Part shown: positions 1 through 64,000 of the stretch, piece by piece | Position numbering within the stretch: position 1 is the stretch's first letter | How the letters are laid out: the number at the start of each line of letters is the position of its first letter | Assembly (NCBI GenBank): GCA_017557625.1 | Contig: JAFYYG010000065.1 | Location: 25,898 to 89,897, forward strand | DNA: 64,000 nt | Source: Muribaculaceae bacterium | Lineage (GTDB): Bacteria; Bacteroidota; Bacteroidia; Bacteroidales; Muribaculaceae | Direction of reading: 5' to 3' | Translations under genes and position numbers: made by a program | The notes under the pieces: model-generated | Told to the model about the DNA's origin: nothing | Database searches by the model: none | Seen by the model: the letters and a program-made list of their open reading frames with translations, nothing else

Positions 1-614
1 AAATAGTCTTTGATTTGGTGACTCCTTGGGAGACAATCGCCAACATCAAACTCGGAGTTCCTGTGGAAATCAACATTGAGAACGCAATAGCTGCTATGGC
101 AGCATGCCGCCTTGAGGGCATCTCGCCCGAAGCGATGCGCGAGGCTATCGCCACGTTCCAGGGTGCCAAGCGCCGCTTTGAGTTCTGGCTTAAGGAACCT
201 GGTGAGCATGGCAAGGTGGTGATTGACGACTATGCCCATCATCCCAGCGAGCTATTGGCGAGCATAAAGAGTGTTCGTGACCTCTATGAAGGCCGTCGCC
301 TCACGGTGATGTTCCAGCCGCATCTTTACTCCCGCACACGCGATTTCGCACTAGAATTTGCGTCTGCGCTCTCTCATGCCGACGAGGTGATATTATTGCC
401 CATTTATCCCGCCCGGGAGCTCCCAATAGAGGGAATTACGAGCGAAATTATATTAAAAGATGTGAAATGTGCGAAAAAATCAATTTATTCTAAAGAAAAT
501 TTGATTAAGTCGATACATTTGCTTAATTTTGATATTTTATTAGTATTGGGGGCTGGCGACATCGTTGATTTGCTACCCCAGATTTGTGAAGAAATAAAGA
601 AACAGGCACGTTGA
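1..614 (+). CDS. murC: UDP-N-acetylmuramate--L-alanine ligase, C-terminal part
   Basis: The reading frame is open from the first bases of the window, so the gene begins upstream and only the last 204 or so residues are present. The visible part is the substrate domain and C-terminal domain of a Mur ligase: the stretch VVIDDYAHHPSE near residues 68-79 of the fragment is the conserved Mur ligase C-domain motif, followed by RLTVMFQPHLYSRT, typical of MurC. MurC adds L-alanine to UDP-MurNAc in the cytoplasmic steps of peptidoglycan synthesis. Its stop codon overlaps the TTG start of ftsQ by 4 bases, and ftsA and ftsZ follow, the usual Bacteroidetes division-cell-wall order. Confidence 0.95.
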   Translation, partial: IVFDLVTPWETIANIKLGVPVEINIENAIAAMAACRLEGISPEAMREAIATFQGAKRRFEFWLKEPGEHGKVVIDDYAHHPSELLASIKSVRDLYEGRRLTVMFQPHLYSRTRDFALEFASALSHADEVILLPIYPARELPIEGITSEIILKDVKCAKKSIYSKENLIKSIHLLNFDILLVLGAGDIVDLLPQICEEIKKQAR

Positions 615-1597
615 AATATGCACGTTACATATTACTGATAGTGCTCTTGGCCCTGCTCATAGGAGGCTCCTACTGGGCAAGGAGCAAGAGTCGTGATGAG
701 GTGTGCAAAGAAATAAAGGTTGAGATAGAGAACAACGAGGGCGCAACTTTTGTCACAGCGACCTACGTCTTGGAAGAACTTGAACGCAAGCACATTATCG
801 TCAAGGATAAACCAGTATGGCAGATTAACGTGGAGGAGATAGAGAAAGTGCTCTTGCAGTCGCAATATATAGAGACGGCGGAGTGCATGTTTGTAAATGG
901 CGGCACCCTTAAGATAAAAGTCTCTCAGATAGTGCCTGTGATGCGTGTCTTCGACGGTGACCAGTCCTACTATGTCAACAAGCAGGGCAAACGTATGACC
1001 GCCGTTGCCAACTGCTATACCGACGTGCCCATTGTTAAAGGACACTTCACCAACAACTTCACACCCATGCGCATGCTGCCCTTGGTGCAGTATGTGGAGA
1101 GTGTCCCCGAGTTGAAGGCTTTGGTGACGATGTATTGCATAAACGATACCAACAATATCATCATTGTGCCTTCGGTAGAAGGTCATGTGATAAACATTGG
1201 CAACTGCAGCGACTATGAGTCTAAGTTCAAGAAGCTCAAGTTGTTCTACAACAAGGTGATGCCAGTAAAGGGTTGGATGTACTACGACACCATTTCGGTG
1301 AAGTGGGACTATCAGGTTGTTGCCACACGGCGCGATAAATTAGTGGAGGTTCAGAATGTTTATGATCCAGAGCAGGACGAGATTCCCGATGACCCAGGTA
1401 CCATGCGGGTGAGCAGTGATAGCAAGGCTCCAATCAACAAGATGGCTTCAGAGAAAAACATCTCCGCCCCCAAAAGTTCCTCTCCACCAGCTACTGGCGA
1501 GAACAAGGTCGACACCAAGAAACCTGCCGAGCAGTCGTCGCCTCCTCCCGATAAAAAGAAAGAAAATACTCCAAAAAATAAATCAACAAATGGCTGA
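611..1597 (+). CDS. ftsQ: Cell division protein FtsQ
   Basis: A 328-residue bitopic membrane protein of the divisome. One transmembrane helix lies at about residues 5-22, followed by a POTRA/FtsQ-type periplasmic region to about residue 230. The last 80 residues are Lys/Ser/Pro-rich and look disordered, a lineage-specific tail. The start is TTG, overlapping the murC stop (TTGA), which implies translational coupling; no ATG gives a better N-terminus. Sequence similarity to FtsQ is weak by eye, as is normal for this family, and the call rests largely on topology and the position between murC and ftsA. Confidence 0.88.
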   Translation: MKYARYILLIVLLALLIGGSYWARSKSRDEVCKEIKVEIENNEGATFVTATYVLEELERKHIIVKDKPVWQINVEEIEKVLLQSQYIETAECMFVNGGTLKIKVSQIVPVMRVFDGDQSYYVNKQGKRMTAVANCYTDVPIVKGHFTNNFTPMRMLPLVQYVESVPELKALVTMYCINDTNNIIIVPSVEGHVINIGNCSDYESKFKKLKLFYNKVMPVKGWMYYDTISVKWDYQVVATRRDKLVEVQNVYDPEQDEIPDDPGTMRVSSDSKAPINKMASEKNISAPKSSSPPATGENKVDTKKPAEQSSPPPDKKKENTPKNKSTNG

Positions 1598-1660
1598 CAA
1601 GGTACATCCTTTCCCTACTTATTAATTGAAACTTAACACTTAATACATATTTTCACACTC

Positions 1661-3040
1661 ATGAGCAATTCACAATACATAGCAGCTTTAGAGATTGGCA
1701 GTTCGAAGATTGTGGGTGCCATAGCCGAGAAGACTTCTGCCGGATATGTGCAAATCAACCATCTCGAAATGGAGAAACTCACCAACAGCGTTAGGCATGG
1801 ATGCGTGCAGAACGTGGAAAACACCAAGGGATGCATCAACAGCATCATCAAGAAACTGGAAAACCGAGTGGATGGCACTATCGACGAGGTGTTTGTGGGA
1901 CTAAGCGGACGCTCACTGCACAGCGAGCCCACCGAAGTCAACCATAACCTTGACGCCACCGTCCCCATTACCGAAGAAGTCCTCGACAGCATCGTGAATG
2001 AGGCCGGACGGGATCCTATCAAGAACTATGAGACCATCAAGGTTGTGCCTCGCACCTATTATGTGGACAAGAATGAAACCAAGAGTCCGCGAGGGCAGTT
2101 TGGCTCAAACATCAACATTAAGCTCAACTTGATTGTTGCCCGTCAAAACCTGAAACTCAACCTCGACCGAGTGATGAACGGTGCCGTGCGGGTTCGCGAG
2201 TATCTTGTCACACCACTTGTCGTCGCCGACGAGATTCTGGAGCCATCAGAAAAATCGTTAGGCTGCATGTTAATAGATTTGGGTGCCGAGACTACCACGG
2301 TGTCGTTCTACAAAAACGACTCGCTGGTCTATCTCACCACTCTGCCATTGGGTGGCCGCAACATCACGCGCGACATCACAGTGGGCCTTAATGTGCTGGA
2401 AGACACTGCCGAGCGTGTGAAGAAAAATATCAGCAACCCACTTGAAAAGAACGTGGACCACATCTCGATAGAAGGCGTGAACTCCACCGATGCCGCCAAC
2501 TATATCGCAGCTCGCACCGGAGAGATAATCGCAAACATCAAGCAGCAGATTTCATACGCCGGGGTGAAGACGGTTGACCTGCACAACATCGTGCTTATAG
2601 GCGGTGGCGCTCAGCTACAGGGTATAGCACGCCGCATCGAGGACGAGATAAAGCTCAAGGTGCGCATGGGTTCCTATCCCAAAACACTCAACATCCTCGA
2701 CCACAACATCAACCGAGCAGAGTATGTGCAGATTTTCTCGCTACTCTCGAATGCTGCAGCCAAGATGCCCTACAACCAGTCGTGCGTGCGCCTGAACACC
2801 TACGGCGACACCGACCAAGACTTTGTGACCCCCGATTATAGCAGCAACCGCAGCTATGATGACGATGACGACTACAGCTACGGCCGATTCAGAGAGGAGC
2901 CGACACGTCCCGGCAAGCCCTCAAGGACGAGTAATTCCCGTGAACGAACCGAGCCTAAGCGCCAAAAGCGCAGGACCTGGCTCGACAAGGCTCGCGAAAA
3001 GATGGAGAAGTTGATGAACGAACCCGAAGACGAAGAGTAA
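1661..3040 (+). CDS. ftsA: Cell division protein FtsA
   Basis: Actin-fold protein that anchors FtsZ to the membrane. Residues 10-23 (LEIGSSKIVGAIAE) form the first phosphate loop, residues about 201-218 (MLIDLGAETTTVSFYK) the second, and about 310-322 (IVLIGGGAQLQGI) the adenosine-binding motif. A 60-residue acidic and basic linker follows, then a C-terminal amphipathic helix around WLDKAREKMEKLMNE that would serve as the membrane-targeting sequence. The length of 459 residues is slightly above the E. coli protein because of that linker. It lies 63 bp after ftsQ and 63 bp before ftsZ on the same strand. Confidence 0.96.
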   Translation: MSNSQYIAALEIGSSKIVGAIAEKTSAGYVQINHLEMEKLTNSVRHGCVQNVENTKGCINSIIKKLENRVDGTIDEVFVGLSGRSLHSEPTEVNHNLDATVPITEEVLDSIVNEAGRDPIKNYETIKVVPRTYYVDKNETKSPRGQFGSNINIKLNLIVARQNLKLNLDRVMNGAVRVREYLVTPLVVADEILEPSEKSLGCMLIDLGAETTTVSFYKNDSLVYLTTLPLGGRNITRDITVGLNVLEDTAERVKKNISNPLEKNVDHISIEGVNSTDAANYIAARTGEIIANIKQQISYAGVKTVDLHNIVLIGGGAQLQGIARRIEDEIKLKVRMGSYPKTLNILDHNINRAEYVQIFSLLSNAAAKMPYNQSCVRLNTYGDTDQDFVTPDYSSNRSYDDDDDYSYGRFREEPTRPGKPSRTSNSRERTEPKRQKRRTWLDKAREKMEKLMNEPEDEE

Positions 3041-3103
3041 ACAATGATTCTACTAGGCAAACTCATCACAAGATTTTTTCACCAGTAAACAACATCAACA
3101 CAT

Positions 3104-4528
3104 ATGCAAAACATTGTTAAAGACGACGTAGCAGGCAATAGCAAGGCTAACGAGAACAAGACACCAGCGATGCCCGAGCAGAAAGACATCTTTGGAGAGA
3201 TTGACCAAGACCCCGGGTTTGGCAATCCCGAAGCACCCGAAGGCAGCAACGAGCCTTGCCTGATAAAGGTGATAGGAATTGGTGGTGGTGGCAACAATGC
3301 CATCAACCACATGTATAAACAGAACATAAACGGCGTGTCGTTTGTGGTGATGAACACCGACCGGCAGGCCTTGAACAACTCGCCAGTGCCTAACCGTGTG
3401 CTGATAGGCCCCAACACCACCTTTGGTTTAGGAGCAGGCAACAAGCCCGAGCTGGCAAAGCTGGCCGCCGAGGAGAGCCATGACGATATCGCAGCACTCT
3501 TCAACGACGAGACCAAGATGGTGTTTATCACCGCTGGTATGGGTGGCGGCACTGGTACCGGCGCTGCTCCCGTGGTGGCACGTATCGCCCACGAGATGGG
3601 TGTGCTCACCATTGGTATCGTCACCATCCCCTTCCTCTTCGAGGGCAAGAAGAAGATCATCAAGGCGCTCAGCGGTGCCGACGAGATGCAGAAGTATGTT
3701 GATGCCCTGCTCATCATCAACAATGAGCGGTTGAGCGAGATTTACCCCGACCTGAACTTCATGAACGCCTTTGGCAAGGCCGATGATACCCTGTCGGTCG
3801 CTGCCCGCAGCATCAGCGACTTGATTAACGTTGACGGATACATCAATCTTGACTTCAACGACGTGAACACCACCCTGCGTGAAGGTGGAGTGGCAATCAT
3901 CAGTTCGGGATATGGTGAGGGCGAGCAGCGCGTGACCAAGGCCATTCAGGACGCTCTCAATTCGCCGTTGCTCAAGAACCGCGACATCTATGGCTCTCAG
4001 AAGATATTGATGAATATCTACTATTCCCGCAATGCTAAGGATGAGTTCAAGATGAGCGAGATTGACGAGATGAAGAACTTCATGGCTCAGTTCTCTCTCG
4101 ACCACGACATGATTTGGGGTGTGGCCTACGACGAGACCTTAGGGGAGAAAATCAAGATTACTATGCTCGCATCGGGGTTCAATGTGTCGCTCGACACCGA
4201 GACAGCAATGGTCGAGGGCGAGAAGAAGGGCGAATCGAAGATTGTTGCCGATACTAGCCGCATAGAGCGGGAATATGGTGAGAAGTTTAACGAGCTTGAC
4301 ATTGACCGTGCCAAGGCGCAGTATATAGTGCTGCGTCCTGAGGATATCGACAACGACGAGATAGTTGACCTGCTTGAGAAGAACCCTGCATTCAAGCGTG
4401 ACCAGCAGGTTAAGAACGCAGTCAACGAGTTGCAGAGTGCATCCGCCAAGCCCAAGCCCGCCAAACCTGTTTCGCCCATAAGTAAAAAGATAGGCAGCAC
4501 TACTGGCACAATAACCTTTGATGTTTAA
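3104..4528 (+). CDS. ftsZ: Cell division protein FtsZ
   Basis: Tubulin-fold GTPase that forms the division ring. The GTP-binding glycine loops are present: GGGGNNAINH near residue 60 (T1) and GMGGGTGTGAAPV near residues 145-157 (T4). The catalytic T7 loop is around residue 242 (NVDGYINLDFNDV). An N-terminal extension of about 50 residues precedes the GTPase domain. The conserved tail peptide appears as NPAFKR near residue 426, but about 40 Pro/Lys-rich residues follow it, so the partner-binding motif is not at the extreme C-terminus. It is the last member of the division cluster. Confidence 0.98.
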   Translation: MQNIVKDDVAGNSKANENKTPAMPEQKDIFGEIDQDPGFGNPEAPEGSNEPCLIKVIGIGGGGNNAINHMYKQNINGVSFVVMNTDRQALNNSPVPNRVLIGPNTTFGLGAGNKPELAKLAAEESHDDIAALFNDETKMVFITAGMGGGTGTGAAPVVARIAHEMGVLTIGIVTIPFLFEGKKKIIKALSGADEMQKYVDALLIINNERLSEIYPDLNFMNAFGKADDTLSVAARSISDLINVDGYINLDFNDVNTTLREGGVAIISSGYGEGEQRVTKAIQDALNSPLLKNRDIYGSQKILMNIYYSRNAKDEFKMSEIDEMKNFMAQFSLDHDMIWGVAYDETLGEKIKITMLASGFNVSLDTETAMVEGEKKGESKIVADTSRIEREYGEKFNELDIDRAKAQYIVLRPEDIDNDEIVDLLEKNPAFKRDQQVKNAVNELQSASAKPKPAKPVSPISKKIGSTTGTITFDV

Positions 4529-4559
4529 CTATAGCTACCTCAAAAAATAAAGAATAACA

Positions 4560-5831
4560 ATGCTTACATTACAAGTAATCAACGAGAATCCCGAGCATGT
4601 AATAGAAAGGCTCGCAGTGAAGCACTTTGATGCCCGAGAGCCAATAATGAGAATTGTAGAACTCGACAAGCAACGCCGCACTGCACAGAAACAGCGCGAT
4701 GACAATGCTTCGCAACTCAACAAAATGGCGGCACAGATTGGTGCCCTCATGAAGCAGGGCAAGCGCGATGAGGCCGAGCAAGCCAAGGCCGCCGTGGCAC
4801 AGCTCAAGGCCACCAACAAAGAGATTGACGACACTATGACCGCCGCCGCCAACGAGATTACCGAGATATTGCTCACCATCCCCAATATGCCTTATGAGGG
4901 TGTGCCCGAGGGCAGCACTGCCGAGGACAACGTGGTGGAGAAGAGCGGTGGTCCAGAGCCACACTTGGGCGAGGATGCCCTGCCACACTGGGAACTCGCC
5001 AAGAAATACAACCTCATCGACTTTGACCTGGGTGTGAAAATCACGGGTGCTGGCTTCCCCGTCTATGTGGGCAAGGGAGCCAAGCTTCAGCGCGCCCTCA
5101 TCCAGTTCTTCCTTGACGAGGCGGGCAAGGCGGGCTATGTGGAGATAGAGCCCCCATTGGTGGTTAACGAAGCATCGGGACTAGGCACAGGCCAACTTCC
5201 CGACAAGGAAGGCCAGATGTATCACTGTCAGGTGGATAATTTCTATCTCATCCCCACCGCCGAGGTGCCTGTAACCAATATCTATCGCGATGTCATTCTT
5301 AGTCCTGAAGACCTCCCCAAGAAAAATTGCGCCTACAGCGCCTGCTTCCGCCGTGAGGCTGGCTCCTACGGCAAGGACGTGCGTGGCCTCAACCGTCTGC
5401 ACCAGTTCGACAAGGTGGAGATAGTCCGCATTGAGCGCCCTGAGAACAGCTACGCCGCACTCGAGGAGATGAAAGACCATGTGCAGGGATTGCTTGAGAA
5501 ACTTGAGCTGCCCTGGCACATCCTAAGGCTGTGCGGTGGCGACATGAGCTTCACCAGCGCCATCACTTTCGACTTCGAGGTGTGGAGTGCAGCACAGAAG
5601 CGTTGGTTAGAGGTTAGTTCGGTATCCAACTTCGAGACCTATCAGGCTAACCGCCTCAAGTGCCGCTATCGTGGCGATGACAAGAAGACCCACCTGTGCC
5701 ACACTCTCAATGGTTCGGCTCTGGCATTGCCACGCATTGTTGCCGCCCTGCTTGAGAACAACCAGACCCCTGAGGGTATCCGCATCCCCAAAGCGTTACA
5801 ACGTTACACTGGCTTTGAGATTATAGATTAA
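4560..5831 (+). CDS. serS: Seryl-tRNA synthetase
   Basis: Class II aminoacyl-tRNA synthetase charging tRNA-Ser (and tRNA-Sec where present). The first 105 residues form the long antiparallel coiled-coil arm that contacts the tRNA variable arm. The catalytic core has TAEVPVTN near residue 232, motif 2 (FRREAGSYGKDVRGLNRLHQF) near residues 260-285 and motif 3 (NGSALALPRIVAALLENNQ) near 383-402. At 423 residues it is the normal family length. It begins 31 bp after ftsZ and may be read through from the division cluster. Confidence 0.98.
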   Translation: MLTLQVINENPEHVIERLAVKHFDAREPIMRIVELDKQRRTAQKQRDDNASQLNKMAAQIGALMKQGKRDEAEQAKAAVAQLKATNKEIDDTMTAAANEITEILLTIPNMPYEGVPEGSTAEDNVVEKSGGPEPHLGEDALPHWELAKKYNLIDFDLGVKITGAGFPVYVGKGAKLQRALIQFFLDEAGKAGYVEIEPPLVVNEASGLGTGQLPDKEGQMYHCQVDNFYLIPTAEVPVTNIYRDVILSPEDLPKKNCAYSACFRREAGSYGKDVRGLNRLHQFDKVEIVRIERPENSYAALEEMKDHVQGLLEKLELPWHILRLCGGDMSFTSAITFDFEVWSAAQKRWLEVSSVSNFETYQANRLKCRYRGDDKKTHLCHTLNGSALALPRIVAALLENNQTPEGIRIPKALQRYTGFEIID

Positions 5832-5887
5832 ACAGCAGTTTAAAGATAAGACTGATAGATTTTGGGTAACATAAAAAATAGAAGATA

Positions 5888-6319
5888 ATGATAATAAGGT
5901 CTATATTGTGTTTAATAAATAAGGACTATGAAGAATTCTCGGAGTATATATCTTATACTTTAGGGGTGTTACTTGTGGTGGGTCCTGCCCTTCTTATAGG
6001 TTATGCTCTGTTGTTATATATAGTAGGTGATACCACATCCAATAAAAGTTTATATGGTTTTGAAGGTGTAGTCACCATAACTGCTGCTGTATTTTTAATC
6101 ATTTTGGGTATTGGGCTATTCAAGAGGAATTTGATTGCCTATATCATCGCTATGGTTCTGCTCTTTGTGGGTATTATTGTGTGCATTCATTACTTAATAG
6201 GTACGATTGGCACTAATGAACATGTGGTGATAGGTGTGAGCAGCGGTGTAGGTGCTTTATTGATTTATCTGTTTATTGGTTTTATAATCAGTATTAAACA
6301 TAAGTGCTATAACAAATGA
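5888..6319 (+). CDS. Hypothetical four-helix membrane protein
   Basis: I do not recognise this 143-residue protein. It has about four hydrophobic helices (approximately residues 24-46, 58-76, 82-103 and 113-136), a short charged N-terminus with NKDYEEFSEY and a basic C-terminus, so it is an inner membrane protein. It begins 56 bp after serS on the same strand. The base composition is more AT-rich than serS. No catalytic or transport motif is visible. Confidence 0.65.
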   Translation: MIIRSILCLINKDYEEFSEYISYTLGVLLVVGPALLIGYALLLYIVGDTTSNKSLYGFEGVVTITAAVFLIILGIGLFKRNLIAYIIAMVLLFVGIIVCIHYLIGTIGTNEHVVIGVSSGVGALLIYLFIGFIISIKHKCYNK

Positions 6320-6438
6320 AGTGGTACGTCCTGATGGATAAGCATTAGAAATGCGAGTACAGGCTGCCCACTGTGCAATCGGCTCTATCAAGCAATGTGA
6401 TCAGTTGACACATGCCTTGACAGATATTTAGACTGAAA

Positions 6439-6468
6439 AACCATCCCTTGCTTGTTCTAGGGATGGTT
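6439..6468 (-). terminator. Intrinsic terminator of the LuxR-type gene
   Basis: A 10-bp perfect stem (AACCATCCCT / AGGGATGGTT) with a 10-nt loop lies 41 bp past the stop of the minus-strand HTH gene. Read on the minus strand the stem is followed by TTTTT. On the plus strand it could also serve the membrane protein gene upstream, but the trailing T-run there is poor. Confidence 0.7.
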
Positions 6469-6508
6469 AAAAGTTAGTATACCTTGATGACTCTTTTGTG
6501 AGTGTTCA

Positions 6509-6724
6509 TCAATCCAGGTCAATTAGTTTTAATCTGTAAGCCTTACCTATAAGCTCGGCAACGTTGCGCGAGTCAGTCTTGTGCAACAATTGCTTGCGGT
6601 GATACTGAACAGTATTGATTGAGATATACAACCTTTCGGCAATCTCACGGCTGCTCAAACCCTCGACAAGGAACCTTAGAACTTCACGTTCTCGCACCGT
6701 TAAATCTTTAGTGGTGTTAGTCAT
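6509..6724 (-). CDS. Stand-alone LuxR/GerE-type HTH protein
   Basis: The whole 71-residue protein is essentially one GerE-type DNA-binding domain: LTVREREVLRFLVEG, then SSREIAERLYISINTVQYHRKQL, the typical four-helix LuxR HTH with its recognition helix. No receiver, autoinducer or sensor domain is present and the start codon ATG is clear, so this is a complete small protein, not a fragment. Such proteins usually act as dimers; the ligand or partner is unknown. It is monocistronic, with its own terminator downstream and a 312-bp AT-rich region upstream shared with the tRNA-Asp promoter. Confidence 0.85.
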   Translation of the reverse strand: MTNTTKDLTVREREVLRFLVEGLSSREIAERLYISINTVQYHRKQLLHKTDSRNVAELIGKAYRLKLIDLD

Positions 6725-7036
6725 TTGATTGTCATGTATTAAATTTCAATAATTTGCATCGCAAAATAAAAACAGAATGATATAATTTCCAAATAATTAT
6801 ATTCTTTTTTGTCGTTTTTTGGATAAAACTACCCCTTTTAGTAGCAAAAATGTGATAGTATAGTCATTTAAACATATAAATATGGATTTTTTTGTATAAA
6901 TATGGCCTATGGTTTATAATAGTTAGGGCATAAACCACACCGAAACCACACCGAAATGCATTTTTTTTAAAAAAAAGTTCAGAAAAAATTTGCCAGTTCA
7001 AAAAATGTGTGTAACTTTGCACCGCAATTCCAAACT
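6725..7036. other. AT-rich intergenic region between HTH gene and tRNA-Asp
   Basis: About 310 bp without a credible gene. It holds long A and T runs, the short tandem word accacaccgaa repeated twice near 6935-6956, and the plus-strand tRNA promoter at its right end. No clear minus-strand promoter box could be assigned for the HTH gene. Confidence 0.6.
6989..7019 (+). promoter_or_regulatory. Promoter of tRNA-Asp
   Basis: TTTG at 6989-6992 and TAACTTTG at 7012-7019 are separated by 19 nt, a full match to the Bacteroidetes housekeeping promoter. Transcription would begin about 8-10 nt before the mature tRNA. Confidence 0.75.
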
Positions 7037-7110
7037 GGTGCGTTAGTTCAGTTGGTTAGAATGCCTGCCTGTCACGCAGGAGGTCGCTGGTTCGAGTCCT
7101 GTACGCACCG
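7037..7110 (+). tRNA. tRNA-Asp (anticodon GTC)
   Basis: A 74-nt cloverleaf. The acceptor stem GGTGCGT pairs with ACGCACC, the D-arm contains AGTTGGTTAGA, and the anticodon stem CCTGC/GCAGG encloses CTGTCAC with anticodon GTC. The discriminator is G, as expected for Asp, and CCA is not encoded. The T-arm is GCTGG-TTCGAGT-CCTGT, which places a T-T mismatch in the middle of the T-stem and a G-T pair at its base; see findings. Confidence 0.95.
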
Positions 7111-7125
7111 CAGTGGAGAGAGGAG

Positions 7126-7168
7126 AAGAGCGAAGATGTGCTTCGGCACTATTCGCTCTTTCTTTTTG
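7126..7168 (+). terminator. Intrinsic terminator after tRNA-Asp
   Basis: The stem AAGAGCGAA / TTCGCTCTT encloses a second hairpin GTGC-TTCG-GCAC and is followed by TCTTTTT. It ends the tRNA transcript 16 nt after the discriminator base. Confidence 0.8.
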
Positions 7169-7260
7169 TTACAACAGTGCGCTCCAGCTCCTTGGTCTTA
7201 TGCATCAAAGTGTCATAAGCAATGCCGCTACTAATGCCAGTGTCAACACTATCGCCAGCG

Positions 7261-8658
7261 TTACATGTCGTTTTGTTTTTTATGGCTCTTCGGGAAGTAG
7301 AGCCGTGCTGCTTCTTTCACCTTGGGCGAGAGCAGCAGGATGGCTGTCATAGTGCAGCATGCCATAAGGAAGAATGCGATGTCCATGAATCCCACCACCA
7401 CTTTCAGGGGAACGACGGCAGCCACCACAATCATCGCCAGATAGTAGTAGTTGTAGTACTTGGCGTTCTTTGCGCCAAAGAGGAAATTGGTGCATTTGAG
7501 CCCATAGTAGCTATAGGTGAACATGGTGGAGAAGGCGAAGAAGAACACGATAATCATGAGCAGGTAGTGGCCGATGTTGGGTATCAGCTGCTGCCATGCC
7601 CCTAGGGCTATCGCTAGACCTTTGGGGTCGTTGCCCGCGCCTATATAGTTGCCGGCGATGATGATGGGAATTGCGGTGAGAGTGCATATCAGTCCTGAGT
7701 CAATTGCTGGTCCGAGCATGGCGATGAGGCCCTCGCGCACTGGCTCGGTATTTTTGCTGGCTCCGTGCATCATCGAGGCGGTACCTATACCAGCCTCATT
7801 GACGTAGGCGGCTCGCCTTGCACCTATGAGCGCCACATAGGCAAATCCTCCTAGTCCTGCCTCAAAAGTAAATGCCCCTTTGAAGATCGATGAGAATACC
7901 CCAGGAATCTTGTCATAATTCATTACCATGATCACCAGCACCATGATGAGGTAGAGCGCCACCATCAGCGGTACCATTTTTGACGCTATGGCAGCAATGC
8001 TCTTGATACCTCTCAGAATCACAGCCGCTACAATTGCTACCATGATAATTCCCATGATAAACCTTAGCCAGGGGGTGTTTTCTATGCCCATAGGAGTGGT
8101 GAATACTGTCGTCACCGACTCCACAAGCTGGTTGGCCTGCCACACGCACAGTGTGCCCACAAGTCCGAAGATGGCGAACGCCACAGCGAGGGGTTTCCAT
8201 TTCTCGCCCAGTCCTTTAGTGATAATGTACATGGGTCCTCCCTGCACCTCGCCGGCGGTGTCTTTGCCCTTGTACATGATGGCGAGTGTGCCTTCAAAGA
8301 ACTTGGTGGTCATTCCCACGAGTGCGCTCACCCACATCCAGAATATCACGCCTGGGTTGCCGTTGCCCACGGTTAGTGCCACAGCCACACCAGCGATATT
8401 GCCCATTCCCACCGTTGCTGCTATGGCACTTAGCAGAGCCTGCACCGAGCTGATTTGTCCTGTCTGCTTACCGCTGTCGGCAGCTTGTTTCTGTCGCAGC
8501 ACACCGATAGCCTGAGGCAACCTTCTAATTGATACGCATCCTGAATATATAAACAAGAACAGCCCTCCGCCAATTAGCAGCAGGAATTCAGGATATTCGC
8601 ACAGCATATCGGCTGTGGAGATAATGGCATTTCCTATATTGTTGAAAAAATCAGACAT
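7261..8658 (-). CDS. Alanine/glycine:sodium symporter (AGCS family)
   Basis: A 465-residue inner membrane transporter with about 11 hydrophobic helices. Family hallmarks include GMGNIAGVAVALTVGNGNPGVIFWMW near residues 84-110 and the conserved NEAGIGTASMMHGAS near residue 266, which in AGCS proteins lies in a substrate and sodium path. It would import alanine or glycine with sodium. It is the last gene downstream of the LemA/TPM cluster on the minus strand, 69 bp after the final TPM gene, so it may be co-transcribed, but nothing else ties it to that cluster. Confidence 0.93.
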   Translation of the reverse strand: MSDFFNNIGNAIISTADMLCEYPEFLLLIGGGLFLFIYSGCVSIRRLPQAIGVLRQKQAADSGKQTGQISSVQALLSAIAATVGMGNIAGVAVALTVGNGNPGVIFWMWVSALVGMTTKFFEGTLAIMYKGKDTAGEVQGGPMYIITKGLGEKWKPLAVAFAIFGLVGTLCVWQANQLVESVTTVFTTPMGIENTPWLRFIMGIIMVAIVAAVILRGIKSIAAIASKMVPLMVALYLIMVLVIMVMNYDKIPGVFSSIFKGAFTFEAGLGGFAYVALIGARRAAYVNEAGIGTASMMHGASKNTEPVREGLIAMLGPAIDSGLICTLTAIPIIIAGNYIGAGNDPKGLAIALGAWQQLIPNIGHYLLMIIVFFFAFSTMFTYSYYGLKCTNFLFGAKNAKYYNYYYLAMIVVAAVVPLKVVVGFMDIAFFLMACCTMTAILLLSPKVKEAARLYFPKSHKKQNDM

Positions 8659-8727
8659 ATTTTGAAATACATTAATCTTGATTAGTCTTAGTTCTTCTTT
8701 TGTTTAAAAACTGTTTTTGTGAGAGCA

Positions 8728-9603
8728 TCACCATTTAGAGCCAGCGCCGGCACCGCTAAAGTCTCCTCCTCCGTATTTGTACTTGTAGGGCTCGGGCTCG
8801 AATGATTTAGTCTCGTCGTCATTATCATCATCCTTGTCTTGATGCTCTTCTTCCTCGTCTTCTTGCTCTTCCTGTTCTTCCTGTTGTGTGCTGGCTGCGA
8901 GTGCCGAGGCTGCACCAGTTACTGCCATTTCGCCAGTTGCGGTGTCGATGTCGTTAGTTGCTTGTTGTGGCATATTCTTTTTGTTACGCTTTCTCAAGAA
9001 CAGAAAAAGTGCTATAACACCTATTATGACAGCCAGAATAATCCATCCCTTGCCACCGCCTTTTTTCTCTGTTTCGTTTTTAGGGGCTTGCTCCTGCTGG
9101 AATTCTTTCAAAACGATTGGTTCGATGTGGTTGATGGCTTCTTCAATGCCTTTGGCATAGTCACCCTCTTTGAAATGCGGCACCATGAGAGAGTCAATGA
9201 TGTGCGCGCACTCGACATCGGGCAGAGCGCCTTCCAGACCTGGACCTGGCTCAATAAACACGTCACCGTTGCCCTTGTCGTTTTTAGGCTTGACGAGAAT
9301 TACCACACCATTGTTAAGTTTCTTGTCGCCGATGCCCCACTTCTTTCCAAGCTGGGTGGCAAATTGGTTGGCGTCAAGTTTTCCCAAGTCATTGACGGTG
9401 ACCACCACAATCTGGTTGGTGGTGCGACGTGACAGCGAGTCAAGCCTGGTGTTGAGGGCATTAACAAGAGAGTCATTCTTGATTATCCCCGCCAGGTCAA
9501 CGATGGGCGACATGATGGCGGGTTTACTAGGCACCTGCGCCACTCCCATGTCGCACACCATTGCAACAAGAGCAATCAATAATCCTTTATAAAACAATTT
9601 CAT
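8728..9603 (-). CDS. TPM-domain protein with C-terminal membrane helix (fifth of five)
   Basis: Exported protein with a signal peptide at residues 1-23 (start MKLFYKG; an upstream ATG at 9636 would add 11 unlikely residues). A TPM (YgcG-type) domain covers about residues 28-165 with DLAGIIKND, TTNQIVVVTV and GVVILVKPK. One transmembrane helix near residues 185-205 is followed by a very acidic Glu/Asp-rich stretch and a Gly-rich tail ending in Trp (GAGAGSKW), a common ending for these proteins. TPM proteins are often found with LemA and are thought to act in envelope maintenance; the enzymatic role is unsettled. Confidence 0.88.
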   Translation of the reverse strand: MKLFYKGLLIALVAMVCDMGVAQVPSKPAIMSPIVDLAGIIKNDSLVNALNTRLDSLSRRTTNQIVVVTVNDLGKLDANQFATQLGKKWGIGDKKLNNGVVILVKPKNDKGNGDVFIEPGPGLEGALPDVECAHIIDSLMVPHFKEGDYAKGIEEAINHIEPIVLKEFQQEQAPKNETEKKGGGKGWIILAVIIGVIALFLFLRKRNKKNMPQQATNDIDTATGEMAVTGAASALAASTQQEEQEEQEDEEEEHQDKDDDNDDETKSFEPEPYKYKYGGGDFSGAGAGSKW

Positions 9604-9634
9604 TTCTTTTGTGCAAGTAATGAAAAAAAGACTC

Positions 9635-9676
9635 AAACTATGAACTGTGAACTATGAACTATGAACTATGAACTGT
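9635..9676. repeat. Heptad array, unit gaactat
   Basis: Six consecutive 7-bp units between two TPM genes: caaacta-like, gaactgt, three exact gaactat, and gaactgt. It ends 3 bp before the stop codon of the upstream TPM gene. One of several arrays of different sequence but the same period in this window. Confidence 0.85.
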
Positions 9677-9678
9677 GA

Positions 9679-10500
9679 TTACCAGCTTCCTCCAGCTCCG
9701 CCGCCGCCGAAGCTGCCGCCGCCAAAGCCGCCCCAGCCGCCGCTGGAACTGCCGCCTCCCCAACTGCTACCGCTGCTGCGTGAACTGCCTGGGAATATTA
9801 TTGGGCCACCAGTGTAGGTGCGGGTGTTGGTGCCTGTATCGGTGCCCATTCCGCCTTTCTTCATTGCTACCACAATGAGGCATATTATGACAATCAACAC
9901 TATGATTCCGAGTATGGCTTCACCCGTGTCGTCCATATATTCCTCTTGGTCAAATTCCCCCTTCATGGCGGGCATGACGATATCAAGTGCTGCCCACACT
10001 CCACCGGCATAATCTTCCTTCTTGAAATGTGGAATCATTTCCTTCTCGACAATGCGCTTGCACAATATGTCGGGAAGAGCTCCTTCTACTCCGTAGCCAG
10101 GGGCGATGAAGGCTTTTCCTCCCTCGTCCTTGGTCTTAGTCTTGATGAGTATTACCACGCCATTGTTGTCACCTTCGTGACCAACGCCCCACTTACGTCC
10201 TAGTTCGGTGGCAAATTCTGCTGGCTCAAAATTGCCTAACGAGGTTATTGTCATCACCAGGATTTGGTTGCTTGTATGTCGTGAGAATGATTCCAGTGTG
10301 TCTTCGAGTGCCTTCTCTTGTTGGGCATCTATTACACCAGCAAAGTCCCACACCAACTTTTTCTCAGTAGGTTTATCGGGAATCCTGCCGTCAGTGCCGA
10401 TGGCACGCGCTGGGGTTGATGACGAAGAGTCATCGCAGGCGGGCAATGCCATCACAAGTAGCATCGCCGCGACGATGAATAATGATATTTTATTCTTCAT
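9679..10500 (-). CDS. TPM-domain lipoprotein with Gly-rich tail (fourth of five)
   Basis: Lipoprotein signal MKNKISLFIV... with lipobox ALPAC, so the start at 10500 is preferred over ATGs at 10512 and 10521. The TPM domain (about residues 45-175) includes FAGVIDAQQEKALEDTL, SNQILVMTI and NNGVVILIKTK. A membrane helix lies at about 200-225, followed by a long Gly/Ser-rich tail ending GGAGGSW, the typical YgcG-type ending. It shares its signal cassette and upstream junction with the two genes before it, showing descent by tandem duplication. Confidence 0.9.
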   Translation of the reverse strand: MKNKISLFIVAAMLLVMALPACDDSSSSTPARAIGTDGRIPDKPTEKKLVWDFAGVIDAQQEKALEDTLESFSRHTSNQILVMTITSLGNFEPAEFATELGRKWGVGHEGDNNGVVILIKTKTKDEGGKAFIAPGYGVEGALPDILCKRIVEKEMIPHFKKEDYAGGVWAALDIVMPAMKGEFDQEEYMDDTGEAILGIIVLIVIICLIVVAMKKGGMGTDTGTNTRTYTGGPIIFPGSSRSSGSSWGGGSSSGGWGGFGGGSFGGGGAGGSW

Positions 10501-10528
10501 AAGAAATCTCATTGCAAACAAAAGTTTG

Positions 10529-11098
10529 TTATTCTCTTAATAAGGCATTCATAATGCTGTTGATGCCCGCTTTAATGCCATCACTGTATTTTTCCTCCTT
10601 GAAATGCGGTATCATTTCCTTCTCGATGATGTGCTTGCACAACCAGTTGGGAAGTGCTTTTTCCACACCGTAGCCCGGAGCGATGTATGCTTTTCCGTTT
10701 TCACTCTCGGTCTTTACCTTGATAAGTAGCACCACTCCGTTGTTGTCACCTTCTTGGCCGACGCCCCACTTGCGTCCCAGATCCACGGCATAATGAGCTA
10801 AGTCATTATTGCCTATTGATGATGTCGTCATCACAAGAATCTGGTTGCCAGTTTGGTTGCAAAACGACTCCAGCGAGTCTTCGATTTCCTTCTCTTGTTG
10901 AGCGTCAATTACACCCGCTAAGTCGTACACCAACTTATCCTCGGTGGGTTTGTCGGGTATCTGGATTCTGCTGTCATTATCGCTTATTATATCTTCCGAT
11001 TCTTTGTCTTTGGAGGGTGGAGCGGATTTATGGCATGATGGCAATGCCATCACAAGTAGCATCGCAGTAACGATGAATAATGATATTTTATTCTTCAT
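10529..11098 (-). CDS. TPM-domain lipoprotein, short form (third of five)
   Basis: Starts MKNKISLFIVTAMLLVMALPSC, a lipobox signal nearly identical to those of its neighbours. The TPM domain occupies nearly all of the remaining 165 residues (LAGVIDAQQEKEIEDSLESF, GNQILVMTT, NNGVVLLIKV). It ends directly after the domain with no transmembrane helix or Gly-rich tail, so it would be a lipid-anchored periplasmic or outer membrane protein. Its start overlaps the end of the preceding TPM gene by 11 bp in another frame. Confidence 0.88.
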   Translation of the reverse strand: MKNKISLFIVTAMLLVMALPSCHKSAPPSKDKESEDIISDNDSRIQIPDKPTEDKLVYDLAGVIDAQQEKEIEDSLESFCNQTGNQILVMTTSSIGNNDLAHYAVDLGRKWGVGQEGDNNGVVLLIKVKTESENGKAYIAPGYGVEKALPNWLCKHIIEKEMIPHFKEEKYSDGIKAGINSIMNALLRE

Positions 11099-11702
11099 AA
11101 GAAATCCTATTGCTAACGGAATTCGTTTTCTCCTTTCTAAGGAATTCATGATGTTCTTCTAAGGAATTCATGATGTTCTTGAGACCGGCTTTGATGCCAC
11201 CAGCATAGTCATTCTCCTTGAAACGTGGAATCATATCCTTCTCGATGATGTGCTTGTTTAACATGTCGGGAAGAGCTCCTTCCACACCGTAGCCAGGAAC
11301 GATAAAGACTTTTCCATCCTCATTCTCGGTTTTTACCTTGATGAGAACTACTGCGCTCAAAGTGTCGCTTTGCTCCACACTCCAATTATGCAAAAACTCT
11401 AAGCCATACTCTGCTATATTATAATTGCCTATCGATTTCACTGTCACAACCAAAATTTTGTTGCCTGTGTGTTGCAAAAAAGACTGCAGTGACTCCTCGA
11501 TTTCTTTAGCTTTAACATCGTCAATGACATCGGCCGAGTCCAACAGCAACTTTTTGTCTGAAGGCTTGTTGGTGTTTTGGGGTGAGCTCTCATTTTCGCT
11601 TACAATATCTGATGATATTTGATGCTTCTCTTTGTGGCAGGCTGGTAATGCCACCATTAGCATCATTGCCACAGCAATGAATAATGTGATTTTATTCTTC
11701 AT
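11088..11702 (-). CDS. TPM-domain lipoprotein, short form (second of five)
   Basis: Begins MKNKITLFIAVAMMLMVALPAC with a clear lipobox, followed by a TPM domain (DSADVIDDVKAKEIEESLQSF, GNKILVVTV, LSAVVLIKVKT). It has diverged most from the group: the usual KWG segment after the second strand reads NWS and the NNGVV motif reads LSAVV. It ends ISYEE, with the next gene starting inside these codons in a different frame. No membrane helix follows the domain. Function within the family is unknown. Confidence 0.86.
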   Translation of the reverse strand: MKNKITLFIAVAMMLMVALPACHKEKHQISSDIVSENESSPQNTNKPSDKKLLLDSADVIDDVKAKEIEESLQSFLQHTGNKILVVTVKSIGNYNIAEYGLEFLHNWSVEQSDTLSAVVLIKVKTENEDGKVFIVPGYGVEGALPDMLNKHIIEKDMIPRFKENDYAGGIKAGLKNIMNSLEEHHEFLRKEKTNSVSNRISYEE

Positions 11703-12129
11703 AAGAAATATCGTTAGTTAGTTCGTTAACGTCGTCATCTTCGATGGGGAAGTAGCCCTTCAACTTTGCGCCTACGCGCGCTATTACGCTGCAGAGACCT
11801 GTAGCAGGGTCATTGTTCTTGAAGTAAGTGAGAAGTAACTCTTTTTCTTCATCCCAATAACTAGGGGAAACCACTTCATCGATGCCGCTGTCACCAATGA
11901 TGGCAAATTTGCGGCTCTCAAATGCCACGAAGATGAGCACGCCATTACGGTGGCGGGTTTTGTACATGCCCAGGCGGTTGAAGGTTCTGATGGCATCGCG
12001 CATTACGTCATCACCACACTTAGGAGTGAGGTGCACGCGAATCTCGCCCGATGTCATCTTCTCGGCTTCGCCAATTGCCGCCACCACGCGTCCCTGGTTA
12101 TGTTTGCTAATAAAGTTGTCAAGTTGCAT
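11692..12129 (-). CDS. TPM-domain protein without signal peptide (first of five)
   Basis: A 145-residue protein starting MQLDNFISKHNQGRVV; the ATG at 12201 would add 24 residues with no signal character. It is a cytosolic-type TPM domain with SGEIRVHLTP, HRNGVLIFVAFESRKFAIIGDSGID and a C-terminal extension. This form is commonly encoded next to lemA. It ends ISYEE, and the next gene starts 11 bp inside its end. It follows the second lemA gene by 68 bp. Confidence 0.87.
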   Translation of the reverse strand: MQLDNFISKHNQGRVVAAIGEAEKMTSGEIRVHLTPKCGDDVMRDAIRTFNRLGMYKTRHRNGVLIFVAFESRKFAIIGDSGIDEVVSPSYWDEEKELLLTYFKNNDPATGLCSVIARVGAKLKGYFPIEDDDVNELTNDISYEE

Positions 12130-12197
12130 AGTTTTGTTTTTGGTGAACGAATAAACAAAGAGATAACGAAGTATAAACCTGTCTTTAACTTTGTTAA

Positions 12198-12791
12198 TCA
12201 AAATGTTCTTTCAGGGATATAATACCATTCTTTAAATCCTGAATTAGCGGCCCGCTCTTTGTCATATTCCTGGAGGGTATTGTTATATTCTTTTACTACA
12301 ATGTTATAATCGTGTGATGCTACAGCAATACGATTTATGGAACCTTCCATTTCTAATAACAAACTCTGGAAGTTTTCATCACCCTTCAAATTTGGAAGAG
12401 TCTCTTTTGCCAAACTGATGGCGCTATTCATTTGTTCCCTCAATCGATTATGAGTATGAAGATATTGGTTTAATGCAGCCTTATCATTTGGATCAATCTT
12501 GACGCTTTTCAGAGAATCGACACTGTGTTTGATAGCTTGCATTGACTTTATTATTTCAGCGTTGGAAGTCGCTCTTTCATTTTCGGCAATTTTGATTACC
12601 GATGAAGCGATGTTTTTATAGATATCAATGCATCGATAATATTGATTCTCAACATTCGACCACTTATACTCAACTTCTGTCAATTGTTTAGTAAGCTTTT
12701 TTTTCTCTAAGCCTATTAATTTTTTGCAGGACGGTAGAGCCACAATCAAGAGCATGGCAAAGGCTAAAGCCAATGGCAATTTATACTTCAT
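12198..12791 (-). CDS. LemA-family lipoprotein
   Basis: Signal MKYKLPLALAFAMLLIVALPSC with lipobox, then a four-helix LemA-like domain: WSNVENQYYRCIDIYKNIASSV matches the LemA first helix, and REQMNSAISLAKETLPNLKGDENFQSLLLEMEGS its central helices. It is a shorter and more diverged paralogue of the gene 26 bp upstream. Its signal peptide closely resembles those of the downstream TPM lipoproteins. LemA proteins are envelope proteins of uncertain function. Confidence 0.85.
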   Translation of the reverse strand: MKYKLPLALAFAMLLIVALPSCKKLIGLEKKKLTKQLTEVEYKWSNVENQYYRCIDIYKNIASSVIKIAENERATSNAEIIKSMQAIKHSVDSLKSVKIDPNDKAALNQYLHTHNRLREQMNSAISLAKETLPNLKGDENFQSLLLEMEGSINRIAVASHDYNIVVKEYNNTLQEYDKERAANSGFKEWYYIPERTF

Positions 12792-12817
12792 AAAAAATGT
12801 CACCTTTTATACTCATT

Positions 12818-13609
12818 CTATAAATCAATATCTGGTGCTATGTCGGCGCCTTCTTGGGCTTGGAAATAGTCTCTTTCCTTGAAACCGAATATCTTAGCCA
12901 TTATGTTGCCTGGAAATCTCTTGGTAGCTTTGTTGTAATCAGTAGCTGCTTTGATAAAATCGTTTCGAGCTGTCGAAACACGGTTTTCTGTGCTTTCAAT
13001 TTCAGTTTGAAATGCTAGGAAGTTCTCATTGGCTTTCAGGTCGGGATAAGCCTCATGCACCACGTTGATGGCAATTTGCATCTGTTCGCTCAACCTCTGC
13101 TGTGCTTTAGCGTAGTCGTTCAGAGCCTTCTCATCTTCGGGGTTGAGTTTTTTACCTACTGCGCTCAATGAATCGGCTGTGGCTTCTACAGCTTGCATCT
13201 TTTGTTGTGCTCTAGCTTGGGTAACGCCTAATTGTGTCTCCTTCTCGTGCGATGCAGCTGCCTTAACGGTTTTAGTGAGATTCTTGAAGAGATCGATGCG
13301 GCGTTGATATTGATTTTGAACTTTTGCCCATGCATTCTCAACATCTTGATCTTTTTCAACAAAGTCGTTGTACTGTCCGCATCCCCACATTCCGAGAACG
13401 AGCAAGGCGATGATGCCGATGATAGCAGCTCTGCTGAGTCCGAAGCAGCCCTTAGCATTTCCCAATGATAGTTTGTTTAATGGGTTCTGATTGTTTGCTC
13501 CCATGTTGATAGGGTTCTGATTGTCTGCTCCCATGTTGATAGGGTTCTGATTGTCTGCTCCCATGTTGTTGGGTTGTTGCACGGGAGTGTTGTTAACGTT
13601 TTGATCCAT
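12818..13609 (-). CDS. lemA: LemA family protein
   Basis: A 263-residue membrane protein. The N-terminal 50 residues contain three 10-residue repeats (NPINMGADNQ type) before a membrane helix at about residues 60-77. The LemA domain follows, with VENAWAKVQNQYQRRIDLFKNL, YPDLKANENFLAFQTEIESTENRVSTARNDF and YNKATKRFPGN, all strongly conserved in the family. It is the first gene of a run with a second lemA and five TPM genes on the same strand. lemA-TPM neighbourhoods are widespread; the five-fold TPM expansion is not usual. Confidence 0.93.
   Translation of the reverse strand: MDQNVNNTPVQQPNNMGADNQNPINMGADNQNPINMGANNQNPLNKLSLGNAKGCFGLSRAAIIGIIALLVLGMWGCGQYNDFVEKDQDVENAWAKVQNQYQRRIDLFKNLTKTVKAAASHEKETQLGVTQARAQQKMQAVEATADSLSAVGKKLNPEDEKALNDYAKAQQRLSEQMQIAINVVHEAYPDLKANENFLAFQTEIESTENRVSTARNDFIKAATDYNKATKRFPGNIMAKIFGFKERDYFQAQEGADIAPDIDL
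13482..13571 (-). repeat. Three 30-bp tandem repeats inside lemA
   Basis: Units start at 13482, 13512 and 13542 and differ at one to a few bases. They encode the N-terminal decapeptide repeats of LemA in frame, so copy-number change would alter the length of the cytosolic tail without breaking the gene. Confidence 0.9.
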
Positions 13610-13648
13610 GATTATAATGTATTAAAAGTGTGATTAAAAATTTTTTTG

Positions 13649-13656
13649 TAAAAGTA
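13649..13656 (-). promoter_or_regulatory. Possible promoter of the lemA-TPM run
   Basis: Minus-strand TACTTTTA is a 7-of-8 match to TAnnTTTG, 40 bp before the lemA start. A TTTG occurs 22 nt upstream of it, slightly beyond the usual spacing. Tentative. Confidence 0.4.
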
Positions 13657-13844
13657 GTGCTTTTTCTTGAAATATGAACAAATTTTGAGGCAAAAAGTGT
13701 GATAAATTACTTTACTTTATCAAATAAGTCATCAAGAAGCACTTCATTTTGAGTTGGATTTGGGGTGTTTGATTTTTGTTAAAAAGGGTAATATTGTTGC
13801 ATTAGGGGTTAAAAAAGACACTTTTCTTCCCTTTTGGAACATGC

Positions 13845-13860
13845 GCATAAAATTTTATGC
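13845..13860. promoter_or_regulatory. 16-bp perfect palindrome, candidate operator
   Basis: GCATAAAA followed directly by TTTTATGC. It ends one base before the -7 box of the outer membrane protein gene, where a bound dimer would block or position RNA polymerase. Confidence 0.5.
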
Positions 13861-13861
13861 C

Positions 13862-13869
13862 TACATTTG
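13862..13869 (+). promoter_or_regulatory. -7 box of the FadL-type gene
   Basis: TACATTTG is a perfect TAnnTTTG match 34 bp before the start codon. The nearest TTTG upstream (13833-13836) is 25 nt away, too far for the consensus, so activation through the adjacent palindrome is possible. Confidence 0.6.
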
Positions 13870-13902
13870 CAAAGATTTCAAAAAATAGGTAATAAAAATA
13901 AA

Positions 13903-15351
13903 ATGGGTAATATGAAGAAACTTTTTTTTGCGCTGTCATTAATGGCAGCAGCGGTGAGCGCCCAGGCTGGCGGCTTGCTGCATAATACCAATCAACACAT
14001 CGCTTTCCAGCGCATGATGGCGCGTGGAGCAAGTAACGAAATTGATGCAGTGTTTACCAATCCTGCTGGCATTGCTTTTATGAAGCACGACGGCTGGACT
14101 CTGTCGCTCAACATTCAAAGCGCCTACCAGACCCGCGACATCGACGCTACAGTGATGACTCCTGCTGGGATGGGGCTTTTCCCCAATGACACATATTATA
14201 AAAAGTATGAGGGAAAGACTTCAGCTCCCGTTATCCCCTCGGTTTATGCCGCTTACAAGACTCCCAAGTGGGCCATCTCGGGATTCTTCGGCATCGTGGG
14301 TGGCGGTGGCAAGGCGACCTTTGACTACGGTCTCCCACTCTTTGACGTGGCAGTGATGGCAGGGCTGTATCAAGGCACATCATCGCTGGCACCTTTATTA
14401 GGAGGTCCTATAACCCCCGACCAATACAACATCGACGGCTATATGCGAGGCAAGCAGTACATCTTTGGTGGTCAGTTGGGTTTCTCCTATAAGTTCAATG
14501 AGCACTTCTCGGGATTTGCGGGATTCCGCGTCAACTATTTTACTGGAAACTATACAGGCCATGTGAACGCCACAGCCAATGAGTCTCTGGTAGCAAAATT
14601 GCAGCAGATTTCACTCGCTGCACCTCAATATGCCAGTGTGTTAACCCCCATGATGGCAGAGAATGGCTTGGCTCACATCGCTATCGACTGCACCCAGACA
14701 GGCTGGGGCGTCACTCCAATCTTAGGTGTGGACTTCAAGTGGAAAGGCCTTACCGTGGCAGCAAAGTATGAGTTCAAGACTAACCTCAACATCGAAAACG
14801 ACACCAAGACACTTGAAGCTCCTGCTGGCTTTGAGGAGAAACTGGAACCATACGCGCACGGTGTGAACACCCCAAGCGACCTTCCGAGCGTGCTCTATGC
14901 TGCTGTGGGCTATGAGTTTATCCCCGACAAGCTGCGTGGCACTGTGGAGTATCACTATTATGACGACAAGCATGCCGACATGGCAGGTGGCAAGAACAAG
15001 GAGCTAAAGCATGGCACCCACGAGTTCCTCGCCGGAGTAGAGTGGGACATCAACAAGACCTTCACCGTGAGCACTGGTTTCCAGCGCACTGACTACGGCC
15101 TGAGCGACAAGTACCAGAGCAACACCTCGTTCTCTTGCGATAGCTACTCCATTGGTCTGGGTGGCGCCATCAACGTGTCGGAAAACGTGAAAATCAACCT
15201 GGGATACTTCTGGACAACCTACAGCGATTATAAGAAAGAAATGACCGCTGCTGACGGTGGCTACAATGGAGTATCATCAGCCCTCCCAGGAACCGACGTC
15301 TATAGCCGCACCAACAAAGTCTTCGGCGCGGGAGTAGATATCAAGTTCTAA
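13903..15351 (+). CDS. FadL/OmpP1/TodX-family outer membrane protein
   Basis: A 482-residue beta-barrel with a signal peptide (MGNMKKLFFALSLMAAAVSAQA). The mature N-terminus HIAFQRMMARGASNEIDAVFTNPAGIAFM carries the NPAG motif that is diagnostic of FadL-type transporters, whose N-terminal hatch closes the barrel. Alternating beta-strand patterns continue to a C-terminal aromatic-ended strand (VFGAGVDIKF). The family imports hydrophobic molecules such as fatty acids or aromatics; the substrate here is not known. The start at 13903 is placed 34 bp after a perfect -7 box. Confidence 0.9.
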   Translation: MGNMKKLFFALSLMAAAVSAQAGGLLHNTNQHIAFQRMMARGASNEIDAVFTNPAGIAFMKHDGWTLSLNIQSAYQTRDIDATVMTPAGMGLFPNDTYYKKYEGKTSAPVIPSVYAAYKTPKWAISGFFGIVGGGGKATFDYGLPLFDVAVMAGLYQGTSSLAPLLGGPITPDQYNIDGYMRGKQYIFGGQLGFSYKFNEHFSGFAGFRVNYFTGNYTGHVNATANESLVAKLQQISLAAPQYASVLTPMMAENGLAHIAIDCTQTGWGVTPILGVDFKWKGLTVAAKYEFKTNLNIENDTKTLEAPAGFEEKLEPYAHGVNTPSDLPSVLYAAVGYEFIPDKLRGTVEYHYYDDKHADMAGGKNKELKHGTHEFLAGVEWDINKTFTVSTGFQRTDYGLSDKYQSNTSFSCDSYSIGLGGAINVSENVKINLGYFWTTYSDYKKEMTAADGGYNGVSSALPGTDVYSRTNKVFGAGVDIKF

Positions 15352-15375
15352 GCCATCAATAACAAGTCCTAAGAG

Positions 15376-15416
15376 AAAATGAGACATTTGGGGTCTGACC
15401 CCAAATGTCTCATTTT
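15376..15416 (+). terminator. Strong terminator-like hairpin after the FadL-type gene
   Basis: A perfect 19-bp inverted repeat with a 3-nt loop. Its core is GGGGTCTGACCCC and its outer arms end in AAAA and TTTT, so it can act in either direction. Such long perfect hairpins with this core also occur as REP-like elements; see findings. Confidence 0.7.
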
Positions 15417-15421
15417 ATAGC

Positions 15422-15451
15422 CCCCATAAGTTGGACAATAAACTTATGGGG
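15422..15451. repeat. Second hairpin, CCCCATAAGTT arms
   Basis: An 11-bp perfect inverted repeat with an 8-nt loop, starting 6 bp after the first hairpin and ending 20 bp before the stop of the minus-strand gene. It could be that gene's terminator or the remnant of an insertion element end. Confidence 0.55.
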
Positions 15452-15471
15452 TTCATGATATACCTAACAGG

Positions 15472-15945
15472 TCATTTGTTATAAGTGAGATACTTGAGTG
15501 ATAAATATGCTGTACATAGCTCTTCTATTTCCATGTTTTTGATGAGTTTGTTGTACAACTTTTCAATGTTATTTATTGATCCAGAGTTAAACTCACTATA
15601 TACATTTTCAATAACTTTTTTACATAAAGACGATGCAAGAAAACAAGGCCAAAAATCAGTACATGAACATACATCTAATCGAGTAAAAACACCGTTCTTC
15701 AGATAAAGATTAATTACTGTCTTATGATTATCATTACCACTTTTTGACCAAATGGTGACAGTCACATAACCATTATGTTCATTGCAGGAGCCGCTTACAA
15801 ATTGATTAGTGGGATGTGCGCCCATAAGCAAGATTCTATAGGCCCTATTGTTGTTTGAGCTAAAGAAACTGGTAACGCTTTTGCTGTAGCCTTGTGAAAT
15901 TCCCAGTGTAGCAACAAGACAAATTATAGCTAATACTCTTTTCAT
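15472..15945 (-). CDS. Hypothetical secreted protein
   Basis: A 157-residue protein with a clean signal peptide (MKRVLAIICLVATLGISQGYSK). The mature part has five cysteines (SCNEHNG, CSCTDFWPC, SLCKK) that could form disulfides in the periplasm. I do not recognise the family. It lies downstream of the cytoskeletal-type block but has its own promoter box and a hairpin before it, so it is probably a separate transcript. Confidence 0.75.
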   Translation of the reverse strand: MKRVLAIICLVATLGISQGYSKSVTSFFSSNNNRAYRILLMGAHPTNQFVSGSCNEHNGYVTVTIWSKSGNDNHKTVINLYLKNGVFTRLDVCSCTDFWPCFLASSLCKKVIENVYSEFNSGSINNIEKLYNKLIKNMEIEELCTAYLSLKYLTYNK

Positions 15946-15995
15946 ATTGATGTTGTTTTTAAAATTTGTAATAGTTTTGTTTGATGTTTACACCA

Positions 15996-16003
15996 CAAAG
16001 TTA
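15996..16003 (-). promoter_or_regulatory. -7 box of the secreted protein gene
   Basis: Minus-strand TAACTTTG, a perfect -7 match, 51 bp before the start at 15945. A weak CTTG lies 21 nt upstream. Confidence 0.6.
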
Positions 16004-16067
16004 CAATGTCAAATATGGTAAAAGCAAGTTATTTGTCATATAGATGATAACACATGGGCTTTTAATG

Positions 16068-16111
16068 ACAAACTGCTGGAGTTTGATGATTTTCTGACTC
16101 CAGCAGTTTGT
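16068..16111 (-). terminator. Long hairpin at the end of the seven-gene block
   Basis: A perfect 15-bp inverted repeat (ACAAACTGCTGGAGT and its complement) with a 14-nt loop, 46 bp past the stop of the last gene. The T-tract following it on the minus strand is weak, so it may stabilise the 3' end or terminate with help. Confidence 0.55.
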
Positions 16112-16157
16112 GTAATGTGAATTCTGGCTTACTGCGCTTCGCTAGCCCTAAGGGATT

Positions 16158-16769
16158 TCAGATATATTTTATCACTAAAATGATAGTGGCGATGATGATG
16201 ACAAACATTAGGCATCCTGACAAAGATATTGAGCATGAGCGTGTTTTGAATTGCCGTTCTGGGTTTGGATTGCCGTTTTCGTCATATTCGGCAGTTTTAG
16301 GGTCATATTTTTCTCTTATCGGCATTTTGCTGGGGAGACCCTGATAGTGGTCGATGAGGATTTTGCGAGGGTGCATACCGTCGTAGGGGGAGACCACACC
16401 GTTGTTCTCAAGTTGCTGCATTATTTGCTCGGCGCGTTCGGGGGGAATGTCAAAGTAGCGTTGCAGCATGGGCAGCGTGATGGCGTTGCAAGTGCGAATG
16501 TAGGCCACGGCAGCGTTATACAGCGGGTCAAGGCCTTCTGTCTGGTGGCTGTGTGTCTCATAATATAGGTCGCCTTTGAATTGTGGCGGTTCAGGGTCGG
16601 GGTGCCTTAGTTCATCGGCAGTGGTTTTTTCGTTAGGTATATAAGCAATGCCGTCCACAATTTTTAGCATCGACATGCATTGCGGGCAGGTGATGATATT
16701 GTTGAGCTTGGCGAGTTCCACTTCGCTCTGTATGGTGATGTATCCACATTTAGGACATTCTATTCTCAT
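16158..16769 (-). CDS. Tail-anchored zinc-ribbon protein with FtsK-gamma-like domain
   Basis: A 203-residue protein with three parts. Residues 5-31 form a zinc ribbon with Cys at 5, 8, 28 and 31. Residues about 80-140 (DPLYNAAVAYIRTC, then LQRYFDIPPERAEQIMQQLE, NNGVVSP and PRKILID) match the winged-helix gamma domain of FtsK translocases, which reads KOPS DNA sites. Residues about 182-203 are a hydrophobic helix at the C-terminus, so it would be tail-anchored with ribbon and wing in the cytosol. It is the last gene of the block with the tubulin-like and actin-like proteins. The domain call is from motif spacing and is strong; the role is unknown. Confidence 0.8.
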   Translation of the reverse strand: MRIECPKCGYITIQSEVELAKLNNIITCPQCMSMLKIVDGIAYIPNEKTTADELRHPDPEPPQFKGDLYYETHSHQTEGLDPLYNAAVAYIRTCNAITLPMLQRYFDIPPERAEQIMQQLENNGVVSPYDGMHPRKILIDHYQGLPSKMPIREKYDPKTAEYDENGNPNPERQFKTRSCSISLSGCLMFVIIIATIILVIKYI

Positions 16770-16784
16770 AATTAAGGATTTGAC

Positions 16785-16812
16785 AGTTCATAGTTAAGAG
16801 TTCATAACTCAT
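16785..16812. repeat. Heptad array, unit agttcat
   Basis: Four consecutive 7-bp units (agttcat, agttaag, agttcat, aactcat) directly upstream of the FtsK-gamma-like gene. Confidence 0.75.
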
Positions 16813-16840
16813 GGTGTTTTTGCCGCTATTTATACAATCA

Positions 16841-17581
16841 TCATTCTGAGACCATTCCAATGATAACATATATGATGAAGAATAGTGCCACTGCTACTAC
16901 TGTAACAGTGATGCATCCTCCGAGGCTTAAGATGTCGAATTTCGAGAGCCAGGAGCTGTTTTTGTTGCTGGATGCAGTGCGGCGTCGGGCACCATTTCTT
17001 ACTGAGTTGATGGGGGTGCGTTGTTGTTTCACTGATGCTGCCTGATAGTTAGGTTCTTGTGGTGGTTTGTAGGTGGATTGTTTATTGGCGGGAATGCGTC
17101 GAACTGGTTGTGTTGTGGCTCTCAACTTTGCTGCCTCCTGTTGTGCCGCCGTCATGGGTTGCTTGAAGCTTGGCGGCGATACTCTCACATATTTTCCGCA
17201 TTTAGGGCAGAAGTTCACGCCTTCTTTTAGGAATGTGCCACACTGCTTGCAAAAGCGCATCACGTCGTCGATGTGCGAATTGGCTTGCTCGATAGTTGAG
17301 TTGGCTGTGTTAGTGTACTCAGTTTGATGCGTTTCACCTGTGTGGCTGGCCGATGATATTGCCGACTGTTTGCTATATTTTGGTGGTTCTTGCAGGTCGG
17401 GGGTTATAGTGATGTCATCGTAGTCGCTGGAGGGCATAGCTGGAGCATTGCCGTTGAAGAGGTCCACGTCAACGTCAATCTCGGCGAGGCACTGAGGGCA
17501 CACGAGATGTCCGCTTTGGTTCTCAAGTTCCTCGAGCGACACGTCAATGTGTTTGCCGCATTTGGTACAGAAAATATGCAT
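16841..17581 (-). CDS. Tail-anchored protein with two zinc ribbons
   Basis: A 246-residue protein. Its N-terminal ribbon has Cys at 5, 8, 28 and 31, exactly the spacing of the downstream gene, so the two share an N-terminal module. A second ribbon of the classical type (CKQCGTFLKEGVNFCPKCG) lies near residues 110-130. A basic, Pro/Gln-rich linker follows, then a C-terminal membrane helix at about residues 217-242. It is likely a cytosolic-facing adaptor anchored by its tail. It belongs to the minus-strand block with cytoskeletal-type proteins. Confidence 0.8.
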   Translation of the reverse strand: MHIFCTKCGKHIDVSLEELENQSGHLVCPQCLAEIDVDVDLFNGNAPAMPSSDYDDITITPDLQEPPKYSKQSAISSASHTGETHQTEYTNTANSTIEQANSHIDDVMRFCKQCGTFLKEGVNFCPKCGKYVRVSPPSFKQPMTAAQQEAAKLRATTQPVRRIPANKQSTYKPPQEPNYQAASVKQQRTPINSVRNGARRRTASSNKNSSWLSKFDILSLGGCITVTVVAVALFFIIYVIIGMVSE

Positions 17582-17617
17582 TTATTGGTTGATGGTTGAG
17601 AGGGGAAAGTTAAGAAA

Positions 17618-17698
17618 AGTAGAGTAGTGGAGTAGTTAAAGATGGTTTAGTAAAGAGTGCTTTACTATTATTTCACTACTCTACTACTCTACTATTTA
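17618..17698. repeat. Imperfect inverted repeat between two block genes
   Basis: Arms of about 23 bp rich in gtagagtag / ctactctac words, at 17618-17640 and 17673-17698, separated by 32 bp. The right arm also has an 8-bp period (actctact). It could form a stem in the mRNA and separate expression of the upstream and downstream genes. Confidence 0.5.
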
Positions 17699-17707
17699 AC
17701 TGAAAAA

Positions 17708-18976
17708 TTAAGCGTAATGTATGATGGCTTTAACAACAATGTGCCACTTGCCGTTTTGGAGTTGTGCGCGTCCGGCACGGTCGGTGACGATTTTTGTTTT
17801 GCCAGCAATGGACTGGATGTTGTTGCCAGAGCAAGCCCTTGTTAGTGTGTCGCCAGGCATAAGAAGCGCGAGTTTTTGTGCCTCGCTCTTGCCTATTACG
17901 GTGAATGAGCCGCTCTTGCCATCCATAGTGGTGAGTTCAAAGATAGAGTTCCCGGGTTCGTAGGAAGAAGATGAGCGCGAGAAGTCGTCATTCTCATCGG
18001 GCTTTGCCATGAAAAGTATGCGAGGTTCGCCAAGAACAGTTCTGGGTTCCTCTTTCTTGGGTTCTTCTTTCTTGGGTTCCTCTTTCTTCACTTCTTCTTT
18101 CTTGGGTTCTACTTTTTTCACCTCTTCTTTATTGGGCTCAACCTTCTTCTCGGCAGGTTTTATTGCGTTTTTGTCGGCAGGTTTAGCGTCGAAGTCAATC
18201 TTCTTGGCTTGCGCAAGATTGTCGTTGGTGTTTTTTTGCTCGATTTTGTTTTCGCGTCTTACAGCAACCCTGTGAGCCTCCTCTTGTCCTTTCAGAGTGG
18301 CGCGCATTTTATCGATTTGCTTCTGTAGGTTCTTGATGTCATCGTTGGCATCACGCATGATAATCTGGTTCTCCTTGCGTGCCTGCATAGCGAGGAAAGT
18401 GCCAAGTCCACCCAGCGCGAGTCCTAAAAGCGAGAGGAAATATAGGAATCCGTGTCCTCCATGTCCCTCTTTCTCGCCGTTGGCAGCAGCAGTCTTGGTG
18501 GTATCGCTTGCTGCAACAACGTTGGTGCCAGAGCTGGTGGTGCTTGTAGTGCTTGCGGGAGTGGCAGCCGCTGCGGCAGTGCTTTGTACCTCGTTGCCTG
18601 TGTGGCTGGCGTTGTACTTTTGAACGTCATTCCTCGTCACGTTACAGATATAACTTATAGATTTTATATTTGCGGCGTTATCTTTGATAACAGATACAAG
18701 TTTGTCGATATCTCCAGTCTCATTCTCATGGGTTTTGAGTTTATCATATACTTTGATCCATTCGCCATTGGCTCCATATAAAACGCGTAAGTCTTCAAGC
18801 GTATAATTCTCGTTGGGTGCTTTTTTTCCAATAGAAAGCTGATTAGCAATGTGCTGTGCGCCGATAGCAAGACCGTGATTCCACTGTCCTTTCGAGAGGT
18901 TTCCATCTTGAGCTTTAATGCTCATTGTGCCTATAGAGGTGAGAAGGCACACTAAAACTACTAAAATTTTCTTCAT
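17708..18976 (-). CDS. Membrane coiled-coil protein with Lys/Glu/Pro repeats
   Basis: A 422-residue protein with a signal peptide (MKKILVVLVCLLTSIGTMSIKA), a small N-terminal domain that ends in a vaguely LysM-like segment, a Thr/Ser/Ala-rich linker, and a membrane helix near residues 178-200. A coiled coil (residues about 205-240) and repeats of EEPKK follow (about 265-310). A compact C-terminal domain comes last, with the words FTVIGKSEAQKLALLMPGDTLTRAC. With a cleaved signal and one helix, the coiled coil and C-terminal domain should be cytosolic. The family is not recognised; position suggests it links envelope and cytosolic parts of the block. Confidence 0.75.
   Translation of the reverse strand: MKKILVVLVCLLTSIGTMSIKAQDGNLSKGQWNHGLAIGAQHIANQLSIGKKAPNENYTLEDLRVLYGANGEWIKVYDKLKTHENETGDIDKLVSVIKDNAANIKSISYICNVTRNDVQKYNASHTGNEVQSTAAAAATPASTTSTTSSGTNVVAASDTTKTAAANGEKEGHGGHGFLYFLSLLGLALGGLGTFLAMQARKENQIIMRDANDDIKNLQKQIDKMRATLKGQEEAHRVAVRRENKIEQKNTNDNLAQAKKIDFDAKPADKNAIKPAEKKVEPNKEEVKKVEPKKEEVKKEEPKKEEPKKEEPRTVLGEPRILFMAKPDENDDFSRSSSSYEPGNSIFELTTMDGKSGSFTVIGKSEAQKLALLMPGDTLTRACSGNNIQSIAGKTKIVTDRAGRAQLQNGKWHIVVKAIIHYA
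18043..18145 (-). repeat. 15-bp repeats encoding EEPKK
   Basis: Degenerate 15-bp units (ttcttgggttcctct type, minus-strand sense) encode the charged repeats of the coiled-coil protein in frame. Length variation between strains would be expected here. Confidence 0.7.
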
Positions 18977-19013
18977 TTTTTTAATGATTTTAATGGTTAT
19001 TATTATGTTATTT

Positions 19014-22000
19014 TTATGTTGTTCTTGAGATCACCTCGTTGCAGAGGTTCTTGAGCAGATTGTGTCGAATGATGCCGATAACAGGGTAGAAGAATGGCAC
19101 GTCCTCGATGGGCTCGTCGCCTTCATATCGTCCCTTGAGATAGTTGTTGATACCTGCTGTGAGGTAGTTGTCGATGTCGTCGCCAAGTACGCTACAGAAT
19201 ATCTTGAACACCTTGTTGTCAATGCCAAACTCATCTTTAGTGACGTTGTCGCACAGGTTGATGAAGAATTGGTTGTATTGCGCCACCTGCTCGATGAGTT
19301 TGTCGCGGGTTTCGATGTCATAGACCGACTTGATGGTGAGAGGTTGCTTGTCGATCATTGAGAAGCAGTATTTCATAGCGTTGACGTTGCGCGGCGTGAG
19401 TTGCTGCACATCGACATTGCCATCCATGCGCAGGGTTTCGAGCTTGATTCCTCCGCGGCAGGTGATCTGCTTGGGGCTCTTCTGCTCAATCTTGATGAGG
19501 AATCGCTCAGTGTATTTCTTCTCAAACACACGTTCCAGGATGAGTTGCGTGAACTCGATGACCTGGTCTTTGCTTCCCAGTATGTTGAGTATTTTGGAGC
19601 CAGTGCCGCTGAAGTATATCTGCTTAGGCATCTCGTAGTTGCGCGCTTTCATTGACTGCGCTATGTAGTAGATGATTGCGGCATAGAAGTACATGAAGAT
19701 GAGCTTGCGCTGCTGGTCGTTGCGCAGCAATATGTTGTAGCTGTAGATGTTGCGGTCCACCTCACGCAGAGTGCGCAGCTGTTCCACGTTCTCAATTGAG
19801 AAGAGGAAAGCGTTGACGTCTTGCGAGCGCTTGCGCTTGAGCACGTCTTGGAGGATGCTGTTGAGGTAGCCTATGTCGCTGTTTTTTGAGATGAGTCGCT
19901 TGAAGTACTCGCCATAGTGACGTATGAGCGGGTTGTTGTCGGCGTCGCGCTCAGTGAAGGCGTCGCCAAAGATGGCGTCACCGGCAAAGCGGAATGACGA
20001 TATCGCCACCGGAATGGTGTCGAGACGGTTGTTGGTAGGTTGGTAAATGACCGTGTCGGTGGTGCCTCCGCCAATGTCGATGGAGACGAAGCTACCTCCG
20101 CTCACGTCATCGCCCTTGTAGAAATAAGCTGGTGCGATGCTCTCGGGATAGGCGTGGAGATTGCTGGTGTCGTTGCCAAAGTAGGTGCGGTACAGCTCAT
20201 TCCAGGTGTCATCGAGCTTGCGTCGGTCGCTCCCCCCCATGCTCACTGGGAAGAAATATACGATACTTGTGCGGTTGAGGTCACCGTTCTCGAGCAGCAC
20301 CTTAGCTTTTATGAGCAGCACCAGCTCACGCAAGAACTCGCGCGAGAGCGTGATGTCGCCCATCCATTTGAGGTTGGTGGTGATATCGTAGCCGTCGAAG
20401 TACTGACGCTCGTAAAGGAACGGGATGTTGATGTCGCCAAAGAGCTTGTGCCCGCCAGTGCTGATGGCGTTGCGTGCCAAAGCACTTCGCAGAGGGAAAC
20501 CATACACATTGTCAATGTCGCTTGGCAGGAACTCCACGCGCTGCAGCTGGTCGGCAAAGGTGAGCGTGCCACGCTTGAGCAGCGAGGCGATAAGCACCTG
20601 ATTCTCACCGTGAGCAAACTCCAGCGTTTTGGCGTCTTCTCCACGTACTGACCACTCCACATGGCTGTTTGTGGTACCGAAATCGACTGCAAAAATCAGT
20701 TCTTTGCTGCTTGCCATGTAAGGTTTCCAAAGAGGAATGATAAATCCTGTGAATTGTCCCGATGGGGTAGTGATATCGGCTTTCACTATGTCGAATGCTT
20801 CTTCGAGGTCGTAGTAGGAAGTGGTGAAAGTGTTTTGTGAGCGCAGCTTGCAGTTGTACTTTAGGTTGTCGTTGTTCATTCCATCATTGAAGAACGACAG
20901 TTGCACGTCGCCGCCATTTATCATCGAGAACAGCTGCACGGTGTAGTCGTCCTTATAGTTGGTGCGCACAAATGGGAAAATGGCTGCCGACATCACCACA
21001 TTGGTGATTATACGTCCTGTGCCACGCTTCTCGTCGAAGTGCCATGATGGGTCGTCGATGGGGTAATAGTTGCGAGTGAGTTCGATGAACCGTTTTTTTA
21101 GCGGTACCCTAAGGGTGACATTCACCGACCCGTCGCTCAGCTCTTCCATCTCAAGCATGTTGCGGCCATGAACCTGCTTTGTCACGTCGCTGGCGTTGAA
21201 ATATTTGAAGAACTCCTCGGTTAAGGGCATCAGGTATCCATTATGGCTTATCATCGCCTTATTGATGATATTGCCATTGAAATAGTGGTCATTGTCGATT
21301 GGCCCACTGAGGCGGATGAGGGTGTCTTGCAAGAAGTCGCCAGTGGTGACGAAGGGATACTCTATGCTGGTGTCGGGGAGCTTGCGCTTCGACACTGGCG
21401 TGCCGTTGGTAAAGACCATTGTGGAGCTGTCCCACTCCTTGTCGATATAGATATAGTGGTCAACGCTGCCGTTGAAGTTGTTGCGCAGCACCAGTGGCAG
21501 GGTGTCGCTAACCTCCCGCGTGGGTGCGATGACGAAGTCGCTGCTGGCGGCTGCGGTGCGTATGTCGCGTGCCCGCTTGTGGTAGAGCCTTGCCCCCAGC
21601 ACGGTCACCTCGTTGTCGCCTACAAATGGGTCGAATTCCAGGTCGAGCCTCTCTACCAATCGTGGTGCCAGCTCATAGCTTAGAGCCTCAAGGTTTGGAA
21701 TCACTTGTGTGAGGCGGTTGTAAAGCAATGGTTTCTGCTCCATGATGATGTTCTTGTTTTTGAGCATGTAGTCATACACACCCTTCACGGCGGTGCGCAG
21801 TGTAGGGAAGGCATTGAAGAGCATGAACATGAAGTAGATGAAGTCATCGTCGCGTTGCCACAGGTCGCGGGTGTCGTTGTCGAAGAGAGAGATGCCTTGC
21901 TCCACCTTGATTGCGCTTATTGGCTTCTCGCTCTCACGAGGCACGGCTATAGTCATCGATGACGGCGAAGTTGCCCCTATTACCTGACTGTTCCATAATA

Positions 22001-22445
22001 GTATATACCAGTCGGTGAGCAGGTTGAAGTTATACTTGGTGTCGCTGGCGAGGAAGAGCTCGAGTGTCTCGCCGTAGAGACGGTGCTCGGGCTCGCTCTT
22101 GAGACGTTCAATCTGCTCGTCTCGGTTCCAGCGTACGATGTGCATGTAGTCTTTGTGGTTCTCGAAGTCGAAGAAGAGTTGTGCCACGTCGAGGGCGTTC
22201 GACACCAGTCGCTTGTCCATCATCGACCCGCTCAGTCGCGCGTTGCTGGCGAGATGCTCAAAGGCATTCTTCACCAAGTCGAGCTGCGCGAATGGGCTAG
22301 GGATAGCGGTACGCGGGTTCTCGCTCATGCCACCGTTAGGGTCCTTGATTTTTTTTATGTCATCGTCAACATAGGGAGTTACGGGAATCCAGTCCTGTGC
22401 ACTGGTCTTCGTCGTCTTGTTGTTATATGATAGTACTTGACTCAT
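19014..22445 (-). CDS. Giant actin/Hsp70-fold ATPase (SrfB-like)
   Basis: A 1143-residue soluble protein. The C-terminal half has the three nucleotide motifs of the actin/Hsp70 superfamily: IFAVDFGTTNSHVEW near residue 587 (phosphate 1), FVSIDIGGGTTDTVIYQ near 785 (phosphate 2) and IYFSGTGSKIL near 943 (adenosine). The first 580 residues lack recognisable motifs and appear mixed alpha/beta. The architecture resembles SrfB-type proteins, Hsp70-fold proteins of unknown role, but identity cannot be judged by eye. It lies 29 bp after the tubulin-like gene and is probably translated from the same message, so a physical partnership is likely. Confidence 0.8.
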   Translation of the reverse strand: MSQVLSYNNKTTKTSAQDWIPVTPYVDDDIKKIKDPNGGMSENPRTAIPSPFAQLDLVKNAFEHLASNARLSGSMMDKRLVSNALDVAQLFFDFENHKDYMHIVRWNRDEQIERLKSEPEHRLYGETLELFLASDTKYNFNLLTDWYILLWNSQVIGATSPSSMTIAVPRESEKPISAIKVEQGISLFDNDTRDLWQRDDDFIYFMFMLFNAFPTLRTAVKGVYDYMLKNKNIIMEQKPLLYNRLTQVIPNLEALSYELAPRLVERLDLEFDPFVGDNEVTVLGARLYHKRARDIRTAAASSDFVIAPTREVSDTLPLVLRNNFNGSVDHYIYIDKEWDSSTMVFTNGTPVSKRKLPDTSIEYPFVTTGDFLQDTLIRLSGPIDNDHYFNGNIINKAMISHNGYLMPLTEEFFKYFNASDVTKQVHGRNMLEMEELSDGSVNVTLRVPLKKRFIELTRNYYPIDDPSWHFDEKRGTGRIITNVVMSAAIFPFVRTNYKDDYTVQLFSMINGGDVQLSFFNDGMNNDNLKYNCKLRSQNTFTTSYYDLEEAFDIVKADITTPSGQFTGFIIPLWKPYMASSKELIFAVDFGTTNSHVEWSVRGEDAKTLEFAHGENQVLIASLLKRGTLTFADQLQRVEFLPSDIDNVYGFPLRSALARNAISTGGHKLFGDINIPFLYERQYFDGYDITTNLKWMGDITLSREFLRELVLLIKAKVLLENGDLNRTSIVYFFPVSMGGSDRRKLDDTWNELYRTYFGNDTSNLHAYPESIAPAYFYKGDDVSGGSFVSIDIGGGTTDTVIYQPTNNRLDTIPVAISSFRFAGDAIFGDAFTERDADNNPLIRHYGEYFKRLISKNSDIGYLNSILQDVLKRKRSQDVNAFLFSIENVEQLRTLREVDRNIYSYNILLRNDQQRKLIFMYFYAAIIYYIAQSMKARNYEMPKQIYFSGTGSKILNILGSKDQVIEFTQLILERVFEKKYTERFLIKIEQKSPKQITCRGGIKLETLRMDGNVDVQQLTPRNVNAMKYCFSMIDKQPLTIKSVYDIETRDKLIEQVAQYNQFFINLCDNVTKDEFGIDNKVFKIFCSVLGDDIDNYLTAGINNYLKGRYEGDEPIEDVPFFYPVIGIIRHNLLKNLCNEVISRTT

Positions 22446-22448
22446 TAT

Positions 22449-22483
22449 AGTTGTCAGTTGTGAGTTGTCAGTTATCAGTTGAG
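22449..22483. repeat. Heptad array, unit agttgtc
   Basis: Five exact 7-bp units (agttgtc, agttgtg, agttgtc, agttatc, agttgag) filling the gap between the tubulin-like and actin-like genes and overlapping the last codons of the former. Confidence 0.85.
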
Positions 22484-24004
22484 GTTGTTATATCGGTCGG
22501 TGATAATTTTCTCGGCGGCGGTGTAGAAGAGGTCCATAAGTTTTAGCTCTGGATTGCTGCCGTAGGTGTTGTTGTCGCGGCTGAGGCGGTTCATTTCGGC
22601 CTTGAAAGTGTCGTTGTCAACCTTCTTGCTGCCGAAGAAGCCTTTTTTGGTAAGCACATTGTGTATGGCTTTGTTCATGTCCATCTCCCCCTCGTTGAAG
22701 AGGGTGACATGGCGGCGATTGTGCAGCATCTCGGTAAGCCACTCGATGTAGCTGTCGAAGAACTGCTGGGTGAGCACGCGGTAGAACTGTGTGCCAGTGA
22801 ACTCGCGGGTTATCTTTGGGACATCCTCGGTAAATCCCTGACCTATCATGCCATTCAAGCCTGTGCGCAGGAAGATGTATAAAAGATGCAGCTTCACAAG
22901 CGGCCGGTAGATGACAGAGCGCGTCTCTTGTCCGAAAGCCGAGAAATCGACGAAATCGGTATCTTGGTCAAGACCATATTCAAACGCCTTAGTGGGCAAC
23001 GGTTCACCTGTTGCGAGGTCGGTGAGTTCGCTGTCGCTCATGCTTAAGAACTTGAATGGAGCCATCGCGCCGACCATCTCTATGAGGTGGGCGGGGTCGT
23101 GCTGGTCTCGCTTATCTCCTGGGTCATAGGCGTAAGGGGCGTTGTGCCCGTGGTCGCCAAGATAAAAAATTGCGTTGACAGCGTTTTTGCCGTCGCCAGT
23201 GAGGGTGTTGTTATAGTATTCGAGTGCACTCTGGGTTTTTACTACGAAATCGGCATTGTCGATGCGCTTGTCTTCCTTGTCGTCGCTCTCCATTAGTGAG
23301 AAATAGGGCAGCACAGTGAGCCCACCAATGGGTGCTTTCTGCAGATATGCCTTGTTCTTGGCGTCGATGTTCTTGGCTTGTCTAATGTTTTTGACGATAA
23401 TTGGGAAGCCCGCCGCACCTGTTCCACCAAAGATGCTGCTGATGAAGAAGATGCGGTCACCGTCGGCAAAGACGTTGGCAAAGGCTTTGAACTCGTTGCT
23501 GTCCTTGATGCCGTTGAGAGCCACGCTGCCAATGTTGGGCGATCCCACGAAACCTATGCTCATCTTGTTCTCAAGCTGATAGTCGGCAAAGAGCAGCGAG
23601 GTGAGCGCCTGGTTAGGTTCATTCATCGTGTTGTAGCTGATGAAATCGCGGAATTTGTAGTTCTCGACAGCAGCGAGGTTGAAGATAAACGAGTCGTCAA
23701 GCGGCACTTGGCTGCTTGATACCACCTCTTTGAGGCTTGATATCTTGGTGGCGAAGAAGCCGTTAGCGTTAGCGTTCTTGCCATAGAGTTTCTCGCGTAT
23801 AGTGCTATAGGCGCTGAGCAACCGCTCGGTGCGCTTGAGGTCGGCATTCGACTTGTGTGGGTCGATAATGATGGGCACGATTTCCACGTCTTGCAGTGGA
23901 CGTCCGTTGGCATCAACAGGTCTCACGCCAGCGGCGCACAGCATAATCATCGACTTGAGCACGCGTGAACCAGTACCTCCTATAGCAAAGATGAATAGTT
24001 TCAT
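22475..24004 (-). CDS. Tubulin/FtsZ-like GTPase
   Basis: A 509-residue protein without signal peptide. It begins KLFIFAIGGTGSRVL, a tubulin-type first glycine loop at residues 2-16, and carries IFGGTGAAGFPIIVKNI near residues 190-206, which fits the GGGTG(T/S)G signature loop of the FtsZ/tubulin fold. It is clearly distinct from the housekeeping FtsZ at 3104-4528. Remote FtsZ-like families encoded next to vWA proteins have been described and predicted to remodel membranes; this gene sits in such a neighbourhood, with a vWA lipoprotein two genes upstream. GTP binding is a motif-based inference. Confidence 0.78.
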   Translation of the reverse strand: MKLFIFAIGGTGSRVLKSMIMLCAAGVRPVDANGRPLQDVEIVPIIIDPHKSNADLKRTERLLSAYSTIREKLYGKNANANGFFATKISSLKEVVSSSQVPLDDSFIFNLAAVENYKFRDFISYNTMNEPNQALTSLLFADYQLENKMSIGFVGSPNIGSVALNGIKDSNEFKAFANVFADGDRIFFISSIFGGTGAAGFPIIVKNIRQAKNIDAKNKAYLQKAPIGGLTVLPYFSLMESDDKEDKRIDNADFVVKTQSALEYYNNTLTGDGKNAVNAIFYLGDHGHNAPYAYDPGDKRDQHDPAHLIEMVGAMAPFKFLSMSDSELTDLATGEPLPTKAFEYGLDQDTDFVDFSAFGQETRSVIYRPLVKLHLLYIFLRTGLNGMIGQGFTEDVPKITREFTGTQFYRVLTQQFFDSYIEWLTEMLHNRRHVTLFNEGEMDMNKAIHNVLTKKGFFGSKKVDNDTFKAEMNRLSRDNNTYGSNPELKLMDLFYTAAEKIITDRYNNLN

Positions 24005-24011
24005 ATTATTT

Positions 24012-24050
24012 CGGGGATCGGGGATCGAAGATCGTAATCGGGGTTAGTGT
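24012..24050. repeat. Heptad array, unit cggggat
   Basis: Two exact cggggat units, then cgaagat and a 6-nt cgtaat unit, lying just upstream of the tubulin-like gene start. Shorter than the other arrays. Confidence 0.6.
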
Positions 24051-24076
24051 ATTTATGGATTGTAATTATTAATGCA

Positions 24077-24517
24077 TTATTGCGGTATTGGAGTGTGGCG
24101 GCAGTTGCTGCTCCACCATCGCATCGAGAAGGAGGCGATGACGAATGTGAGTGCAGTGAACAGTATGTTGTAAATTTCAAAAGTGAACTCGGCGGTGGAG
24201 TAGTCAAAACCTTCAAGCGATTGTGACACAGAAATGTAGCATATTATTGGGGTTATCACGCATGTCACGCCCAGCATCGCTAACCAGTGATACCATCGGT
24301 CAAATTTTACCGAGTTGATAAGGTAGTAGTAGATTGCTGCGATGCCCCAAGCCGTACCTATTGTGATAGCAGCTACCGAGCCATAGGCGCCAGTGTTGTA
24401 CATTTGGTCACTAAAGCCGTTCACGGTGTAAAGGGCCTCATATAGCTCTACCCTGAAAATCCAGAACAGAACACTCGCCACAATTCCAATAATTAAATAT
24501 ACAACTTTGTCTCTCAT
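24077..24517 (-). CDS. Hypothetical four-helix membrane protein of the block
   Basis: A 146-residue inner membrane protein with helices at about residues 5-22, 44-67, 76-98 and 110-130. It has no recognised motif. It lies 20 bp after the vWA lipoprotein gene and 73 bp before the tubulin-like gene, so it is the only polytopic member of the block and a candidate membrane receptor for it. Confidence 0.75.
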   Translation of the reverse strand: MRDKVVYLIIGIVASVLFWIFRVELYEALYTVNGFSDQMYNTGAYGSVAAITIGTAWGIAAIYYYLINSVKFDRWYHWLAMLGVTCVITPIICYISVSQSLEGFDYSTAEFTFEIYNILFTALTFVIASFSMRWWSSNCRHTPIPQ

Positions 24518-24536
24518 ATAGTTTGCAGTTTATAAT

Positions 24537-26000
24537 TTAGTCTTCAAGTTTGATTGTTATTTTCCCGTAGGTGGCGTTGCCTGGGGCGAAGGCGTCGTAG
24601 ATGCCTTGCAGGAAGCGCTCAAGGCCGAAGGTTGTTGTTGCGAAGCCTGGGGCCGAGGGGTTGGTGTCGCTGGTTGTTGACGACTCACTGATCCATGCCG
24701 GGAACTTGTTGTTGATAGTTATGGAGAGTTCGTCATGTTTCGTCTTAAACTTGCCCCTTGCGGTGATAATATGTGTCATCCCATTGAGATAAGAACGGTT
24801 GTTATTGTTGATGTCGCCAGAGGTGATGGGTCTAACCGAGATTTGGAATCCCGTCTGTGACTGCACAGCATAGTTGGAGATGTTGGTCAAGAATGCGTCG
24901 TCCTTGCCTAATGGCTTAAAGTTAACAGCTATGGTGAAGCACAAGATACCAGTCTCTCGGTCGCCTTCGCACTTGGTGAGCATCTTCTGGTCGTCGCGTG
25001 AGATGCGGAACCTCCCCACATTGTCTTTCCAATCGGGGATAATTTTGAAGTTGATGTTTCCTGGAACCTGGTTGAAGCGGTAGGTGTTCTTCACTCCGTC
25101 GGGATGTAGGAACTTGGCATATTTCTCGTCGTTGGCCATGCGGTCGATTGTTGCCACGTCTCCCACGATGATCAGATAGAAAGGTCGCTGACCGTTGTAG
25201 GCCACCGGCGCATTGTTGTAGGGATAGTACATGCCGTTATAGTCTCCCATAAGTTGGTTGACGATGATAGACTTGCCCTTATAAGTCTTGAATATTGCTG
25301 TTGCCACGCTGTTCTCTTCGTTGAGAATCTTCTCTACGCTCACGTCGGCGGTGTTCTTAGGCGAATAAATCATGTCGGTTACCAGCACGCTCACGTTGCC
25401 TGGTTTCTGGGCTTGGAAAATCTTCTCGAATATGAGTTTGAAGTCGGTGTAACTGGCATCGCCAGTGCCGCTTGTGCTCTCATAGATGTTGCGGTCTTGC
25501 AGGAAAGAATCTACGGTTCCGTTGTAGGGGTAGATATTGTCGTTCACGATGTTGATTTTCACATTTTCCCGAGTTGGGAAGAAATTGATGAGGTCATTGA
25601 CTGCCTTCTTGAGCTGCCCGCCGCCGCTGGTGTGGTCGTAGTGTATCATCGAGCCGCTTCGCTCAAAGTATATGGTGAGCGATAGGTTCTTGAGGCTAAA
25701 GACCGAGATGTCCCACGACATTGGCGGGCGCAGTTTACTGCCTATCTCGTTGATGTATTTTCCAAGTGCCTCAACGTTTATATCTCCATTCTTGTCGAGA
25801 TACTGGGCATATTTCTTTGGGTCGTTTTTTATGATGGAGCAAATAGAGTCGTAGGTGACCTGTGTGGTGTCGCCGTTGATTAATGCTTTCTTGATGGCCT
25901 TTTCTAAGCCACCGCCTCCGCACGAGGTCATAGCCATGCTAGCGGCAATCGCCACAATCATTACTGCAACTAGAGTGAGTATTCTGTTTATTTTCCTCAT
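24537..26000 (-). CDS. vWA-like lipoprotein
   Basis: Starts MRKINRILTL with a lipobox at TSC (Cys 27); the ATG at 26039 would put the hydrophobic core too far in. After a helical region, ISVFSLKNLSLTIYFERSGSM near residues 95-118 resembles a vWA first strand with a modified MIDAS (ERSGS in place of DxSxS). A Thr/Asp segment (GTGDASYTDF) and LVTDMIYS then give the later metal-site positions. The C-terminal 150 residues form a separate beta-rich region. It is first in the seven-gene block, 73 bp after a perfect -7 box, and would sit in the periplasm or outer membrane. Confidence 0.78.
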   Translation of the reverse strand: MRKINRILTLVAVMIVAIAASMAMTSCGGGGLEKAIKKALINGDTTQVTYDSICSIIKNDPKKYAQYLDKNGDINVEALGKYINEIGSKLRPPMSWDISVFSLKNLSLTIYFERSGSMIHYDHTSGGGQLKKAVNDLINFFPTRENVKINIVNDNIYPYNGTVDSFLQDRNIYESTSGTGDASYTDFKLIFEKIFQAQKPGNVSVLVTDMIYSPKNTADVSVEKILNEENSVATAIFKTYKGKSIIVNQLMGDYNGMYYPYNNAPVAYNGQRPFYLIIVGDVATIDRMANDEKYAKFLHPDGVKNTYRFNQVPGNINFKIIPDWKDNVGRFRISRDDQKMLTKCEGDRETGILCFTIAVNFKPLGKDDAFLTNISNYAVQSQTGFQISVRPITSGDINNNNRSYLNGMTHIITARGKFKTKHDELSITINNKFPAWISESSTTSDTNPSAPGFATTTFGLERFLQGIYDAFAPGNATYGKITIKLED

Positions 26001-26072
26001 TGTCAATATGTTTAAAAACAAAGTTTTTAATAAAGGCATCAGCCATTATTGGCCACTTCACCTTATAACTTG

Positions 26073-26080
26073 CAAAGTTA
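26073..26080 (-). promoter_or_regulatory. -7 box of the seven-gene block
   Basis: Minus-strand TAACTTTG, perfect match, giving a leader of roughly 65 nt before the vWA lipoprotein. No good -33 element is visible at the expected spacing. Confidence 0.6.
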
Positions 26081-26255
26081 CAAAATAATCTTCATTTACA
26101 CATTATTTAGAGGATATTTTATCAAAATTTTATTTTGATTTCATGACGAATTCATGACGTTGATTTGAAAAACAACGCTTTGTATAGTTTTTAGGCATTA
26201 ATTTGGGCAATAGATGCTAATGTTGAACGTTTTTATGTTAGGGAAATTAGGCTTT

Positions 26256-27992
26256 ATGACTAAGCACATTTGTCACATATCACGTTTGGCGACATCGTTC
26301 CGCAGCATGGCACTTTTGGTTGTTATGTTGGGGGTGTGCTGGTTTAATGCTGGCTCACAGGTGATTATCAATGGTGTGCGAGCCTTTGCCGATGATGGCA
26401 GCAATCTGCTCCTCTACAGCCTGCCGCAGTCGGCCTTTGGCAGCGATTTCTCTGCACAGGTTCAGGTCGATACCGCCTCGCATTGGCGCAATATCAGCGT
26501 TGCTGGTCAGCCACTTACGAGCAATCCCATCACCTTTGGCGATGTGAATGGCGACAAGGTGTATATTGTCAGGGCTATGGATAATGGCAATCAGGTGGTT
26601 AAACGCCTCATGTTCACGTTTTTGCCCATTATTAGCATTGACGGCGACATGGGTTATGACTTTGTTGACACCCATGTTACCCTTATGGACCCCGACGGCA
26701 CTACCGACGAGGCGATGCGCGCCCAGGTGAAATGGCGCGGAGGATATACTAACACCGACGGTCGCCACAAGCGCAATTACAGTATCAAGTTTGTGGACGA
26801 GAACGGTGAGAAGCAGAACCGCCGCCTGTTGGGGCTACGCCGCGACAACCACTGGAAGCTCGACGCGGGGCAGGTGGACCTCTCGCGCGTGCGCAACCGC
26901 TTCGCCACCGACCTGTGGCTCGACATGGCGCGTGAGCCTTACTACTTTGACCAGGCCCCCGACGTCTTATTAGGAGCGCGTGGCAAGATGGTGGAGGTGT
27001 TTGCTGGCGGCAGGTATATGGGTATCTATTCGCTCATTGAGAGTATTGACCGCAAACAGATGCAAGTGAGGAAGTATGACGAGGAAACCCATCAGATTCA
27101 CGGCATGATATGGAATGCCGCCGTTTGGAGCAGAGTGGCCGAGTTCAAGCAATATGTGAACTACAACAATAACAGTCCCAATTATGACACCTTTGTAGTG
27201 GAATATCCCGATTTTGAGGACGTTCATCCCACTCACCACGAAGACTTGTATAACGCCGTGAAATTTGTCGCCAACAGCAATGTGAGCTCTTATAATTCCC
27301 ATGCCCATGAGTATTTCGACATGCCAGTGTTAATAGACTATGCCATTTTAATCCAGTTCCTGATATCGGTAGATAATGGCGTTAACAATATATTCTGGGC
27401 AATCTATGACAGAGAAGTGGATAAGCGGCTCACACTTGCGGCTTGGGACCTCGACTGGTCGCTAGGCACTAACCGCGACTCGCTCGACTTCAGAGGTGGC
27501 AGGGCAGAGCCTGACCATGACTTCAAGTTTTCGAGCAAGGAGTTCAATATGTTTAAAGATCCGCAGTGCATCTACCACGCCGACATGATTGAACGATACT
27601 GGCAGTTGCGCAAGACGTGGCTTAGTGAAAAGAGCCTTATCAACAGGCTGAATGCTCTCGTCACCCCTCTGGTAGAGAGTGGGGCAGTGGCACGCGAGGA
27701 GGCTCGGTGGAGTGGCGACAGCGATATCAATGGTCTACCTCTTGATATTGTAGGCGAGAAAGAATACATAATCAATTGGATTAGGAGGCGCTTGTCGCAT
27801 CTCGACCGCACCCTGATGCGCCACCCCTGTGACGTGAACAGCGATGGTGGTGTCACCGTCTATGACATAGTGCAGCTACAATCCTTTTTGCTTGAAGGCG
27901 GTTTGTATGATAGTAAATTAGACGTTAACGGCGACGGCAGCATCACGTCGTCGGACTTAACCATGCTTTATGATTATCTTTTAGGATATTGA
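26256..27992 (+). CDS. CotH-family protein with C-terminal dockerin
   Basis: Exported protein with a signal peptide in the first 34 residues (MTKHICHISR...). The start at 26214 is also possible but adds 14 hydrophobic residues. The middle of the protein is a CotH kinase-like domain: RNYSIKF, RRDNHWKLDAGQVDLSRVRNR, and LTLAAWDLDWSLGTNRDS, where the WDLD motif matches the CotH metal site. The end is a dockerin type I pair with calcium loops DVNSDGGVTVYD and DVNGDGSITSSD. CotH proteins phosphorylate proteins or shape spore coats elsewhere; their substrate in Bacteroidales is unknown. Confidence 0.88.
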   Translation: MTKHICHISRLATSFRSMALLVVMLGVCWFNAGSQVIINGVRAFADDGSNLLLYSLPQSAFGSDFSAQVQVDTASHWRNISVAGQPLTSNPITFGDVNGDKVYIVRAMDNGNQVVKRLMFTFLPIISIDGDMGYDFVDTHVTLMDPDGTTDEAMRAQVKWRGGYTNTDGRHKRNYSIKFVDENGEKQNRRLLGLRRDNHWKLDAGQVDLSRVRNRFATDLWLDMAREPYYFDQAPDVLLGARGKMVEVFAGGRYMGIYSLIESIDRKQMQVRKYDEETHQIHGMIWNAAVWSRVAEFKQYVNYNNNSPNYDTFVVEYPDFEDVHPTHHEDLYNAVKFVANSNVSSYNSHAHEYFDMPVLIDYAILIQFLISVDNGVNNIFWAIYDREVDKRLTLAAWDLDWSLGTNRDSLDFRGGRAEPDHDFKFSSKEFNMFKDPQCIYHADMIERYWQLRKTWLSEKSLINRLNALVTPLVESGAVAREEARWSGDSDINGLPLDIVGEKEYIINWIRRRLSHLDRTLMRHPCDVNSDGGVTVYDIVQLQSFLLEGGLYDSKLDVNGDGSITSSDLTMLYDYLLGY

Positions 27993-27996
27993 AACT

Positions 27997-29706
27997 ATGA
28001 CACACCTAGTTAATAAACTCTTGATATTGACGGTTTTGTGGCTTGTGACTGGTGGCAGTGTGAGCGCAACGGTAAAACTCACGGTGAACGACTGTCCAGC
28101 ATTCTGCGACAGTGCAGCAAGCACACTGTTAGTGTCGGTGCCGCAGCAGTGGTTTGGGGGAAGTCAAACTGTGACCGTTCAGGGTGCCGGCGGTTGTCAG
28201 GTTGTGAGTATCGATGGCATACCACTTGCCAGTGACGGCATGTTCACTTTTACTGACATCACAGGTAACAGGTCGTGGACTGTGCAGTGCGCCGATGGCA
28301 AGGAATATGCCTTGCAACTCACATATTTACCTATAGTTGGATTGGATGGTGACTTCGGCTATGACTATGCCCCAGGCACTATGATACTTGCCGAGCCAGG
28401 TCAGAGTGACAGTGAGACGATGACAGCCACCATAAAATGGCGTGGAAACACCACCAACACCCCCGAGAAGCACAAGCGCAACTACAGCATAAAATTTGTT
28501 GATGCCAATGGCGAGAAGCAGAACCGCAAGTTGATGAATATGCGTCGCGACAACCATTGGATTCTCGATGCGGGGCAACCCGACATGGCACGTGTGCGCA
28601 ACCGTGTAGCCACCGAGCTGTGGCTCGACATGGCGCGGCCGCCTCACTACTATGATCAGGCTCCCGATGTGCTCACTGGCGTGCGGGGCGAGGTGGTTGA
28701 GGTGTTCCTGGGCAGCGAATATCGTGGCATTTATTCTCTCACCGAGGCTATGGACCGCAAGCAGTTGCAGCTGGTGAAACACGACACTGTCAGCAATGTT
28801 TTTCATGGTGGTCTGTGGAAGACTGATGAGTTTAACTCTCAGACGGGATTCCGTCTGACTGAGCCGTTTAATGACTCCCTCCCCGACTATTGCAGCTTTG
28901 CTGTCAAGTACCCTGACTTTGAGGAGGTGTTCCCCACCAGCTATCAGGTGCTGTATGATGCCATTCACTCGATGGAGGTCAGCGAGAAGATAGAGACTTA
29001 TAATAGGTTGGTTGATAGGCACTTCGATATGCCGCCAATTATTGACTATACAATTTTTTACCTTACCCTTAATGCCAACGATAATTCGGCACGAAACATT
29101 TATTGGCTGTGCTACGACCGAGCTGTTGACCCGCGGCTCTCGATTGCCGTGTGGGACCTCGACGCTTCGGTGGGGCAGACTTGGTCGCCCGTTGACTGGC
29201 GGCCGCCGCTCACCGCCTACAACTACTTCAAAATACCGTATAACTGGCTCTTTAAGATGCTGTTTCACAACAAGTGCAAATATCGTCAGGCTTTTCTCGA
29301 CCGATACGACGAGCTGCGGGGCTCTTGGCTCAGCACCGAGAGCCTGGTGAACCGATATGCCGCCGCCATCGACCGTCTCATCGACTGTGGAGCTGCAGTA
29401 CGCGAGGAGCAGCGATGGAATGGTGACAGCGATCTCTACGGACACCCGCTAAATTTCGTTGAGGAGAAGCAGTACATCACCGAGTGGTTCACTAACCGCT
29501 TGCCGCTGCTCGATGTGTGGATGCATCACCACATCTGTGACGTGAACAACGATGGCAATGTCACTGCTGCCGATATCACTAGGCTATACGACTGTCTGCT
29601 GTTTGGCGACGAGCAGGACTATGACGAGCATCTCGACACCAATTTCGACGGAGCAATCACTTCCAGCGACATCACCAATGTCTATGACGTGCTGCTTGGG
29701 AATTAG
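27997..29706 (+). CDS. CotH-family protein with C-terminal dockerin (paralogue)
   Basis: Begins 5 bp after the first CotH gene, so the two are co-transcribed duplicates. Signal peptide to about residue 24, then a CotH domain with RNYSIKF, MRRDNHWILDAGQPDMARVRNR and LSIAVWDLDASVG. The dockerin has DVNNDGNVTAAD and DTNFDGAITSSD as its two calcium loops. Residues around the WDLD motif differ (ASVGQTWS instead of WSLGTNRD), suggesting different substrate handling. 569 residues. Confidence 0.88.
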   Translation: MTHLVNKLLILTVLWLVTGGSVSATVKLTVNDCPAFCDSAASTLLVSVPQQWFGGSQTVTVQGAGGCQVVSIDGIPLASDGMFTFTDITGNRSWTVQCADGKEYALQLTYLPIVGLDGDFGYDYAPGTMILAEPGQSDSETMTATIKWRGNTTNTPEKHKRNYSIKFVDANGEKQNRKLMNMRRDNHWILDAGQPDMARVRNRVATELWLDMARPPHYYDQAPDVLTGVRGEVVEVFLGSEYRGIYSLTEAMDRKQLQLVKHDTVSNVFHGGLWKTDEFNSQTGFRLTEPFNDSLPDYCSFAVKYPDFEEVFPTSYQVLYDAIHSMEVSEKIETYNRLVDRHFDMPPIIDYTIFYLTLNANDNSARNIYWLCYDRAVDPRLSIAVWDLDASVGQTWSPVDWRPPLTAYNYFKIPYNWLFKMLFHNKCKYRQAFLDRYDELRGSWLSTESLVNRYAAAIDRLIDCGAAVREEQRWNGDSDLYGHPLNFVEEKQYITEWFTNRLPLLDVWMHHHICDVNNDGNVTAADITRLYDCLLFGDEQDYDEHLDTNFDGAITSSDITNVYDVLLGN

Positions 29707-30073
29707 ACTGGCAACAACGACTCTGGTGAACGCCACGCTTGCGGCTCATTGCGAAAACAGCACCCTAGTCTGCTTGCCGCTTGCTTTCCTGGGTTGTGGT
29801 GTTCACGTTTTATGTGAGAAGCTGAGAAGATTCATTGCTAAAGTTTGTGTGTTATTGATAATTAATATTTCTTAAATTAATCTAAAGTTTAGGCTTATTG
29901 TGGTTGTTTATGTGGTGTTAGGTGTTGTTGTTGTTGCTAATATAGCTGATATTTACTACCTTTGCACCGCAATTCCGTGAGGAGGGGGCTCTGAAGCTTC
30001 CTCTATTTTGTTATAAAATGGGAAACGTGGATGCGATTTGTCAGGTTTCCCCGCATTTAAAGGTAATAAAAGA
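29707..30073. other. Intergenic region with large imperfect stem
   Basis: Between the CotH genes and rimP. An 11-bp arm at 29726-29736 (GTGAACGCCAC) pairs with 29796-29806 with one G-T pair, enclosing about 59 nt with nested GC-rich complementarity; it may terminate the CotH message. The right half is AT-rich and carries the rimP promoter. No gene is supported. Confidence 0.55.
29933..29964 (+). promoter_or_regulatory. Promoter of rimP-nusA-infB
   Basis: GTTG at 29933-29936 and TACCTTTG at 29957-29964 are 20 nt apart. The start region that follows, CTTTGCACCGCAATTCC, is identical to that of the tRNA-Asp promoter. Confidence 0.65.
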
Positions 30074-30538
30074 ATGATAGACAAGAAAGAACTCACATCT
30101 GTTATAAATGAGGCGCTTGAGGGCAGCAAGATGTTTCTCGTGGACCTCAAGGTGAGCGGTGATAATGTGATTGACGTGCAGCTCGACAGCCTGGAGAGCA
30201 TCACTATCGATGACTGCATTGCAGTGAACGATGCTGTGCACGCGGCATTTGACCAAGACGTGGAGGACTATGAGCTGACTGTTGGCTCTTACAGTCTCAC
30301 CGAGCCTTTCAAGGTGCTGAAGCAATATGAGAAAAACGTGGGCGGCGAGGTAGAAGTGCTCACTGCCGACGGCAAGAAACTCAAAGGCATCCTTACCGAG
30401 GTCACCGATGAGAATTTCACCATTACCGTTGCCACCAAGACCAAGATAGAGGGCAAGAAACGCCCCGAGATGGTTGACGTGCCTCACACCTTTAAATATG
30501 ACGAAATAAAATACACTAAAAATATATTACAGTTTTAA
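30074..30538 (+). CDS. rimP: Ribosome maturation factor RimP
   Basis: A 154-residue cytoplasmic protein needed for 30S subunit maturation. Two domains are visible: an N-terminal alpha/beta domain with GSKMFLVDLKVSGDNVIDVQLDS and a C-terminal SH3-like domain with KKLKGILTEVTDENFTI. The start MIDKKELTS at 30074 is preceded by AAAGGTAATAAAAGA; the ATG at 30038 adds 12 residues not typical of the family. It is followed at 6 bp by nusA, as in most bacteria. Confidence 0.93.
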   Translation: MIDKKELTSVINEALEGSKMFLVDLKVSGDNVIDVQLDSLESITIDDCIAVNDAVHAAFDQDVEDYELTVGSYSLTEPFKVLKQYEKNVGGEVEVLTADGKKLKGILTEVTDENFTITVATKTKIEGKKRPEMVDVPHTFKYDEIKYTKNILQF

Positions 30539-30544
30539 AGAATT

Positions 30545-31807
30545 ATGGCTAAGAAAGTAGAAATGGTCGATATGGCCGACCAGTTTGCGGAGTTTAAAGA
30601 GTTGAAAAACATCGATAAGACCACTATGATCAGTGTCTTGGAGGAGTCGTTCCGTAGCGTGATTGCCAAGATGTTTGGCAGTGACGAGAATTTCGACGTT
30701 ATCATGAACCCCGACAAGGGTGACTGTGAGATTTATCAGAATCTCGAGGTTGTTCCCGATGGAGAGGTTGAGAATCCCAACCAGCAGATTGGTCTGACCG
30801 ATGCCCGCAACGATGAGGAGAGCCCCGACCCCGACTGCGAGATTGGCGAGGAGCACACACGTAAGATTGACTTCGCGAAGTTTGGTCGCCGCGCTATCCT
30901 GAACCTGCGGCAGACTCTTGCCAGCAAAATCCTTGACTTGCAGAAAGACGCCATCTATAACAAGTTCAAGGATTTGGAAGGTGACTTGGTGAGCGGTGAG
31001 GTGTATCAGACATGGAAGCGCGAGGTGCTATTGCTCGATGATGACAAGAACGAACTAATCCTGCCCAAAGACCAGCAGATTCCCACCGACATCTACCACA
31101 AGGGCGACACCGTGCGCGCCGTCATCCACAAAGTTGACAACCAGAACAACAATCCCAAGATTATCGTTTCCCGCACAAGCGACCTGTTCTTGCGCCGACT
31201 CTTTGAGCTTGAGGTTCCTGAGATTCACGACGGCCTCATCGTGATTCGCGCCGTTGCCCGCAAGCCTGGCGAGCGTGCCAAGATTGCCGTGGAGAGCTAT
31301 GACGACCGCATCGACCCTGTGGGCGCTTGCGTGGGCGTTAAGGGTTCGCGCATTCATGGCATCGTGCGTGAGTTGCGCAACGAGAACATCGACGTGATCA
31401 ACTACACTCCCGACCCGGTAATCTTCATCCAGCGCGCTCTCAGCCCCGCCAAGATAACTACCATTCGCATTGATGAGGAAACCAAGCATGCCGAGGTGTT
31501 CCTGCGTCCTGAGGAGGTGTCTCTCGCCATTGGCCGCGGCGGTTTGAACATCAAGCTTGCCTCGATGCTCTCGGGCTATACCATCGATGTCTATCGTGAC
31601 CTCGACAACGATGAGGACGACGTATATCTTGATGGCTTCAACGACGAGATCGACCAGTGGGTAATCGATGCCCTGAAGGCGATAGGCTGTGCCACCGCCA
31701 AGGCCGTTCTCAACACCCCGCGTCAGGAACTCATCGACCGTGCCGACCTTGAGGAAGACACTGTTGATGAAGTGCTTGAGATTCTGAAGGCAGAGTTTGA
31801 GGATTAG
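30545..31807 (+). CDS. nusA: Transcription elongation/termination factor NusA
   Basis: A 420-residue RNA polymerase-binding protein. The N-terminal RNAP-binding domain (1-130) is followed by an S1 domain (about 135-200) and two KH domains, seen as CVGVKGSRIHGIVRELRNE near residue 260 and LAIGRGGLNIKLAS near residue 327. The C-terminus has an acidic helix-hairpin region but only one such repeat, as is common outside proteobacteria. It is in the rimP-nusA-infB operon. Confidence 0.97.
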   Translation: MAKKVEMVDMADQFAEFKELKNIDKTTMISVLEESFRSVIAKMFGSDENFDVIMNPDKGDCEIYQNLEVVPDGEVENPNQQIGLTDARNDEESPDPDCEIGEEHTRKIDFAKFGRRAILNLRQTLASKILDLQKDAIYNKFKDLEGDLVSGEVYQTWKREVLLLDDDKNELILPKDQQIPTDIYHKGDTVRAVIHKVDNQNNNPKIIVSRTSDLFLRRLFELEVPEIHDGLIVIRAVARKPGERAKIAVESYDDRIDPVGACVGVKGSRIHGIVRELRNENIDVINYTPDPVIFIQRALSPAKITTIRIDEETKHAEVFLRPEEVSLAIGRGGLNIKLASMLSGYTIDVYRDLDNDEDDVYLDGFNDEIDQWVIDALKAIGCATAKAVLNTPRQELIDRADLEEDTVDEVLEILKAEFED

Positions 31808-31909
31808 TTTATTGTTCATACATAGTTAATCTAGAATTACAAAAAACTCTCTCTTCCCTGCGACTTTATTAAAATTACACAAACTTCTATAACTCGTTAT
31901 CCAATATTT

Positions 31910-34648
31910 ATGCGTGTAAAATTAAGTAAAATAATCAAAGATTTGAACGTTGGCCTACAGACCGTCCAAGACTTCTTTGAAAAGAAGAAGATTGACATAG
32001 AGGTTACCCCCAACACCAAGATTGATGAAGACGTGCTCGACATCCTCATCAAGGAATTCAAGCCCGACATGGAGCAGAAGCTAAAGTCGGAGTACCTGAC
32101 TAATGCCCGTCAAAAAGACAAGGCGAAACCTGCCGAGGAGGCTGAGACGCCCAAGCAGCATGAGGAAATCAAGACCGAGACACAAATCATCAAACCCAAA
32201 GTGGTGGGGAAAATCAATCTTGAGGAGGCTGGTAAGCCGGCAAAAAAAGAGAAGAAAGAAAAGCCTGAAAAAAAGGAACCTGTTAAACCCAAGGCAGAGC
32301 CAAAAACTCAGGCTCCAAAGGCTGAGAAGCCATTGGTTGAAAAGAAAACGGCCACTGAGGTTGCAACAGATGTTGAAGCCACTGCTGTAGAAACTGCTCC
32401 AGCCGAAGAACCAAAGAAAGAGGAAATCTTCACGACCCGCATCCCTGAGTTGAAGACCAACATCAACGTGGTGGGCAAGATAGACCTCTCGGCAATAAAC
32501 CAATCTACACGCCCCAAGAAGAAGACCAAGGAGGAGCGCAAACAAGAGCGCATCGCCAAGGAGAAGGCGCGTCTGGGCGAGGACGGCGTGAAGAAGAAAC
32601 GCCGCCGCATAGGAAAAGAGAAGGTAGATATCGAGAAAGCGGCACAGCAAATCAATGCCAGCAGCAAGACGGCTAAGAACAAGGATAACGAGAGCCAGTC
32701 GGGCAAGAAGAAAGATAAGAAGGCTAAACGACCATTGCGTCCGCAAATCAACGAGGAAGACGTTCAGCGTCAGGTGAAAGAGACGTTGGCACGTCTCACT
32801 ACCAAGAAGCAGAACATGGGTGCCAAGTGGCGCCGTGAGAAGCGTGAGGCAGTGCGCGAGGAAGAGAGTAAGGAGGCCGCTCTGCAAGCCGCCGAGAGGA
32901 AAATTCTCAAACTTACAGAGTTTGTGACTGCCAACGACCTAGCCATGATGATGAACGTGCCTATCAATAAGGTGATTGGCACTTGCATGAGCTTGGGTGT
33001 GATGGTGTCTATCAACCAGCGCCTCGATGCCGAGACCATCAATATCGTGGCCGAGGAGTTTGGCTTTAAGACCGAATATGAGAGCGCCGACGTGGTGGAG
33101 GCAATACACGAGGAAGAAGACAACCCCGAAGACCTCCAGCAGCGTCCACCAGTGGTAACTGTGATGGGTCACGTGGACCACGGTAAGACCTCGTTGCTCG
33201 ACTACATACGCAAGAGTAACGTGATTGCCGGCGAGGCGGGCGGTATCACTCAGCACATCGGTGCTTATAACGTGAAGCTGCCCAATGGCCGCCGCATCAC
33301 CTTCCTTGACACTCCTGGCCACGAGGCGTTTACTGCTATGCGTGCCCGTGGTGCCAAGGTTACCGATATCGTTATCGTGATTGTTGCCGCCGACGACAAT
33401 GTGATGCCTCAAACCAAAGAGGCTCTGAACCATGCTTCGGCAGCTGGTGTGCCCATTATATTTGCTATCAACAAGATAGATAAGGATGGCGCTAATCCCG
33501 AGAAAATCAAGGAAGAGCTTGCCAATCTCAACTACCTTGTAGAGGAATGGGGCGGCAAGTACCAGAGCCAGGATATCTCGGCCAAGAAGGGTATTGGCGT
33601 GGAGGAACTTATGGAGAAAGTGCTCCTTGAAGCCGATATGCTTGACCTCAAGGCTAACCCCGACCGCAAGGCAACTGGCTCAATTATTGAGTCCTCGCTA
33701 GATAAAGGACGTGGCTACATCGCCACCGTGCTGGTAGATAACGGCACTTTGAGGGTGGGCGACATCGTGCTTGCTGGTACTCATTACGGCAAGGTGAAGG
33801 CAATGTTCAACGAGCGTAACCAACGCATCCATGAGGCTAAACCTTCATCTCCAGCGTTGATATTGGGATTGAACGGTGCACCTACCGCAGGCGATAAGTT
33901 CAATGTGATGGATACCGACCAAGAGGCCCGCCAAATCGCAAACCGCCGCGAGCAATTGCAACGTGAGCAGGTTCAGCGCACCCAGCATCGCCGTACTCTC
34001 GAGGATATTGGCCGATTGCGCGCACTGGGTGAGTTCCATGAACTCAACATCATCGTCAAGGGTGACGTGGATGGTTCTATCGAGGCGTTGAGCGACTCTC
34101 TCATCAAGCTTTCTACTCCCGAGGTTCAGGTCAATGTCATCCACAAGGCTGTGGGCGCCATCAGCGAGAGCGATGTCACTCTGGCTGCTGCCAGTGATGC
34201 ATATATTATTGGCTTCCAGGTGCGTCCTTCGGTTGATGCTAAGCGCTTGGCAGCGCAAGAGGGTGTTGACATCCGCATCTACTCCATCATCTATGATGCT
34301 ATTGAGGAGATTAAGAGTGCCATGGAAGGCATGCTCTCTCCCGACATCAAAGAGGAGGTCATCGGCAACGCTGAAATCAAGGAGGTTTACCACATCAGCA
34401 AGGTGGGCACTATTGCCGGTGCCATGGTCAAAGACGGCAAACTCAAACGTGGCTGCAAAGTGCGCGTGATTCGCGACGGTATTGTGCGTCACACAGGTAC
34501 TTTGGCTTCGCTCAAGCGCTTCAAGGACGACGCCAAGGAGGTTACCAGCGGCTATGAGTGTGGCTTCAGCATCCAGAGCTACAACGACCTTGTAGTAGGC
34601 GACATCGTCGAGGCATTCGAGGAAATCGAGGTGCAGAAGACGCTGTAA
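31910..34648 (+). CDS. infB: Translation initiation factor IF-2
   Basis: A 912-residue GTPase that delivers initiator tRNA to the 30S subunit. It begins with the IF2_N winged domain (residues 1-55), followed by a highly charged Lys/Glu-rich linker to about residue 330. The G domain has GHVDHGKT at about 418 (G1), DTPGHEAF (G3) and NKIDK (G4), followed by domains II-IV. It is 102 bp downstream of nusA; the gap is AT-rich with no strong terminator. Confidence 0.97.
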
Positions 34649-34650
34649 AA

Positions 34651-34797
34651 TAAGTTATAAGTTAAGGTTTAAGTGTTAAGTATTTATTGGCAACATTTAA
34701 GTGCTTAACACTTTTACTTTACACTTATCACATTGTTACTTAGTACTTTGTACTTAACACATTGTACTTAACACTTTACACTTAACACTTTACACTT
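34651..34797. repeat. Heptad arrays flanking a stem-loop, infB-folK junction
   Basis: Left part (34651-34684): units like taagtta and agtgtta. Right part (34721-34797): eleven consecutive 7-bp units, including aacactt and tacactt alternating twice each. Between them AAGTGTTAAG (34671-34680) pairs perfectly with 34704-34713, followed by TTACTTT, a likely terminator for infB. The right array ends 3 bp before the folK start. Confidence 0.85.
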
Positions 34798-34800
34798 AAA

Positions 34801-35277
34801 TTGCTTTATTATCTGAACATAGGCTCTAACCTAGACGACCGAGAGGGTAACCTCTGGGCTGCCGACTTGAGGCTGTCTCTCGACCTGGGACTGGTTATGG
34901 CGCGCTCCTCCATCGTTGAGAGCGAGCCTTGGGGATTTGAGAGCGAGAACGGCTTCCTCAATATGGGCATCGCCGTCGAGAGCCGCTTTTCGCCCATCGA
35001 GGCGCTCAACATCATCCACGACATTGAATATGAGCTAAATCACGGTCACAGTCACCGAGATGATGACGGGAACTATGTGGACCGTCTCGTTGATATCGAC
35101 ATCATGGCTATCGATGAGTTGGTAATCGACCTGCCCAGTCTGCAAGTGCCTCACCGACACTTGCCTCACCGCGACTTCTTCCTAAAACCCATGGCAGAAC
35201 TTGCTCCCGAGTGGCAGCACCCCATCCTCCACCTGACCCCTCAGCAGATGCTGGAAGCGCTAGAGAATAGAGGATAG
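34801..35277 (+). CDS. folK: 2-amino-4-hydroxy-6-hydroxymethyldihydropteridine pyrophosphokinase
   Basis: A 158-residue HPPK enzyme of folate biosynthesis, transferring pyrophosphate from ATP to the pterin. Characteristic motifs are NIGSNLDDREGNL at the N-terminus, ESEPWGFES in the middle, DRLVDIDIMAIDE for the magnesium site, and LQVPHRHLPHRDFFLKPMAEL. The start codon is TTG; no ATG is available upstream in frame and the protein begins at the canonical position. Its leader is the heptad array. Confidence 0.95.
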   Translation: MLYYLNIGSNLDDREGNLWAADLRLSLDLGLVMARSSIVESEPWGFESENGFLNMGIAVESRFSPIEALNIIHDIEYELNHGHSHRDDDGNYVDRLVDIDIMAIDELVIDLPSLQVPHRHLPHRDFFLKPMAELAPEWQHPILHLTPQQMLEALENRG

Positions 35278-35291
35278 TGAAAAGTGAATGC

Positions 35292-35316
35292 GTTTAACCC
35301 AAATCGGTCATTCGGG
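35292..35316. repeat. Copy of a dispersed terminal motif
   Basis: GTTTAACCCAAATCGGTCAT and the following TCGGG match the ends of the MITE-like element at 40512-40906. It abuts the stop codon of the aldo/keto reductase gene. Confidence 0.55.
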
Positions 35317-35317
35317 A

Positions 35318-36757
35318 TTAATCTTTTTTGTCGCTTTGCTTTAGTTGCTCTACGAAGTCGTCGATGCGTTTCAGTTCTTTTGGTATGTCAATTTCTTGTG
35401 GGCAATGTTTGACGTTCACGCAATGTCGGCAGCTGATGCAGTGGTTGGCTTGGCGCAGTTTGGGCACGCTGCGGTCGTAACCCACGAGGAAGACTTTTCG
35501 GGCTTTCTTGTATTCGCTGTCGTTCTCATCTTTTATGAGGTTGCCTTCTTTTATGCACTTATTATAGTGCTTGAAGATAGCAGGGATGTCAAGACCGTAG
35601 GGACATGGCATACAGTACTTGCAGTCGTTGCAAGGGACAAGAGGCAGTGCTACAAATTTCTTGGCTATATTTTCAAGAAATTGCTCTTCCTTAGGGGTGA
35701 TGGGTCTTAACGGCGAGTAGGTGATGATATTCTCCATCAGGTGATCCATGTAGGTCATGCCGCTGAGCACGGTGAGCACGCCGTCGGGTGTGCCGGCAAA
35801 GCGGAATGCCCAAGACGCCACACTGCTTTTGGGGTCACGGCGTTTCATCTCCGCCACTATGGCATCGGGCAGATTGGCTAGTCGCCCTCCCAGAAGCGGT
35901 TCCATAATAATAGCTGGGATGTCGCGTTTTTTCAGCTCGTTATAGAGATATTCGGCATTTGTGTTGTCTTTGTTGATTTCATTGGCGTGCTTCCAGTCGA
36001 TGTAGTTGAGCTCAATCTGCACAAAGTCCCAGTGGTAGTCACCATCATCATGCCATTCCAGCAGGTTGTTAAACACCGAGATGTCGCCGTGGTAGCTGAA
36101 TCCCAGGTTACGGATTTTGCCAGCCTCTTTCTGCTCCACGAGCCAGTCGAGGAGTCCGTTCTCGGCATATCGGTGGTCAAACTCCTCGGGACCGTTCTCT
36201 CCCATCCCCACGGCGTGGAGTAGCAAATAATCGACATAGTCCACTTGCAGCTCCTTGAGCGAGTTGTAGAACATCTTTTGTCCCTCCTCCAGCGGCCATG
36301 TATCGGGATCGAAGTTTGAGAGCTTGGTGGCGATGAGATATTTGTCGCGAGGATGGCGGCTGAGGGCTATTCCTGTAGCCCTTTCGCTCCTGCCCTGGCA
36401 GTAAACTGGCGAGGTGTCGATATAGTTCACGCCATGCTCAAGGGCAAAGTCTATCTCCTTGTTCACCAGCTCCTGGTCAATGGGCGCGTCGGGGGGTGCC
36501 GACTCTCCGCCCTCCACTGGTAGTCGCATCATGCCGTAGCCCAGCAGCGACACACGGTCTCCGGTATTAGGGTTGGTGCGATAGGTCATTTTATCTTTTG
36601 GCACATCGGCCTCGGAGATTGCGCCTGAGGTATTTACTTCTTCTTTATTGCTGCATGCGGAGAGCATTCCCGATGCTACTCCCGTCGCTATGGCAGCCTC
36701 ACCAGCCACCTTAAAAAAGCGGCGTCGGCTTATGTTGTTTTTTAGTTCAGAGTTCAT
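35318..36757 (-). CDS. Tat-exported aldo/keto reductase with two 4Fe-4S motifs
   Basis: A 479-residue protein. The N-terminus has a twin-arginine signal (SRRRFFKVAGEAAIATG) ending in a possible lipobox (LSAC), so it is folded before export. Residues about 50-370 are an aldo/keto reductase barrel with YIDTSPVYCQG, LIATKL and LLLHAVG giving the Asp-Tyr-Lys-His tetrad. The C-terminus has two cysteine clusters (CNDCKYCMPCPYG and CISCRHCVNVKHCP) for 4Fe-4S centres. It lies 82 bp after the polyferredoxin gene and probably receives electrons from it. The substrate is unknown. Confidence 0.9.
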   Translation of the reverse strand: MNSELKNNISRRRFFKVAGEAAIATGVASGMLSACSNKEEVNTSGAISEADVPKDKMTYRTNPNTGDRVSLLGYGMMRLPVEGGESAPPDAPIDQELVNKEIDFALEHGVNYIDTSPVYCQGRSERATGIALSRHPRDKYLIATKLSNFDPDTWPLEEGQKMFYNSLKELQVDYVDYLLLHAVGMGENGPEEFDHRYAENGLLDWLVEQKEAGKIRNLGFSYHGDISVFNNLLEWHDDGDYHWDFVQIELNYIDWKHANEINKDNTNAEYLYNELKKRDIPAIIMEPLLGGRLANLPDAIVAEMKRRDPKSSVASWAFRFAGTPDGVLTVLSGMTYMDHLMENIITYSPLRPITPKEEQFLENIAKKFVALPLVPCNDCKYCMPCPYGLDIPAIFKHYNKCIKEGNLIKDENDSEYKKARKVFLVGYDRSVPKLRQANHCISCRHCVNVKHCPQEIDIPKELKRIDDFVEQLKQSDKKD

Positions 36758-36778
36758 AGTTTATAGTTCATAGTTTTT
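36744..36778. repeat. Heptad array, unit agttcat
   Basis: Five 7-bp units (agttcag, agttcat, agtttat, agttcat, agttttt). The array overlaps the first codons of the aldo/keto reductase and uses nearly the same unit as the array at 16785-16812. Confidence 0.8.
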
Positions 36779-36809
36779 CGTAAGATGCTTAATGTAAGCG
36801 CTGGCCGCT

Positions 36810-36844
36810 ACTATACACTTACTACTTATCACTTAACACTTATA
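36810..36844. repeat. Heptad array, unit acttatc
   Basis: Five 7-bp units (actatac, acttact, acttatc, acttaac, acttata) overlapping the stop codon of the polyferredoxin gene. Confidence 0.75.
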
Positions 36845-38411
36845 TCAATCTGTGGTCTTCAAGTCCCTCTACATGTATTGCCGAGACGGGGCGTGCGGGA
36901 CACACATACTCGCAGTTGCCACAGCCTATGCACTTGTTTTTGTTGATGGACTTAGGAACCATTGGAGAGTTTTCGTCGTTTTCATCAAGTGGCATCATGG
37001 TAATGGCTTCGGTGGGACAGTGAGCGAAGCAATTGCCGCACGATGTAGGTGAGCCGTCACGATGCTTTTTGGTGACAGGAATACATAGTGTGCTTTCCCA
37101 CACAGCATATCCTATCTTGATGGAAGTCTTCTCTTCGAAGGTGATGGGCTTGATAGCGCCAGTTGGGCACACCTGCGAGCAACGAATGCACTCGGGGCGG
37201 CAGTAGCCGCGTTCGTAGGTCATCGTGGGTTGCATTAGCGTGAGGGTGTCACTCGATGGAACAAGCACCTGATTGGGGCACTCGGCAACGCACAGTTGGC
37301 ATGCGGTGCAGTGCTGTCGCATGTGACGGGCATTCCACGATCCTGGCGGTGTGATAGGTTTTTTGCGCTTAGGCACCTTTTTCTCCTCGATAGCCGCAAG
37401 TCCCCCGTCAACCTTTTTCTTGGTCTGTGCCAGAGCTACAGCAGCTACCGCCGTGCCAGCACCAATGAGGAATGCGCGTTTGCCCTTGTCGATTGAATCT
37501 TCTTTGCTCTTATTATCACTTGTCTCAGAGGCAGTCATATTCTCCCCTGCTTCAGCGGATGAGGCAGGCCTCGTCCCTACATTTTCGGACGTTTTACGTG
37601 GGCGGCCGTAGTAGATGGCATCTTTCTTGCACTTGCTGATGCAGTTTCCGCAGGTCACGCAGCGGCTATGGTCAACTGTGCCGTCCTCATGGTTTATGCA
37701 CGACGACTTGCAGTTGCGTGTGCAAAGACCGCACTTGATGCACTTGTCTTTGTCGATGCGCACCTTCAGCAGCGAGAAGCGCGATACGAAGCTAAGCAGC
37801 GTGCCCACAGGGCAGATGGTGTTGCAATAGGTGCGTCCGCCGCGCCACGCCAAGAAGCCTATGACTAAGAAGAATCCTATTGACAGGCCTAATGCTGTTG
37901 CGCTCTTTACCCACACGTCAACGCTATAGAAGGCATAGCTGTCATAATGCTCAGCGATGGCTGCCAGACCATTGTTGGCCCACTGATATAGAGGCTGGAA
38001 CAGGTTGGTGGCTATCATTCCGTAGGTACCGTAAGGCTCAAGCAGAGTGAGGATTGAGCCTACACCAGCCACCAGCAAAGCGATGAAAATAACCAGTACT
38101 GGATAGCGCAGCCATTTAACCTCTTTAGAATAGGTGAAGCGGTTTTTCTTGAACTTACCGTGCAGCCAAGAAATGAGGTCCTGCATCACGCCAAGCGGAC
38201 ATATCACCGAACAGTAGATGCGTCCGAAAATCAATGTGAGCAGCACAAGCACGGCTATCACCACAAAGTTCAACGCCAGCACAGCGGGGAAGAACTGCAT
38301 CTTGGCGGTCCATCCCAGCCAATGGTGCAGTGTGCCAGTGAAATCAAGAAAGAGCAGTGTCACCGCCACAAAGCAGAGCACGGCAAGAATCCGTCTTATT
38401 AGTTTCAGCAT
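36840..38411 (-). CDS. Polyferredoxin membrane protein (NapH/CcoG-like)
   Basis: A 523-residue protein. The N-terminal third has about four membrane helices with the CPLGVMQDL and CPVGTLLSF motifs typical of NapH/MauN-type proteins. Cysteine clusters follow: CIKCGLCTRNC, CVTCGNCISKC, CTACQLCVAEC, CIRCSQVC, CGNCFAHC and CIGCGNCEYVC, enough for several 4Fe-4S centres. A hydrophobic segment near residue 320 separates the first two clusters from the rest. It likely passes electrons across the membrane to the exported aldo/keto reductase encoded just downstream. Confidence 0.88.
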   Translation of the reverse strand: MLKLIRRILAVLCFVAVTLLFLDFTGTLHHWLGWTAKMQFFPAVLALNFVVIAVLVLLTLIFGRIYCSVICPLGVMQDLISWLHGKFKKNRFTYSKEVKWLRYPVLVIFIALLVAGVGSILTLLEPYGTYGMIATNLFQPLYQWANNGLAAIAEHYDSYAFYSVDVWVKSATALGLSIGFFLVIGFLAWRGGRTYCNTICPVGTLLSFVSRFSLLKVRIDKDKCIKCGLCTRNCKSSCINHEDGTVDHSRCVTCGNCISKCKKDAIYYGRPRKTSENVGTRPASSAEAGENMTASETSDNKSKEDSIDKGKRAFLIGAGTAVAAVALAQTKKKVDGGLAAIEEKKVPKRKKPITPPGSWNARHMRQHCTACQLCVAECPNQVLVPSSDTLTLMQPTMTYERGYCRPECIRCSQVCPTGAIKPITFEEKTSIKIGYAVWESTLCIPVTKKHRDGSPTSCGNCFAHCPTEAITMMPLDENDENSPMVPKSINKNKCIGCGNCEYVCPARPVSAIHVEGLEDHRLI

Positions 38412-38413
38412 AG

Positions 38414-38523
38414 AGTTATGAGTTTTTCAGTTATCAGTTGTTAGTTGAGAGGGAAGAGTGGAGAGTATAGAGTGGAGAGTTTGTTTCCCGATCTCCGATT
38501 CCCGATCTTCTATCTCCGAACCC
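38414..38523. repeat. Three successive heptad arrays
   Basis: Units of agttatc type at 38414-38449 (with one extra base at 38428), gagtgga/gagtata type at 38456-38483, and cgatctc/cgattcc type at 38489-38523. All keep a 7-bp period though their sequences are unrelated. The region between the polyferredoxin start and the TROVE gene is otherwise a poly-C run and an AT-rich stretch ending in a stem near the TROVE stop. Confidence 0.8.
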
Positions 38524-38683
38524 CCCCGCGCCAAAGCGCTATTTCTCTGCAAATGTACGTAAAAAATAAAAGAGTATCAACGTTTTTGCATAATTATTTT
38601 TGAATTTTTTGAAAATATAAAAGAGTGGGTGGAGAACCACTCGCGGTTTCCACCCACATTATTGAGAGCATAGAATATTTGCG

Positions 38684-40201
38684 TTACAGTTGAGTCTTGT
38701 TGATGACACTCAGAGCATCGCTACCCTTTTCGATAGCGCTGAGAACATCGAAGATTCGGTCGCTCCAACCTGCAATCAGATATACATCTGGGCTGGCAAG
38801 ACGCAGTGGCGCTTGACCGTAGCCTGCTAGGTCGAAGAGGTAAAGCTTAGCTTTTGGAGCTATCTTCTTGTACTTCTTCCATGACTCGGCGAAGCTCTTG
38901 TTGCTGTAGGTGCTGTCCCACATCTGCATGTCGGTGAACATCATCACCTTATCCATCACCATACGGTTGCTGATAAGCCAGTCGATAACCTTGTAGCCGT
39001 TGGTGCTGTAGCCCACACGACCCTCCATCTTACGGAGCTGCATAGTTGCGTTGAGAATATCGTTGCCTGGCAGGTTCACGGTCTCCCAACGGTCGCCGAA
39101 GATACCGCTAATAACTTGCTTGCAAGAGTAACGGAGAATCATCGACAGGAGCAGACCAATATCGTAGTACTGTACGCTGCTACGCTGGCTGATTGGATGC
39201 CACATCGAGCCACTAACGTCGCTGGCAAGCAGCACTCGAGTGTTGTCATCAAAGCCTTCCAGGTTCATCGCCGAAGCTACAACGGCACGCTCGAGGGCAC
39301 GCATTATAGCAGTGGTGCTTACGCTATGAACGTTTTGGATCTCACGGTAGGCCGAGAGGAAGCGGAATGGAAGCTGCTTTGACTTAGCTACCTGTGCTGG
39401 GTCGCTCAGGCGGCTGCATACAGTGTTGATGCTCTTAGTGTCAACCTTTGCCTCCAGCATGTTGCGCAGGTTACGCATCAGGGCCATGTAGCCCACCTTG
39501 TTGCTTGCGATGAGCTCTTGCCACTTCTGAGTGAACGCCATTCTCTTGGCGGCCTCGTTACGGAAGTTCTCCTGGCCAAGGGCCGAGAGCTCTACCTCCC
39601 AAGTGTAAGGAGTCTCAAGTGTATCGTTCACAATCTTGTCGAAGATAGCTTGCTGAGCCTCGTCCTTAGCCTTTGGGTGGATCAGGAACAGGGCGTCGCG
39701 GAGCTTCACCTCAAGGTTGCTACGGTTGTACTTAGCGAACTGGTACTCGTCGAAGTGGTTGAACGCACTCTGCAGACCCTTCTTAATCTGACTTGAGAGA
39801 CGTGCGAGCTTCTTAGCGCCGTAAGATGGGTTACGCCACTGGTAGCACATAAGCAGCTCCATGATTTCGTCGGCACGCTGCACCACCTTCTCTACGGTAC
39901 GTGACACAAGGTCGTCACCGCTATGTACCTTGGCAAGTTCTACTACAAGCAGCAAAGGAATGCTGCGCAGGTGCATCTCGTTACGGGTGTAAACAGCCAG
40001 CTTAGCGACAAACTCTGGGCTTACCTTACCCACGAGCTCTGCGATGCGCTCTACTCGCTTGTCCTGCTTCTCATAGAAAGTATCGCTAAGGGAAGCAGTC
40101 ACCACAGCAGTGTAAAGTTCGAGTTCTGGACTGAGAGCCCAAGCCTGGGCGCCCTGGTGGTTGCGAACTTCACTTTCTTTCAATTTTGAATTGTAGCTCA
40201 T
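38684..40201 (-). CDS. TROVE-vWA protein, Ro60/Rsr orthologue
   Basis: A 505-residue protein of two parts. Residues 1-310 are a TROVE helical-repeat ring (AWALSPELELYTAVVTASLSDTFY, then RSIPLLLVVELAK). The rest is a vWA domain with an intact MIDAS: DVSGSM near residue 320 and MFTDMQMWDS. Ro proteins bind Y RNAs and help RNA decay and quality control with exoribonucleases. A leader of about 200 nt precedes the gene and holds a candidate structured RNA, as expected if a Y-like RNA is encoded beside its protein. Confidence 0.93.
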   Translation of the reverse strand: MSYNSKLKESEVRNHQGAQAWALSPELELYTAVVTASLSDTFYEKQDKRVERIAELVGKVSPEFVAKLAVYTRNEMHLRSIPLLLVVELAKVHSGDDLVSRTVEKVVQRADEIMELLMCYQWRNPSYGAKKLARLSSQIKKGLQSAFNHFDEYQFAKYNRSNLEVKLRDALFLIHPKAKDEAQQAIFDKIVNDTLETPYTWEVELSALGQENFRNEAAKRMAFTQKWQELIASNKVGYMALMRNLRNMLEAKVDTKSINTVCSRLSDPAQVAKSKQLPFRFLSAYREIQNVHSVSTTAIMRALERAVVASAMNLEGFDDNTRVLLASDVSGSMWHPISQRSSVQYYDIGLLLSMILRYSCKQVISGIFGDRWETVNLPGNDILNATMQLRKMEGRVGYSTNGYKVIDWLISNRMVMDKVMMFTDMQMWDSTYSNKSFAESWKKYKKIAPKAKLYLFDLAGYGQAPLRLASPDVYLIAGWSDRIFDVLSAIEKGSDALSVINKTQL

Positions 40202-40328
40202 AATTTAAAAATTTAAATGGTTAATAAATAATGTTTGTTTGGTTTCCATTAAAATTGTGGCTGATTATCGCCACAATCCTATATCTAAACCAGAGTGTGA
40301 AGGTAATCACGAAAATGTGATTTTTTAT

Positions 40329-40392
40329 AAATCAGGCTGCGATTCGGCAATGCTCATGCAGGCATGGCGCTGCTCTCATCTTGCACTGATTT
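40329..40392 (-). ncRNA. Candidate structured RNA in the leader of the Ro60-like gene
   Basis: On the minus strand a 64-nt segment is closed by AAATCAG pairing with CTGATTT. An apical hairpin CATG-CCTG-CATG lies at 40354-40365. A related plus-strand copy at 40653-40784 has the same closing stem, and its apical stem reads CAAG-CTTG-CTTG, a compensatory change. Paired 5' and 3' ends are a hallmark of Y RNAs. It begins about 14 nt after a perfect -7 box. Alternatively it is only a fragment of a dispersed repeat. Confidence 0.4.
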
Positions 40393-40405
40393 TCTTTTCA
40401 CGATG

Positions 40406-40413
40406 CAAAGTTA
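40406..40413 (-). promoter_or_regulatory. -7 box for the Ro60-like gene and its leader RNA
   Basis: Minus-strand TAACTTTG, a perfect match. No TTTG is seen at the usual -33 distance. Confidence 0.6.
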
Positions 40414-40511
40414 CAGGGGGCAGTGCGCAGTCTTTCTGCGCAGTCAAATTTTATTTAAGAAAAGTTGTGATTTTTATTGATTATGGCAATTTCAATAAAG
40501 GTGTCAGTTGG

Positions 40512-40906
40512 TTTTAACCCGAATCGGTCATTAGGATTTATGTCAGAACAGAATTTGTTTTGAGCGTCTTGTAATGCTATTGGCGAAGACATAGCGGGCT
40601 ATGACAAGCCGATAGCTGCGACAAGAAGCCAAAAATGCGATTAAGCGAGAGAAAATCAGTGCAAGGTGAATGAAATTCCAATCAAGGTGCAAGGTGAGAG
40701 CAGCGCCAAGCTTGCTTGAGCATTGCTGAACCGCAGCCCTTGTTATTCAAACTTGTTTGAGATTTCTGAACCGCAGCCTGATTTATTCAAAGTTGAGCTT
40801 GCTCAATACCTTCCGAGCGTGAGCATTTTATCCAACAGAAAACTGTTATGGCATAAATAGACATAAAAAACAACCTAACGTCGCCTAATGACAGATTTGG
40901 GTTTAA
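40512..40906. mobile_element. MITE-like non-coding element with terminal inverted repeats
   Basis: The ends, TTTTAACCCGAATCGGTCAT plus TAGG at 40512-40535 and the inverse at 40884-40906, match at 21 of 24 positions. GTGTCAGT occurs on both flanks (40501-40508 and 40915-40922) and could be a target duplication, though it is not directly adjacent. No transposase is inside. The element contains the second copy of the leader RNA-like sequence. It fills most of the 822-bp gap between the Ro60-like gene and the small lipoprotein gene; the remainder is promoter and AT-rich sequence. Confidence 0.5.
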
Positions 40907-41023
40907 ACAATTGAGTGTCAGTGGTAAAATGTTTTCATGGCGATTTGGTTGGAGAAAAAGAAAAAGGACCATGCCAATCACGGCATAGTCCTTTTAGATG
41001 ACTTGTGTTGAGAGAGAAACTAA

Positions 41024-41236
41024 TTAGTTCTGGTTTCCATTCTCAGCATTGTTCTCGCCAGCTTTAGCGTTTTGCTCGGTGGTCTCACCAGCGTTGGTGT
41101 TTTCACCCTCGTTCGATTGGCTTACGCTCTCGGTGCTTGCACTTTGGCTGTTGCTAGCGTCACTGGCGTTCTTGGTGTCACAAGAAACAAAAGTCATTGC
41201 AAAAACTGCTGCGAACAATAAAACTAACTTTTTCAT
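41024..41236 (-). CDS. Small low-complexity lipoprotein
   Basis: A 70-residue protein: signal peptide MKKLVLLFAAVFAMTFVSC with a lipobox, then 50 residues made almost only of Ser, Asn, Glu, Ala, Gln, Gly and Thr with no hydrophobic core, so the mature part should be disordered. This type of small lipoprotein is common in Bacteroidales; function unknown. Its leader of about 135 nt runs up to a minus-strand -7 box. Confidence 0.8.
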   Translation of the reverse strand: MKKLVLLFAAVFAMTFVSCDTKNASDASNSQSASTESVSQSNEGENTNAGETTEQNAKAGENNAENGNQN

Positions 41237-41379
41237 AATAATAAATATTAAAACAATGATGAATAAAAAATATATTTAAAACTCAATTAATTCGATTTTA
41301 ACTTTTTCTTTCCACAAATCTAAAGTCCAGTTCTCGGTTTTGTCTCGACACACACACAGCTTGGTGAGTTTTGACGTTG

Positions 41380-41387
41380 CAAAATTA
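41380..41387 (-). promoter_or_regulatory. -7 box of the small lipoprotein gene
   Basis: Minus-strand TAATTTTG, a perfect match to TAnnTTTG. The dyad array lies 34 bp upstream of it on this strand. Confidence 0.5.
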
Positions 41388-41420
41388 TAACGGCGTCAAG
41401 CGGAGGTGTTATTATTATTT

Positions 41421-41496
41421 GGACAATTTTTGTAACAATCGGGACAATCATTGTAAATTTCGAGACATTTTTTGTAACTGTGAGGACGTTTTTGTC
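41421..41496. promoter_or_regulatory. Array of four dyad sites at exact 21-bp spacing
   Basis: Sites ACAATTTTTGT (41423), ACAATCATTGT (41444), ACATTTTTTGT (41465) and ACGTTTTTGT (41486) begin exactly 21 bp apart, two helical turns, each preceded by a Gly-like GG or AG context. This looks like a cooperative operator between the divergent lipoprotein and aroQ genes. The rest of the 41237-41649 gap is AT-rich promoter DNA. Confidence 0.6.
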
Positions 41497-41618
41497 TGGC
41501 AATCTGTTGTTTTATAATAAGATATATATTTCTCAAAAAACGGTAGTTTTTTTGCCGATTTTTGAGTGAAAAATGTGGATTTTTAGATAAAAAAAGTCGT
41601 TTTTTTGTCGATTTTTGG

Positions 41619-41626
41619 TAATTTTG
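41619..41626 (+). promoter_or_regulatory. -7 box of aroQ
   Basis: TAATTTTG, a perfect match, 23 bp before the aroQ start codon. No convincing -33 element. Confidence 0.5.
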
Positions 41627-41649
41627 CGCCTGTAATAAAAATTGGTTTT

Positions 41650-42081
41650 ATGAAAATTTCTATCATTAATGGCCCAAATTTGAACCTTATTGGCAAACGT
41701 GAGCCCGAAATTTATGGCACTCAGTCGCTGGAATACTACTTCCAACTGCTTGTTGCCGCCTATCCCGATGTCCAGTTCACATTTTTCCAGAGCAACGTGG
41801 AGGGTGAGATTGTCAACGAGATACACAGGGTGGGTTTTGACAGTGACGGAATAGTGATTAATGCAGGTGCCTATACACACTACAGTTTGGCTATTGCCGA
41901 CGCGCTGCGCTCAGTACCTTCACCAGCCATAGAGGTGCATTTAAGTAATGTGTACTCACGCGAGGAGTTACGTCATCGCTCAGTTCTTGCCCCAGCCTGC
42001 GTGGGGGTAATAGCAGGTTTTGGTCTTGATAGTTACCGTCTCGCAGTAGAAGCTCTTGATGAAATGCAAAAAAATGGTTAA
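41650..42081 (+). CDS. aroQ: 3-dehydroquinate dehydratase, type II
   Basis: A 143-residue enzyme of the shikimate pathway converting 3-dehydroquinate to 3-dehydroshikimate. The start MKISIINGPNLNLIGKREPEIYG is the canonical type II N-terminus with the catalytic Tyr. INAGAYTHYSLAIADAL, EVHLSNVYSREELRHRSV and CVGVIAGFG supply the remaining active-site residues (Asn, His, Arg). The ATG at 41605 would add 15 residues and is upstream of the -7 box, so it is rejected. Confidence 0.97.
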   Translation: MKISIINGPNLNLIGKREPEIYGTQSLEYYFQLLVAAYPDVQFTFFQSNVEGEIVNEIHRVGFDSDGIVINAGAYTHYSLAIADALRSVPSPAIEVHLSNVYSREELRHRSVLAPACVGVIAGFGLDSYRLAVEALDEMQKNG

Positions 42082-42119
42082 AATTTCGTGAGAAATTACT
42101 TTTTTATACAGAATTCTAG

Positions 42120-42127
42120 TATTTTTG
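42120..42127 (+). promoter_or_regulatory. -7 box of the AraC-type gene
   Basis: TATTTTTG, a perfect match, 27 bp before the start codon at 42155. Confidence 0.55.
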
Positions 42128-42154
42128 TGGGAAAAATCAGAAATACTTTGAAAA

Positions 42155-43012
42155 ATGACTAATCAAGAAAGAATTCTGAAAAATGGATATTGCGTCTTTG
42201 ATTTGGCAAAAAATAATGATGCCGACTCAATTACTCCCGTTGAATTCAGATACACAGCAATAATGTTGTGTGTTGAAGGTGAGGCATCTATAGAAGTCAA
42301 CATGCATAATTATAAGTTTGTAAAGGGCGACTGCATCTGCATGGGTAATATATTATATAAGCGCACGATGAAGATGAGCGACAATTTCAAAGGGCGTGTG
42401 CTTGTGTGCAAAAGCTCGTTTGCCTTCGACACTATCGTTGGGATACCTTCTGGTTTCCTTGAGTCGATTTATGTTAATCCTATAATTAATATCTCCGACA
42501 AAAGTGAGTGGAAACTTATAAACAATCATTTTGACAATCTCAGTCTCATGCAGGACAGGAATTTGGGAGTGAGGCACATGGAACTTGTGGCTCTGACTTT
42601 CCGTGCGGTGGTGCTACTCATGGCATCGTTCCGTGGCACTGCCAACCTTGAGCATTCTTACTATAACCACGGCGATGTCTATTACAGGAATTTCATTGAG
42701 CTAATTGAAGAGCACATCAAGAATGAGCATGAGGTAACGTTCTATGCCGAGAAGCTTCATATTTCGGCCAAGTACCTCAATGAACTGTGCAAAATCAAAA
42801 GCGGTCACAAGGCTAAGGAGATAATCACCTCGTTTCTGATTTCGAAAATCAAGCAGGAAATCATCATGTCGGGAAAGTCGATAAAGACCATAGCCTACGA
42901 ATATGGCTTTTCCGATCAGTCAAGTATGGGAAAGTTCTTTGCTAAGGTTACCAAAATGTCGCCCAGCGAGTTTCGCAAGGGGTATAAGATTCCAGAAAGT
43001 ATAGATGAATAA
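42155..43012 (+). CDS. AraC-family transcriptional regulator
   Basis: A 285-residue regulator. Residues 1-160 form a cupin-like sensor half (ASIEVNMHNYKFVKGDCICMG). The C-terminal 100 residues are two AraC HTH motifs: ISAKYLNELCKIKSGHKAKE and then KTIAYEYGFSDQSSMGKFFAKVTKMSPSEFRKGY, the latter with the family signature. The effector and targets cannot be read from the sequence. It is monocistronic with its own -7 box and terminator. Confidence 0.92.
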   Translation: MTNQERILKNGYCVFDLAKNNDADSITPVEFRYTAIMLCVEGEASIEVNMHNYKFVKGDCICMGNILYKRTMKMSDNFKGRVLVCKSSFAFDTIVGIPSGFLESIYVNPIINISDKSEWKLINNHFDNLSLMQDRNLGVRHMELVALTFRAVVLLMASFRGTANLEHSYYNHGDVYYRNFIELIEEHIKNEHEVTFYAEKLHISAKYLNELCKIKSGHKAKEIITSFLISKIKQEIIMSGKSIKTIAYEYGFSDQSSMGKFFAKVTKMSPSEFRKGYKIPESIDE

Positions 43013-43020
43013 GTGAAGTG

Positions 43021-43059
43021 AATGAAGAAAAGGGGACGGTTCTTTTTCTTCATTTTTTT
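43021..43059 (+). terminator. Intrinsic terminator after the AraC-type gene
   Basis: An 11-bp perfect stem AATGAAGAAAA / TTTTCTTCATT around GGGGACGGTTC, followed by TTTTT. The AT-rich stem can work in both directions and so also serves the convergent glycosyltransferase gene. Confidence 0.8.
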
Positions 43060-43063
43060 AGTG

Positions 43064-44068
43064 TCAGAATAGTTTCTTGCCTTTTAGGTAGTAATCGATG
43101 ACGATATTGCGCTGGGCACCAGGGAAGGTCTTTAGGAGATTCTCCTGTGGCTGACAGGTATAGCGGCTCTTGAGTTTACGGTAGTCGTTATGCGCCTTGA
43201 TGATGGCCTTGGCATCGCCCCAGTGGAACTTGGCGAGGGCCATGAAGAATGCAAGGGTGTCGTAAAGGCGGCGCACGATTAGCATGCGCTTGCCGTCTTT
43301 CACGGGCAGATTCTTGTAGAGCAGGAACAGGCTGTTGCGGAAGTTGAGGTAGGTCTTGCGGGGATTGCCTTGCGGCAGACTGCCGCCGCCCAGATGGAAC
43401 ACCTCACTGGCTGTGACGATGCGCACAGCATTGCCACTCAGGTGTATGCGCCAGCACAGGTCTATCTCCTCCATGTGTGCGAAGAAGTCCTCATCGAGTC
43501 CGCCAACCTTGTTATATAGCTCGGTGCGCACTATCAGGCAAGCGCCTGTGCCCCAGAAGATGTCGATGTCTTTGCCGTCGTACTGTCCGTGGTCGTCTTC
43601 CACAGCCTCAAACATGCGGCCTCGGCAGTAGGGATAGCCGTGCTTATCGATGAACCCTCCTGCGGCACCGGCATACTCAAACATGCGTTTGCCGTCGTCG
43701 CGGTCGTGGAGGAGTTTTGGCTGTACAGCTCCCACTTCGGGATGGTCTTCAAGGTATTGATATAATGGATTAAGCCACCCTTCTGGAGTGCGTACGTCAC
43801 TGTTGAGCAGCACGGTGTAGCGGTAACCGGTGGTCTGCTCTATAGCTTTGTTGTAGCCCCCCGCAAAGCCGTAGTTCTTGTCAAAGACAAGAGTCTTGAC
43901 CTGCGGGAACTCCTGCTTGAGCACCTCGAGGCTGTCGTCGCTGCTGCCGTTGTCGGCGACAATGATGTCGGCGAGCGCAGCGTCAGTGCCGGCAAGCACC
44001 GTGGGGAGGTACTTGCGTAACAGCTTCGCGCCATTCCAGTTCAATATTATCACCGCTACGGGCTTCAT
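43064..44068 (-). CDS. Family 2 glycosyltransferase
   Basis: A 334-residue GT-A fold enzyme. It starts VAVIILNWNGAKLLRKYL with ADNGSSDDSLEVL as the nucleotide-sugar motif, LLNSDVRTPEGWL for the metal-binding DxD-like segment, and WGTGACLIVRTELYNKVGGLDEDFFAHMEEIDLCWR, typical of rhamnosyltransferase-like GT2 proteins. A C-terminal helical segment may attach to the membrane. It is downstream of an LpxL-type gene on the same strand, suggesting a role in lipid A or surface glycan assembly. Confidence 0.92.
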   Translation of the reverse strand: MKPVAVIILNWNGAKLLRKYLPTVLAGTDAALADIIVADNGSSDDSLEVLKQEFPQVKTLVFDKNYGFAGGYNKAIEQTTGYRYTVLLNSDVRTPEGWLNPLYQYLEDHPEVGAVQPKLLHDRDDGKRMFEYAGAAGGFIDKHGYPYCRGRMFEAVEDDHGQYDGKDIDIFWGTGACLIVRTELYNKVGGLDEDFFAHMEEIDLCWRIHLSGNAVRIVTASEVFHLGGGSLPQGNPRKTYLNFRNSLFLLYKNLPVKDGKRMLIVRRLYDTLAFFMALAKFHWGDAKAIIKAHNDYRKLKSRYTCQPQENLLKTFPGAQRNIVIDYYLKGKKLF

Positions 44069-44095
44069 TTATCACACTAATTAAACGAATTTAAA

Positions 44096-45136
44096 CTAAT
44101 TATTCGCCTTTTTTGAATAAAACTCAATTTCGTTGTCTTTATTGTATCCTTCGGGGAAGGTGACTGGGCGTTTCCAGCGTTTGTGGGTCCAGAGCCAGTA
44201 GGCCGGTTCCTCTTGTATGCGCATCTCGAGCAGGCGGGCGTAACGTGTGGTTATGGAACCACGAGGCTCAGCGGCGATGTCGTTGCTTAACGGCACGAGG
44301 GTGCACTCATAATGTCCGCGTTTAACCTTTCTAATATCGAAGAACGCCGCGCGGCAGTGTAACTTGCGGCCTATCGCCTCAGGGCCAGTAAGAATTGCGG
44401 TTGGATGGTGAAGGAAATCAATTACATGCTTTTGGTCGTTAGGCAAGGGATGTTGGTCGGCAATGAACCCTATGCCCAAATGCCGTCCCTCGCGCTCTCG
44501 CATTATCATCTCACGCAAAATGGTCTTCCAATTAATGCACACGGTGTTGAAACGTTGTCGCAGCTTCAGGAAAAAGCGGTCGAACCATTCATTCTCAAGC
44601 GGATGATAGACCTGTCCCTGTACAGCATCGCGATGCCTCTCGCTATCGAACCACAGCGTTACCGAAGTCACCCACTCCCAGTTGCCGTAATGAGCGGCAT
44701 AGAGAACGATGCTCTGTCCGTTATCAAACGCCTCGTCTATGATGTGAGCATTGTGGAACACCATGCGCTTTCTCATTTCCTCGTCGCTGATGTGTAGCAG
44801 TTTGATGGTTTCCACGAAATAGTCGGCAAGGTGGTGGTAAAACTCCTTCTCGATTGCCATTCGCTCATGGTCATCTTTCTCGGGGAAGCACTCGGCGAGA
44901 TTGTCGCGCACCACCTTCTTGCGGTAGCCAATTAGATGATAGGCAACGAAATATAGCACATCGGCATGGAGATACAGCACCCACCACGGCATCAATGCCT
45001 GCAGGTGCAAAGCCCAACCGATGGGCGCGTACAATATATTTTTAAAAGTTTTCAGTTTTATAGCTCTTATTATTTTATTTTCTAGAACTACTAGACATTC
45101 TAGAAGCTCTAGATTCTCTTGAATAAATATCTCCAC
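44096..45136 (-). CDS. LpxL/HtrB-family lipid A acyltransferase
   Basis: A 346-residue protein with an N-terminal membrane segment (ALMPWWVLYLHADVLYFVAYH) and the catalytic acyltransferase motif AAHYGNWEW (HxxxxE) near residue 147. Further on, GIGFIADQHPLPNDQ and FFDIRKVKRGHY match the family. It adds secondary acyl chains to lipid A at the inner membrane. The only ATG start is at 45136, 7 bp after mtaB. The first 20 residues (ENLELLECLVVLEN) are encoded by a 9-bp tandem repeat and are not expected in the family. Confidence 0.9.
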   Translation of the reverse strand: MEIFIQENLELLECLVVLENKIIRAIKLKTFKNILYAPIGWALHLQALMPWWVLYLHADVLYFVAYHLIGYRKKVVRDNLAECFPEKDDHERMAIEKEFYHHLADYFVETIKLLHISDEEMRKRMVFHNAHIIDEAFDNGQSIVLYAAHYGNWEWVTSVTLWFDSERHRDAVQGQVYHPLENEWFDRFFLKLRQRFNTVCINWKTILREMIMREREGRHLGIGFIADQHPLPNDQKHVIDFLHHPTAILTGPEAIGRKLHCRAAFFDIRKVKRGHYECTLVPLSNDIAAEPRGSITTRYARLLEMRIQEEPAYWLWTHKRWKRPVTFPEGYNKDNEIEFYSKKANN

Positions 45137-45143
45137 TCTCTAT

Positions 45144-46454
45144 TCAGCTCTCAATATCAACGCTAAGGTCGTCGTTTATCGTGTTGCCAAGTGTGACTGT
45201 GGTTACTGTGTTGACCAGTTCAGGGCGGTTGGGAGCGTTGACGCGGATGTAGTTGTCGGTAAAGCCGTGCATCACGTCGCTGCCAGCAGGGGGTTGCTCA
45301 AAGAGCACGGGGCGCTCTGTGCCGAGGAATCGCTCAATGAAATCACGCTGCTGGCGGTCGCTGAGTTCCATCATGCGTGCCACTCGCGCGTCGCGCTCGG
45401 TTTTGGGCACGATGTAAGGGATGCGCAACGCCTGGGTGCCTGGACGCTCGCTGTAGGGGAACACATGCAGGTGCTGCACACCCAGCGAGGCGATGAATTG
45501 CAGCGAGTCCTCGAAGTGTTCGGGCGTCTCGCCGCGAGTGCCCACCATCACGTCAACGCCTATGAAGGCATGTGGCATCGCCTGGTGTATGCGCTCCACC
45601 TTACGAGCGAAAAGGTCGCGGGTGTAGTGGCGGCGCATGAGACGCAGCACCTCGTCGTTGCCGCATTGCAATGGGATGTGGAAGTGTGGCATGAAGGCGC
45701 GCGACTCGGCACACCAGTCTATAACCTCGTCGTCGAGCAGGTCGGGCTCTATCGATGATATGCGGTAGCGCTCTATGCCTTCCATCTGGTCAAGGGCTTT
45801 GAGCAGGTCGAAGAAATGCTCGTTGGTATTCTTGCCGAAGTCGCCGATGTTCACGCCGGTTATCACTATCTCCTTGCCACCTCGGCGGGCCACATCCTGT
45901 GCCTGCTCCACCAGCGATGCAATAGTGCCGCTGCGGCTGCGGCCACGAGCCAGAGGGATGGTGCAGTAGCTGCAATAGTAGTCGCAGCCGTCCTGCACCT
46001 TGAGGAAATAGCGTGTACGGTCGCCGCATTCGCACGAGGGCGAGAAACGGCGTATGTCCTTGTGTGGCGTGACGACAAGCGCGTTCTGCTTGTCGTTGAG
46101 CCATTGCTCGATGTAATTGACCACTTCGCCCTTCTGCTCGTTGCCCAGCACGATGTCCACACCTGGAATCTCGGCTATGCTTTTGCCCTGCAACTGCGCG
46201 TAGCAGCCGGTGACCACAACCAGAGCCTCGGGATATCGGCGGATGAGGTTACGGATGCTCTGTCGGCATTTGCGGTCGGCAAGGGAGGTTACGCTGCAGG
46301 TGTTGACAATGCAGATGTCGGGTACCTCGTCGCCCTTCACCGTAGTGGCAATGCCTCGCTCGAGCAACTGCTGACCTATGGTGGCGCTCTCCGAGAAGTT
46401 AAGCTTGCATCCCAGAGTCACAAATTTCACTTTATGTAAAGCCGCATCGGTCAT
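45144..46454 (-). CDS. mtaB: tRNA threonylcarbamoyladenosine methylthiotransferase
   Basis: A 436-residue radical SAM enzyme that adds a methylthio group to t6A37 of tRNA. The N-terminal UPF0004 domain begins KVKFVTLGCKLNFSES and has cysteines at NTCSVTSLADRKC and VVTGCYAQL for the auxiliary cluster. The radical SAM cluster is CDYYCSYC, followed by IPLARGRSRS, and a TRAM domain ends the protein. The start MTDAALHK at 46454 is chosen because it lies 18 bp after a perfect -7 box; an ATG at 46496 lies upstream of that box. Confidence 0.95.
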   Translation of the reverse strand: MTDAALHKVKFVTLGCKLNFSESATIGQQLLERGIATTVKGDEVPDICIVNTCSVTSLADRKCRQSIRNLIRRYPEALVVVTGCYAQLQGKSIAEIPGVDIVLGNEQKGEVVNYIEQWLNDKQNALVVTPHKDIRRFSPSCECGDRTRYFLKVQDGCDYYCSYCTIPLARGRSRSGTIASLVEQAQDVARRGGKEIVITGVNIGDFGKNTNEHFFDLLKALDQMEGIERYRISSIEPDLLDDEVIDWCAESRAFMPHFHIPLQCGNDEVLRLMRRHYTRDLFARKVERIHQAMPHAFIGVDVMVGTRGETPEHFEDSLQFIASLGVQHLHVFPYSERPGTQALRIPYIVPKTERDARVARMMELSDRQQRDFIERFLGTERPVLFEQPPAGSDVMHGFTDNYIRVNAPNRPELVNTVTTVTLGNTINDDLSVDIES

Positions 46455-46471
46455 TATTATAAAAATATGTG

Positions 46472-46479
46472 CAAAGTTA
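46472..46479 (-). promoter_or_regulatory. -7 box of mtaB
   Basis: Minus-strand TAACTTTG, perfect match, fixing the mtaB start at 46454 with a short leader. Confidence 0.65.
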
Positions 46480-46598
46480 CAAATAATCTCCCACACAAGA
46501 GCAAGAAAAGAAATTTTTTACGCAAAGCCGATTACCAAGAGCATCATGTTTTGATTAAGAAGAAAACGAAATTATTAACACAAAAAATCCTATTTATT

Positions 46599-47165
46599 AT
46601 GACATTCTTCAAAAACATTTTTTCGGCAGCCGCTATGATGGCGGTTGGCTTTTTATGCTTCAGTGCAAGCGCACAACCAGTTAACCAGGTAAATTATTGC
46701 ACATTTGATGGCGGCAATTATAATGTTGCCAGTACAAACGACAACGGCGCGAACTATGTCTTTAACAGAGACTATTTCGAGCTGATGGTTATGACGTTGG
46801 ATAGTAAAACTCCTTACACTGAATGTGAGGGAATAGAAATCTCGAGTATTACATTAAAAGACAATAGCATCAATATAAATACCACACTTGGCAGTTATTA
46901 TGCATCTAAAATTAAATTGATGGATAGCGAAAGCGCAGAAACAGTAAGTGATATTCTTGCTGAAAGTGTATATCAGATGTGTAATATGCTTGGCAAAGAT
47001 GCCGAAGGCTACACAATGATTGAGAAAATGAAGGCTCTAGGTATAAATATTAACTATAATTTCTATGTGAGAGGAGACCGAGTTCCTGTGAAGTCAATAC
47101 AAATCTCGGCGCAACAACTCTGCGAGATGGGACAAGACAACATCGTAGCTCTCTCAGAGAGATGA
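46599..47165 (+). CDS. Hypothetical secreted protein, paralogue 1
   Basis: A 189-residue protein with signal peptide MTFFKNIFSAAAMMAVGFLCFSASAQ. The mature domain is unrecognised; it ends with INYNFYVRGDRVPVKSIQISAQQL, which resembles the end of the next gene (VNYNFYIKNIGVIVKTFTINAQSI). Both share KNIF at the N-terminus and an AAGAAGAAAACGA word in the leader, so they are tandem duplicates. They lie just upstream of the sigma factor gene, but terminators separate them from it. Confidence 0.75.
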   Translation: MTFFKNIFSAAAMMAVGFLCFSASAQPVNQVNYCTFDGGNYNVASTNDNGANYVFNRDYFELMVMTLDSKTPYTECEGIEISSITLKDNSININTTLGSYYASKIKLMDSESAETVSDILAESVYQMCNMLGKDAEGYTMIEKMKALGININYNFYVRGDRVPVKSIQISAQQLCEMGQDNIVALSER

Positions 47166-47192
47166 TTGCTTAGGGTTAAATAAATATTTTTC

Positions 47193-47236
47193 AAGCGACG
47201 GCAACCGCCAAAATGGTTGCCGCCGCTTTTTTGCTT
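47193..47236 (+). terminator. Intrinsic terminator after paralogue 1
   Basis: The stem AAGCGACGGCAACC / GGTTGCCGCCGCTT has one mismatch and an 8-nt loop and is followed by TTTTGCTTT. Confidence 0.8.
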
Positions 47237-47237
47237 T

Positions 47238-47330
47238 AAACATAATCTGCTATGCCTTCGTCAATAGCTTTATAAGCAGCCCAAAACAAATTCTGTTCTT
47301 ACGTAAATCTAATGACCTATTCTAGCTTAA
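47238..47330 (-). repeat. Partial copy of the dispersed element at 40512-40906
   Basis: In reverse orientation this segment matches the left quarter of the MITE-like element, including 18 identical bases (AGAACAGAATTTGTTTTG) and the diverged terminal motif near 47310-47330. It lies in the 333-bp gap between the two secreted paralogues; the rest of that gap has no gene and carries the leader of the second one. Confidence 0.6.
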
Positions 47331-47498
47331 CGCCGCACTGGAGTTTCGTTCATAGTTATCAGATGTCCTCAATCTCCCGCATCTCAATATCCGCAAAAAT
47401 AAGAAAACAAAGATTAAAATCTGTAAATCCCGATTACTTTTCTCAAGTGTCATTATATAGAAGAAAACGAGATTATTCATAAATAAAATTTTAATATT

Positions 47499-48086
47499 AT
47501 GGCACTTTTTAAGAACATTTTTTCGGTAACTGCTTTGGTTGCAGTTTTGAGCTTTTCAAGCGTTAGCGTTAGTGCTCAGCCAATGAGCTTGGTTAAGGAG
47601 CGCACACCTGACAAGGATTATCTGCTTGGCGAGAGTGATACAAAGGTTAGCGCTTCGCAATCGTTCAAAGTAATCTTTGACAAGCCAACTATTGGCAGCA
47701 TGATCAAGCGCCTTAACCACTTCGGCACTCCTCTCATCCTGGGTGATGGCATTGAATTGAGCAGTGTAGATATGGATATGGACGAGGATATTATAACCTT
47801 CAACGCCACATGCGACTATGAAACTTTCGTGACCATCGAGGAGTTTGAAGAGGACGAACTCGAAGAGTTTGTACAGTCGTTGGAAGTTAGTCTTTACGAG
47901 ATTTTCAACACTGCCGGTTTCGACGACAATGGGGACAGCCTGGTGAAGCGCTTGCAGGATATGAATATCACGGTGAACTACAATTTCTACATAAAGAACA
48001 TAGGCGTTATTGTGAAGACTTTCACCATCAATGCCCAGAGCATCGAGAATGCGGGTCTCATCGCAAATAACATTTATTCAATATAG
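47499..48086 (+). CDS. Hypothetical secreted protein, paralogue 2
   Basis: A 195-residue protein with signal peptide MALFKNIFSVTALVAVLSFSSVSVSAQ. The mature region includes an acidic stretch (IEEFEEDELEEF) and ends similarly to paralogue 1. No enzyme motif is visible. A hairpin follows and then the sigma factor gene, 151 bp downstream. Being next to an envelope-linked sigma/protease locus, it could be an exported sensor or a regulated product; that is inference only. Confidence 0.75.
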   Translation: MALFKNIFSVTALVAVLSFSSVSVSAQPMSLVKERTPDKDYLLGESDTKVSASQSFKVIFDKPTIGSMIKRLNHFGTPLILGDGIELSSVDMDMDEDIITFNATCDYETFVTIEEFEEDELEEFVQSLEVSLYEIFNTAGFDDNGDSLVKRLQDMNITVNYNFYIKNIGVIVKTFTINAQSIENAGLIANNIYSI

Positions 48087-48098
48087 GCATCATTACAG

Positions 48099-48132
48099 GG
48101 TGGTGGCAAAGCGACACACTTTGACCACCACC
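48099..48132 (+). terminator. Hairpin after paralogue 2
   Basis: GGTGGTGG pairs with CCACCACC and CAAAG with CTTTG, with one bulged A and a 7-nt loop. The following TTGTTGTG is only moderately T-rich. Confidence 0.6.
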
Positions 48133-48203
48133 TTGTTGTGAGAGTGAAGGTTGCTTTAATAAACTTTTTCAAAATAATGCTTTCATTTTACAGGATTTTG
48201 TGT

Positions 48204-48211
48204 TATCTTTG
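48204..48211 (+). promoter_or_regulatory. -7 box of the sigma factor gene
   Basis: TATCTTTG, a perfect housekeeping -7 match, 26 bp before the start codon; the -33 region is weak. Confidence 0.55.
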
Positions 48212-48237
48212 CCGATTAATACCATAATCTTGATAAT

Positions 48238-48819
48238 ATGGAAGAATATAATGAAATTGTAAACGATTGGTATGTAAAATTGAGAGACTTGTTCCTCAAC
48301 TACATCCACAAACACATTCCTGGACTCCGCATCGAGGATATCGAGGATATCTATAGCGAAACGTTTATCGCAGTGCGTGAAAACATGCTCAACAACCGTG
48401 TGAAAGAAGGCACCAAGTGGAAATCTTACATCTTCCAGATAGGATACAACATGGCCATCAACCGGATGAAACAGGAGGGCAAAAAGATGGAGATTATAGA
48501 TAATTCCAATGACGATGACATCGATGCCGACAGGAAGTTTGAGACACAAATCTCTCTCATGGATCTCATCAACGAGGACGACGACAAGGAGCAGCTCGAG
48601 AAAAGAATTGAAACGCTAAAGCGAGAGATACGCTACCTGCCCGAGCCCTGCGAGACCATTCTCAAGGACTTTTACTTTGGAGGGTTTTCAATGACCGAAA
48701 TCATGTATGAGATCAACTACAAGACTGCCGACTCGGTGAAGGCGAGAAAAAACAAATGCATGAATCAGTTAAAAGAAAGAGTTAAAGTGGCTTTCAAAAT
48801 GTTGAATTTAATAGATTGA
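48238..48819 (+). CDS. ECF-type RNA polymerase sigma factor
   Basis: A 193-residue sigma-70 family protein. Region 2 is at about residues 10-80 (IEDIYSETFIAVRENML, then WKSYIFQIGYNMAINRMKQ) and region 4 at about 135-190 (LPEPCETILKDFYFGGFSMTEIMYEINYKTADSVKARKNKCMNQLK). An acidic linker joins them. Regions 1 and 3 are absent, as in ECF sigmas. It lies 4 bp from the anti-sigma-like gene, the usual pairing, and heads a run with caspase and CHAT proteases. Confidence 0.9.
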   Translation: MEEYNEIVNDWYVKLRDLFLNYIHKHIPGLRIEDIEDIYSETFIAVRENMLNNRVKEGTKWKSYIFQIGYNMAINRMKQEGKKMEIIDNSNDDDIDADRKFETQISLMDLINEDDDKEQLEKRIETLKREIRYLPEPCETILKDFYFGGFSMTEIMYEINYKTADSVKARKNKCMNQLKERVKVAFKMLNLID

Positions 48820-48823
48820 CACA

Positions 48824-49612
48824 ATGAAAAATTTTGACAATAATATAGAGATGTTCGATGCTTATCTTGACAATCGGATGAGCGGCGACGAAAAGGCGGA
48901 ATTTGAAGCATTGCTTGGCAGCGACAAGAAGCTAAAGCAGGAGTTCAAAGACTACAAGGAGATTATGTTTGCTCTGCAATCCTCTTGCAGCGACGCCGAC
49001 AAAGAATTTGAGGAGGCCCTCAAGGGAATCTCCGACGAGGACATGAAAAATATTGTCTCGTCAAAAAAAGAGCAAGGCACTCAGACACAGCTCTTCGCCG
49101 AGGAAAAACCTAAAGGGAAAATGGTGCCCTTGAAGACTGTGTATCGCTGGGTGAGTGCCGCAGCTGCAGTGTTACTCTTAGTGGGAGTGGGTACACACCT
49201 GTTCTTGGGACGACAGCCGAAGAATGGTATTAACACCGACCTTGTGTGTGATAATGTTGTTAAAGGATATAATTTCAGCACAATAAACTCATCAAGAAGC
49301 AGTAGTAACGGTGATGAAAACGAATATAATAAAGCAATTAATTTGATTAATGATAACAAAACCGTCCAGGCTATCCCTATACTTGAGGAACTTTATAAGA
49401 ATCCCACGAACAAACAGATGAGACCAAAATACTCTATTTCTCTTGCTAATGCCTACCTGAAAAACCATGACCTCAAAAATGCTCAGCGCATTATTCTCAA
49501 TGAATTGAAAAATGCACAAAAAGATGAGAATAATATTGCAAATCTTGACCAATTATTAGAACTGGAGGAAAAAATTATCACTGAACTCAGTAATGAATTA
49601 AACAAAAAATAA
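48824..49612 (+). CDS. Anti-sigma-like membrane protein with periplasmic repeats
   Basis: A 262-residue protein. The N-terminus (FDAYLDNRMSGDEKAEFEALL) is the motif seen at the start of many Bacteroidetes anti-sigma-type proteins, lacking zinc ligands. One membrane helix is at about residues 106-128. The periplasmic part (about 160-262) looks like TPR helices (AIPILEELYKNPTN, AQRIILNELKNAQK). Its cytosolic domain probably binds the sigma factor encoded 4 bp upstream, with the periplasmic helices exposed to the exported proteases encoded next. Confidence 0.8.
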   Translation: MKNFDNNIEMFDAYLDNRMSGDEKAEFEALLGSDKKLKQEFKDYKEIMFALQSSCSDADKEFEEALKGISDEDMKNIVSSKKEQGTQTQLFAEEKPKGKMVPLKTVYRWVSAAAAVLLLVGVGTHLFLGRQPKNGINTDLVCDNVVKGYNFSTINSSRSSSNGDENEYNKAINLINDNKTVQAIPILEELYKNPTNKQMRPKYSISLANAYLKNHDLKNAQRIILNELKNAQKDENNIANLDQLLELEEKIITELSNELNKK

Positions 49613-49619
49613 AACAACT

Positions 49620-50654
49620 ATGAGGAATTTTTTATTCGTGATATTGGCCGCCATCGTGATGAGTGCGATGGCAGTGTCGTGCGGCAATGACGGCAGCAAC
49701 GGCTCCAACAAAGATGGCGACAATTCGGCGGCCAACGAGCGTGGCACAAAGGCAAGCGACAGCAGCGAGGTCCTTGACGATAGCATCGGCATAGACACTA
49801 CGGGTATTGAAACACCCATGGACTCCGGATTCCAGAAATCAACGAAAAAAGCCATGCTCATAGGTGTCAGCACCTACAAAGACAAGTCATGGGAGAGTAT
49901 AAGTTCGGGCAACGACATCGACATGCTTGAGAAGACCTTGACTAAAGAGCTCGGTTTTGAGGTAGTGTTACGCACCGAGAGCAGAGCTACACATCAGGGC
50001 ATTGTCAACGCCTTTGTTGAACTGACCAATAAGTGCAATCCTGGCGACACCGTACTCGTTCATTTCTCGGGTCACGGCCAGCAGATGGTGGACCAGGAGG
50101 GCGATGAGACCGATGACCACCTCACTGAGTGCTTCATTCCCTATGATGCCTATATGAAGTGCAGTACCGACCCTAACGGCTATCGCGGACAATGCCACTT
50201 CACAGATGACGAGATGCACAAGTACATTGCCAACCTAAGGAAGAAACTCGGCAAGAACGGATTCCTGCTTGTCACTCTCGACGCATGCCACAGCGGAAGC
50301 CTATCAAGAGAAAGTGATTCAGAAAACAAGGTGATGCGTGGCACTAATGATTATTTTGGCTATGGTATCCTCAAGCAGGCCAAGGTTAAACCGCGTTTTG
50401 TTACTGGAGATGTCAACTATGCAAGATATGTGGTCGTCAGTGCATGCCAGCCCGACGAGATAAACTATGAAGTGTCACGAAACGGTAAGAACTACGGCTC
50501 TCTGTCATTCATCCTTAATGAGAAACTCCTCGACGTGAAGAGTGGCAAGCTCACTATCGACAAACTCCCCACAGCCATCAAAGGCGAAAGGTCCTACTGG
50601 AGCGAACAGGGACAGACACCCTACATCGACAACAACGACGAGAACGTGCAATAA
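49620..50654 (+). CDS. Caspase-fold (C14) lipoprotein 1
   Basis: A 344-residue lipoprotein with signal MRNFLFVILAAIVMSAMAVSC. A caspase-like domain starts near residue 78 (KAMLIGVSTYKD). The catalytic His lies in HFSGHGQ near residue 150 and the Cys in LDACHSGS near residue 222, so the dyad is intact. The S1-type Asp region (DETDDHLTECFIPYDA) follows the His. Caspase-fold enzymes of bacteria cleave after Arg/Lys or Asp; specificity cannot be read here. It lies 7 bp after the anti-sigma-like gene. Confidence 0.92.
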   Translation: MRNFLFVILAAIVMSAMAVSCGNDGSNGSNKDGDNSAANERGTKASDSSEVLDDSIGIDTTGIETPMDSGFQKSTKKAMLIGVSTYKDKSWESISSGNDIDMLEKTLTKELGFEVVLRTESRATHQGIVNAFVELTNKCNPGDTVLVHFSGHGQQMVDQEGDETDDHLTECFIPYDAYMKCSTDPNGYRGQCHFTDDEMHKYIANLRKKLGKNGFLLVTLDACHSGSLSRESDSENKVMRGTNDYFGYGILKQAKVKPRFVTGDVNYARYVVVSACQPDEINYEVSRNGKNYGSLSFILNEKLLDVKSGKLTIDKLPTAIKGERSYWSEQGQTPYIDNNDENVQ

Positions 50655-50680
50655 TGCACACTGCCAATAGATAAACACAA

Positions 50681-50714
50681 ATTGCCATAGATGCGCTTCT
50701 ATGGCAGTTTGTTT
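50681..50714 (+). terminator. Hairpin between caspase 1 and TPR-CHAT 1
   Basis: ATTGCCATAG pairs with CTATGGCAGT (one G-T pair) around an 8-nt loop and is followed by TTGTTTAAAA. It may end or attenuate the sigma/anti-sigma/caspase message. Confidence 0.65.
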
Positions 50715-50804
50715 AAAATATTAATTGTTGCAATAGGCCCTTGTTGAGGACCAGCAACTATGACAATCGTTTTTTACTATATAAACCAAATTTCAAAACA
50801 CTAT

Positions 50805-53800
50805 ATGAAAATGAACCCCAAAGTATTAAAAACTATACTATTTGTTATGCTTGCCTTCAGCATGCCACTATCAGTCTGGGGGCAGGAGGTGGACTCACTG
50901 ATGATGGTATTCAAGAATAATAGTCATATTAATTCAGGGAATGAAGATATAGCAATTGAAACAGGGGAATTAATTCTCTCTATACACCCTGAAATTGTTA
51001 CCGACTCTGCAAGTATTGATTTCATTTTGGCACTTGCAAAATGCTACGATAGCAAAAAAAGATATGACAAATCGATCGAGTTAAATGAAACTGTTATAGA
51101 AATATTAAACACTAAAGGGGATAATAATTTTGAAATAGCAAACATTTTAATTGAAATAGGCAAACAAGAACTTAAATTACATCAGTATGAAAAAGCAGAA
51201 TCTACATTTTTGCAGGTTGAGGAAATGTGTAAAGAGTTATATGGAGAAGACACTCAAGAATTTGCTGATATTCTTGATGAAATAGGTCGACAATATTGGT
51301 TAACTGATTATAATGATGTGGATAAAGAAAATAATAAATCAGTAAATTATTTTTCTCGAGCCCAAAAAATATATATTGAGACAAAAGGTTATTATAGTCT
51401 TGACGTTGCTGAAAGACTTGAAAGAATTGCTTTGGCCTATAAGGGTCAAGGTGAGTACAATAATGCTATAGGTTGTTATAAGGAAGCCAAAGAAATATAT
51501 AAAAAATTAAAAGGGCATGATTGTCTTGAAATTGCTAAAATAATTAATTCAATTATCCTTATTTATTGCCAATTTGAACTTGAAGATGAGGCTTTTTTAA
51601 ATGAATGTTTTAATGAACTAAAAGAAATAAATATAAATGCAATCAATGCAGATGATGATAAAGTTGCAAGTTTACTATCTAAAATCGGGAATTGCTATGG
51701 GTATATTAATGATTATGAAAATGCAATTAGTTATTTGATACAAGCAAAAGATGTATATTATGGTATTATCTTAAAAGACAAAATACCAAATAGTATAAAT
51801 GAGATGTTTTATTTCGCACATATATATGAAATCGGTGATTTATATAATAAAATATATGGATATGATAGAGTAATAAGTTTTTATGTTCAAGAGCAAGAAA
51901 GGTTTATAAGTTTAGAAGGCGATTATTATGCTCTATTAGCATCAGAAATATCAGCTTATATAGCAAATTGCTATTATAAGCAAGGTGACTATAATAAAGC
52001 TTTATATTTTTACATTAAAAGGAAAGAGGAACATAAAGACTTTAGATATAGTAGTATAGGTAATAATTCTCATTTAGGATATATATTTGAAAGAATTGGT
52101 AATTGTTATGAGAAAATGCATGATTCAGATAATGCTATAGATTATTATTCACAAGCTATTCGTTTATTTAATTATAATAAATTTGATAAGTATGATAAGG
52201 ATGATTATGGAGTTGGACGAATGTTAGAAGATATTGGTGACTGTTATCTATTTTTAAATAAAGAATATAACAAGGCGATACAACAGTATTGTACAGCAAT
52301 ACAGCAGTATAACAATAAAAGCTCAGATATACTATTAAAATTAGGAACTTGCTATTATTATCTCAAGGAATATTCCCAAGCTCTTGATTGTTGTTTTCAA
52401 TCTTACGATATATATATGACATCAGAAAGAAATTATATTGAACAAGAGACTGATATATTAACAATGATTTCTCATGTATATTTTGACGTGAAAGATTATA
52501 ATAGAGCGTATTCCTATATAAATGAAGCATTAGAAATAAATTATAACGATTTGATTGATTGGCTTTTTCGTGCTCGTGAATTCTATCGCATTAAATATTG
52601 GAATAGCATATCAAAACTTTTTTTATCAGATTATCCAAGCATAGTTTTTTCAATAAAAGAAAAAATACCTACCGGAAATTTATATAACAAGTCAGCACTT
52701 TTTGCTAAGGGTTTACTTCTCACTACTGACAAGGAAATAAGTCATTTTATTTTTGAAAGTGGTGATAGTATTTTGATTTCTACTTATAATAGCTTGCAAA
52801 ACATACAAAAACAGCTGATAAAACTTAATGAGCTCCATTCAGATAATAGCATCATTACTTTGTATGAAAAAAAAGCCGAAATTTTGGAGGATAAGATGCT
52901 TGTAAGATTGAATAAATTGAAGGAGTTCAAAGAATATAAGCAAAATATGCAACTCACTTGGCGGGATGTACAAAAGAAACTTAGCGATAACGACATCGCT
53001 ATAGAATTCCTGTCTTTCCCTAAGTTTGGAACCGACAACATTATGTATATCGCCCTTACCGTGCGACCTGGCTATGATCAGCCGCACTTGATTGAGATTT
53101 GTAATGAAAGTGATTTGAAAGATTTGAAGGAGTCGGCTTATACAAGTACGGCAGTGAGCAAACTTATTTGGGGAAAGCTTGCTGATGAAGGTGAACTAAA
53201 TGGTGTCGATACCATCTATTTCTCCCCTAGCGGATTATTGCACACCATCGCCATCGAGTCGCTGCCGCACTGGGCGGAAAAAGATTCTTTGATGTGCAAC
53301 AAGTACAAGATATACCGTCTGTCCTCTACCCGTGAGTTGGCAATAAAGCGCAACACTGTAGGCACTAACAAAGCGTTGCTCTATGGCGGAATGAAATACA
53401 GCTGCCTCCCTAAAGATATGATAGCAGCGACAGATGAGTTGCTCACACAAGAAGATTTGTCAGAGTATGTGGCATCGAATGACATCGGCATTGGCGAGCG
53501 CCTTGCTGAACCCGTCGCCTCCATGTTGCTCGGAGAGGAGTGGAACGACTTGCCCCCAACAATGGTCAAGAGCATCAAAGGAATGCTTGACACAAAATAC
53601 GATGTTGCATTAATATGCGACAAAAAAGCTACAGAGACATCTTTCAAATTATTATCTAAAAAGAATGAAATAATAGTTCTACATACTCATGGTTTCTATT
53701 GGGACAAGTCCAAAGCACTGGAAGAAACCAGTGCGCGTAAAGCCAACCATGAGAGAATATTGCCATTCATGCAAATAGACGATGCCATGACCCGCTGTGG

Positions 53801-54227
53801 GTTGGCCTTCAATGGCGCCAACAACATAAAAAAAGGAGTAACCATACAATCAGGCTATGACGACGGCATTCTCACAGCGCAAGAGGTAGCGAATCTTGAT
53901 TTGCGTGGCCTAGACCTACTTGTTCTATCGGCCTGCCAGACTGGTGATGGTGAGATAGGCAGCGATGGTGTTTTCGGTCTCCAGCGCGGTTTCAAGAAAG
54001 CGGGAACTCAAAGCATCATAATGAGTCTTTGGGAAGTTGACAGCCAAGCCACTGAAATGATGATGAAGGAGTTCTTTAAAGCCTGGACAGGTGACTGCAG
54101 CAAGCACGAGGCATTTGTCAAAGCACAAAATGAGGTTAAGAAAGAATATGGCAACAAATATGATGAAGAAAAGCATAAGGGTCCTCACTGGGCGGCCTTC
54201 ATCCTGCTTGATGCTATTGATAGATAG
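50805..54227 (+). CDS. Exported TPR-CHAT protease 1
   Basis: About 1140 residues. Signal peptide MKMNPKVLKTILFVMLAFSMPLSVWGQ; an ATG at 50760 is possible but adds 15 residues. About 15 TPR-like repeats fill residues 30-650 (for example YDKSIELNETVIEIL, YNNAIGCYKEAKEIY, YNKALYFYIKRKE). The CHAT domain begins near 740 and has catalytic His in VLHTHGFYW near 958 and Cys in LSACQTGDGE near 1043. CHAT proteins are caspase relatives that cleave specific partners. The TPR region is far more AT-rich than the CHAT region. Confidence 0.92.
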   Translation: MKMNPKVLKTILFVMLAFSMPLSVWGQEVDSLMMVFKNNSHINSGNEDIAIETGELILSIHPEIVTDSASIDFILALAKCYDSKKRYDKSIELNETVIEILNTKGDNNFEIANILIEIGKQELKLHQYEKAESTFLQVEEMCKELYGEDTQEFADILDEIGRQYWLTDYNDVDKENNKSVNYFSRAQKIYIETKGYYSLDVAERLERIALAYKGQGEYNNAIGCYKEAKEIYKKLKGHDCLEIAKIINSIILIYCQFELEDEAFLNECFNELKEININAINADDDKVASLLSKIGNCYGYINDYENAISYLIQAKDVYYGIILKDKIPNSINEMFYFAHIYEIGDLYNKIYGYDRVISFYVQEQERFISLEGDYYALLASEISAYIANCYYKQGDYNKALYFYIKRKEEHKDFRYSSIGNNSHLGYIFERIGNCYEKMHDSDNAIDYYSQAIRLFNYNKFDKYDKDDYGVGRMLEDIGDCYLFLNKEYNKAIQQYCTAIQQYNNKSSDILLKLGTCYYYLKEYSQALDCCFQSYDIYMTSERNYIEQETDILTMISHVYFDVKDYNRAYSYINEALEINYNDLIDWLFRAREFYRIKYWNSISKLFLSDYPSIVFSIKEKIPTGNLYNKSALFAKGLLLTTDKEISHFIFESGDSILISTYNSLQNIQKQLIKLNELHSDNSIITLYEKKAEILEDKMLVRLNKLKEFKEYKQNMQLTWRDVQKKLSDNDIAIEFLSFPKFGTDNIMYIALTVRPGYDQPHLIEICNESDLKDLKESAYTSTAVSKLIWGKLADEGELNGVDTIYFSPSGLLHTIAIESLPHWAEKDSLMCNKYKIYRLSSTRELAIKRNTVGTNKALLYGGMKYSCLPKDMIAATDELLTQEDLSEYVASNDIGIGERLAEPVASMLLGEEWNDLPPTMVKSIKGMLDTKYDVALICDKKATETSFKLLSKKNEIIVLHTHGFYWDKSKALEETSARKANHERILPFMQIDDAMTRCGLAFNGANNIKKGVTIQSGYDDGILTAQEVANLDLRGLDLLVLSACQTGDGEIGSDGVFGLQRGFKKAGTQSIIMSLWEVDSQATEMMMKEFFKAWTGDCSKHEAFVKAQNEVKKEYGNKYDEEKHKGPHWAAFILLDAIDR
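53207..54218 (+). repeat. CHAT-domain duplication, copy A
   Basis: About 1.0 kb encoding the CHAT core of the first protease is nearly identical at DNA level to 55578-56592. The similarity drops sharply upstream of the start of the segment. Confidence 0.85.
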
Positions 54228-54293
54228 AAAACCATGGAAGAGATATTTTTTTATTAAATAATCCCCAAAAGAATACCTCCCCATAAAGAATAT

Positions 54294-56600
54294 ATGAAAA
54301 CAACATTTTTTAATCGAACGATTTTGGCGATGGCAATTGCCATTATATCTACTTTCACTACTTGGGCACATGACGTTCAGTCTGAAATAAATGATTATAG
54401 TGCTCCTCAAGGTTTACTTGGCTTTTTTGATAATGATGAAGAACTTTTAGCTTTTTGGTTATCAGATATTGGTGATGATCATGCTGATAAAGGCGACTTT
54501 GAAAATGCCATAGATGCTTATACTAAAGCTAAAAATAAATTCATGACTCTTGGCAAAGAAGAATATGCTGCAATTATATTGTCGCAAATAGGTGATTGTC
54601 AATACAATGTGCGTAATTTTGATAAAGCAATAGATGCTTATACTGAAGCTAAAAATATATACATCACTTTACACAATGTGAAATTGGAAGCAGACATGCT
54701 ATCATCTATCGCTGACTGCTATTTAATACAAGGAAATTTTGAAAAAGCAATGAGATATTATAAAGAAGCTTCAGAGAAGTATAGGGCTTCAAATAATGAA
54801 AGCAGAGAAGCCGATATGTTGTTAGCTGATAGTTATTCTTTATTTTTTCAACGTGATTTCGTCAACTCATTATCAAATTTTAAAAAAGGATTAGCTAAAA
54901 AACACCCACAAGTACTTAATGAACTAAAAAAAATGACATCTGCTGAACGCAAATCTTTTTGGGAAAACAATTCAATTTATTATAATTCTCTTTATCCTAA
55001 CATAGTTTTTACAACAAATGACACCACGTTACTAGGAGATATGTATGATAAGTCCTTATTATTTGCTAAAGGCATGCTGATAAGTGCTGACACTGAGATT
55101 GAAAGACTTATTGATGAGTATGGTTACAGCGCAGCCCAAAAAACGCTATCCGAACTAAAAGAAGTACGCGCTAAACAAACTAAACTTTATGAGATAAAAT
55201 TAGAGGAACGAGAGCAAGCAAAAGAATCATTTGAAAGACAAGAAGAGAAACTGGAAAAATACCTATTAGACTTCTTAAATAGCATAGAGGAATATGGCGA
55301 CTTCACTAAAAACTTGCAATTATCTTGGCGAAATGTGAAAAGAAATCTTGGTGACAGTGACAGACGCATCGCCATTGAGTTCCTCTCTTTTCCGAAACTT
55401 GGCACCAATGACACTGTCTATATTGCTTTGACAATTCGTGATAACGACAAATATACAGAACCGAAAATGACATTTCTATGTGAGGAGAAGGATTTAAAGG
55501 CAGCAAAGAAAAAACCATACACCAGCAATGCGTTGAGCAAGTTGATTTGGGCACCACTTGCCAAAGAGCTAGAAGATGTCGATACCATCTACTTCTCTCC
55601 TAGCGGCTTGCTTCACACCATCGCCATCGAGTCGATGCCGCACTGGGCGGAAAAAGATTCTTTGATGTGCAACAAGTACAAGATATACCGTCTGTCCTCT
55701 ACCCGTGAGTTGGCAATAAAGCGCAACACTATTGGCACAAACAAAGCGTTGCTCTATGGCGGAATGAAATATAGCTGCCCCCCTAAAGATATGGTAGCTG
55801 AGACAAATGAGTTGCTCACACATAATGATTTGTTAGAGTATGTGGCATCAAATGACATCGGCATTGGAGAGCGCCTTGCTGAACCCGTCGCCTCCATGTT
55901 GCTCGGAGAGGAGTGGAACGACTTGCCCCCAACAATGGTCAAGAGCATCAAAGGAATGCTTGACCCCAAATACGATGTCGCATTAATATGCGACAAAAAA
56001 GCTACAGAGACATCTTTCAAGTTATTATCTAAAAAGAATGAAATAGTAGTTTTACATACACATGGTTTCTATTGGGACATGTCCAAAGCTCTGGAAGAAA
56101 CCAGAACACGTAGAGTCAACCATGAGAGAATATTGCCTTTCATGCAAATAGACGATGCCATGACCCGCTGTGGGTTGGCCTTCAATGGGGCCAACAACGT
56201 AAAAAAAGGAGCTACCATACCATCGGGCTATGATGACGGCATTCTCATAGCGCAAGAGGTAGCGAACCTTGACTTGCGTGGCCTTGATCTGCTTGTTCTA
56301 TCGGCCTGCCAGACTGGTGATGGCGAGATAGGCAGCGATGGTGTTTTTGGTCTCCAGCGCGGTTTCAAGAAAGCGGGAACTCAAAGCATCATAATGAGTC
56401 TTTGGGAAGTTGACAGCAAAGCCACAGAAATGATGATGAAGGAATTCTTTAAAGCCTGGGCAGGTGACTGCAGCAAGCGTGAGGCATTTGTCAATGCACA
56501 AAATGAGGTTAAGAAAGAATATGGCAACAAATATGATGAAGAAAAGCATAAGGGGCCTCATTGGGCAGCCTTCATCCTGCTTGATGCGCTAGAAAAATAA
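54294..56600 (+). CDS. Exported TPR-CHAT protease 2
   Basis: A 768-residue protein with signal peptide MKTTFFNRTILAMAIAIISTFTTWA. Only three or four TPR repeats follow (residues 55-190: FENAIDAYTKAKNKF, FDKAIDAYTEAKNIY, FEKAMRYYKEASEKY), then a coiled-coil segment and a CHAT domain with His in VLHTHGFYW near 590 and Cys in LSACQTGDGE near 670. Its last 340 residues are almost the same as those of the preceding protease, so the two should share cleavage chemistry while the TPR parts select different partners. Confidence 0.92.
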   Translation: MKTTFFNRTILAMAIAIISTFTTWAHDVQSEINDYSAPQGLLGFFDNDEELLAFWLSDIGDDHADKGDFENAIDAYTKAKNKFMTLGKEEYAAIILSQIGDCQYNVRNFDKAIDAYTEAKNIYITLHNVKLEADMLSSIADCYLIQGNFEKAMRYYKEASEKYRASNNESREADMLLADSYSLFFQRDFVNSLSNFKKGLAKKHPQVLNELKKMTSAERKSFWENNSIYYNSLYPNIVFTTNDTTLLGDMYDKSLLFAKGMLISADTEIERLIDEYGYSAAQKTLSELKEVRAKQTKLYEIKLEEREQAKESFERQEEKLEKYLLDFLNSIEEYGDFTKNLQLSWRNVKRNLGDSDRRIAIEFLSFPKLGTNDTVYIALTIRDNDKYTEPKMTFLCEEKDLKAAKKKPYTSNALSKLIWAPLAKELEDVDTIYFSPSGLLHTIAIESMPHWAEKDSLMCNKYKIYRLSSTRELAIKRNTIGTNKALLYGGMKYSCPPKDMVAETNELLTHNDLLEYVASNDIGIGERLAEPVASMLLGEEWNDLPPTMVKSIKGMLDPKYDVALICDKKATETSFKLLSKKNEIVVLHTHGFYWDMSKALEETRTRRVNHERILPFMQIDDAMTRCGLAFNGANNVKKGATIPSGYDDGILIAQEVANLDLRGLDLLVLSACQTGDGEIGSDGVFGLQRGFKKAGTQSIIMSLWEVDSKATEMMMKEFFKAWAGDCSKREAFVNAQNEVKKEYGNKYDEEKHKGPHWAAFILLDALEK
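55578..56592 (+). repeat. CHAT-domain duplication, copy B
   Basis: Second copy of the nearly identical 1.0-kb CHAT segment, 2.37 kb downstream of copy A in direct orientation. Confidence 0.85.
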
Positions 56601-56635
56601 ATAAAAGATAATTCAATGTAAAATTTATAATTGTC

Positions 56636-57835
56636 ATGAGAGCAAAAGAAAAAAAACTGCCAATAAACAAATTGGCAACAGAGAGCAGAAAACGAAACAT
56701 GTTGTGCGCCATCGCAGTGATACTTTGCGTAGCAATGATGGCTTTGTCGTGCAATAATCAGGGAGAAAATCCTGACTCTAGCGGCACTCAATCAGCACAA
56801 GAGCAGACGAGCCTTGGGAATAGCTCTGTGGATTCAGTTGCCACCGACAGTACACTTAACAATGATTCAAATGACGCCACCGCAGCTGCAGCCACAAAAT
56901 ACAATGAGCTGGTTATAAAAAAAGTGGAGAGCCAAACAAGCCTTACAAATAAAGACTTTAAGGAATCAAGACGCAAGGCATTGCTCATAGGTGTGGGAAA
57001 TTACACCAAACACAGAGGTTGGAACAAAAATACTGGCTGGGAAGATCTTAGCTCACTTAATGATATCGCTTTGCTGCAGGAGCAATTGATAGCATTGGAT
57101 TTCAAGGTGGTAACTATCACTGATGAAGCTGCTACCCATGCTGGAATCATAAACGCTCTAAACCTTCTTGCCGCTAAAGGCTGTTGCCATCCAGGCGACA
57201 CATTGATTGTTCATTTCTCTGGCCATGGACAGCCTATGCTCGATATTGTTGGCGATGAAGATGATCATTTGACCGAGACCTTTGTCCCAATAGATGCCTT
57301 AAGGCAATCAACCCCTGATTACAATATGGCACAGAACCATTTAAAAGATGATGAAATCAATGATCACATAGTTGCAATCACCAACAAGATTGGTGCTAAT
57401 GGCGTCTTGCTGGTATCACTTGATGCCTGCCATAGCGGAGGCGGAACTCTTGCCGCAAAGAATATCAAAGATGACAGAAAAAAACGCAGCACGGGTGAAA
57501 TTTTTACGTCAGAAGAACTGATTAATCTGGCTAAAGATTATGATAAAGCCAAAACTCCTAGATACGCGTCCCATTTTTATGCAATAAGCGCTTGCAAGTC
57601 CGACCAGGTAAATTATGAATATAAAGACGAAGCAGGTGCATTAGGTGTGAAAGACCGCGAGTATGGCTCTTTGTCCTTTGCTCTTTGTCGAGAGTTGGCG
57701 AATCTCAAGAAAGGTGAGAAGATTAATTTTGACAAACTGACAAATGCTGTCATCAATCACAAGGAGAACAATCCGCCACTTTGGGATTGTCAAACGCCAG
57801 TTAGAGAAACCAATGAGAGTGACAACATGCGTTAG
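56636..57835 (+). CDS. Caspase-fold (C14) lipoprotein 2
   Basis: A 399-residue protein with an N-terminal basic extension before a lipobox signal (MLCAIAVILCVAMMALSC); the start could also be the ATG at 56699. The caspase domain begins ALLIGVGNYTKHRGWNK; catalytic His is in HFSGHGQ near residue 193 and Cys in LDACHSGGG near 264. It is a diverged paralogue of caspase 1 with a longer insert after the Cys. It lies 36 bp after the second TPR-CHAT gene and ends the protease run. Confidence 0.9.
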   Translation: MRAKEKKLPINKLATESRKRNMLCAIAVILCVAMMALSCNNQGENPDSSGTQSAQEQTSLGNSSVDSVATDSTLNNDSNDATAAAATKYNELVIKKVESQTSLTNKDFKESRRKALLIGVGNYTKHRGWNKNTGWEDLSSLNDIALLQEQLIALDFKVVTITDEAATHAGIINALNLLAAKGCCHPGDTLIVHFSGHGQPMLDIVGDEDDHLTETFVPIDALRQSTPDYNMAQNHLKDDEINDHIVAITNKIGANGVLLVSLDACHSGGGTLAAKNIKDDRKKRSTGEIFTSEELINLAKDYDKAKTPRYASHFYAISACKSDQVNYEYKDEAGALGVKDREYGSLSFALCRELANLKKGEKINFDKLTNAVINHKENNPPLWDCQTPVRETNESDNMR

Positions 57836-57939
57836 CGATAGCAGTTTCTGTCAATAGAGAACTAAAACTAACAACTTATATAATTTATTACCATTATTCT
57901 ACGTTAAAGAGATATAGTAATTTAAACCGAGAATTATCG

Positions 57940-60900
57940 ATGAGACACATCAAGCAATGGCATCGTGTGGCGATTGTTGTTGTTTTCTTGTCGTTGAGGT
58001 GCAATGTGGCAGTCAGCGCATTTGATTTCAGCGTCAACAATATATACTACAACATCAATGATAAGACGCTCACCGCCGAGGTGACGTATGCTGATAACGC
58101 TTACAACAGTTACAGTGGTCGAGTTGTCATTCCTGCCACGGTGAATAATGGTGGAAAGACCTATAAAGTTACTGCCGTGGGGGATAACGCCTTCCGCGAC
58201 TGCTCTGGACTCACCAGCGTGGTCTTTGGCTCAAATTTGGAAACTATAGGCAAACGGGCATTCCTCAATTGCTCGTCGCTGACATCTGTCAACATCACTG
58301 GAGCAGTGACCGAGATTGACGACTACGCCTTTGCGCAATGTGACGCTTTGATAACTGTGCAAATGAATAACAACGCTCCGTTGGAGGTGGGCAATGGGGC
58401 TTTCATGCGATGTTCCTCGCTGAAAAATGTGAAATGGCTATCGTGCAAGAATCTGGAAGGATATGGTGGGCTAAATAGCTTGGAAACTAACGCCTTCGCC
58501 CACTGTACATCGCTCGTAAACATCATGTTGCCTGGCGCCATTGAGTATATGGGCACCACAATCTTCGACGGCTGCACTAAGTTGACAAGCATCACCGTCA
58601 CTGTTGACCAGCCACTGCCGCTTAGTGGTGATCCTTTTGCCCTCAGCAGTTCGGTGACAATATATGTGCCCTCGTCGGGTCAGGCTGGTGTGAGTGCCGC
58701 CCTTTACCAGAATGCGGTTGGATGGAGCAATTACACTATTGCTGAATTGCCTTACTCCTTTATCGACGGTGATGGTTACACTTATCTCAAGACCTCTTAT
58801 GGTTCTGTTGCCCTATCAGGCGCCCAAACGCCTAAGACCGAGGTGGAAGTAAGAAACAGCATCACTGGATATAGCGGCGAGAACTACAATGTCACCTCTA
58901 TTGGTGACCAGGCTTTTAAAGGTTCGGCGATCGCCTCTATTAACACCAGCAATGCTTTCCACCTCAAGTCTATTGGTATCGAGAGTTTTGCTAACTGCAC
59001 CAGCCTTGTCAGCGTCTCGCTCACTGAAGGCATCACTACGATGGGTGAGCGTGCTTTCGCCTCTTGCACCGCCTTGACAACAATAATGTCTCCCTCCACA
59101 CTGCGAATTATTTCCAAAGGAAGTTTTGAGGGTTGTTCAAGTCTAAATGATGTGAGACTGTTGTTGGGACTGTCCACCATTTGCGAGAACGCCTTTGCGC
59201 ATTGCACAAGTCTCACCTCGCTAAGTCTGCCCAGTTCTGTCACTTGCGTCGAGCCCAAAGCTTTCAAGGGAACATCGGCACTACAGGAAATACTCGTTGA
59301 CCCGCACTGCTTTTCCTATGTCGCTGTCGAAGGTGTGTTATACGAAAAGAAATATGTCGAAAATCCAGAACCAGAAGCAGCCGATGAGATTAACAAGTTG
59401 GCAGTATACCCCTCCAATAAAGCTGGAGAGGTGTTATACATTCCACCTGGTGTGACCGAAATAAAGCCCGCCGCTATACAAGACGCTATAAATCTCAAGC
59501 AGGTGGCCATCCCGCCCACCACCACCGTCTTTGGCGAAAACTGCTTCGATGGCACCAACTTACAATTCATCAACTATCGCTGTAAACACCCATCCAATGC
59601 CGGCACGAGTGGCATAACGGCTGTCCTCAAGGCCAATGCCACGCTTCAGGTGCCCGAAGGAACGATGGGCGAATACAGCTCCCTCTCGGCTTGGAAGGGC
59701 TTTAAGAGTATTGTCGAGCGATATGATGTGTGTGGTGACAACAAGTTTGTATATGATTGGAACTATAGTAACCAAGTGACATTAGTGGATATAAAACCTG
59801 CTGCCGTTAATTCCAGCGGTACAGTTTCTTTGCCTTTGGGGATGACTTTAAACGGTCTTGACTATGTCATCACCGAGCTTAAAAACACCTCTACAGCACA
59901 AGTGGCGCAGCAGGTGAAAAATCTGAGAATAGGCTGTGACAGCCTCTCTGTCATTGATTTGAGCAATGACATCAACCCGCTTGCCGCGCTCACATCACTT
60001 CAAACAATCTCCATTAGTGATAATCACCCCTATTTCAAGATTAGCGATAACGTCCTCTACAACAAAAAAGGCAACCTCCTTTATTATTACCTCCATTCAA
60101 AAGCGCAAGAATCGTTCACTCTGCCTAATACCGTAGATACGATAAAGTCTCAGGCTTTTGCTCAAAACACGAAGTTGAAAGTGTTGACATCGGAAAAAGC
60201 CTTAAAGTATATTAGCAACAAAGCCTTTGAGGGTTGCACTTCGCTGCAGGTATTGGATAATATGAAATATGTTACTGTAATAGGCAACCATGCCTTTGCT
60301 GGATGCACCGCTTTGACTACTGTCAATGGTGGTGAGCGTCTCAATTCAATTGGCAGTGGGGCTTTCCTCAATTGTAATAATCTGCGGGAGTTTCCTTTTT
60401 GTCATGGCATGCTCACTAACATTGGCACCCAAGCATTCAAAGGATGCTCGTCGCTCACCGTGGCTATACTGGGAAGCATGCTATCCAGCATTGGTGATGG
60501 GGCTTTTGAGGACTGCACCGCACTGGGCAAGGCATTCTTCACCTCCGATGTCAATTACATGGGACACCAGCTTTTCAAGGGTTGCTCCTCGTTAAGCGAA
60601 CTGTGGCTCTGTAACACTGTGCCGCCGCAAGTTGGCAACGATTTTTTCACTTCCCCGGCAAGCATCGTGCTATATGTGCCTCAAGATGCCGCTAGCGCCT
60701 ACCGCACCACCTCGCCATGGAAAAACGTTGCTCAGATAAACACGTGTCACTATCTTGACAATAGCGCCGATGTCAACAACGACAAGGCTGTCAATGCCTA
60801 TGATATCACTCTTGTGTATTCGGTGCTGCTCGGGGTTGAAGACATAGATATGGTGGGGCACTGCGACGTCAATCATGATGGTGCGGTTACTGCGTCCGAC

Positions 60901-61236
60901 ATAACCCTCGTATACGACTATATCCTCACGGGCGATGATGTGACAATGGCTTATAGGTTTATAAATGAAAAAAACGAAAGTGTGGGACAGTATATATTGA
61001 TGGTAGGAAACAATAATAAGATAAGGGCTATTGACCATGCAACCGACAACTATGTGACGAGTGGTCTGATGGGAGTCAGCGATAATCCCTACATAACAAG
61101 CATCACGTCTGGCACCAACCAAGGTGTCCAATATTTGGAGATGATGCCGCTTACTCCAGGTTACCTCACCTTGGTGTTAATAGTGAACAACGGCATCACA
61201 TGCCACTACCGAGCCTTCCCCCTTGTGGTGCGGTAG
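57940..61236 (+). CDS. BspA-type leucine-rich-repeat protein with dockerin
   Basis: A 1098-residue exported protein (signal peptide to about residue 27). Most of it is LRR_5/TpLRR repeats of the type AFxxCSSLTSVxIxxxVTxIGxxAF, in two blocks (about 65-520 and 680-930) joined by a non-repeat segment. A dockerin type I pair follows near residue 945, with loops DVNNDKAVNAYD (Lys at a usual Gly) and DVNHDGAVTASD. About 100 further beta-rich residues follow. BspA-like proteins mediate surface binding. It has its own leader and is probably not part of the protease operon. Confidence 0.9.
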   Translation: MRHIKQWHRVAIVVVFLSLRCNVAVSAFDFSVNNIYYNINDKTLTAEVTYADNAYNSYSGRVVIPATVNNGGKTYKVTAVGDNAFRDCSGLTSVVFGSNLETIGKRAFLNCSSLTSVNITGAVTEIDDYAFAQCDALITVQMNNNAPLEVGNGAFMRCSSLKNVKWLSCKNLEGYGGLNSLETNAFAHCTSLVNIMLPGAIEYMGTTIFDGCTKLTSITVTVDQPLPLSGDPFALSSSVTIYVPSSGQAGVSAALYQNAVGWSNYTIAELPYSFIDGDGYTYLKTSYGSVALSGAQTPKTEVEVRNSITGYSGENYNVTSIGDQAFKGSAIASINTSNAFHLKSIGIESFANCTSLVSVSLTEGITTMGERAFASCTALTTIMSPSTLRIISKGSFEGCSSLNDVRLLLGLSTICENAFAHCTSLTSLSLPSSVTCVEPKAFKGTSALQEILVDPHCFSYVAVEGVLYEKKYVENPEPEAADEINKLAVYPSNKAGEVLYIPPGVTEIKPAAIQDAINLKQVAIPPTTTVFGENCFDGTNLQFINYRCKHPSNAGTSGITAVLKANATLQVPEGTMGEYSSLSAWKGFKSIVERYDVCGDNKFVYDWNYSNQVTLVDIKPAAVNSSGTVSLPLGMTLNGLDYVITELKNTSTAQVAQQVKNLRIGCDSLSVIDLSNDINPLAALTSLQTISISDNHPYFKISDNVLYNKKGNLLYYYLHSKAQESFTLPNTVDTIKSQAFAQNTKLKVLTSEKALKYISNKAFEGCTSLQVLDNMKYVTVIGNHAFAGCTALTTVNGGERLNSIGSGAFLNCNNLREFPFCHGMLTNIGTQAFKGCSSLTVAILGSMLSSIGDGAFEDCTALGKAFFTSDVNYMGHQLFKGCSSLSELWLCNTVPPQVGNDFFTSPASIVLYVPQDAASAYRTTSPWKNVAQINTCHYLDNSADVNNDKAVNAYDITLVYSVLLGVEDIDMVGHCDVNHDGAVTASDITLVYDYILTGDDVTMAYRFINEKNESVGQYILMVGNNNKIRAIDHATDNYVTSGLMGVSDNPYITSITSGTNQGVQYLEMMPLTPGYLTLVLIVNNGITCHYRAFPLVVR

Positions 61237-61340
61237 GCTTTAAAAGGTTGGTTTGTGTTTAGAGCAGAAATAAACGACCAACGAAAACCGAAAAAGCAAT
61301 CGTTTGTTTTGGCTTTTTTGGGCAATATTAAACCCCACAT

Positions 61341-61371
61341 TTTGACTTTAGCGATTAATTCACTATTTTTG
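61341..61371 (+). promoter_or_regulatory. Promoter of eno
   Basis: TTTG at 61341-61344 and TATTTTTG at 61364-61371 with 19 nt between them, a full consensus match 48 bp before the start codon. Confidence 0.8.
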
Positions 61372-61410
61372 CAGAAAATATTAAAACACATTTTAAAAAC
61401 ACTCAAATAA

Positions 61411-62727
<1,317 letters not shown>

Positions 62728-62745
62728 ACCACTATTGCAGAGAAC

Positions 62746-62782
62746 AAAAGGAGGGAGTCCACAAAGCTGGATTCCCTCTTTT
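62746..62782. terminator. Bidirectional terminator between eno and convergent gene
   Basis: AAAAGGAGGGAGTCC pairs with GGATTCCCTCTTTT, with one bulged G and one G-T pair, around an 8-nt loop. The A and T tracts on the two sides let it serve both strands. Confidence 0.8.
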
Positions 62783-62784
62783 GG

Positions 62785-63642
62785 TTAAACTGCTCCTTTG
62801 TCGCTGCCACTTGTAGCAGTAGTTATGACTATGGCATTTGGGTCTTGTTGAGATGGCTTGGTTTTTTGAAAATGTGTGTCGATGACTTCATAAACCTGTT
62901 CAATATCGGTTTCAATATAATTTTGACTAACAAGTATGGCCCATCCATTTTGATTTTCTTCTACTTTAATTTCTACAGATGAATCAGGATTGGTTTTTAT
63001 CTTGATTGCTTTAGTTTTATTAATTTCAGATAATTCAGATAAATTTAATTCTGATATGTCATCGAAATTAATAACTAACTTCTTTTTCCATTTCACAATC
63101 AATGAATCTTGGTCTATTGTGAGATAGGGTATGTTTTTTATCTCATAAAACGATGCTAAAGCAATCTCATAAATCATATTGAGGACCTTGTCGGCTATCC
63201 ATAATATAAAGCCTGATATTCCTAAATACAGTAAAGCCAATAATGGATCAATCAATATAGTATAAAAGATATAATATAAGCCAGAAAAAAGTACATCTCG
63301 CACATCTTGTATCTTTCCAAAAATATACCAGTTGACTCCTAATGTAAACAAGAGTAAGGCGGGGCCTAAAAAATATTTCTTCTCTATTATTAATAGATAT
63401 ATTGAAATACATATTGCCATAAAAGTACAGCAAGACCAGATGCTATGCAGTGTTTCAAAAAAGTTGGATATTTCAAAAAAAATAAGGAAAGCTAAATAAG
63501 TCAGCAAAATTCCTGTTGCAGCAAGAAGTAGATAAGATAATAATGATTTGCCCGATGACTTTATGATGCTTTGTATGTTTATAGGTACATCAATTATACT
63601 TTTGTTTTCATTGATGATGTTTTGTTCTACAATTTTCTGCAT
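62785..63642 (-). CDS. Hypothetical membrane protein with PH-like C-terminal domain
   Basis: A 285-residue protein with four or five membrane helices in residues 30-170. A soluble C-terminal part (about 175-285) includes PYLTIDQDSLIVKWKKKLVINFDDISELN, which resembles bacterial PH-like domains by its strand pattern. The family is not recognised. It is AT-rich compared with eno. A minus-strand TAACTTTA at 63684-63691, 7 of 8 to the -7 box, may be its promoter. Confidence 0.7.
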   Translation of the reverse strand: MQKIVEQNIINENKSIIDVPINIQSIIKSSGKSLLSYLLLAATGILLTYLAFLIFFEISNFFETLHSIWSCCTFMAICISIYLLIIEKKYFLGPALLLFTLGVNWYIFGKIQDVRDVLFSGLYYIFYTILIDPLLALLYLGISGFILWIADKVLNMIYEIALASFYEIKNIPYLTIDQDSLIVKWKKKLVINFDDISELNLSELSEINKTKAIKIKTNPDSSVEIKVEENQNGWAILVSQNYIETDIEQVYEVIDTHFQKTKPSQQDPNAIVITTATSGSDKGAV

Positions 63643-63780
63643 GTTGTTTGAAGACTGTTGGAAAAGGTGTTACTATGAGTTTGTAAAGTTACAGAAAAAA
63701 TCAGAATAACTTTCTGATTTAAATTCTAAATATTAATAATTTGATCTGTTATTTTATTAATGATCGTCTTTCACCTTCTG

Positions 63781-63978
63781 TTAAAGGCTCATGCATGTCT
63801 GCAGGCTTCCGCTCATTGCCAGGCATTCGCTCTCACTGTTTTGGAATGGGTTAGACTCTGCGAGTTCGGCGAGCTGTTCATTGCATCCGTTTATTTCTTC
63901 ACTTGAGAAAGAGTTGTCTCTGCTTCTCATTACTTCTGATACTTCGGCGAAGTAGTTTAGTATGTTCAAGAGTCTCAT
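63781..63978 (-). CDS. Possible small protein
   Basis: A 65-residue frame, MRLLNILNYFAEVSEVMRSR onward, rich in Ser and Glu with three Cys. No recognised domain and no clear promoter in the bases available. The amino-acid composition is plausible for a protein, but it may be spurious. Confidence 0.4.
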   Translation of the reverse strand: MRLLNILNYFAEVSEVMRSRDNSFSSEEINGCNEQLAELAESNPFQNSESECLAMSGSLQTCMSL

Positions 63979-64000
63979 AGTTGTAATATTTAAAGAGTTG

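Follow-up and report, generated by a model that had tools for sequence, protein, structure and literature searches.

Gene content of the locus

The window, meaning the whole 64,000-nucleotide stretch analysed here from a Muribaculaceae bacterium (contig JAFYYG010000065.1, positions 25,898 to 89,897), carries a gene block at 46587..57876 in which a sigma factor, a membrane anti-sigma-like protein and four predicted-exported proteases lie together on the forward strand. Specifically, the gene for an ECF sigma factor of a distinct subfamily (48238..48819) is followed after 4 bp by that for the anti-sigma-like protein (48824..49612) and, after a further gap of 7 bp, by C14a (49620..50654), a predicted-exported metacaspase-like lipoprotein; these reading frames and gaps are as an earlier note on this DNA had reported them. 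Downstream lie two predicted-exported TPR-CHAT proteases, CHATa (50760..54227) and CHATb (54294..56600), and C14b (56636..57835), a second predicted-exported metacaspase-like lipoprotein. The genes grouped by the earlier note do belong together, but the true unit is wider (46,587-57,876) and adds two genes for small secreted proteins upstream on the same strand: UP1 (46599..47165), which has no Pfam match and whose likely start lies inside an open reading frame listed from 46467, and its paralogue UP2 (47499..48086). The UP1 family comprises six proteins in 5 of 46 cassette loci. The LRR/dockerin gene at 57940-61236 was rejected as part of the cassette, as a homologue is present at the site that lacks it.

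The limits of the block emerge from a near relative (genome G925, locus L202). In a blastn comparison of this locus with the window, the left flank match ends at 46586 and the right flank resumes at 57877, and in the relative the same flanks lie only 37 bp apart. Of the proteins encoded in the flanks, the enolase is 100% identical between the two and a methylthiotransferase-like protein 92%. In the window, the cassette forms one 11.3 kb block that is cleanly missing from the near relative. As such, it is an accessory, movable gene block, and the whole set has been gained or lost as one here.

The sigma protein shows homology to sigma regions 2 and 4, which identifies it as an ECF factor. It matches TIGR02937 (E 9.6e-11) with 41.6 bits over residues 10-181, just below the cut-off of 42.9, and PF04542 with 18.7 bits, below the cut-off of 24, and its subfamily profile matches the SigW, SigH and SigE chains. 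Against this profile the window sigma scores 260 bits, and across 149 genomes of the host family, Muribaculaceae, the next score below 215 bits is 94, with all further ones at or under 70 bits; the sigma was found in 14 of the 149, with 16 members of the subfamily. Among 42 stretches upstream of cassettes, no exact gapped word that could mark a shared sigma promoter motif occurs in more than three. An inverted repeat around the promoter is seen in part of one clade only.

The neighbouring protein has an anti-sigma-like, predicted cytoplasmic N-terminal part, one transmembrane segment (TM, residues 110-128), a periplasmic linker and a TPR-like C-terminal domain. The naming as an anti-sigma draws on a weak match to NF052375 (E 1.1e-5; 25.6 bits, far below the cut-off of 100), the single TM and the conserved linkage to sigma described below. 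Lysine and arginine are richer before the TM than after it in 44 of 47 homologues, in line with an N-in orientation, and the periplasmic part is matched weakly in profile searches (E 0.011-0.036), in several cases by TPR-type chains.

The predicted-exported proteases

Both C14 proteins match the Pfam C14 family (C14a, E 8e-20; C14b, E 5.4e-18), and CHATa and CHATb match the CHAT family PF12770 (E 4.1e-35 and 4.8e-38) as well as TPR families. The catalytic dyads that the earlier note had read are present in all four window proteases (His152 and Cys223 in C14a, His197 and Cys265 in C14b, His977 and Cys1059 in CHATa, His590 and Cys672 in CHATb), and across cassettes the CHAT dyad is found in 36/36 full-length proteins, which places them among the TPR-CHAT proteases. 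The export signals claimed for all four can be recognised by eye, those of both C14 proteins ending in a lipobox-like Cys, but only CHATa of the two CHATs passes a 19-residue hydropathy test. Export as a cassette-specific property of CHAT was rejected, given that 15/15 other CHATs shown have an N-terminal hydrophobic segment. CHATa and CHATb are 91% identical over their last 300 residues and 31% over the N-terminal part; a shared catalytic domain behind diverged fronts is what would be expected for different inputs acting on one substrate. In other cassettes, too, the CHAT front parts vary and consist of TPR or LRR units. A search by sequence for a solved relative of the CHATa protease part found none.

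The cassette C14 proteins match the metacaspases Yca1, TbMCA2 and AtMC4. Metacaspases are described as a class that accepts Arg or Lys at P1 (PMC4357240), and the S1-pocket residues of TbMCA2 are given as Asp95 and Asp211 (PMC4357240, PMC6426788). Their equivalents in C14a are Asp99 and Asp221; both aspartates, together with the His-Cys dyad, are kept in 43/43 C14 proteins, which marks these as metacaspase-like, and the pocket predicts specificity for Arg/Lys. Beside the catalytic Cys runs a linker with Arg in 42/43 proteins, followed by Gly in 41/43 (Arg240-Gly in C14a, Arg284-Ser in C14b). This motif was rejected as a cassette-specific trait: Arg-Gly is present in 8/8 of the longer non-cassette C14 proteins whose linker is readable and in 0/9 short ones, in a control set of 20 hand-picked rather than random loci, of which L100 proved to hold a cassette C14 and L091, L097 and L101 have no readable linker. 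Furthermore, type I metacaspases are described as needing no processing (PMC4357240), so activation may not involve the Arg in the C14 linker.

Linkage across genomes

The earlier note had held that a lack of recurrent linkage would refute its reading. Linkage recurs: among 43 distinct loci of the sigma subfamily, each with a sigma of at least 195 bits and with neighbours counted within 8 kb, the membrane anti-sigma adjoins sigma in 43/43, a predicted-exported C14 is present in 38, TPR-CHAT in 34 and either protease in 40. By comparison, 0/20 other ECF loci carry the proteases; the same loci proved unusable as an anti-sigma control, as 0/20 show an evident anti-sigma directly downstream. Gene order varies while the set is kept (TsaC in 16, saCT in 8 and CsaT in 5 of 48 loci), and full or partial sets also occur elsewhere in the order. 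In three further full sets, sigma scores just 43-59 bits, a range in which unrelated ECF sigmas also fall. The linkage of sigma, anti-sigma and proteases is solid.

These counts leave out seven loci identical to earlier ones and one duplicate second sigma, retain the near-duplicates L133 and L132, both excluded from the distance test, and omit the CHAT of L030 because the fetched stretch cuts it (it can be seen in L082). Genome-wide Pfam searches did not enter the counts, as they missed C14 genes of cassettes that direct inspection shows in G101, G037, G074 and G058, and the lack of C14 and CHAT in genome G016 is uncertain on that account. Individual loci depart from the common layout. L032, L037, L107 and L119 each have a protease gene on the other strand, C14 is 6.6 kb away in L116, and L104 and L123 have C14 with no CHAT within about 7.6-9 kb either side. 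In L134, C14 lacks the linker Arg and CHAT is split, with the anti-sigma site kept, and L154 (Algoriphagus) pairs CHAT with sigma and anti-sigma but has no C14 that could be recognised.

That the genes are chance neighbours or an assembly artefact is already contradicted and has next to no probability, even though most genomes examined are metagenome assemblies, many on short contigs. The recurrence over 43 loci and the 0/20 control loci reject chance linkage, the several gene orders speak against chance and artefact alike, and the set is also found in Barnesiella sp. WM24 and Muribaculaceae bacterium Isolate-104, whose records are not titled as metagenome assemblies. Likewise, the 3.05 Mb host genome has three C14 and four CHAT matches, and that two of each sit in this locus argues against chance.

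A C14-CHAT pair without a visible sigma occurs in nine order-level loci and once more in the host genome (L012), so sigma is not the pair's only partner. This fits a different arrangement, in which the cassette proteases would be the output: sigma and anti-sigma would sense an envelope signal alone or with the help of DegS-like housekeeping proteases, and sigma would transcribe the exported C14 and CHAT enzymes, which act on other envelope or foreign proteins. ECF operons commonly include their own targets, and the variable TPR or LRR fronts of CHAT would also suit variable targets. However, this arrangement does not predict the basic residue in the anti-sigma linker described next, nor its absence from the one anti-sigma of the 46 without proteases beside it, and the gain or loss of the whole set as one block here also counts against it. 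We regard it as rather unlikely as a full account; it could hold together with the control of sigma by the proteases, as positive feedback.

A conserved basic site in the anti-sigma linker

In 45/46 aligned anti-sigmas, Arg or Lys is found in the otherwise variable linker, usually 22-35 residues outside the membrane, and in all 45 the next residue is Gly (33), Ser, Ala, Asp or Asn. In the window, this is Arg158 (SSR-SSS; codon at 49295..49297, forward strand), the predicted site of a first cut. The entropy of the basic column is 0.66 bits, compared with 1.12 for the next, Gly-rich column and 2.02-3.51 for 31 other linker columns. The motif [RK][GSADN] lies 19-36 residues past the TM in 44/46 anti-sigmas versus 24.3 expected from shuffling, in 29/31 non-redundant ones versus 16.2, and in 11/12 order-level loci versus 5.7 (p 0.0015), where the distance range of the test was fixed after the order-level rows had been viewed and the residue class was noted beforehand. 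The alignment excludes L154, and L033 (75 aa) is too short for it.

The exceptions are few. The sole anti-sigma of the 46 without the basic residue comes from L034, whose 7.7 kb contig carries neither C14 nor CHAT, and L105 fails the motif test with an Arg-Gly 49 residues out. The aligned residue is also missing in two order-level anti-sigmas, that of L163, where no sigma is seen, and that of L191, which passes the motif test solely by virtue of a Lys-Asn close by. The conserved Arg could instead serve binding or another protease. Nonetheless, the pairing of this basic-small site with the Arg-type C14 pocket lends support to the earlier proposal of a cut by exported proteases in the periplasmic portion of the anti-sigma. 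We infer the cleavage itself, as well as the assignment of cutter to substrate, the order of the proteases, the signal and the regulon.

It is improbable, in our estimate, that CHAT rather than C14 cuts the anti-sigma first, as Csx29 cuts Csx30, with C14 a downstream target or separate effector. A type III-E TPR-CHAT is described as cutting a sigma inhibitor (PMC10028731), the TPR-like periplasmic part of the anti-sigma could meet the TPRs of CHAT, and Algoriphagus L154, with no recognised C14, has two Arg-Gly sites 33 and 40 residues past the TM. Against this order stand the linkage of C14, at least as frequent as that of CHAT (38 vs 34 of 43), and the C14 S1 pocket, which predicts the Arg/Lys that is observed.

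Proposed mechanism

The reading we prefer, to which we give an even chance, is that a pair of exported caspase-type proteases controls an ECF sigma through the first cut of its anti-sigma, as a CRISPR-free stand-in for DegS acting on RseA. At rest, the anti-sigma in the inner membrane would hold sigma by its cytoplasmic end. An envelope signal would be read by the TPR (elsewhere LRR) front of an exported CHAT, which would activate exported C14; the Arg-Gly linker next to the catalytic Cys may be cut or exposed in this step. In turn, C14 would cleave behind the conserved Arg/Lys of the anti-sigma linker, some 25 residues beyond the membrane, and a housekeeping site-2 protease and cytoplasmic proteases would complete cleavage and free sigma. 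DegS makes a comparable cut on RseA, a single-TM protein that binds sigma with its cytoplasmic end and is first cut outside the membrane. The cassette has a likely counterpart to each of these features in its single-TM anti-sigma, with a putative sigma-binding end in the cytoplasm and a predicted outside first cut, and PF02163, a family of site-2 proteases, is represented in the host genome. Unlike DegS, a serine protease encoded elsewhere, the proposed first-cut enzymes are cassette-encoded clan CD cysteine proteases. Control of RseA and sigma E by DegS/RseP is also mentioned in PMC10028731.

More tentatively, and at somewhat less than even probability, the pair may form a two-tier periplasmic cascade with CHAT as sensor and initiator and C14 as executioner, making the first cut at a dedicated Arg-Gly-type anti-sigma site, on movable cassettes with exchangeable sensor parts, without CRISPR or cell death.

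Comparison with known systems

The earlier note had drawn a parallel to Craspase, which holds as an analogy. The type III-E Craspase or CASP system is described as Cas7-11, the TPR-CHAT Csx29, Csx30 and CASP-sigma (Strecker 2022, PMC10028731) and, like the cassette, it combines TPR-CHAT, a sigma inhibitor as natural candidate substrate and an ECF sigma in one locus. In contrast, no Cas7-11, Csx30 or Csx31 gene is recognised in the cassette, whose proteins match no Cas7-11 in the profile libraries scanned; the only repeats in 44000-62000 stem from CHAT paralogues and TPR units; and sigma scores 26.3 bits against the NCBI type III-E sigma model (cut-off 100). Additionally, metacaspase-like C14 is the commonest protease partner in the cassette, the proteases are predicted to be exported, and the place of the inhibitor is taken by a membrane anti-sigma whose candidate site is periplasmic. 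An assignment to CRISPR or a named defence system is unsupported, with no convincing match among the cassette proteins and no CRISPR-like repeats at the locus.

A defence or programmed-death module, in which sigma is the on-switch for exported proteases that disarm an invader or else kill or lyse the cell itself, would fit the patchy, accessory distribution of the cassette and its absence from a near relative. Caspase and CHAT families serve in immunity, and a broad PADLOC caspase model matches both C14 proteins (E 9.6e-15 and 1.2e-12). Such a module appears very unlikely, as the cassette proteins have no convincing match to a nuclease, NTPase switch or named defence system, CRISPR-like repeats are missing from the locus and the protease domains are predicted to be periplasmic, away from usual invader targets. 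Nothing in the cassette analysis points to death.

The gene set also has partial precedents. Recurrent metacaspase-sigma70 operons, in which a caspase homologue adjoins a sigma factor as here, are reported from Myxococcus, other Deltaproteobacteria, Ralstonia and Fibrobacter (Asplund-Samuelsson 2012, PMC3501461); as described there, they have no anti-sigma, CHAT or substrate site and are not placed in Bacteroidales. ECF54 has CHAT in its conserved context, and proteolytic control was proposed (review PMC8999054). The cassette likewise has CHAT proteins near an ECF sigma, but ECF54 is described there as lacking an anti-sigma and as linked also to a carboxypeptidase and a subtilase, with no C14 named, whereas an anti-sigma adjoins every sigma counted here. 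EACC2-caspase systems (Kaur 2021, PMC8195603) likewise place a TPR protein and an ECF sigma in the neighbourhood of a caspase domain and, by their description, are set apart by a constant EACC2 component with variable domains, as opposed to stand-alone exported C14 and a membrane anti-sigma. The EACC1-type caspase model NF047832 gives 41 and 32 bits, below its cut-off of 140.

Significance

The role of prokaryotic caspase homologues is a long-open question for which cell death is the default guess, and to our knowledge few of their substrates are known. In the cassette, a candidate substrate and a candidate residue for the cut can be named from sequence alone, with sigma activity as the readout, and the gut commensals concerned include some that are, from the titles of their records, apparently isolates. 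If true, the proposed control would give bacterial caspase homologues a non-lethal signalling role, offer a counterpart of the Craspase-sigma circuit that works without CRISPR, or possibly its source, and let caspase homologues control genes across a membrane. Taken together, these findings suggest that signals cross the bacterial envelope by a caspase-type route.

The gene run read earlier from the sequence is borne out by the computational follow-up, and the observation as a whole is confirmed. Specifically, an ECF sigma factor gene (48238-48819) is followed by genes for an anti-sigma-like protein (48824-49612), a caspase-fold C14 protease (C14a, 49620-50654), two CHAT-domain proteases with TPR front parts (CHATa, 50760-54227; CHATb, 54294-56600) and a second C14 protease (C14b, 56636-57835), all of them plus-strand genes separated by short gaps. 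The sigma and anti-sigma domain matches lie below curated cut-offs. The genome (3.05 Mb, 76 contigs, 88% complete) holds three C14 and four CHAT matches in total, and most of the sigma's named relatives are records from Muribaculaceae or other Bacteroidales.

A near relative, genome G925 (enolase 100% and a methylthiotransferase-like protein 92% identical; flanking-gene names assigned by eye), lacks the cassette: similarity to the window stops at 46586 and restarts at 57877, with 37 bp in between versus 11.29 kb in the window. Because the flanks join in G925, the block comprises two small secreted proteins, sigma, anti-sigma, and both C14 and both CHAT genes. The LRR/dockerin gene was ruled out as a member, as its homologue sits in place in G925. 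A genome of the same genus, G060, carries a related version (locus L028) next to apparently the same two flanking genes, as judged by eye. The small secreted proteins (46599-48086) are paralogous, have no Pfam match and belong to a family found in 5 of 46 loci; they might serve as sensors, as ligands or as targets of the sigma. An imperfect inverted repeat spans the sigma promoter and ribosome-binding region in some members of one clade (window 48148-48262 and the corresponding stretches of L028, L104, L106, L107 and L108). It pairs at 12/12 positions in L104 and 11/12 in L107 (0 of 200 shuffles equally good), is good in L106 (0.015) and weak in L028 and L108, and the same search of the window itself and of L105 found none. 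The repeat is possibly an operator.

The sigma is a distinct subfamily with fixed company, and it may already have been assigned an ECF group number. A profile built from 16 homologues (A1) and searched in 149 genomes of the family gave, among the matches listed, these 16 at 215-272 bits and one more at 94, with all remaining ECF sigmas scoring roughly 70 bits or below. With 57 loci added from a scan of named genomes and duplicates removed, 43 sigmas at 195 bits or more were obtained. Profiles of the four proteins, trained on cassette members and thus somewhat biased toward cassettes, were used to read the neighbourhoods of these sigmas directly: the anti-sigma adjoins the sigma at 43/43 loci (gaps -52 to 276 bp), and within 8 kb C14 is present at 38, CHAT at 34 and both at 32. 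The linkage for which the earlier note had named a neighbourhood search therefore recurs, with C14 or CHAT at 40 of the 43 loci. Within this distance, no C14 was seen at L033, L034, L114, L120 and L138, and no CHAT at L029, L030, L032, L033, L034, L042, L104, L114 and L123. The contig ends about 2.5 kb or less from the sigma at L029, L032, L042, L114, L120 and L138, and the CHAT gene of L030 is severed by the edge of the analysed stretch and present in L082. L104 and L123 are true CHAT misses (none within 7.6-9 kb), and neither protease was seen at L033, where the anti-sigma reading frame has only 75 residues, or on the 7.7 kb contig of L034.

Gene order varies among 48 loci (CHAT-sigma-anti-sigma-C14 in 16, sigma-anti-sigma-C14-CHAT in 8, C14-sigma-anti-sigma-CHAT in 5, plus eleven other orders including partial ones), and a protease gene lies on the opposite strand in four. 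Twenty control loci, around other ECF sigmas in genomes of this bacterial family, had none of the three partners; lacking an evident anti-sigma, these are other kinds of ECF. Fourteen CHAT loci chosen for an absent sigma (L068-L081) had no sigma, anti-sigma or C14, so that CHAT by itself does not predict the set. Across 29 full cassettes, protein distances correlate for sigma and anti-sigma (rho 0.82), sigma and C14 (0.61), sigma and CHAT (0.60), and C14 and CHAT (0.47; Mantel p 0.001 each), although shared descent alone could be the cause. For related sigmas at 94-153 bits (L126 16150-16941, L135 615-1160, L137 8004-8573, L066 7766-8575), neither an anti-sigma nor a protease was recognised immediately next to the gene. 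A conserved family of about 150 residues, without evident signal peptide, occurs at 21/46 cassette loci, in several directly after C14 (e.g. L129 11216-11692); none was noticed next to the window's cassette.

Beyond the subfamily, L063-L065 are three further full sets, whose sigmas score 43-59 bits, the level of unrelated ECF sigmas. Scored on at most six candidates per genome, the C14 profile reaches E 1e-30 or better in at least 36 of 393 order genomes and at least 14 of 395 phylum genomes, the window's own genome being included in each. Among 40 stretches, which represent 41 of the 53 C14-profile places outside that genome, the whole set occurs at L161, L164 and L165. At L168, L169 and L185, C14 and sigma, with or without CHAT, are accompanied by single-TM proteins not recognised by the anti-sigma profile; L182 holds C14, anti-sigma and sigma; L163 holds CHAT, C14 and anti-sigma with no sigma seen. 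Nine loci (L160, L162, L166, L167, L171, L172, L176, L190, L195) combine C14 and CHAT with no sigma seen, at L178 fragments of CHAT lie roughly 4 kb from C14, and many of the remaining stretches encode long C14 proteins unaccompanied by the three other partners. In Algoriphagus faecimaris (L154), sigma, anti-sigma and CHAT occur, with C14 not recognised. Given the pairs in which no sigma was seen, C14-CHAT may be the wider association and sigma control a common addition.

Two further loci lie in the window's own genome. At L012 (contig C61, 9020-14695), a single 1891-residue frame joins BspA-type LRR, TPR and CHAT and adjoins a C14 protein 81% identical to C14b; it is an LRR-fronted version of the C14-CHAT pair. 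L011 (contig C22) has a CHAT gene with no C14 or sigma beside it, followed by genes for a small lipoprotein-like protein and a patatin-like phospholipase lipoprotein (7897-9382; motifs by eye), the latter a possible CHAT-controlled lipase.

An N-terminal hydrophobic segment is present in 35/35 full-length cassette CHAT proteins and in 42/42 of the nearest cassette C14 proteins, and His and Cys are kept in all 36 full-length CHAT proteins compared. CHATa and CHATb are 91% identical over their C-terminal 300 residues and 31% identical in their front parts, as would fit one enzyme with different sensor parts; a 300-nt stretch common to both genes (53193-53492 and 55566-55865, 92% identity) with differing front parts suggests that the catalytic part was duplicated recently or went through gene conversion. 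The C14 profile matches the solved chains 6w8s and 4f6o, which we take to be AtMC4 and Yca1, TbMCA2 (4afr) and GSU0716 (3bij). The equivalents of the S1 pocket, Asp99 and Asp221, and the dyad His152 and Cys223 occur in 43/43 cassette C14 proteins. According to two sources, metacaspases take Arg and Lys at P1, and the proposed S1 pocket of TbMCA2 is Asp95 and Asp211 (PMC4357240, PMC6426788).

The C14 linker carries an Arg 17 residues past the Cys (window numbering) in 42/43 cassette proteins, and the column after it holds Gly in 41/43; the exception to the Arg, L134, has a CHAT gene split across two reading frames. Where the linker could be read in C14 proteins from outside the cassettes, Arg-Gly is absent in 9/9 short and present in 8/8 long ones, by eye. 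According to one source (PMC4357240), caspases are processed about 14 residues past strand beta-4 and type I metacaspases do not need processing, so that the linker Arg is at most a candidate activation site.

In the anti-sigma, positive charge ahead of the TM segment in 44/47 proteins supports an N-in orientation with the linker outside the membrane. Across 46 anti-sigmas, the periplasmic segment beyond the TM varies in both sequence and length, except for one basic residue: its column holds 41 Arg and 2 Lys, and L113 and L131 have Lys just ahead, hence a basic residue in 45/46. It lies 22-35 residues beyond the TM (median 25; a single case at 49) and is followed by Gly (33), Ser (7), Ala (2), Asp (2) or Asn (1). 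Its column entropy is 0.66 bits versus 2.02-3.51 for 31 other columns, with the following Gly-rich column, set apart, at 1.12; the window copy is Arg158 (SSR-SSS). A positional test, [RK][GSADN] at residues 19-36 beyond the TM, compared with shuffling, gave 44/46 in the family (24.3 shuffled) and 29/31 among non-redundant sequences (16.2 shuffled); the two that fail are L034, which has neither a basic residue nor a protease on its contig, and L105, whose Arg-Gly lies 49 residues beyond the TM. Order-level anti-sigmas gave 11/12 (5.7 shuffled, p 0.0015), with the motif found without these rows and the residue class recorded beforehand, and the positional bounds chosen after viewing them. One of these matches, L191, is Lys-Asn and may be a different residue; the one that fails, L163, has His-Gly, and next to it no sigma was seen.

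A literature search on sigma/anti-sigma with CHAT, caspase, metacaspase or C14, with most subscription papers outside its scope, found no earlier description of this cassette. As far as the accessible portions of the sources go, the closest known systems include Craspase (PMC10028731), metacaspase-sigma operons (PMC3501461), an EACC2-caspase with an ECF sigma (PMC8195603) and ECF54, which has CHAT in common and, unlike the cassette, no anti-sigma (PMC8999054).

Taken together, the simplest story uniting these facts would be that the anti-sigma is a substrate of the cassette proteases: the gene set is kept together, a protease with an Arg-type pocket is predicted to lie on the same side of the membrane as the linker, and this flexible linker keeps a basic residue. 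The distance of that residue is comparable to that of the DegS site of RseA, and matches to M50 site-2 proteases exist in the window's genome. The choice of the cutting protease and the route by which the signal would enter are inferred. The earlier proposal that exported CHAT and caspase enzymes may cleave each other or the periplasmic part of the anti-sigma is thereby partly supported, by the conserved company, the Arg-type pocket and the basic site, and is sharpened to one testable residue.
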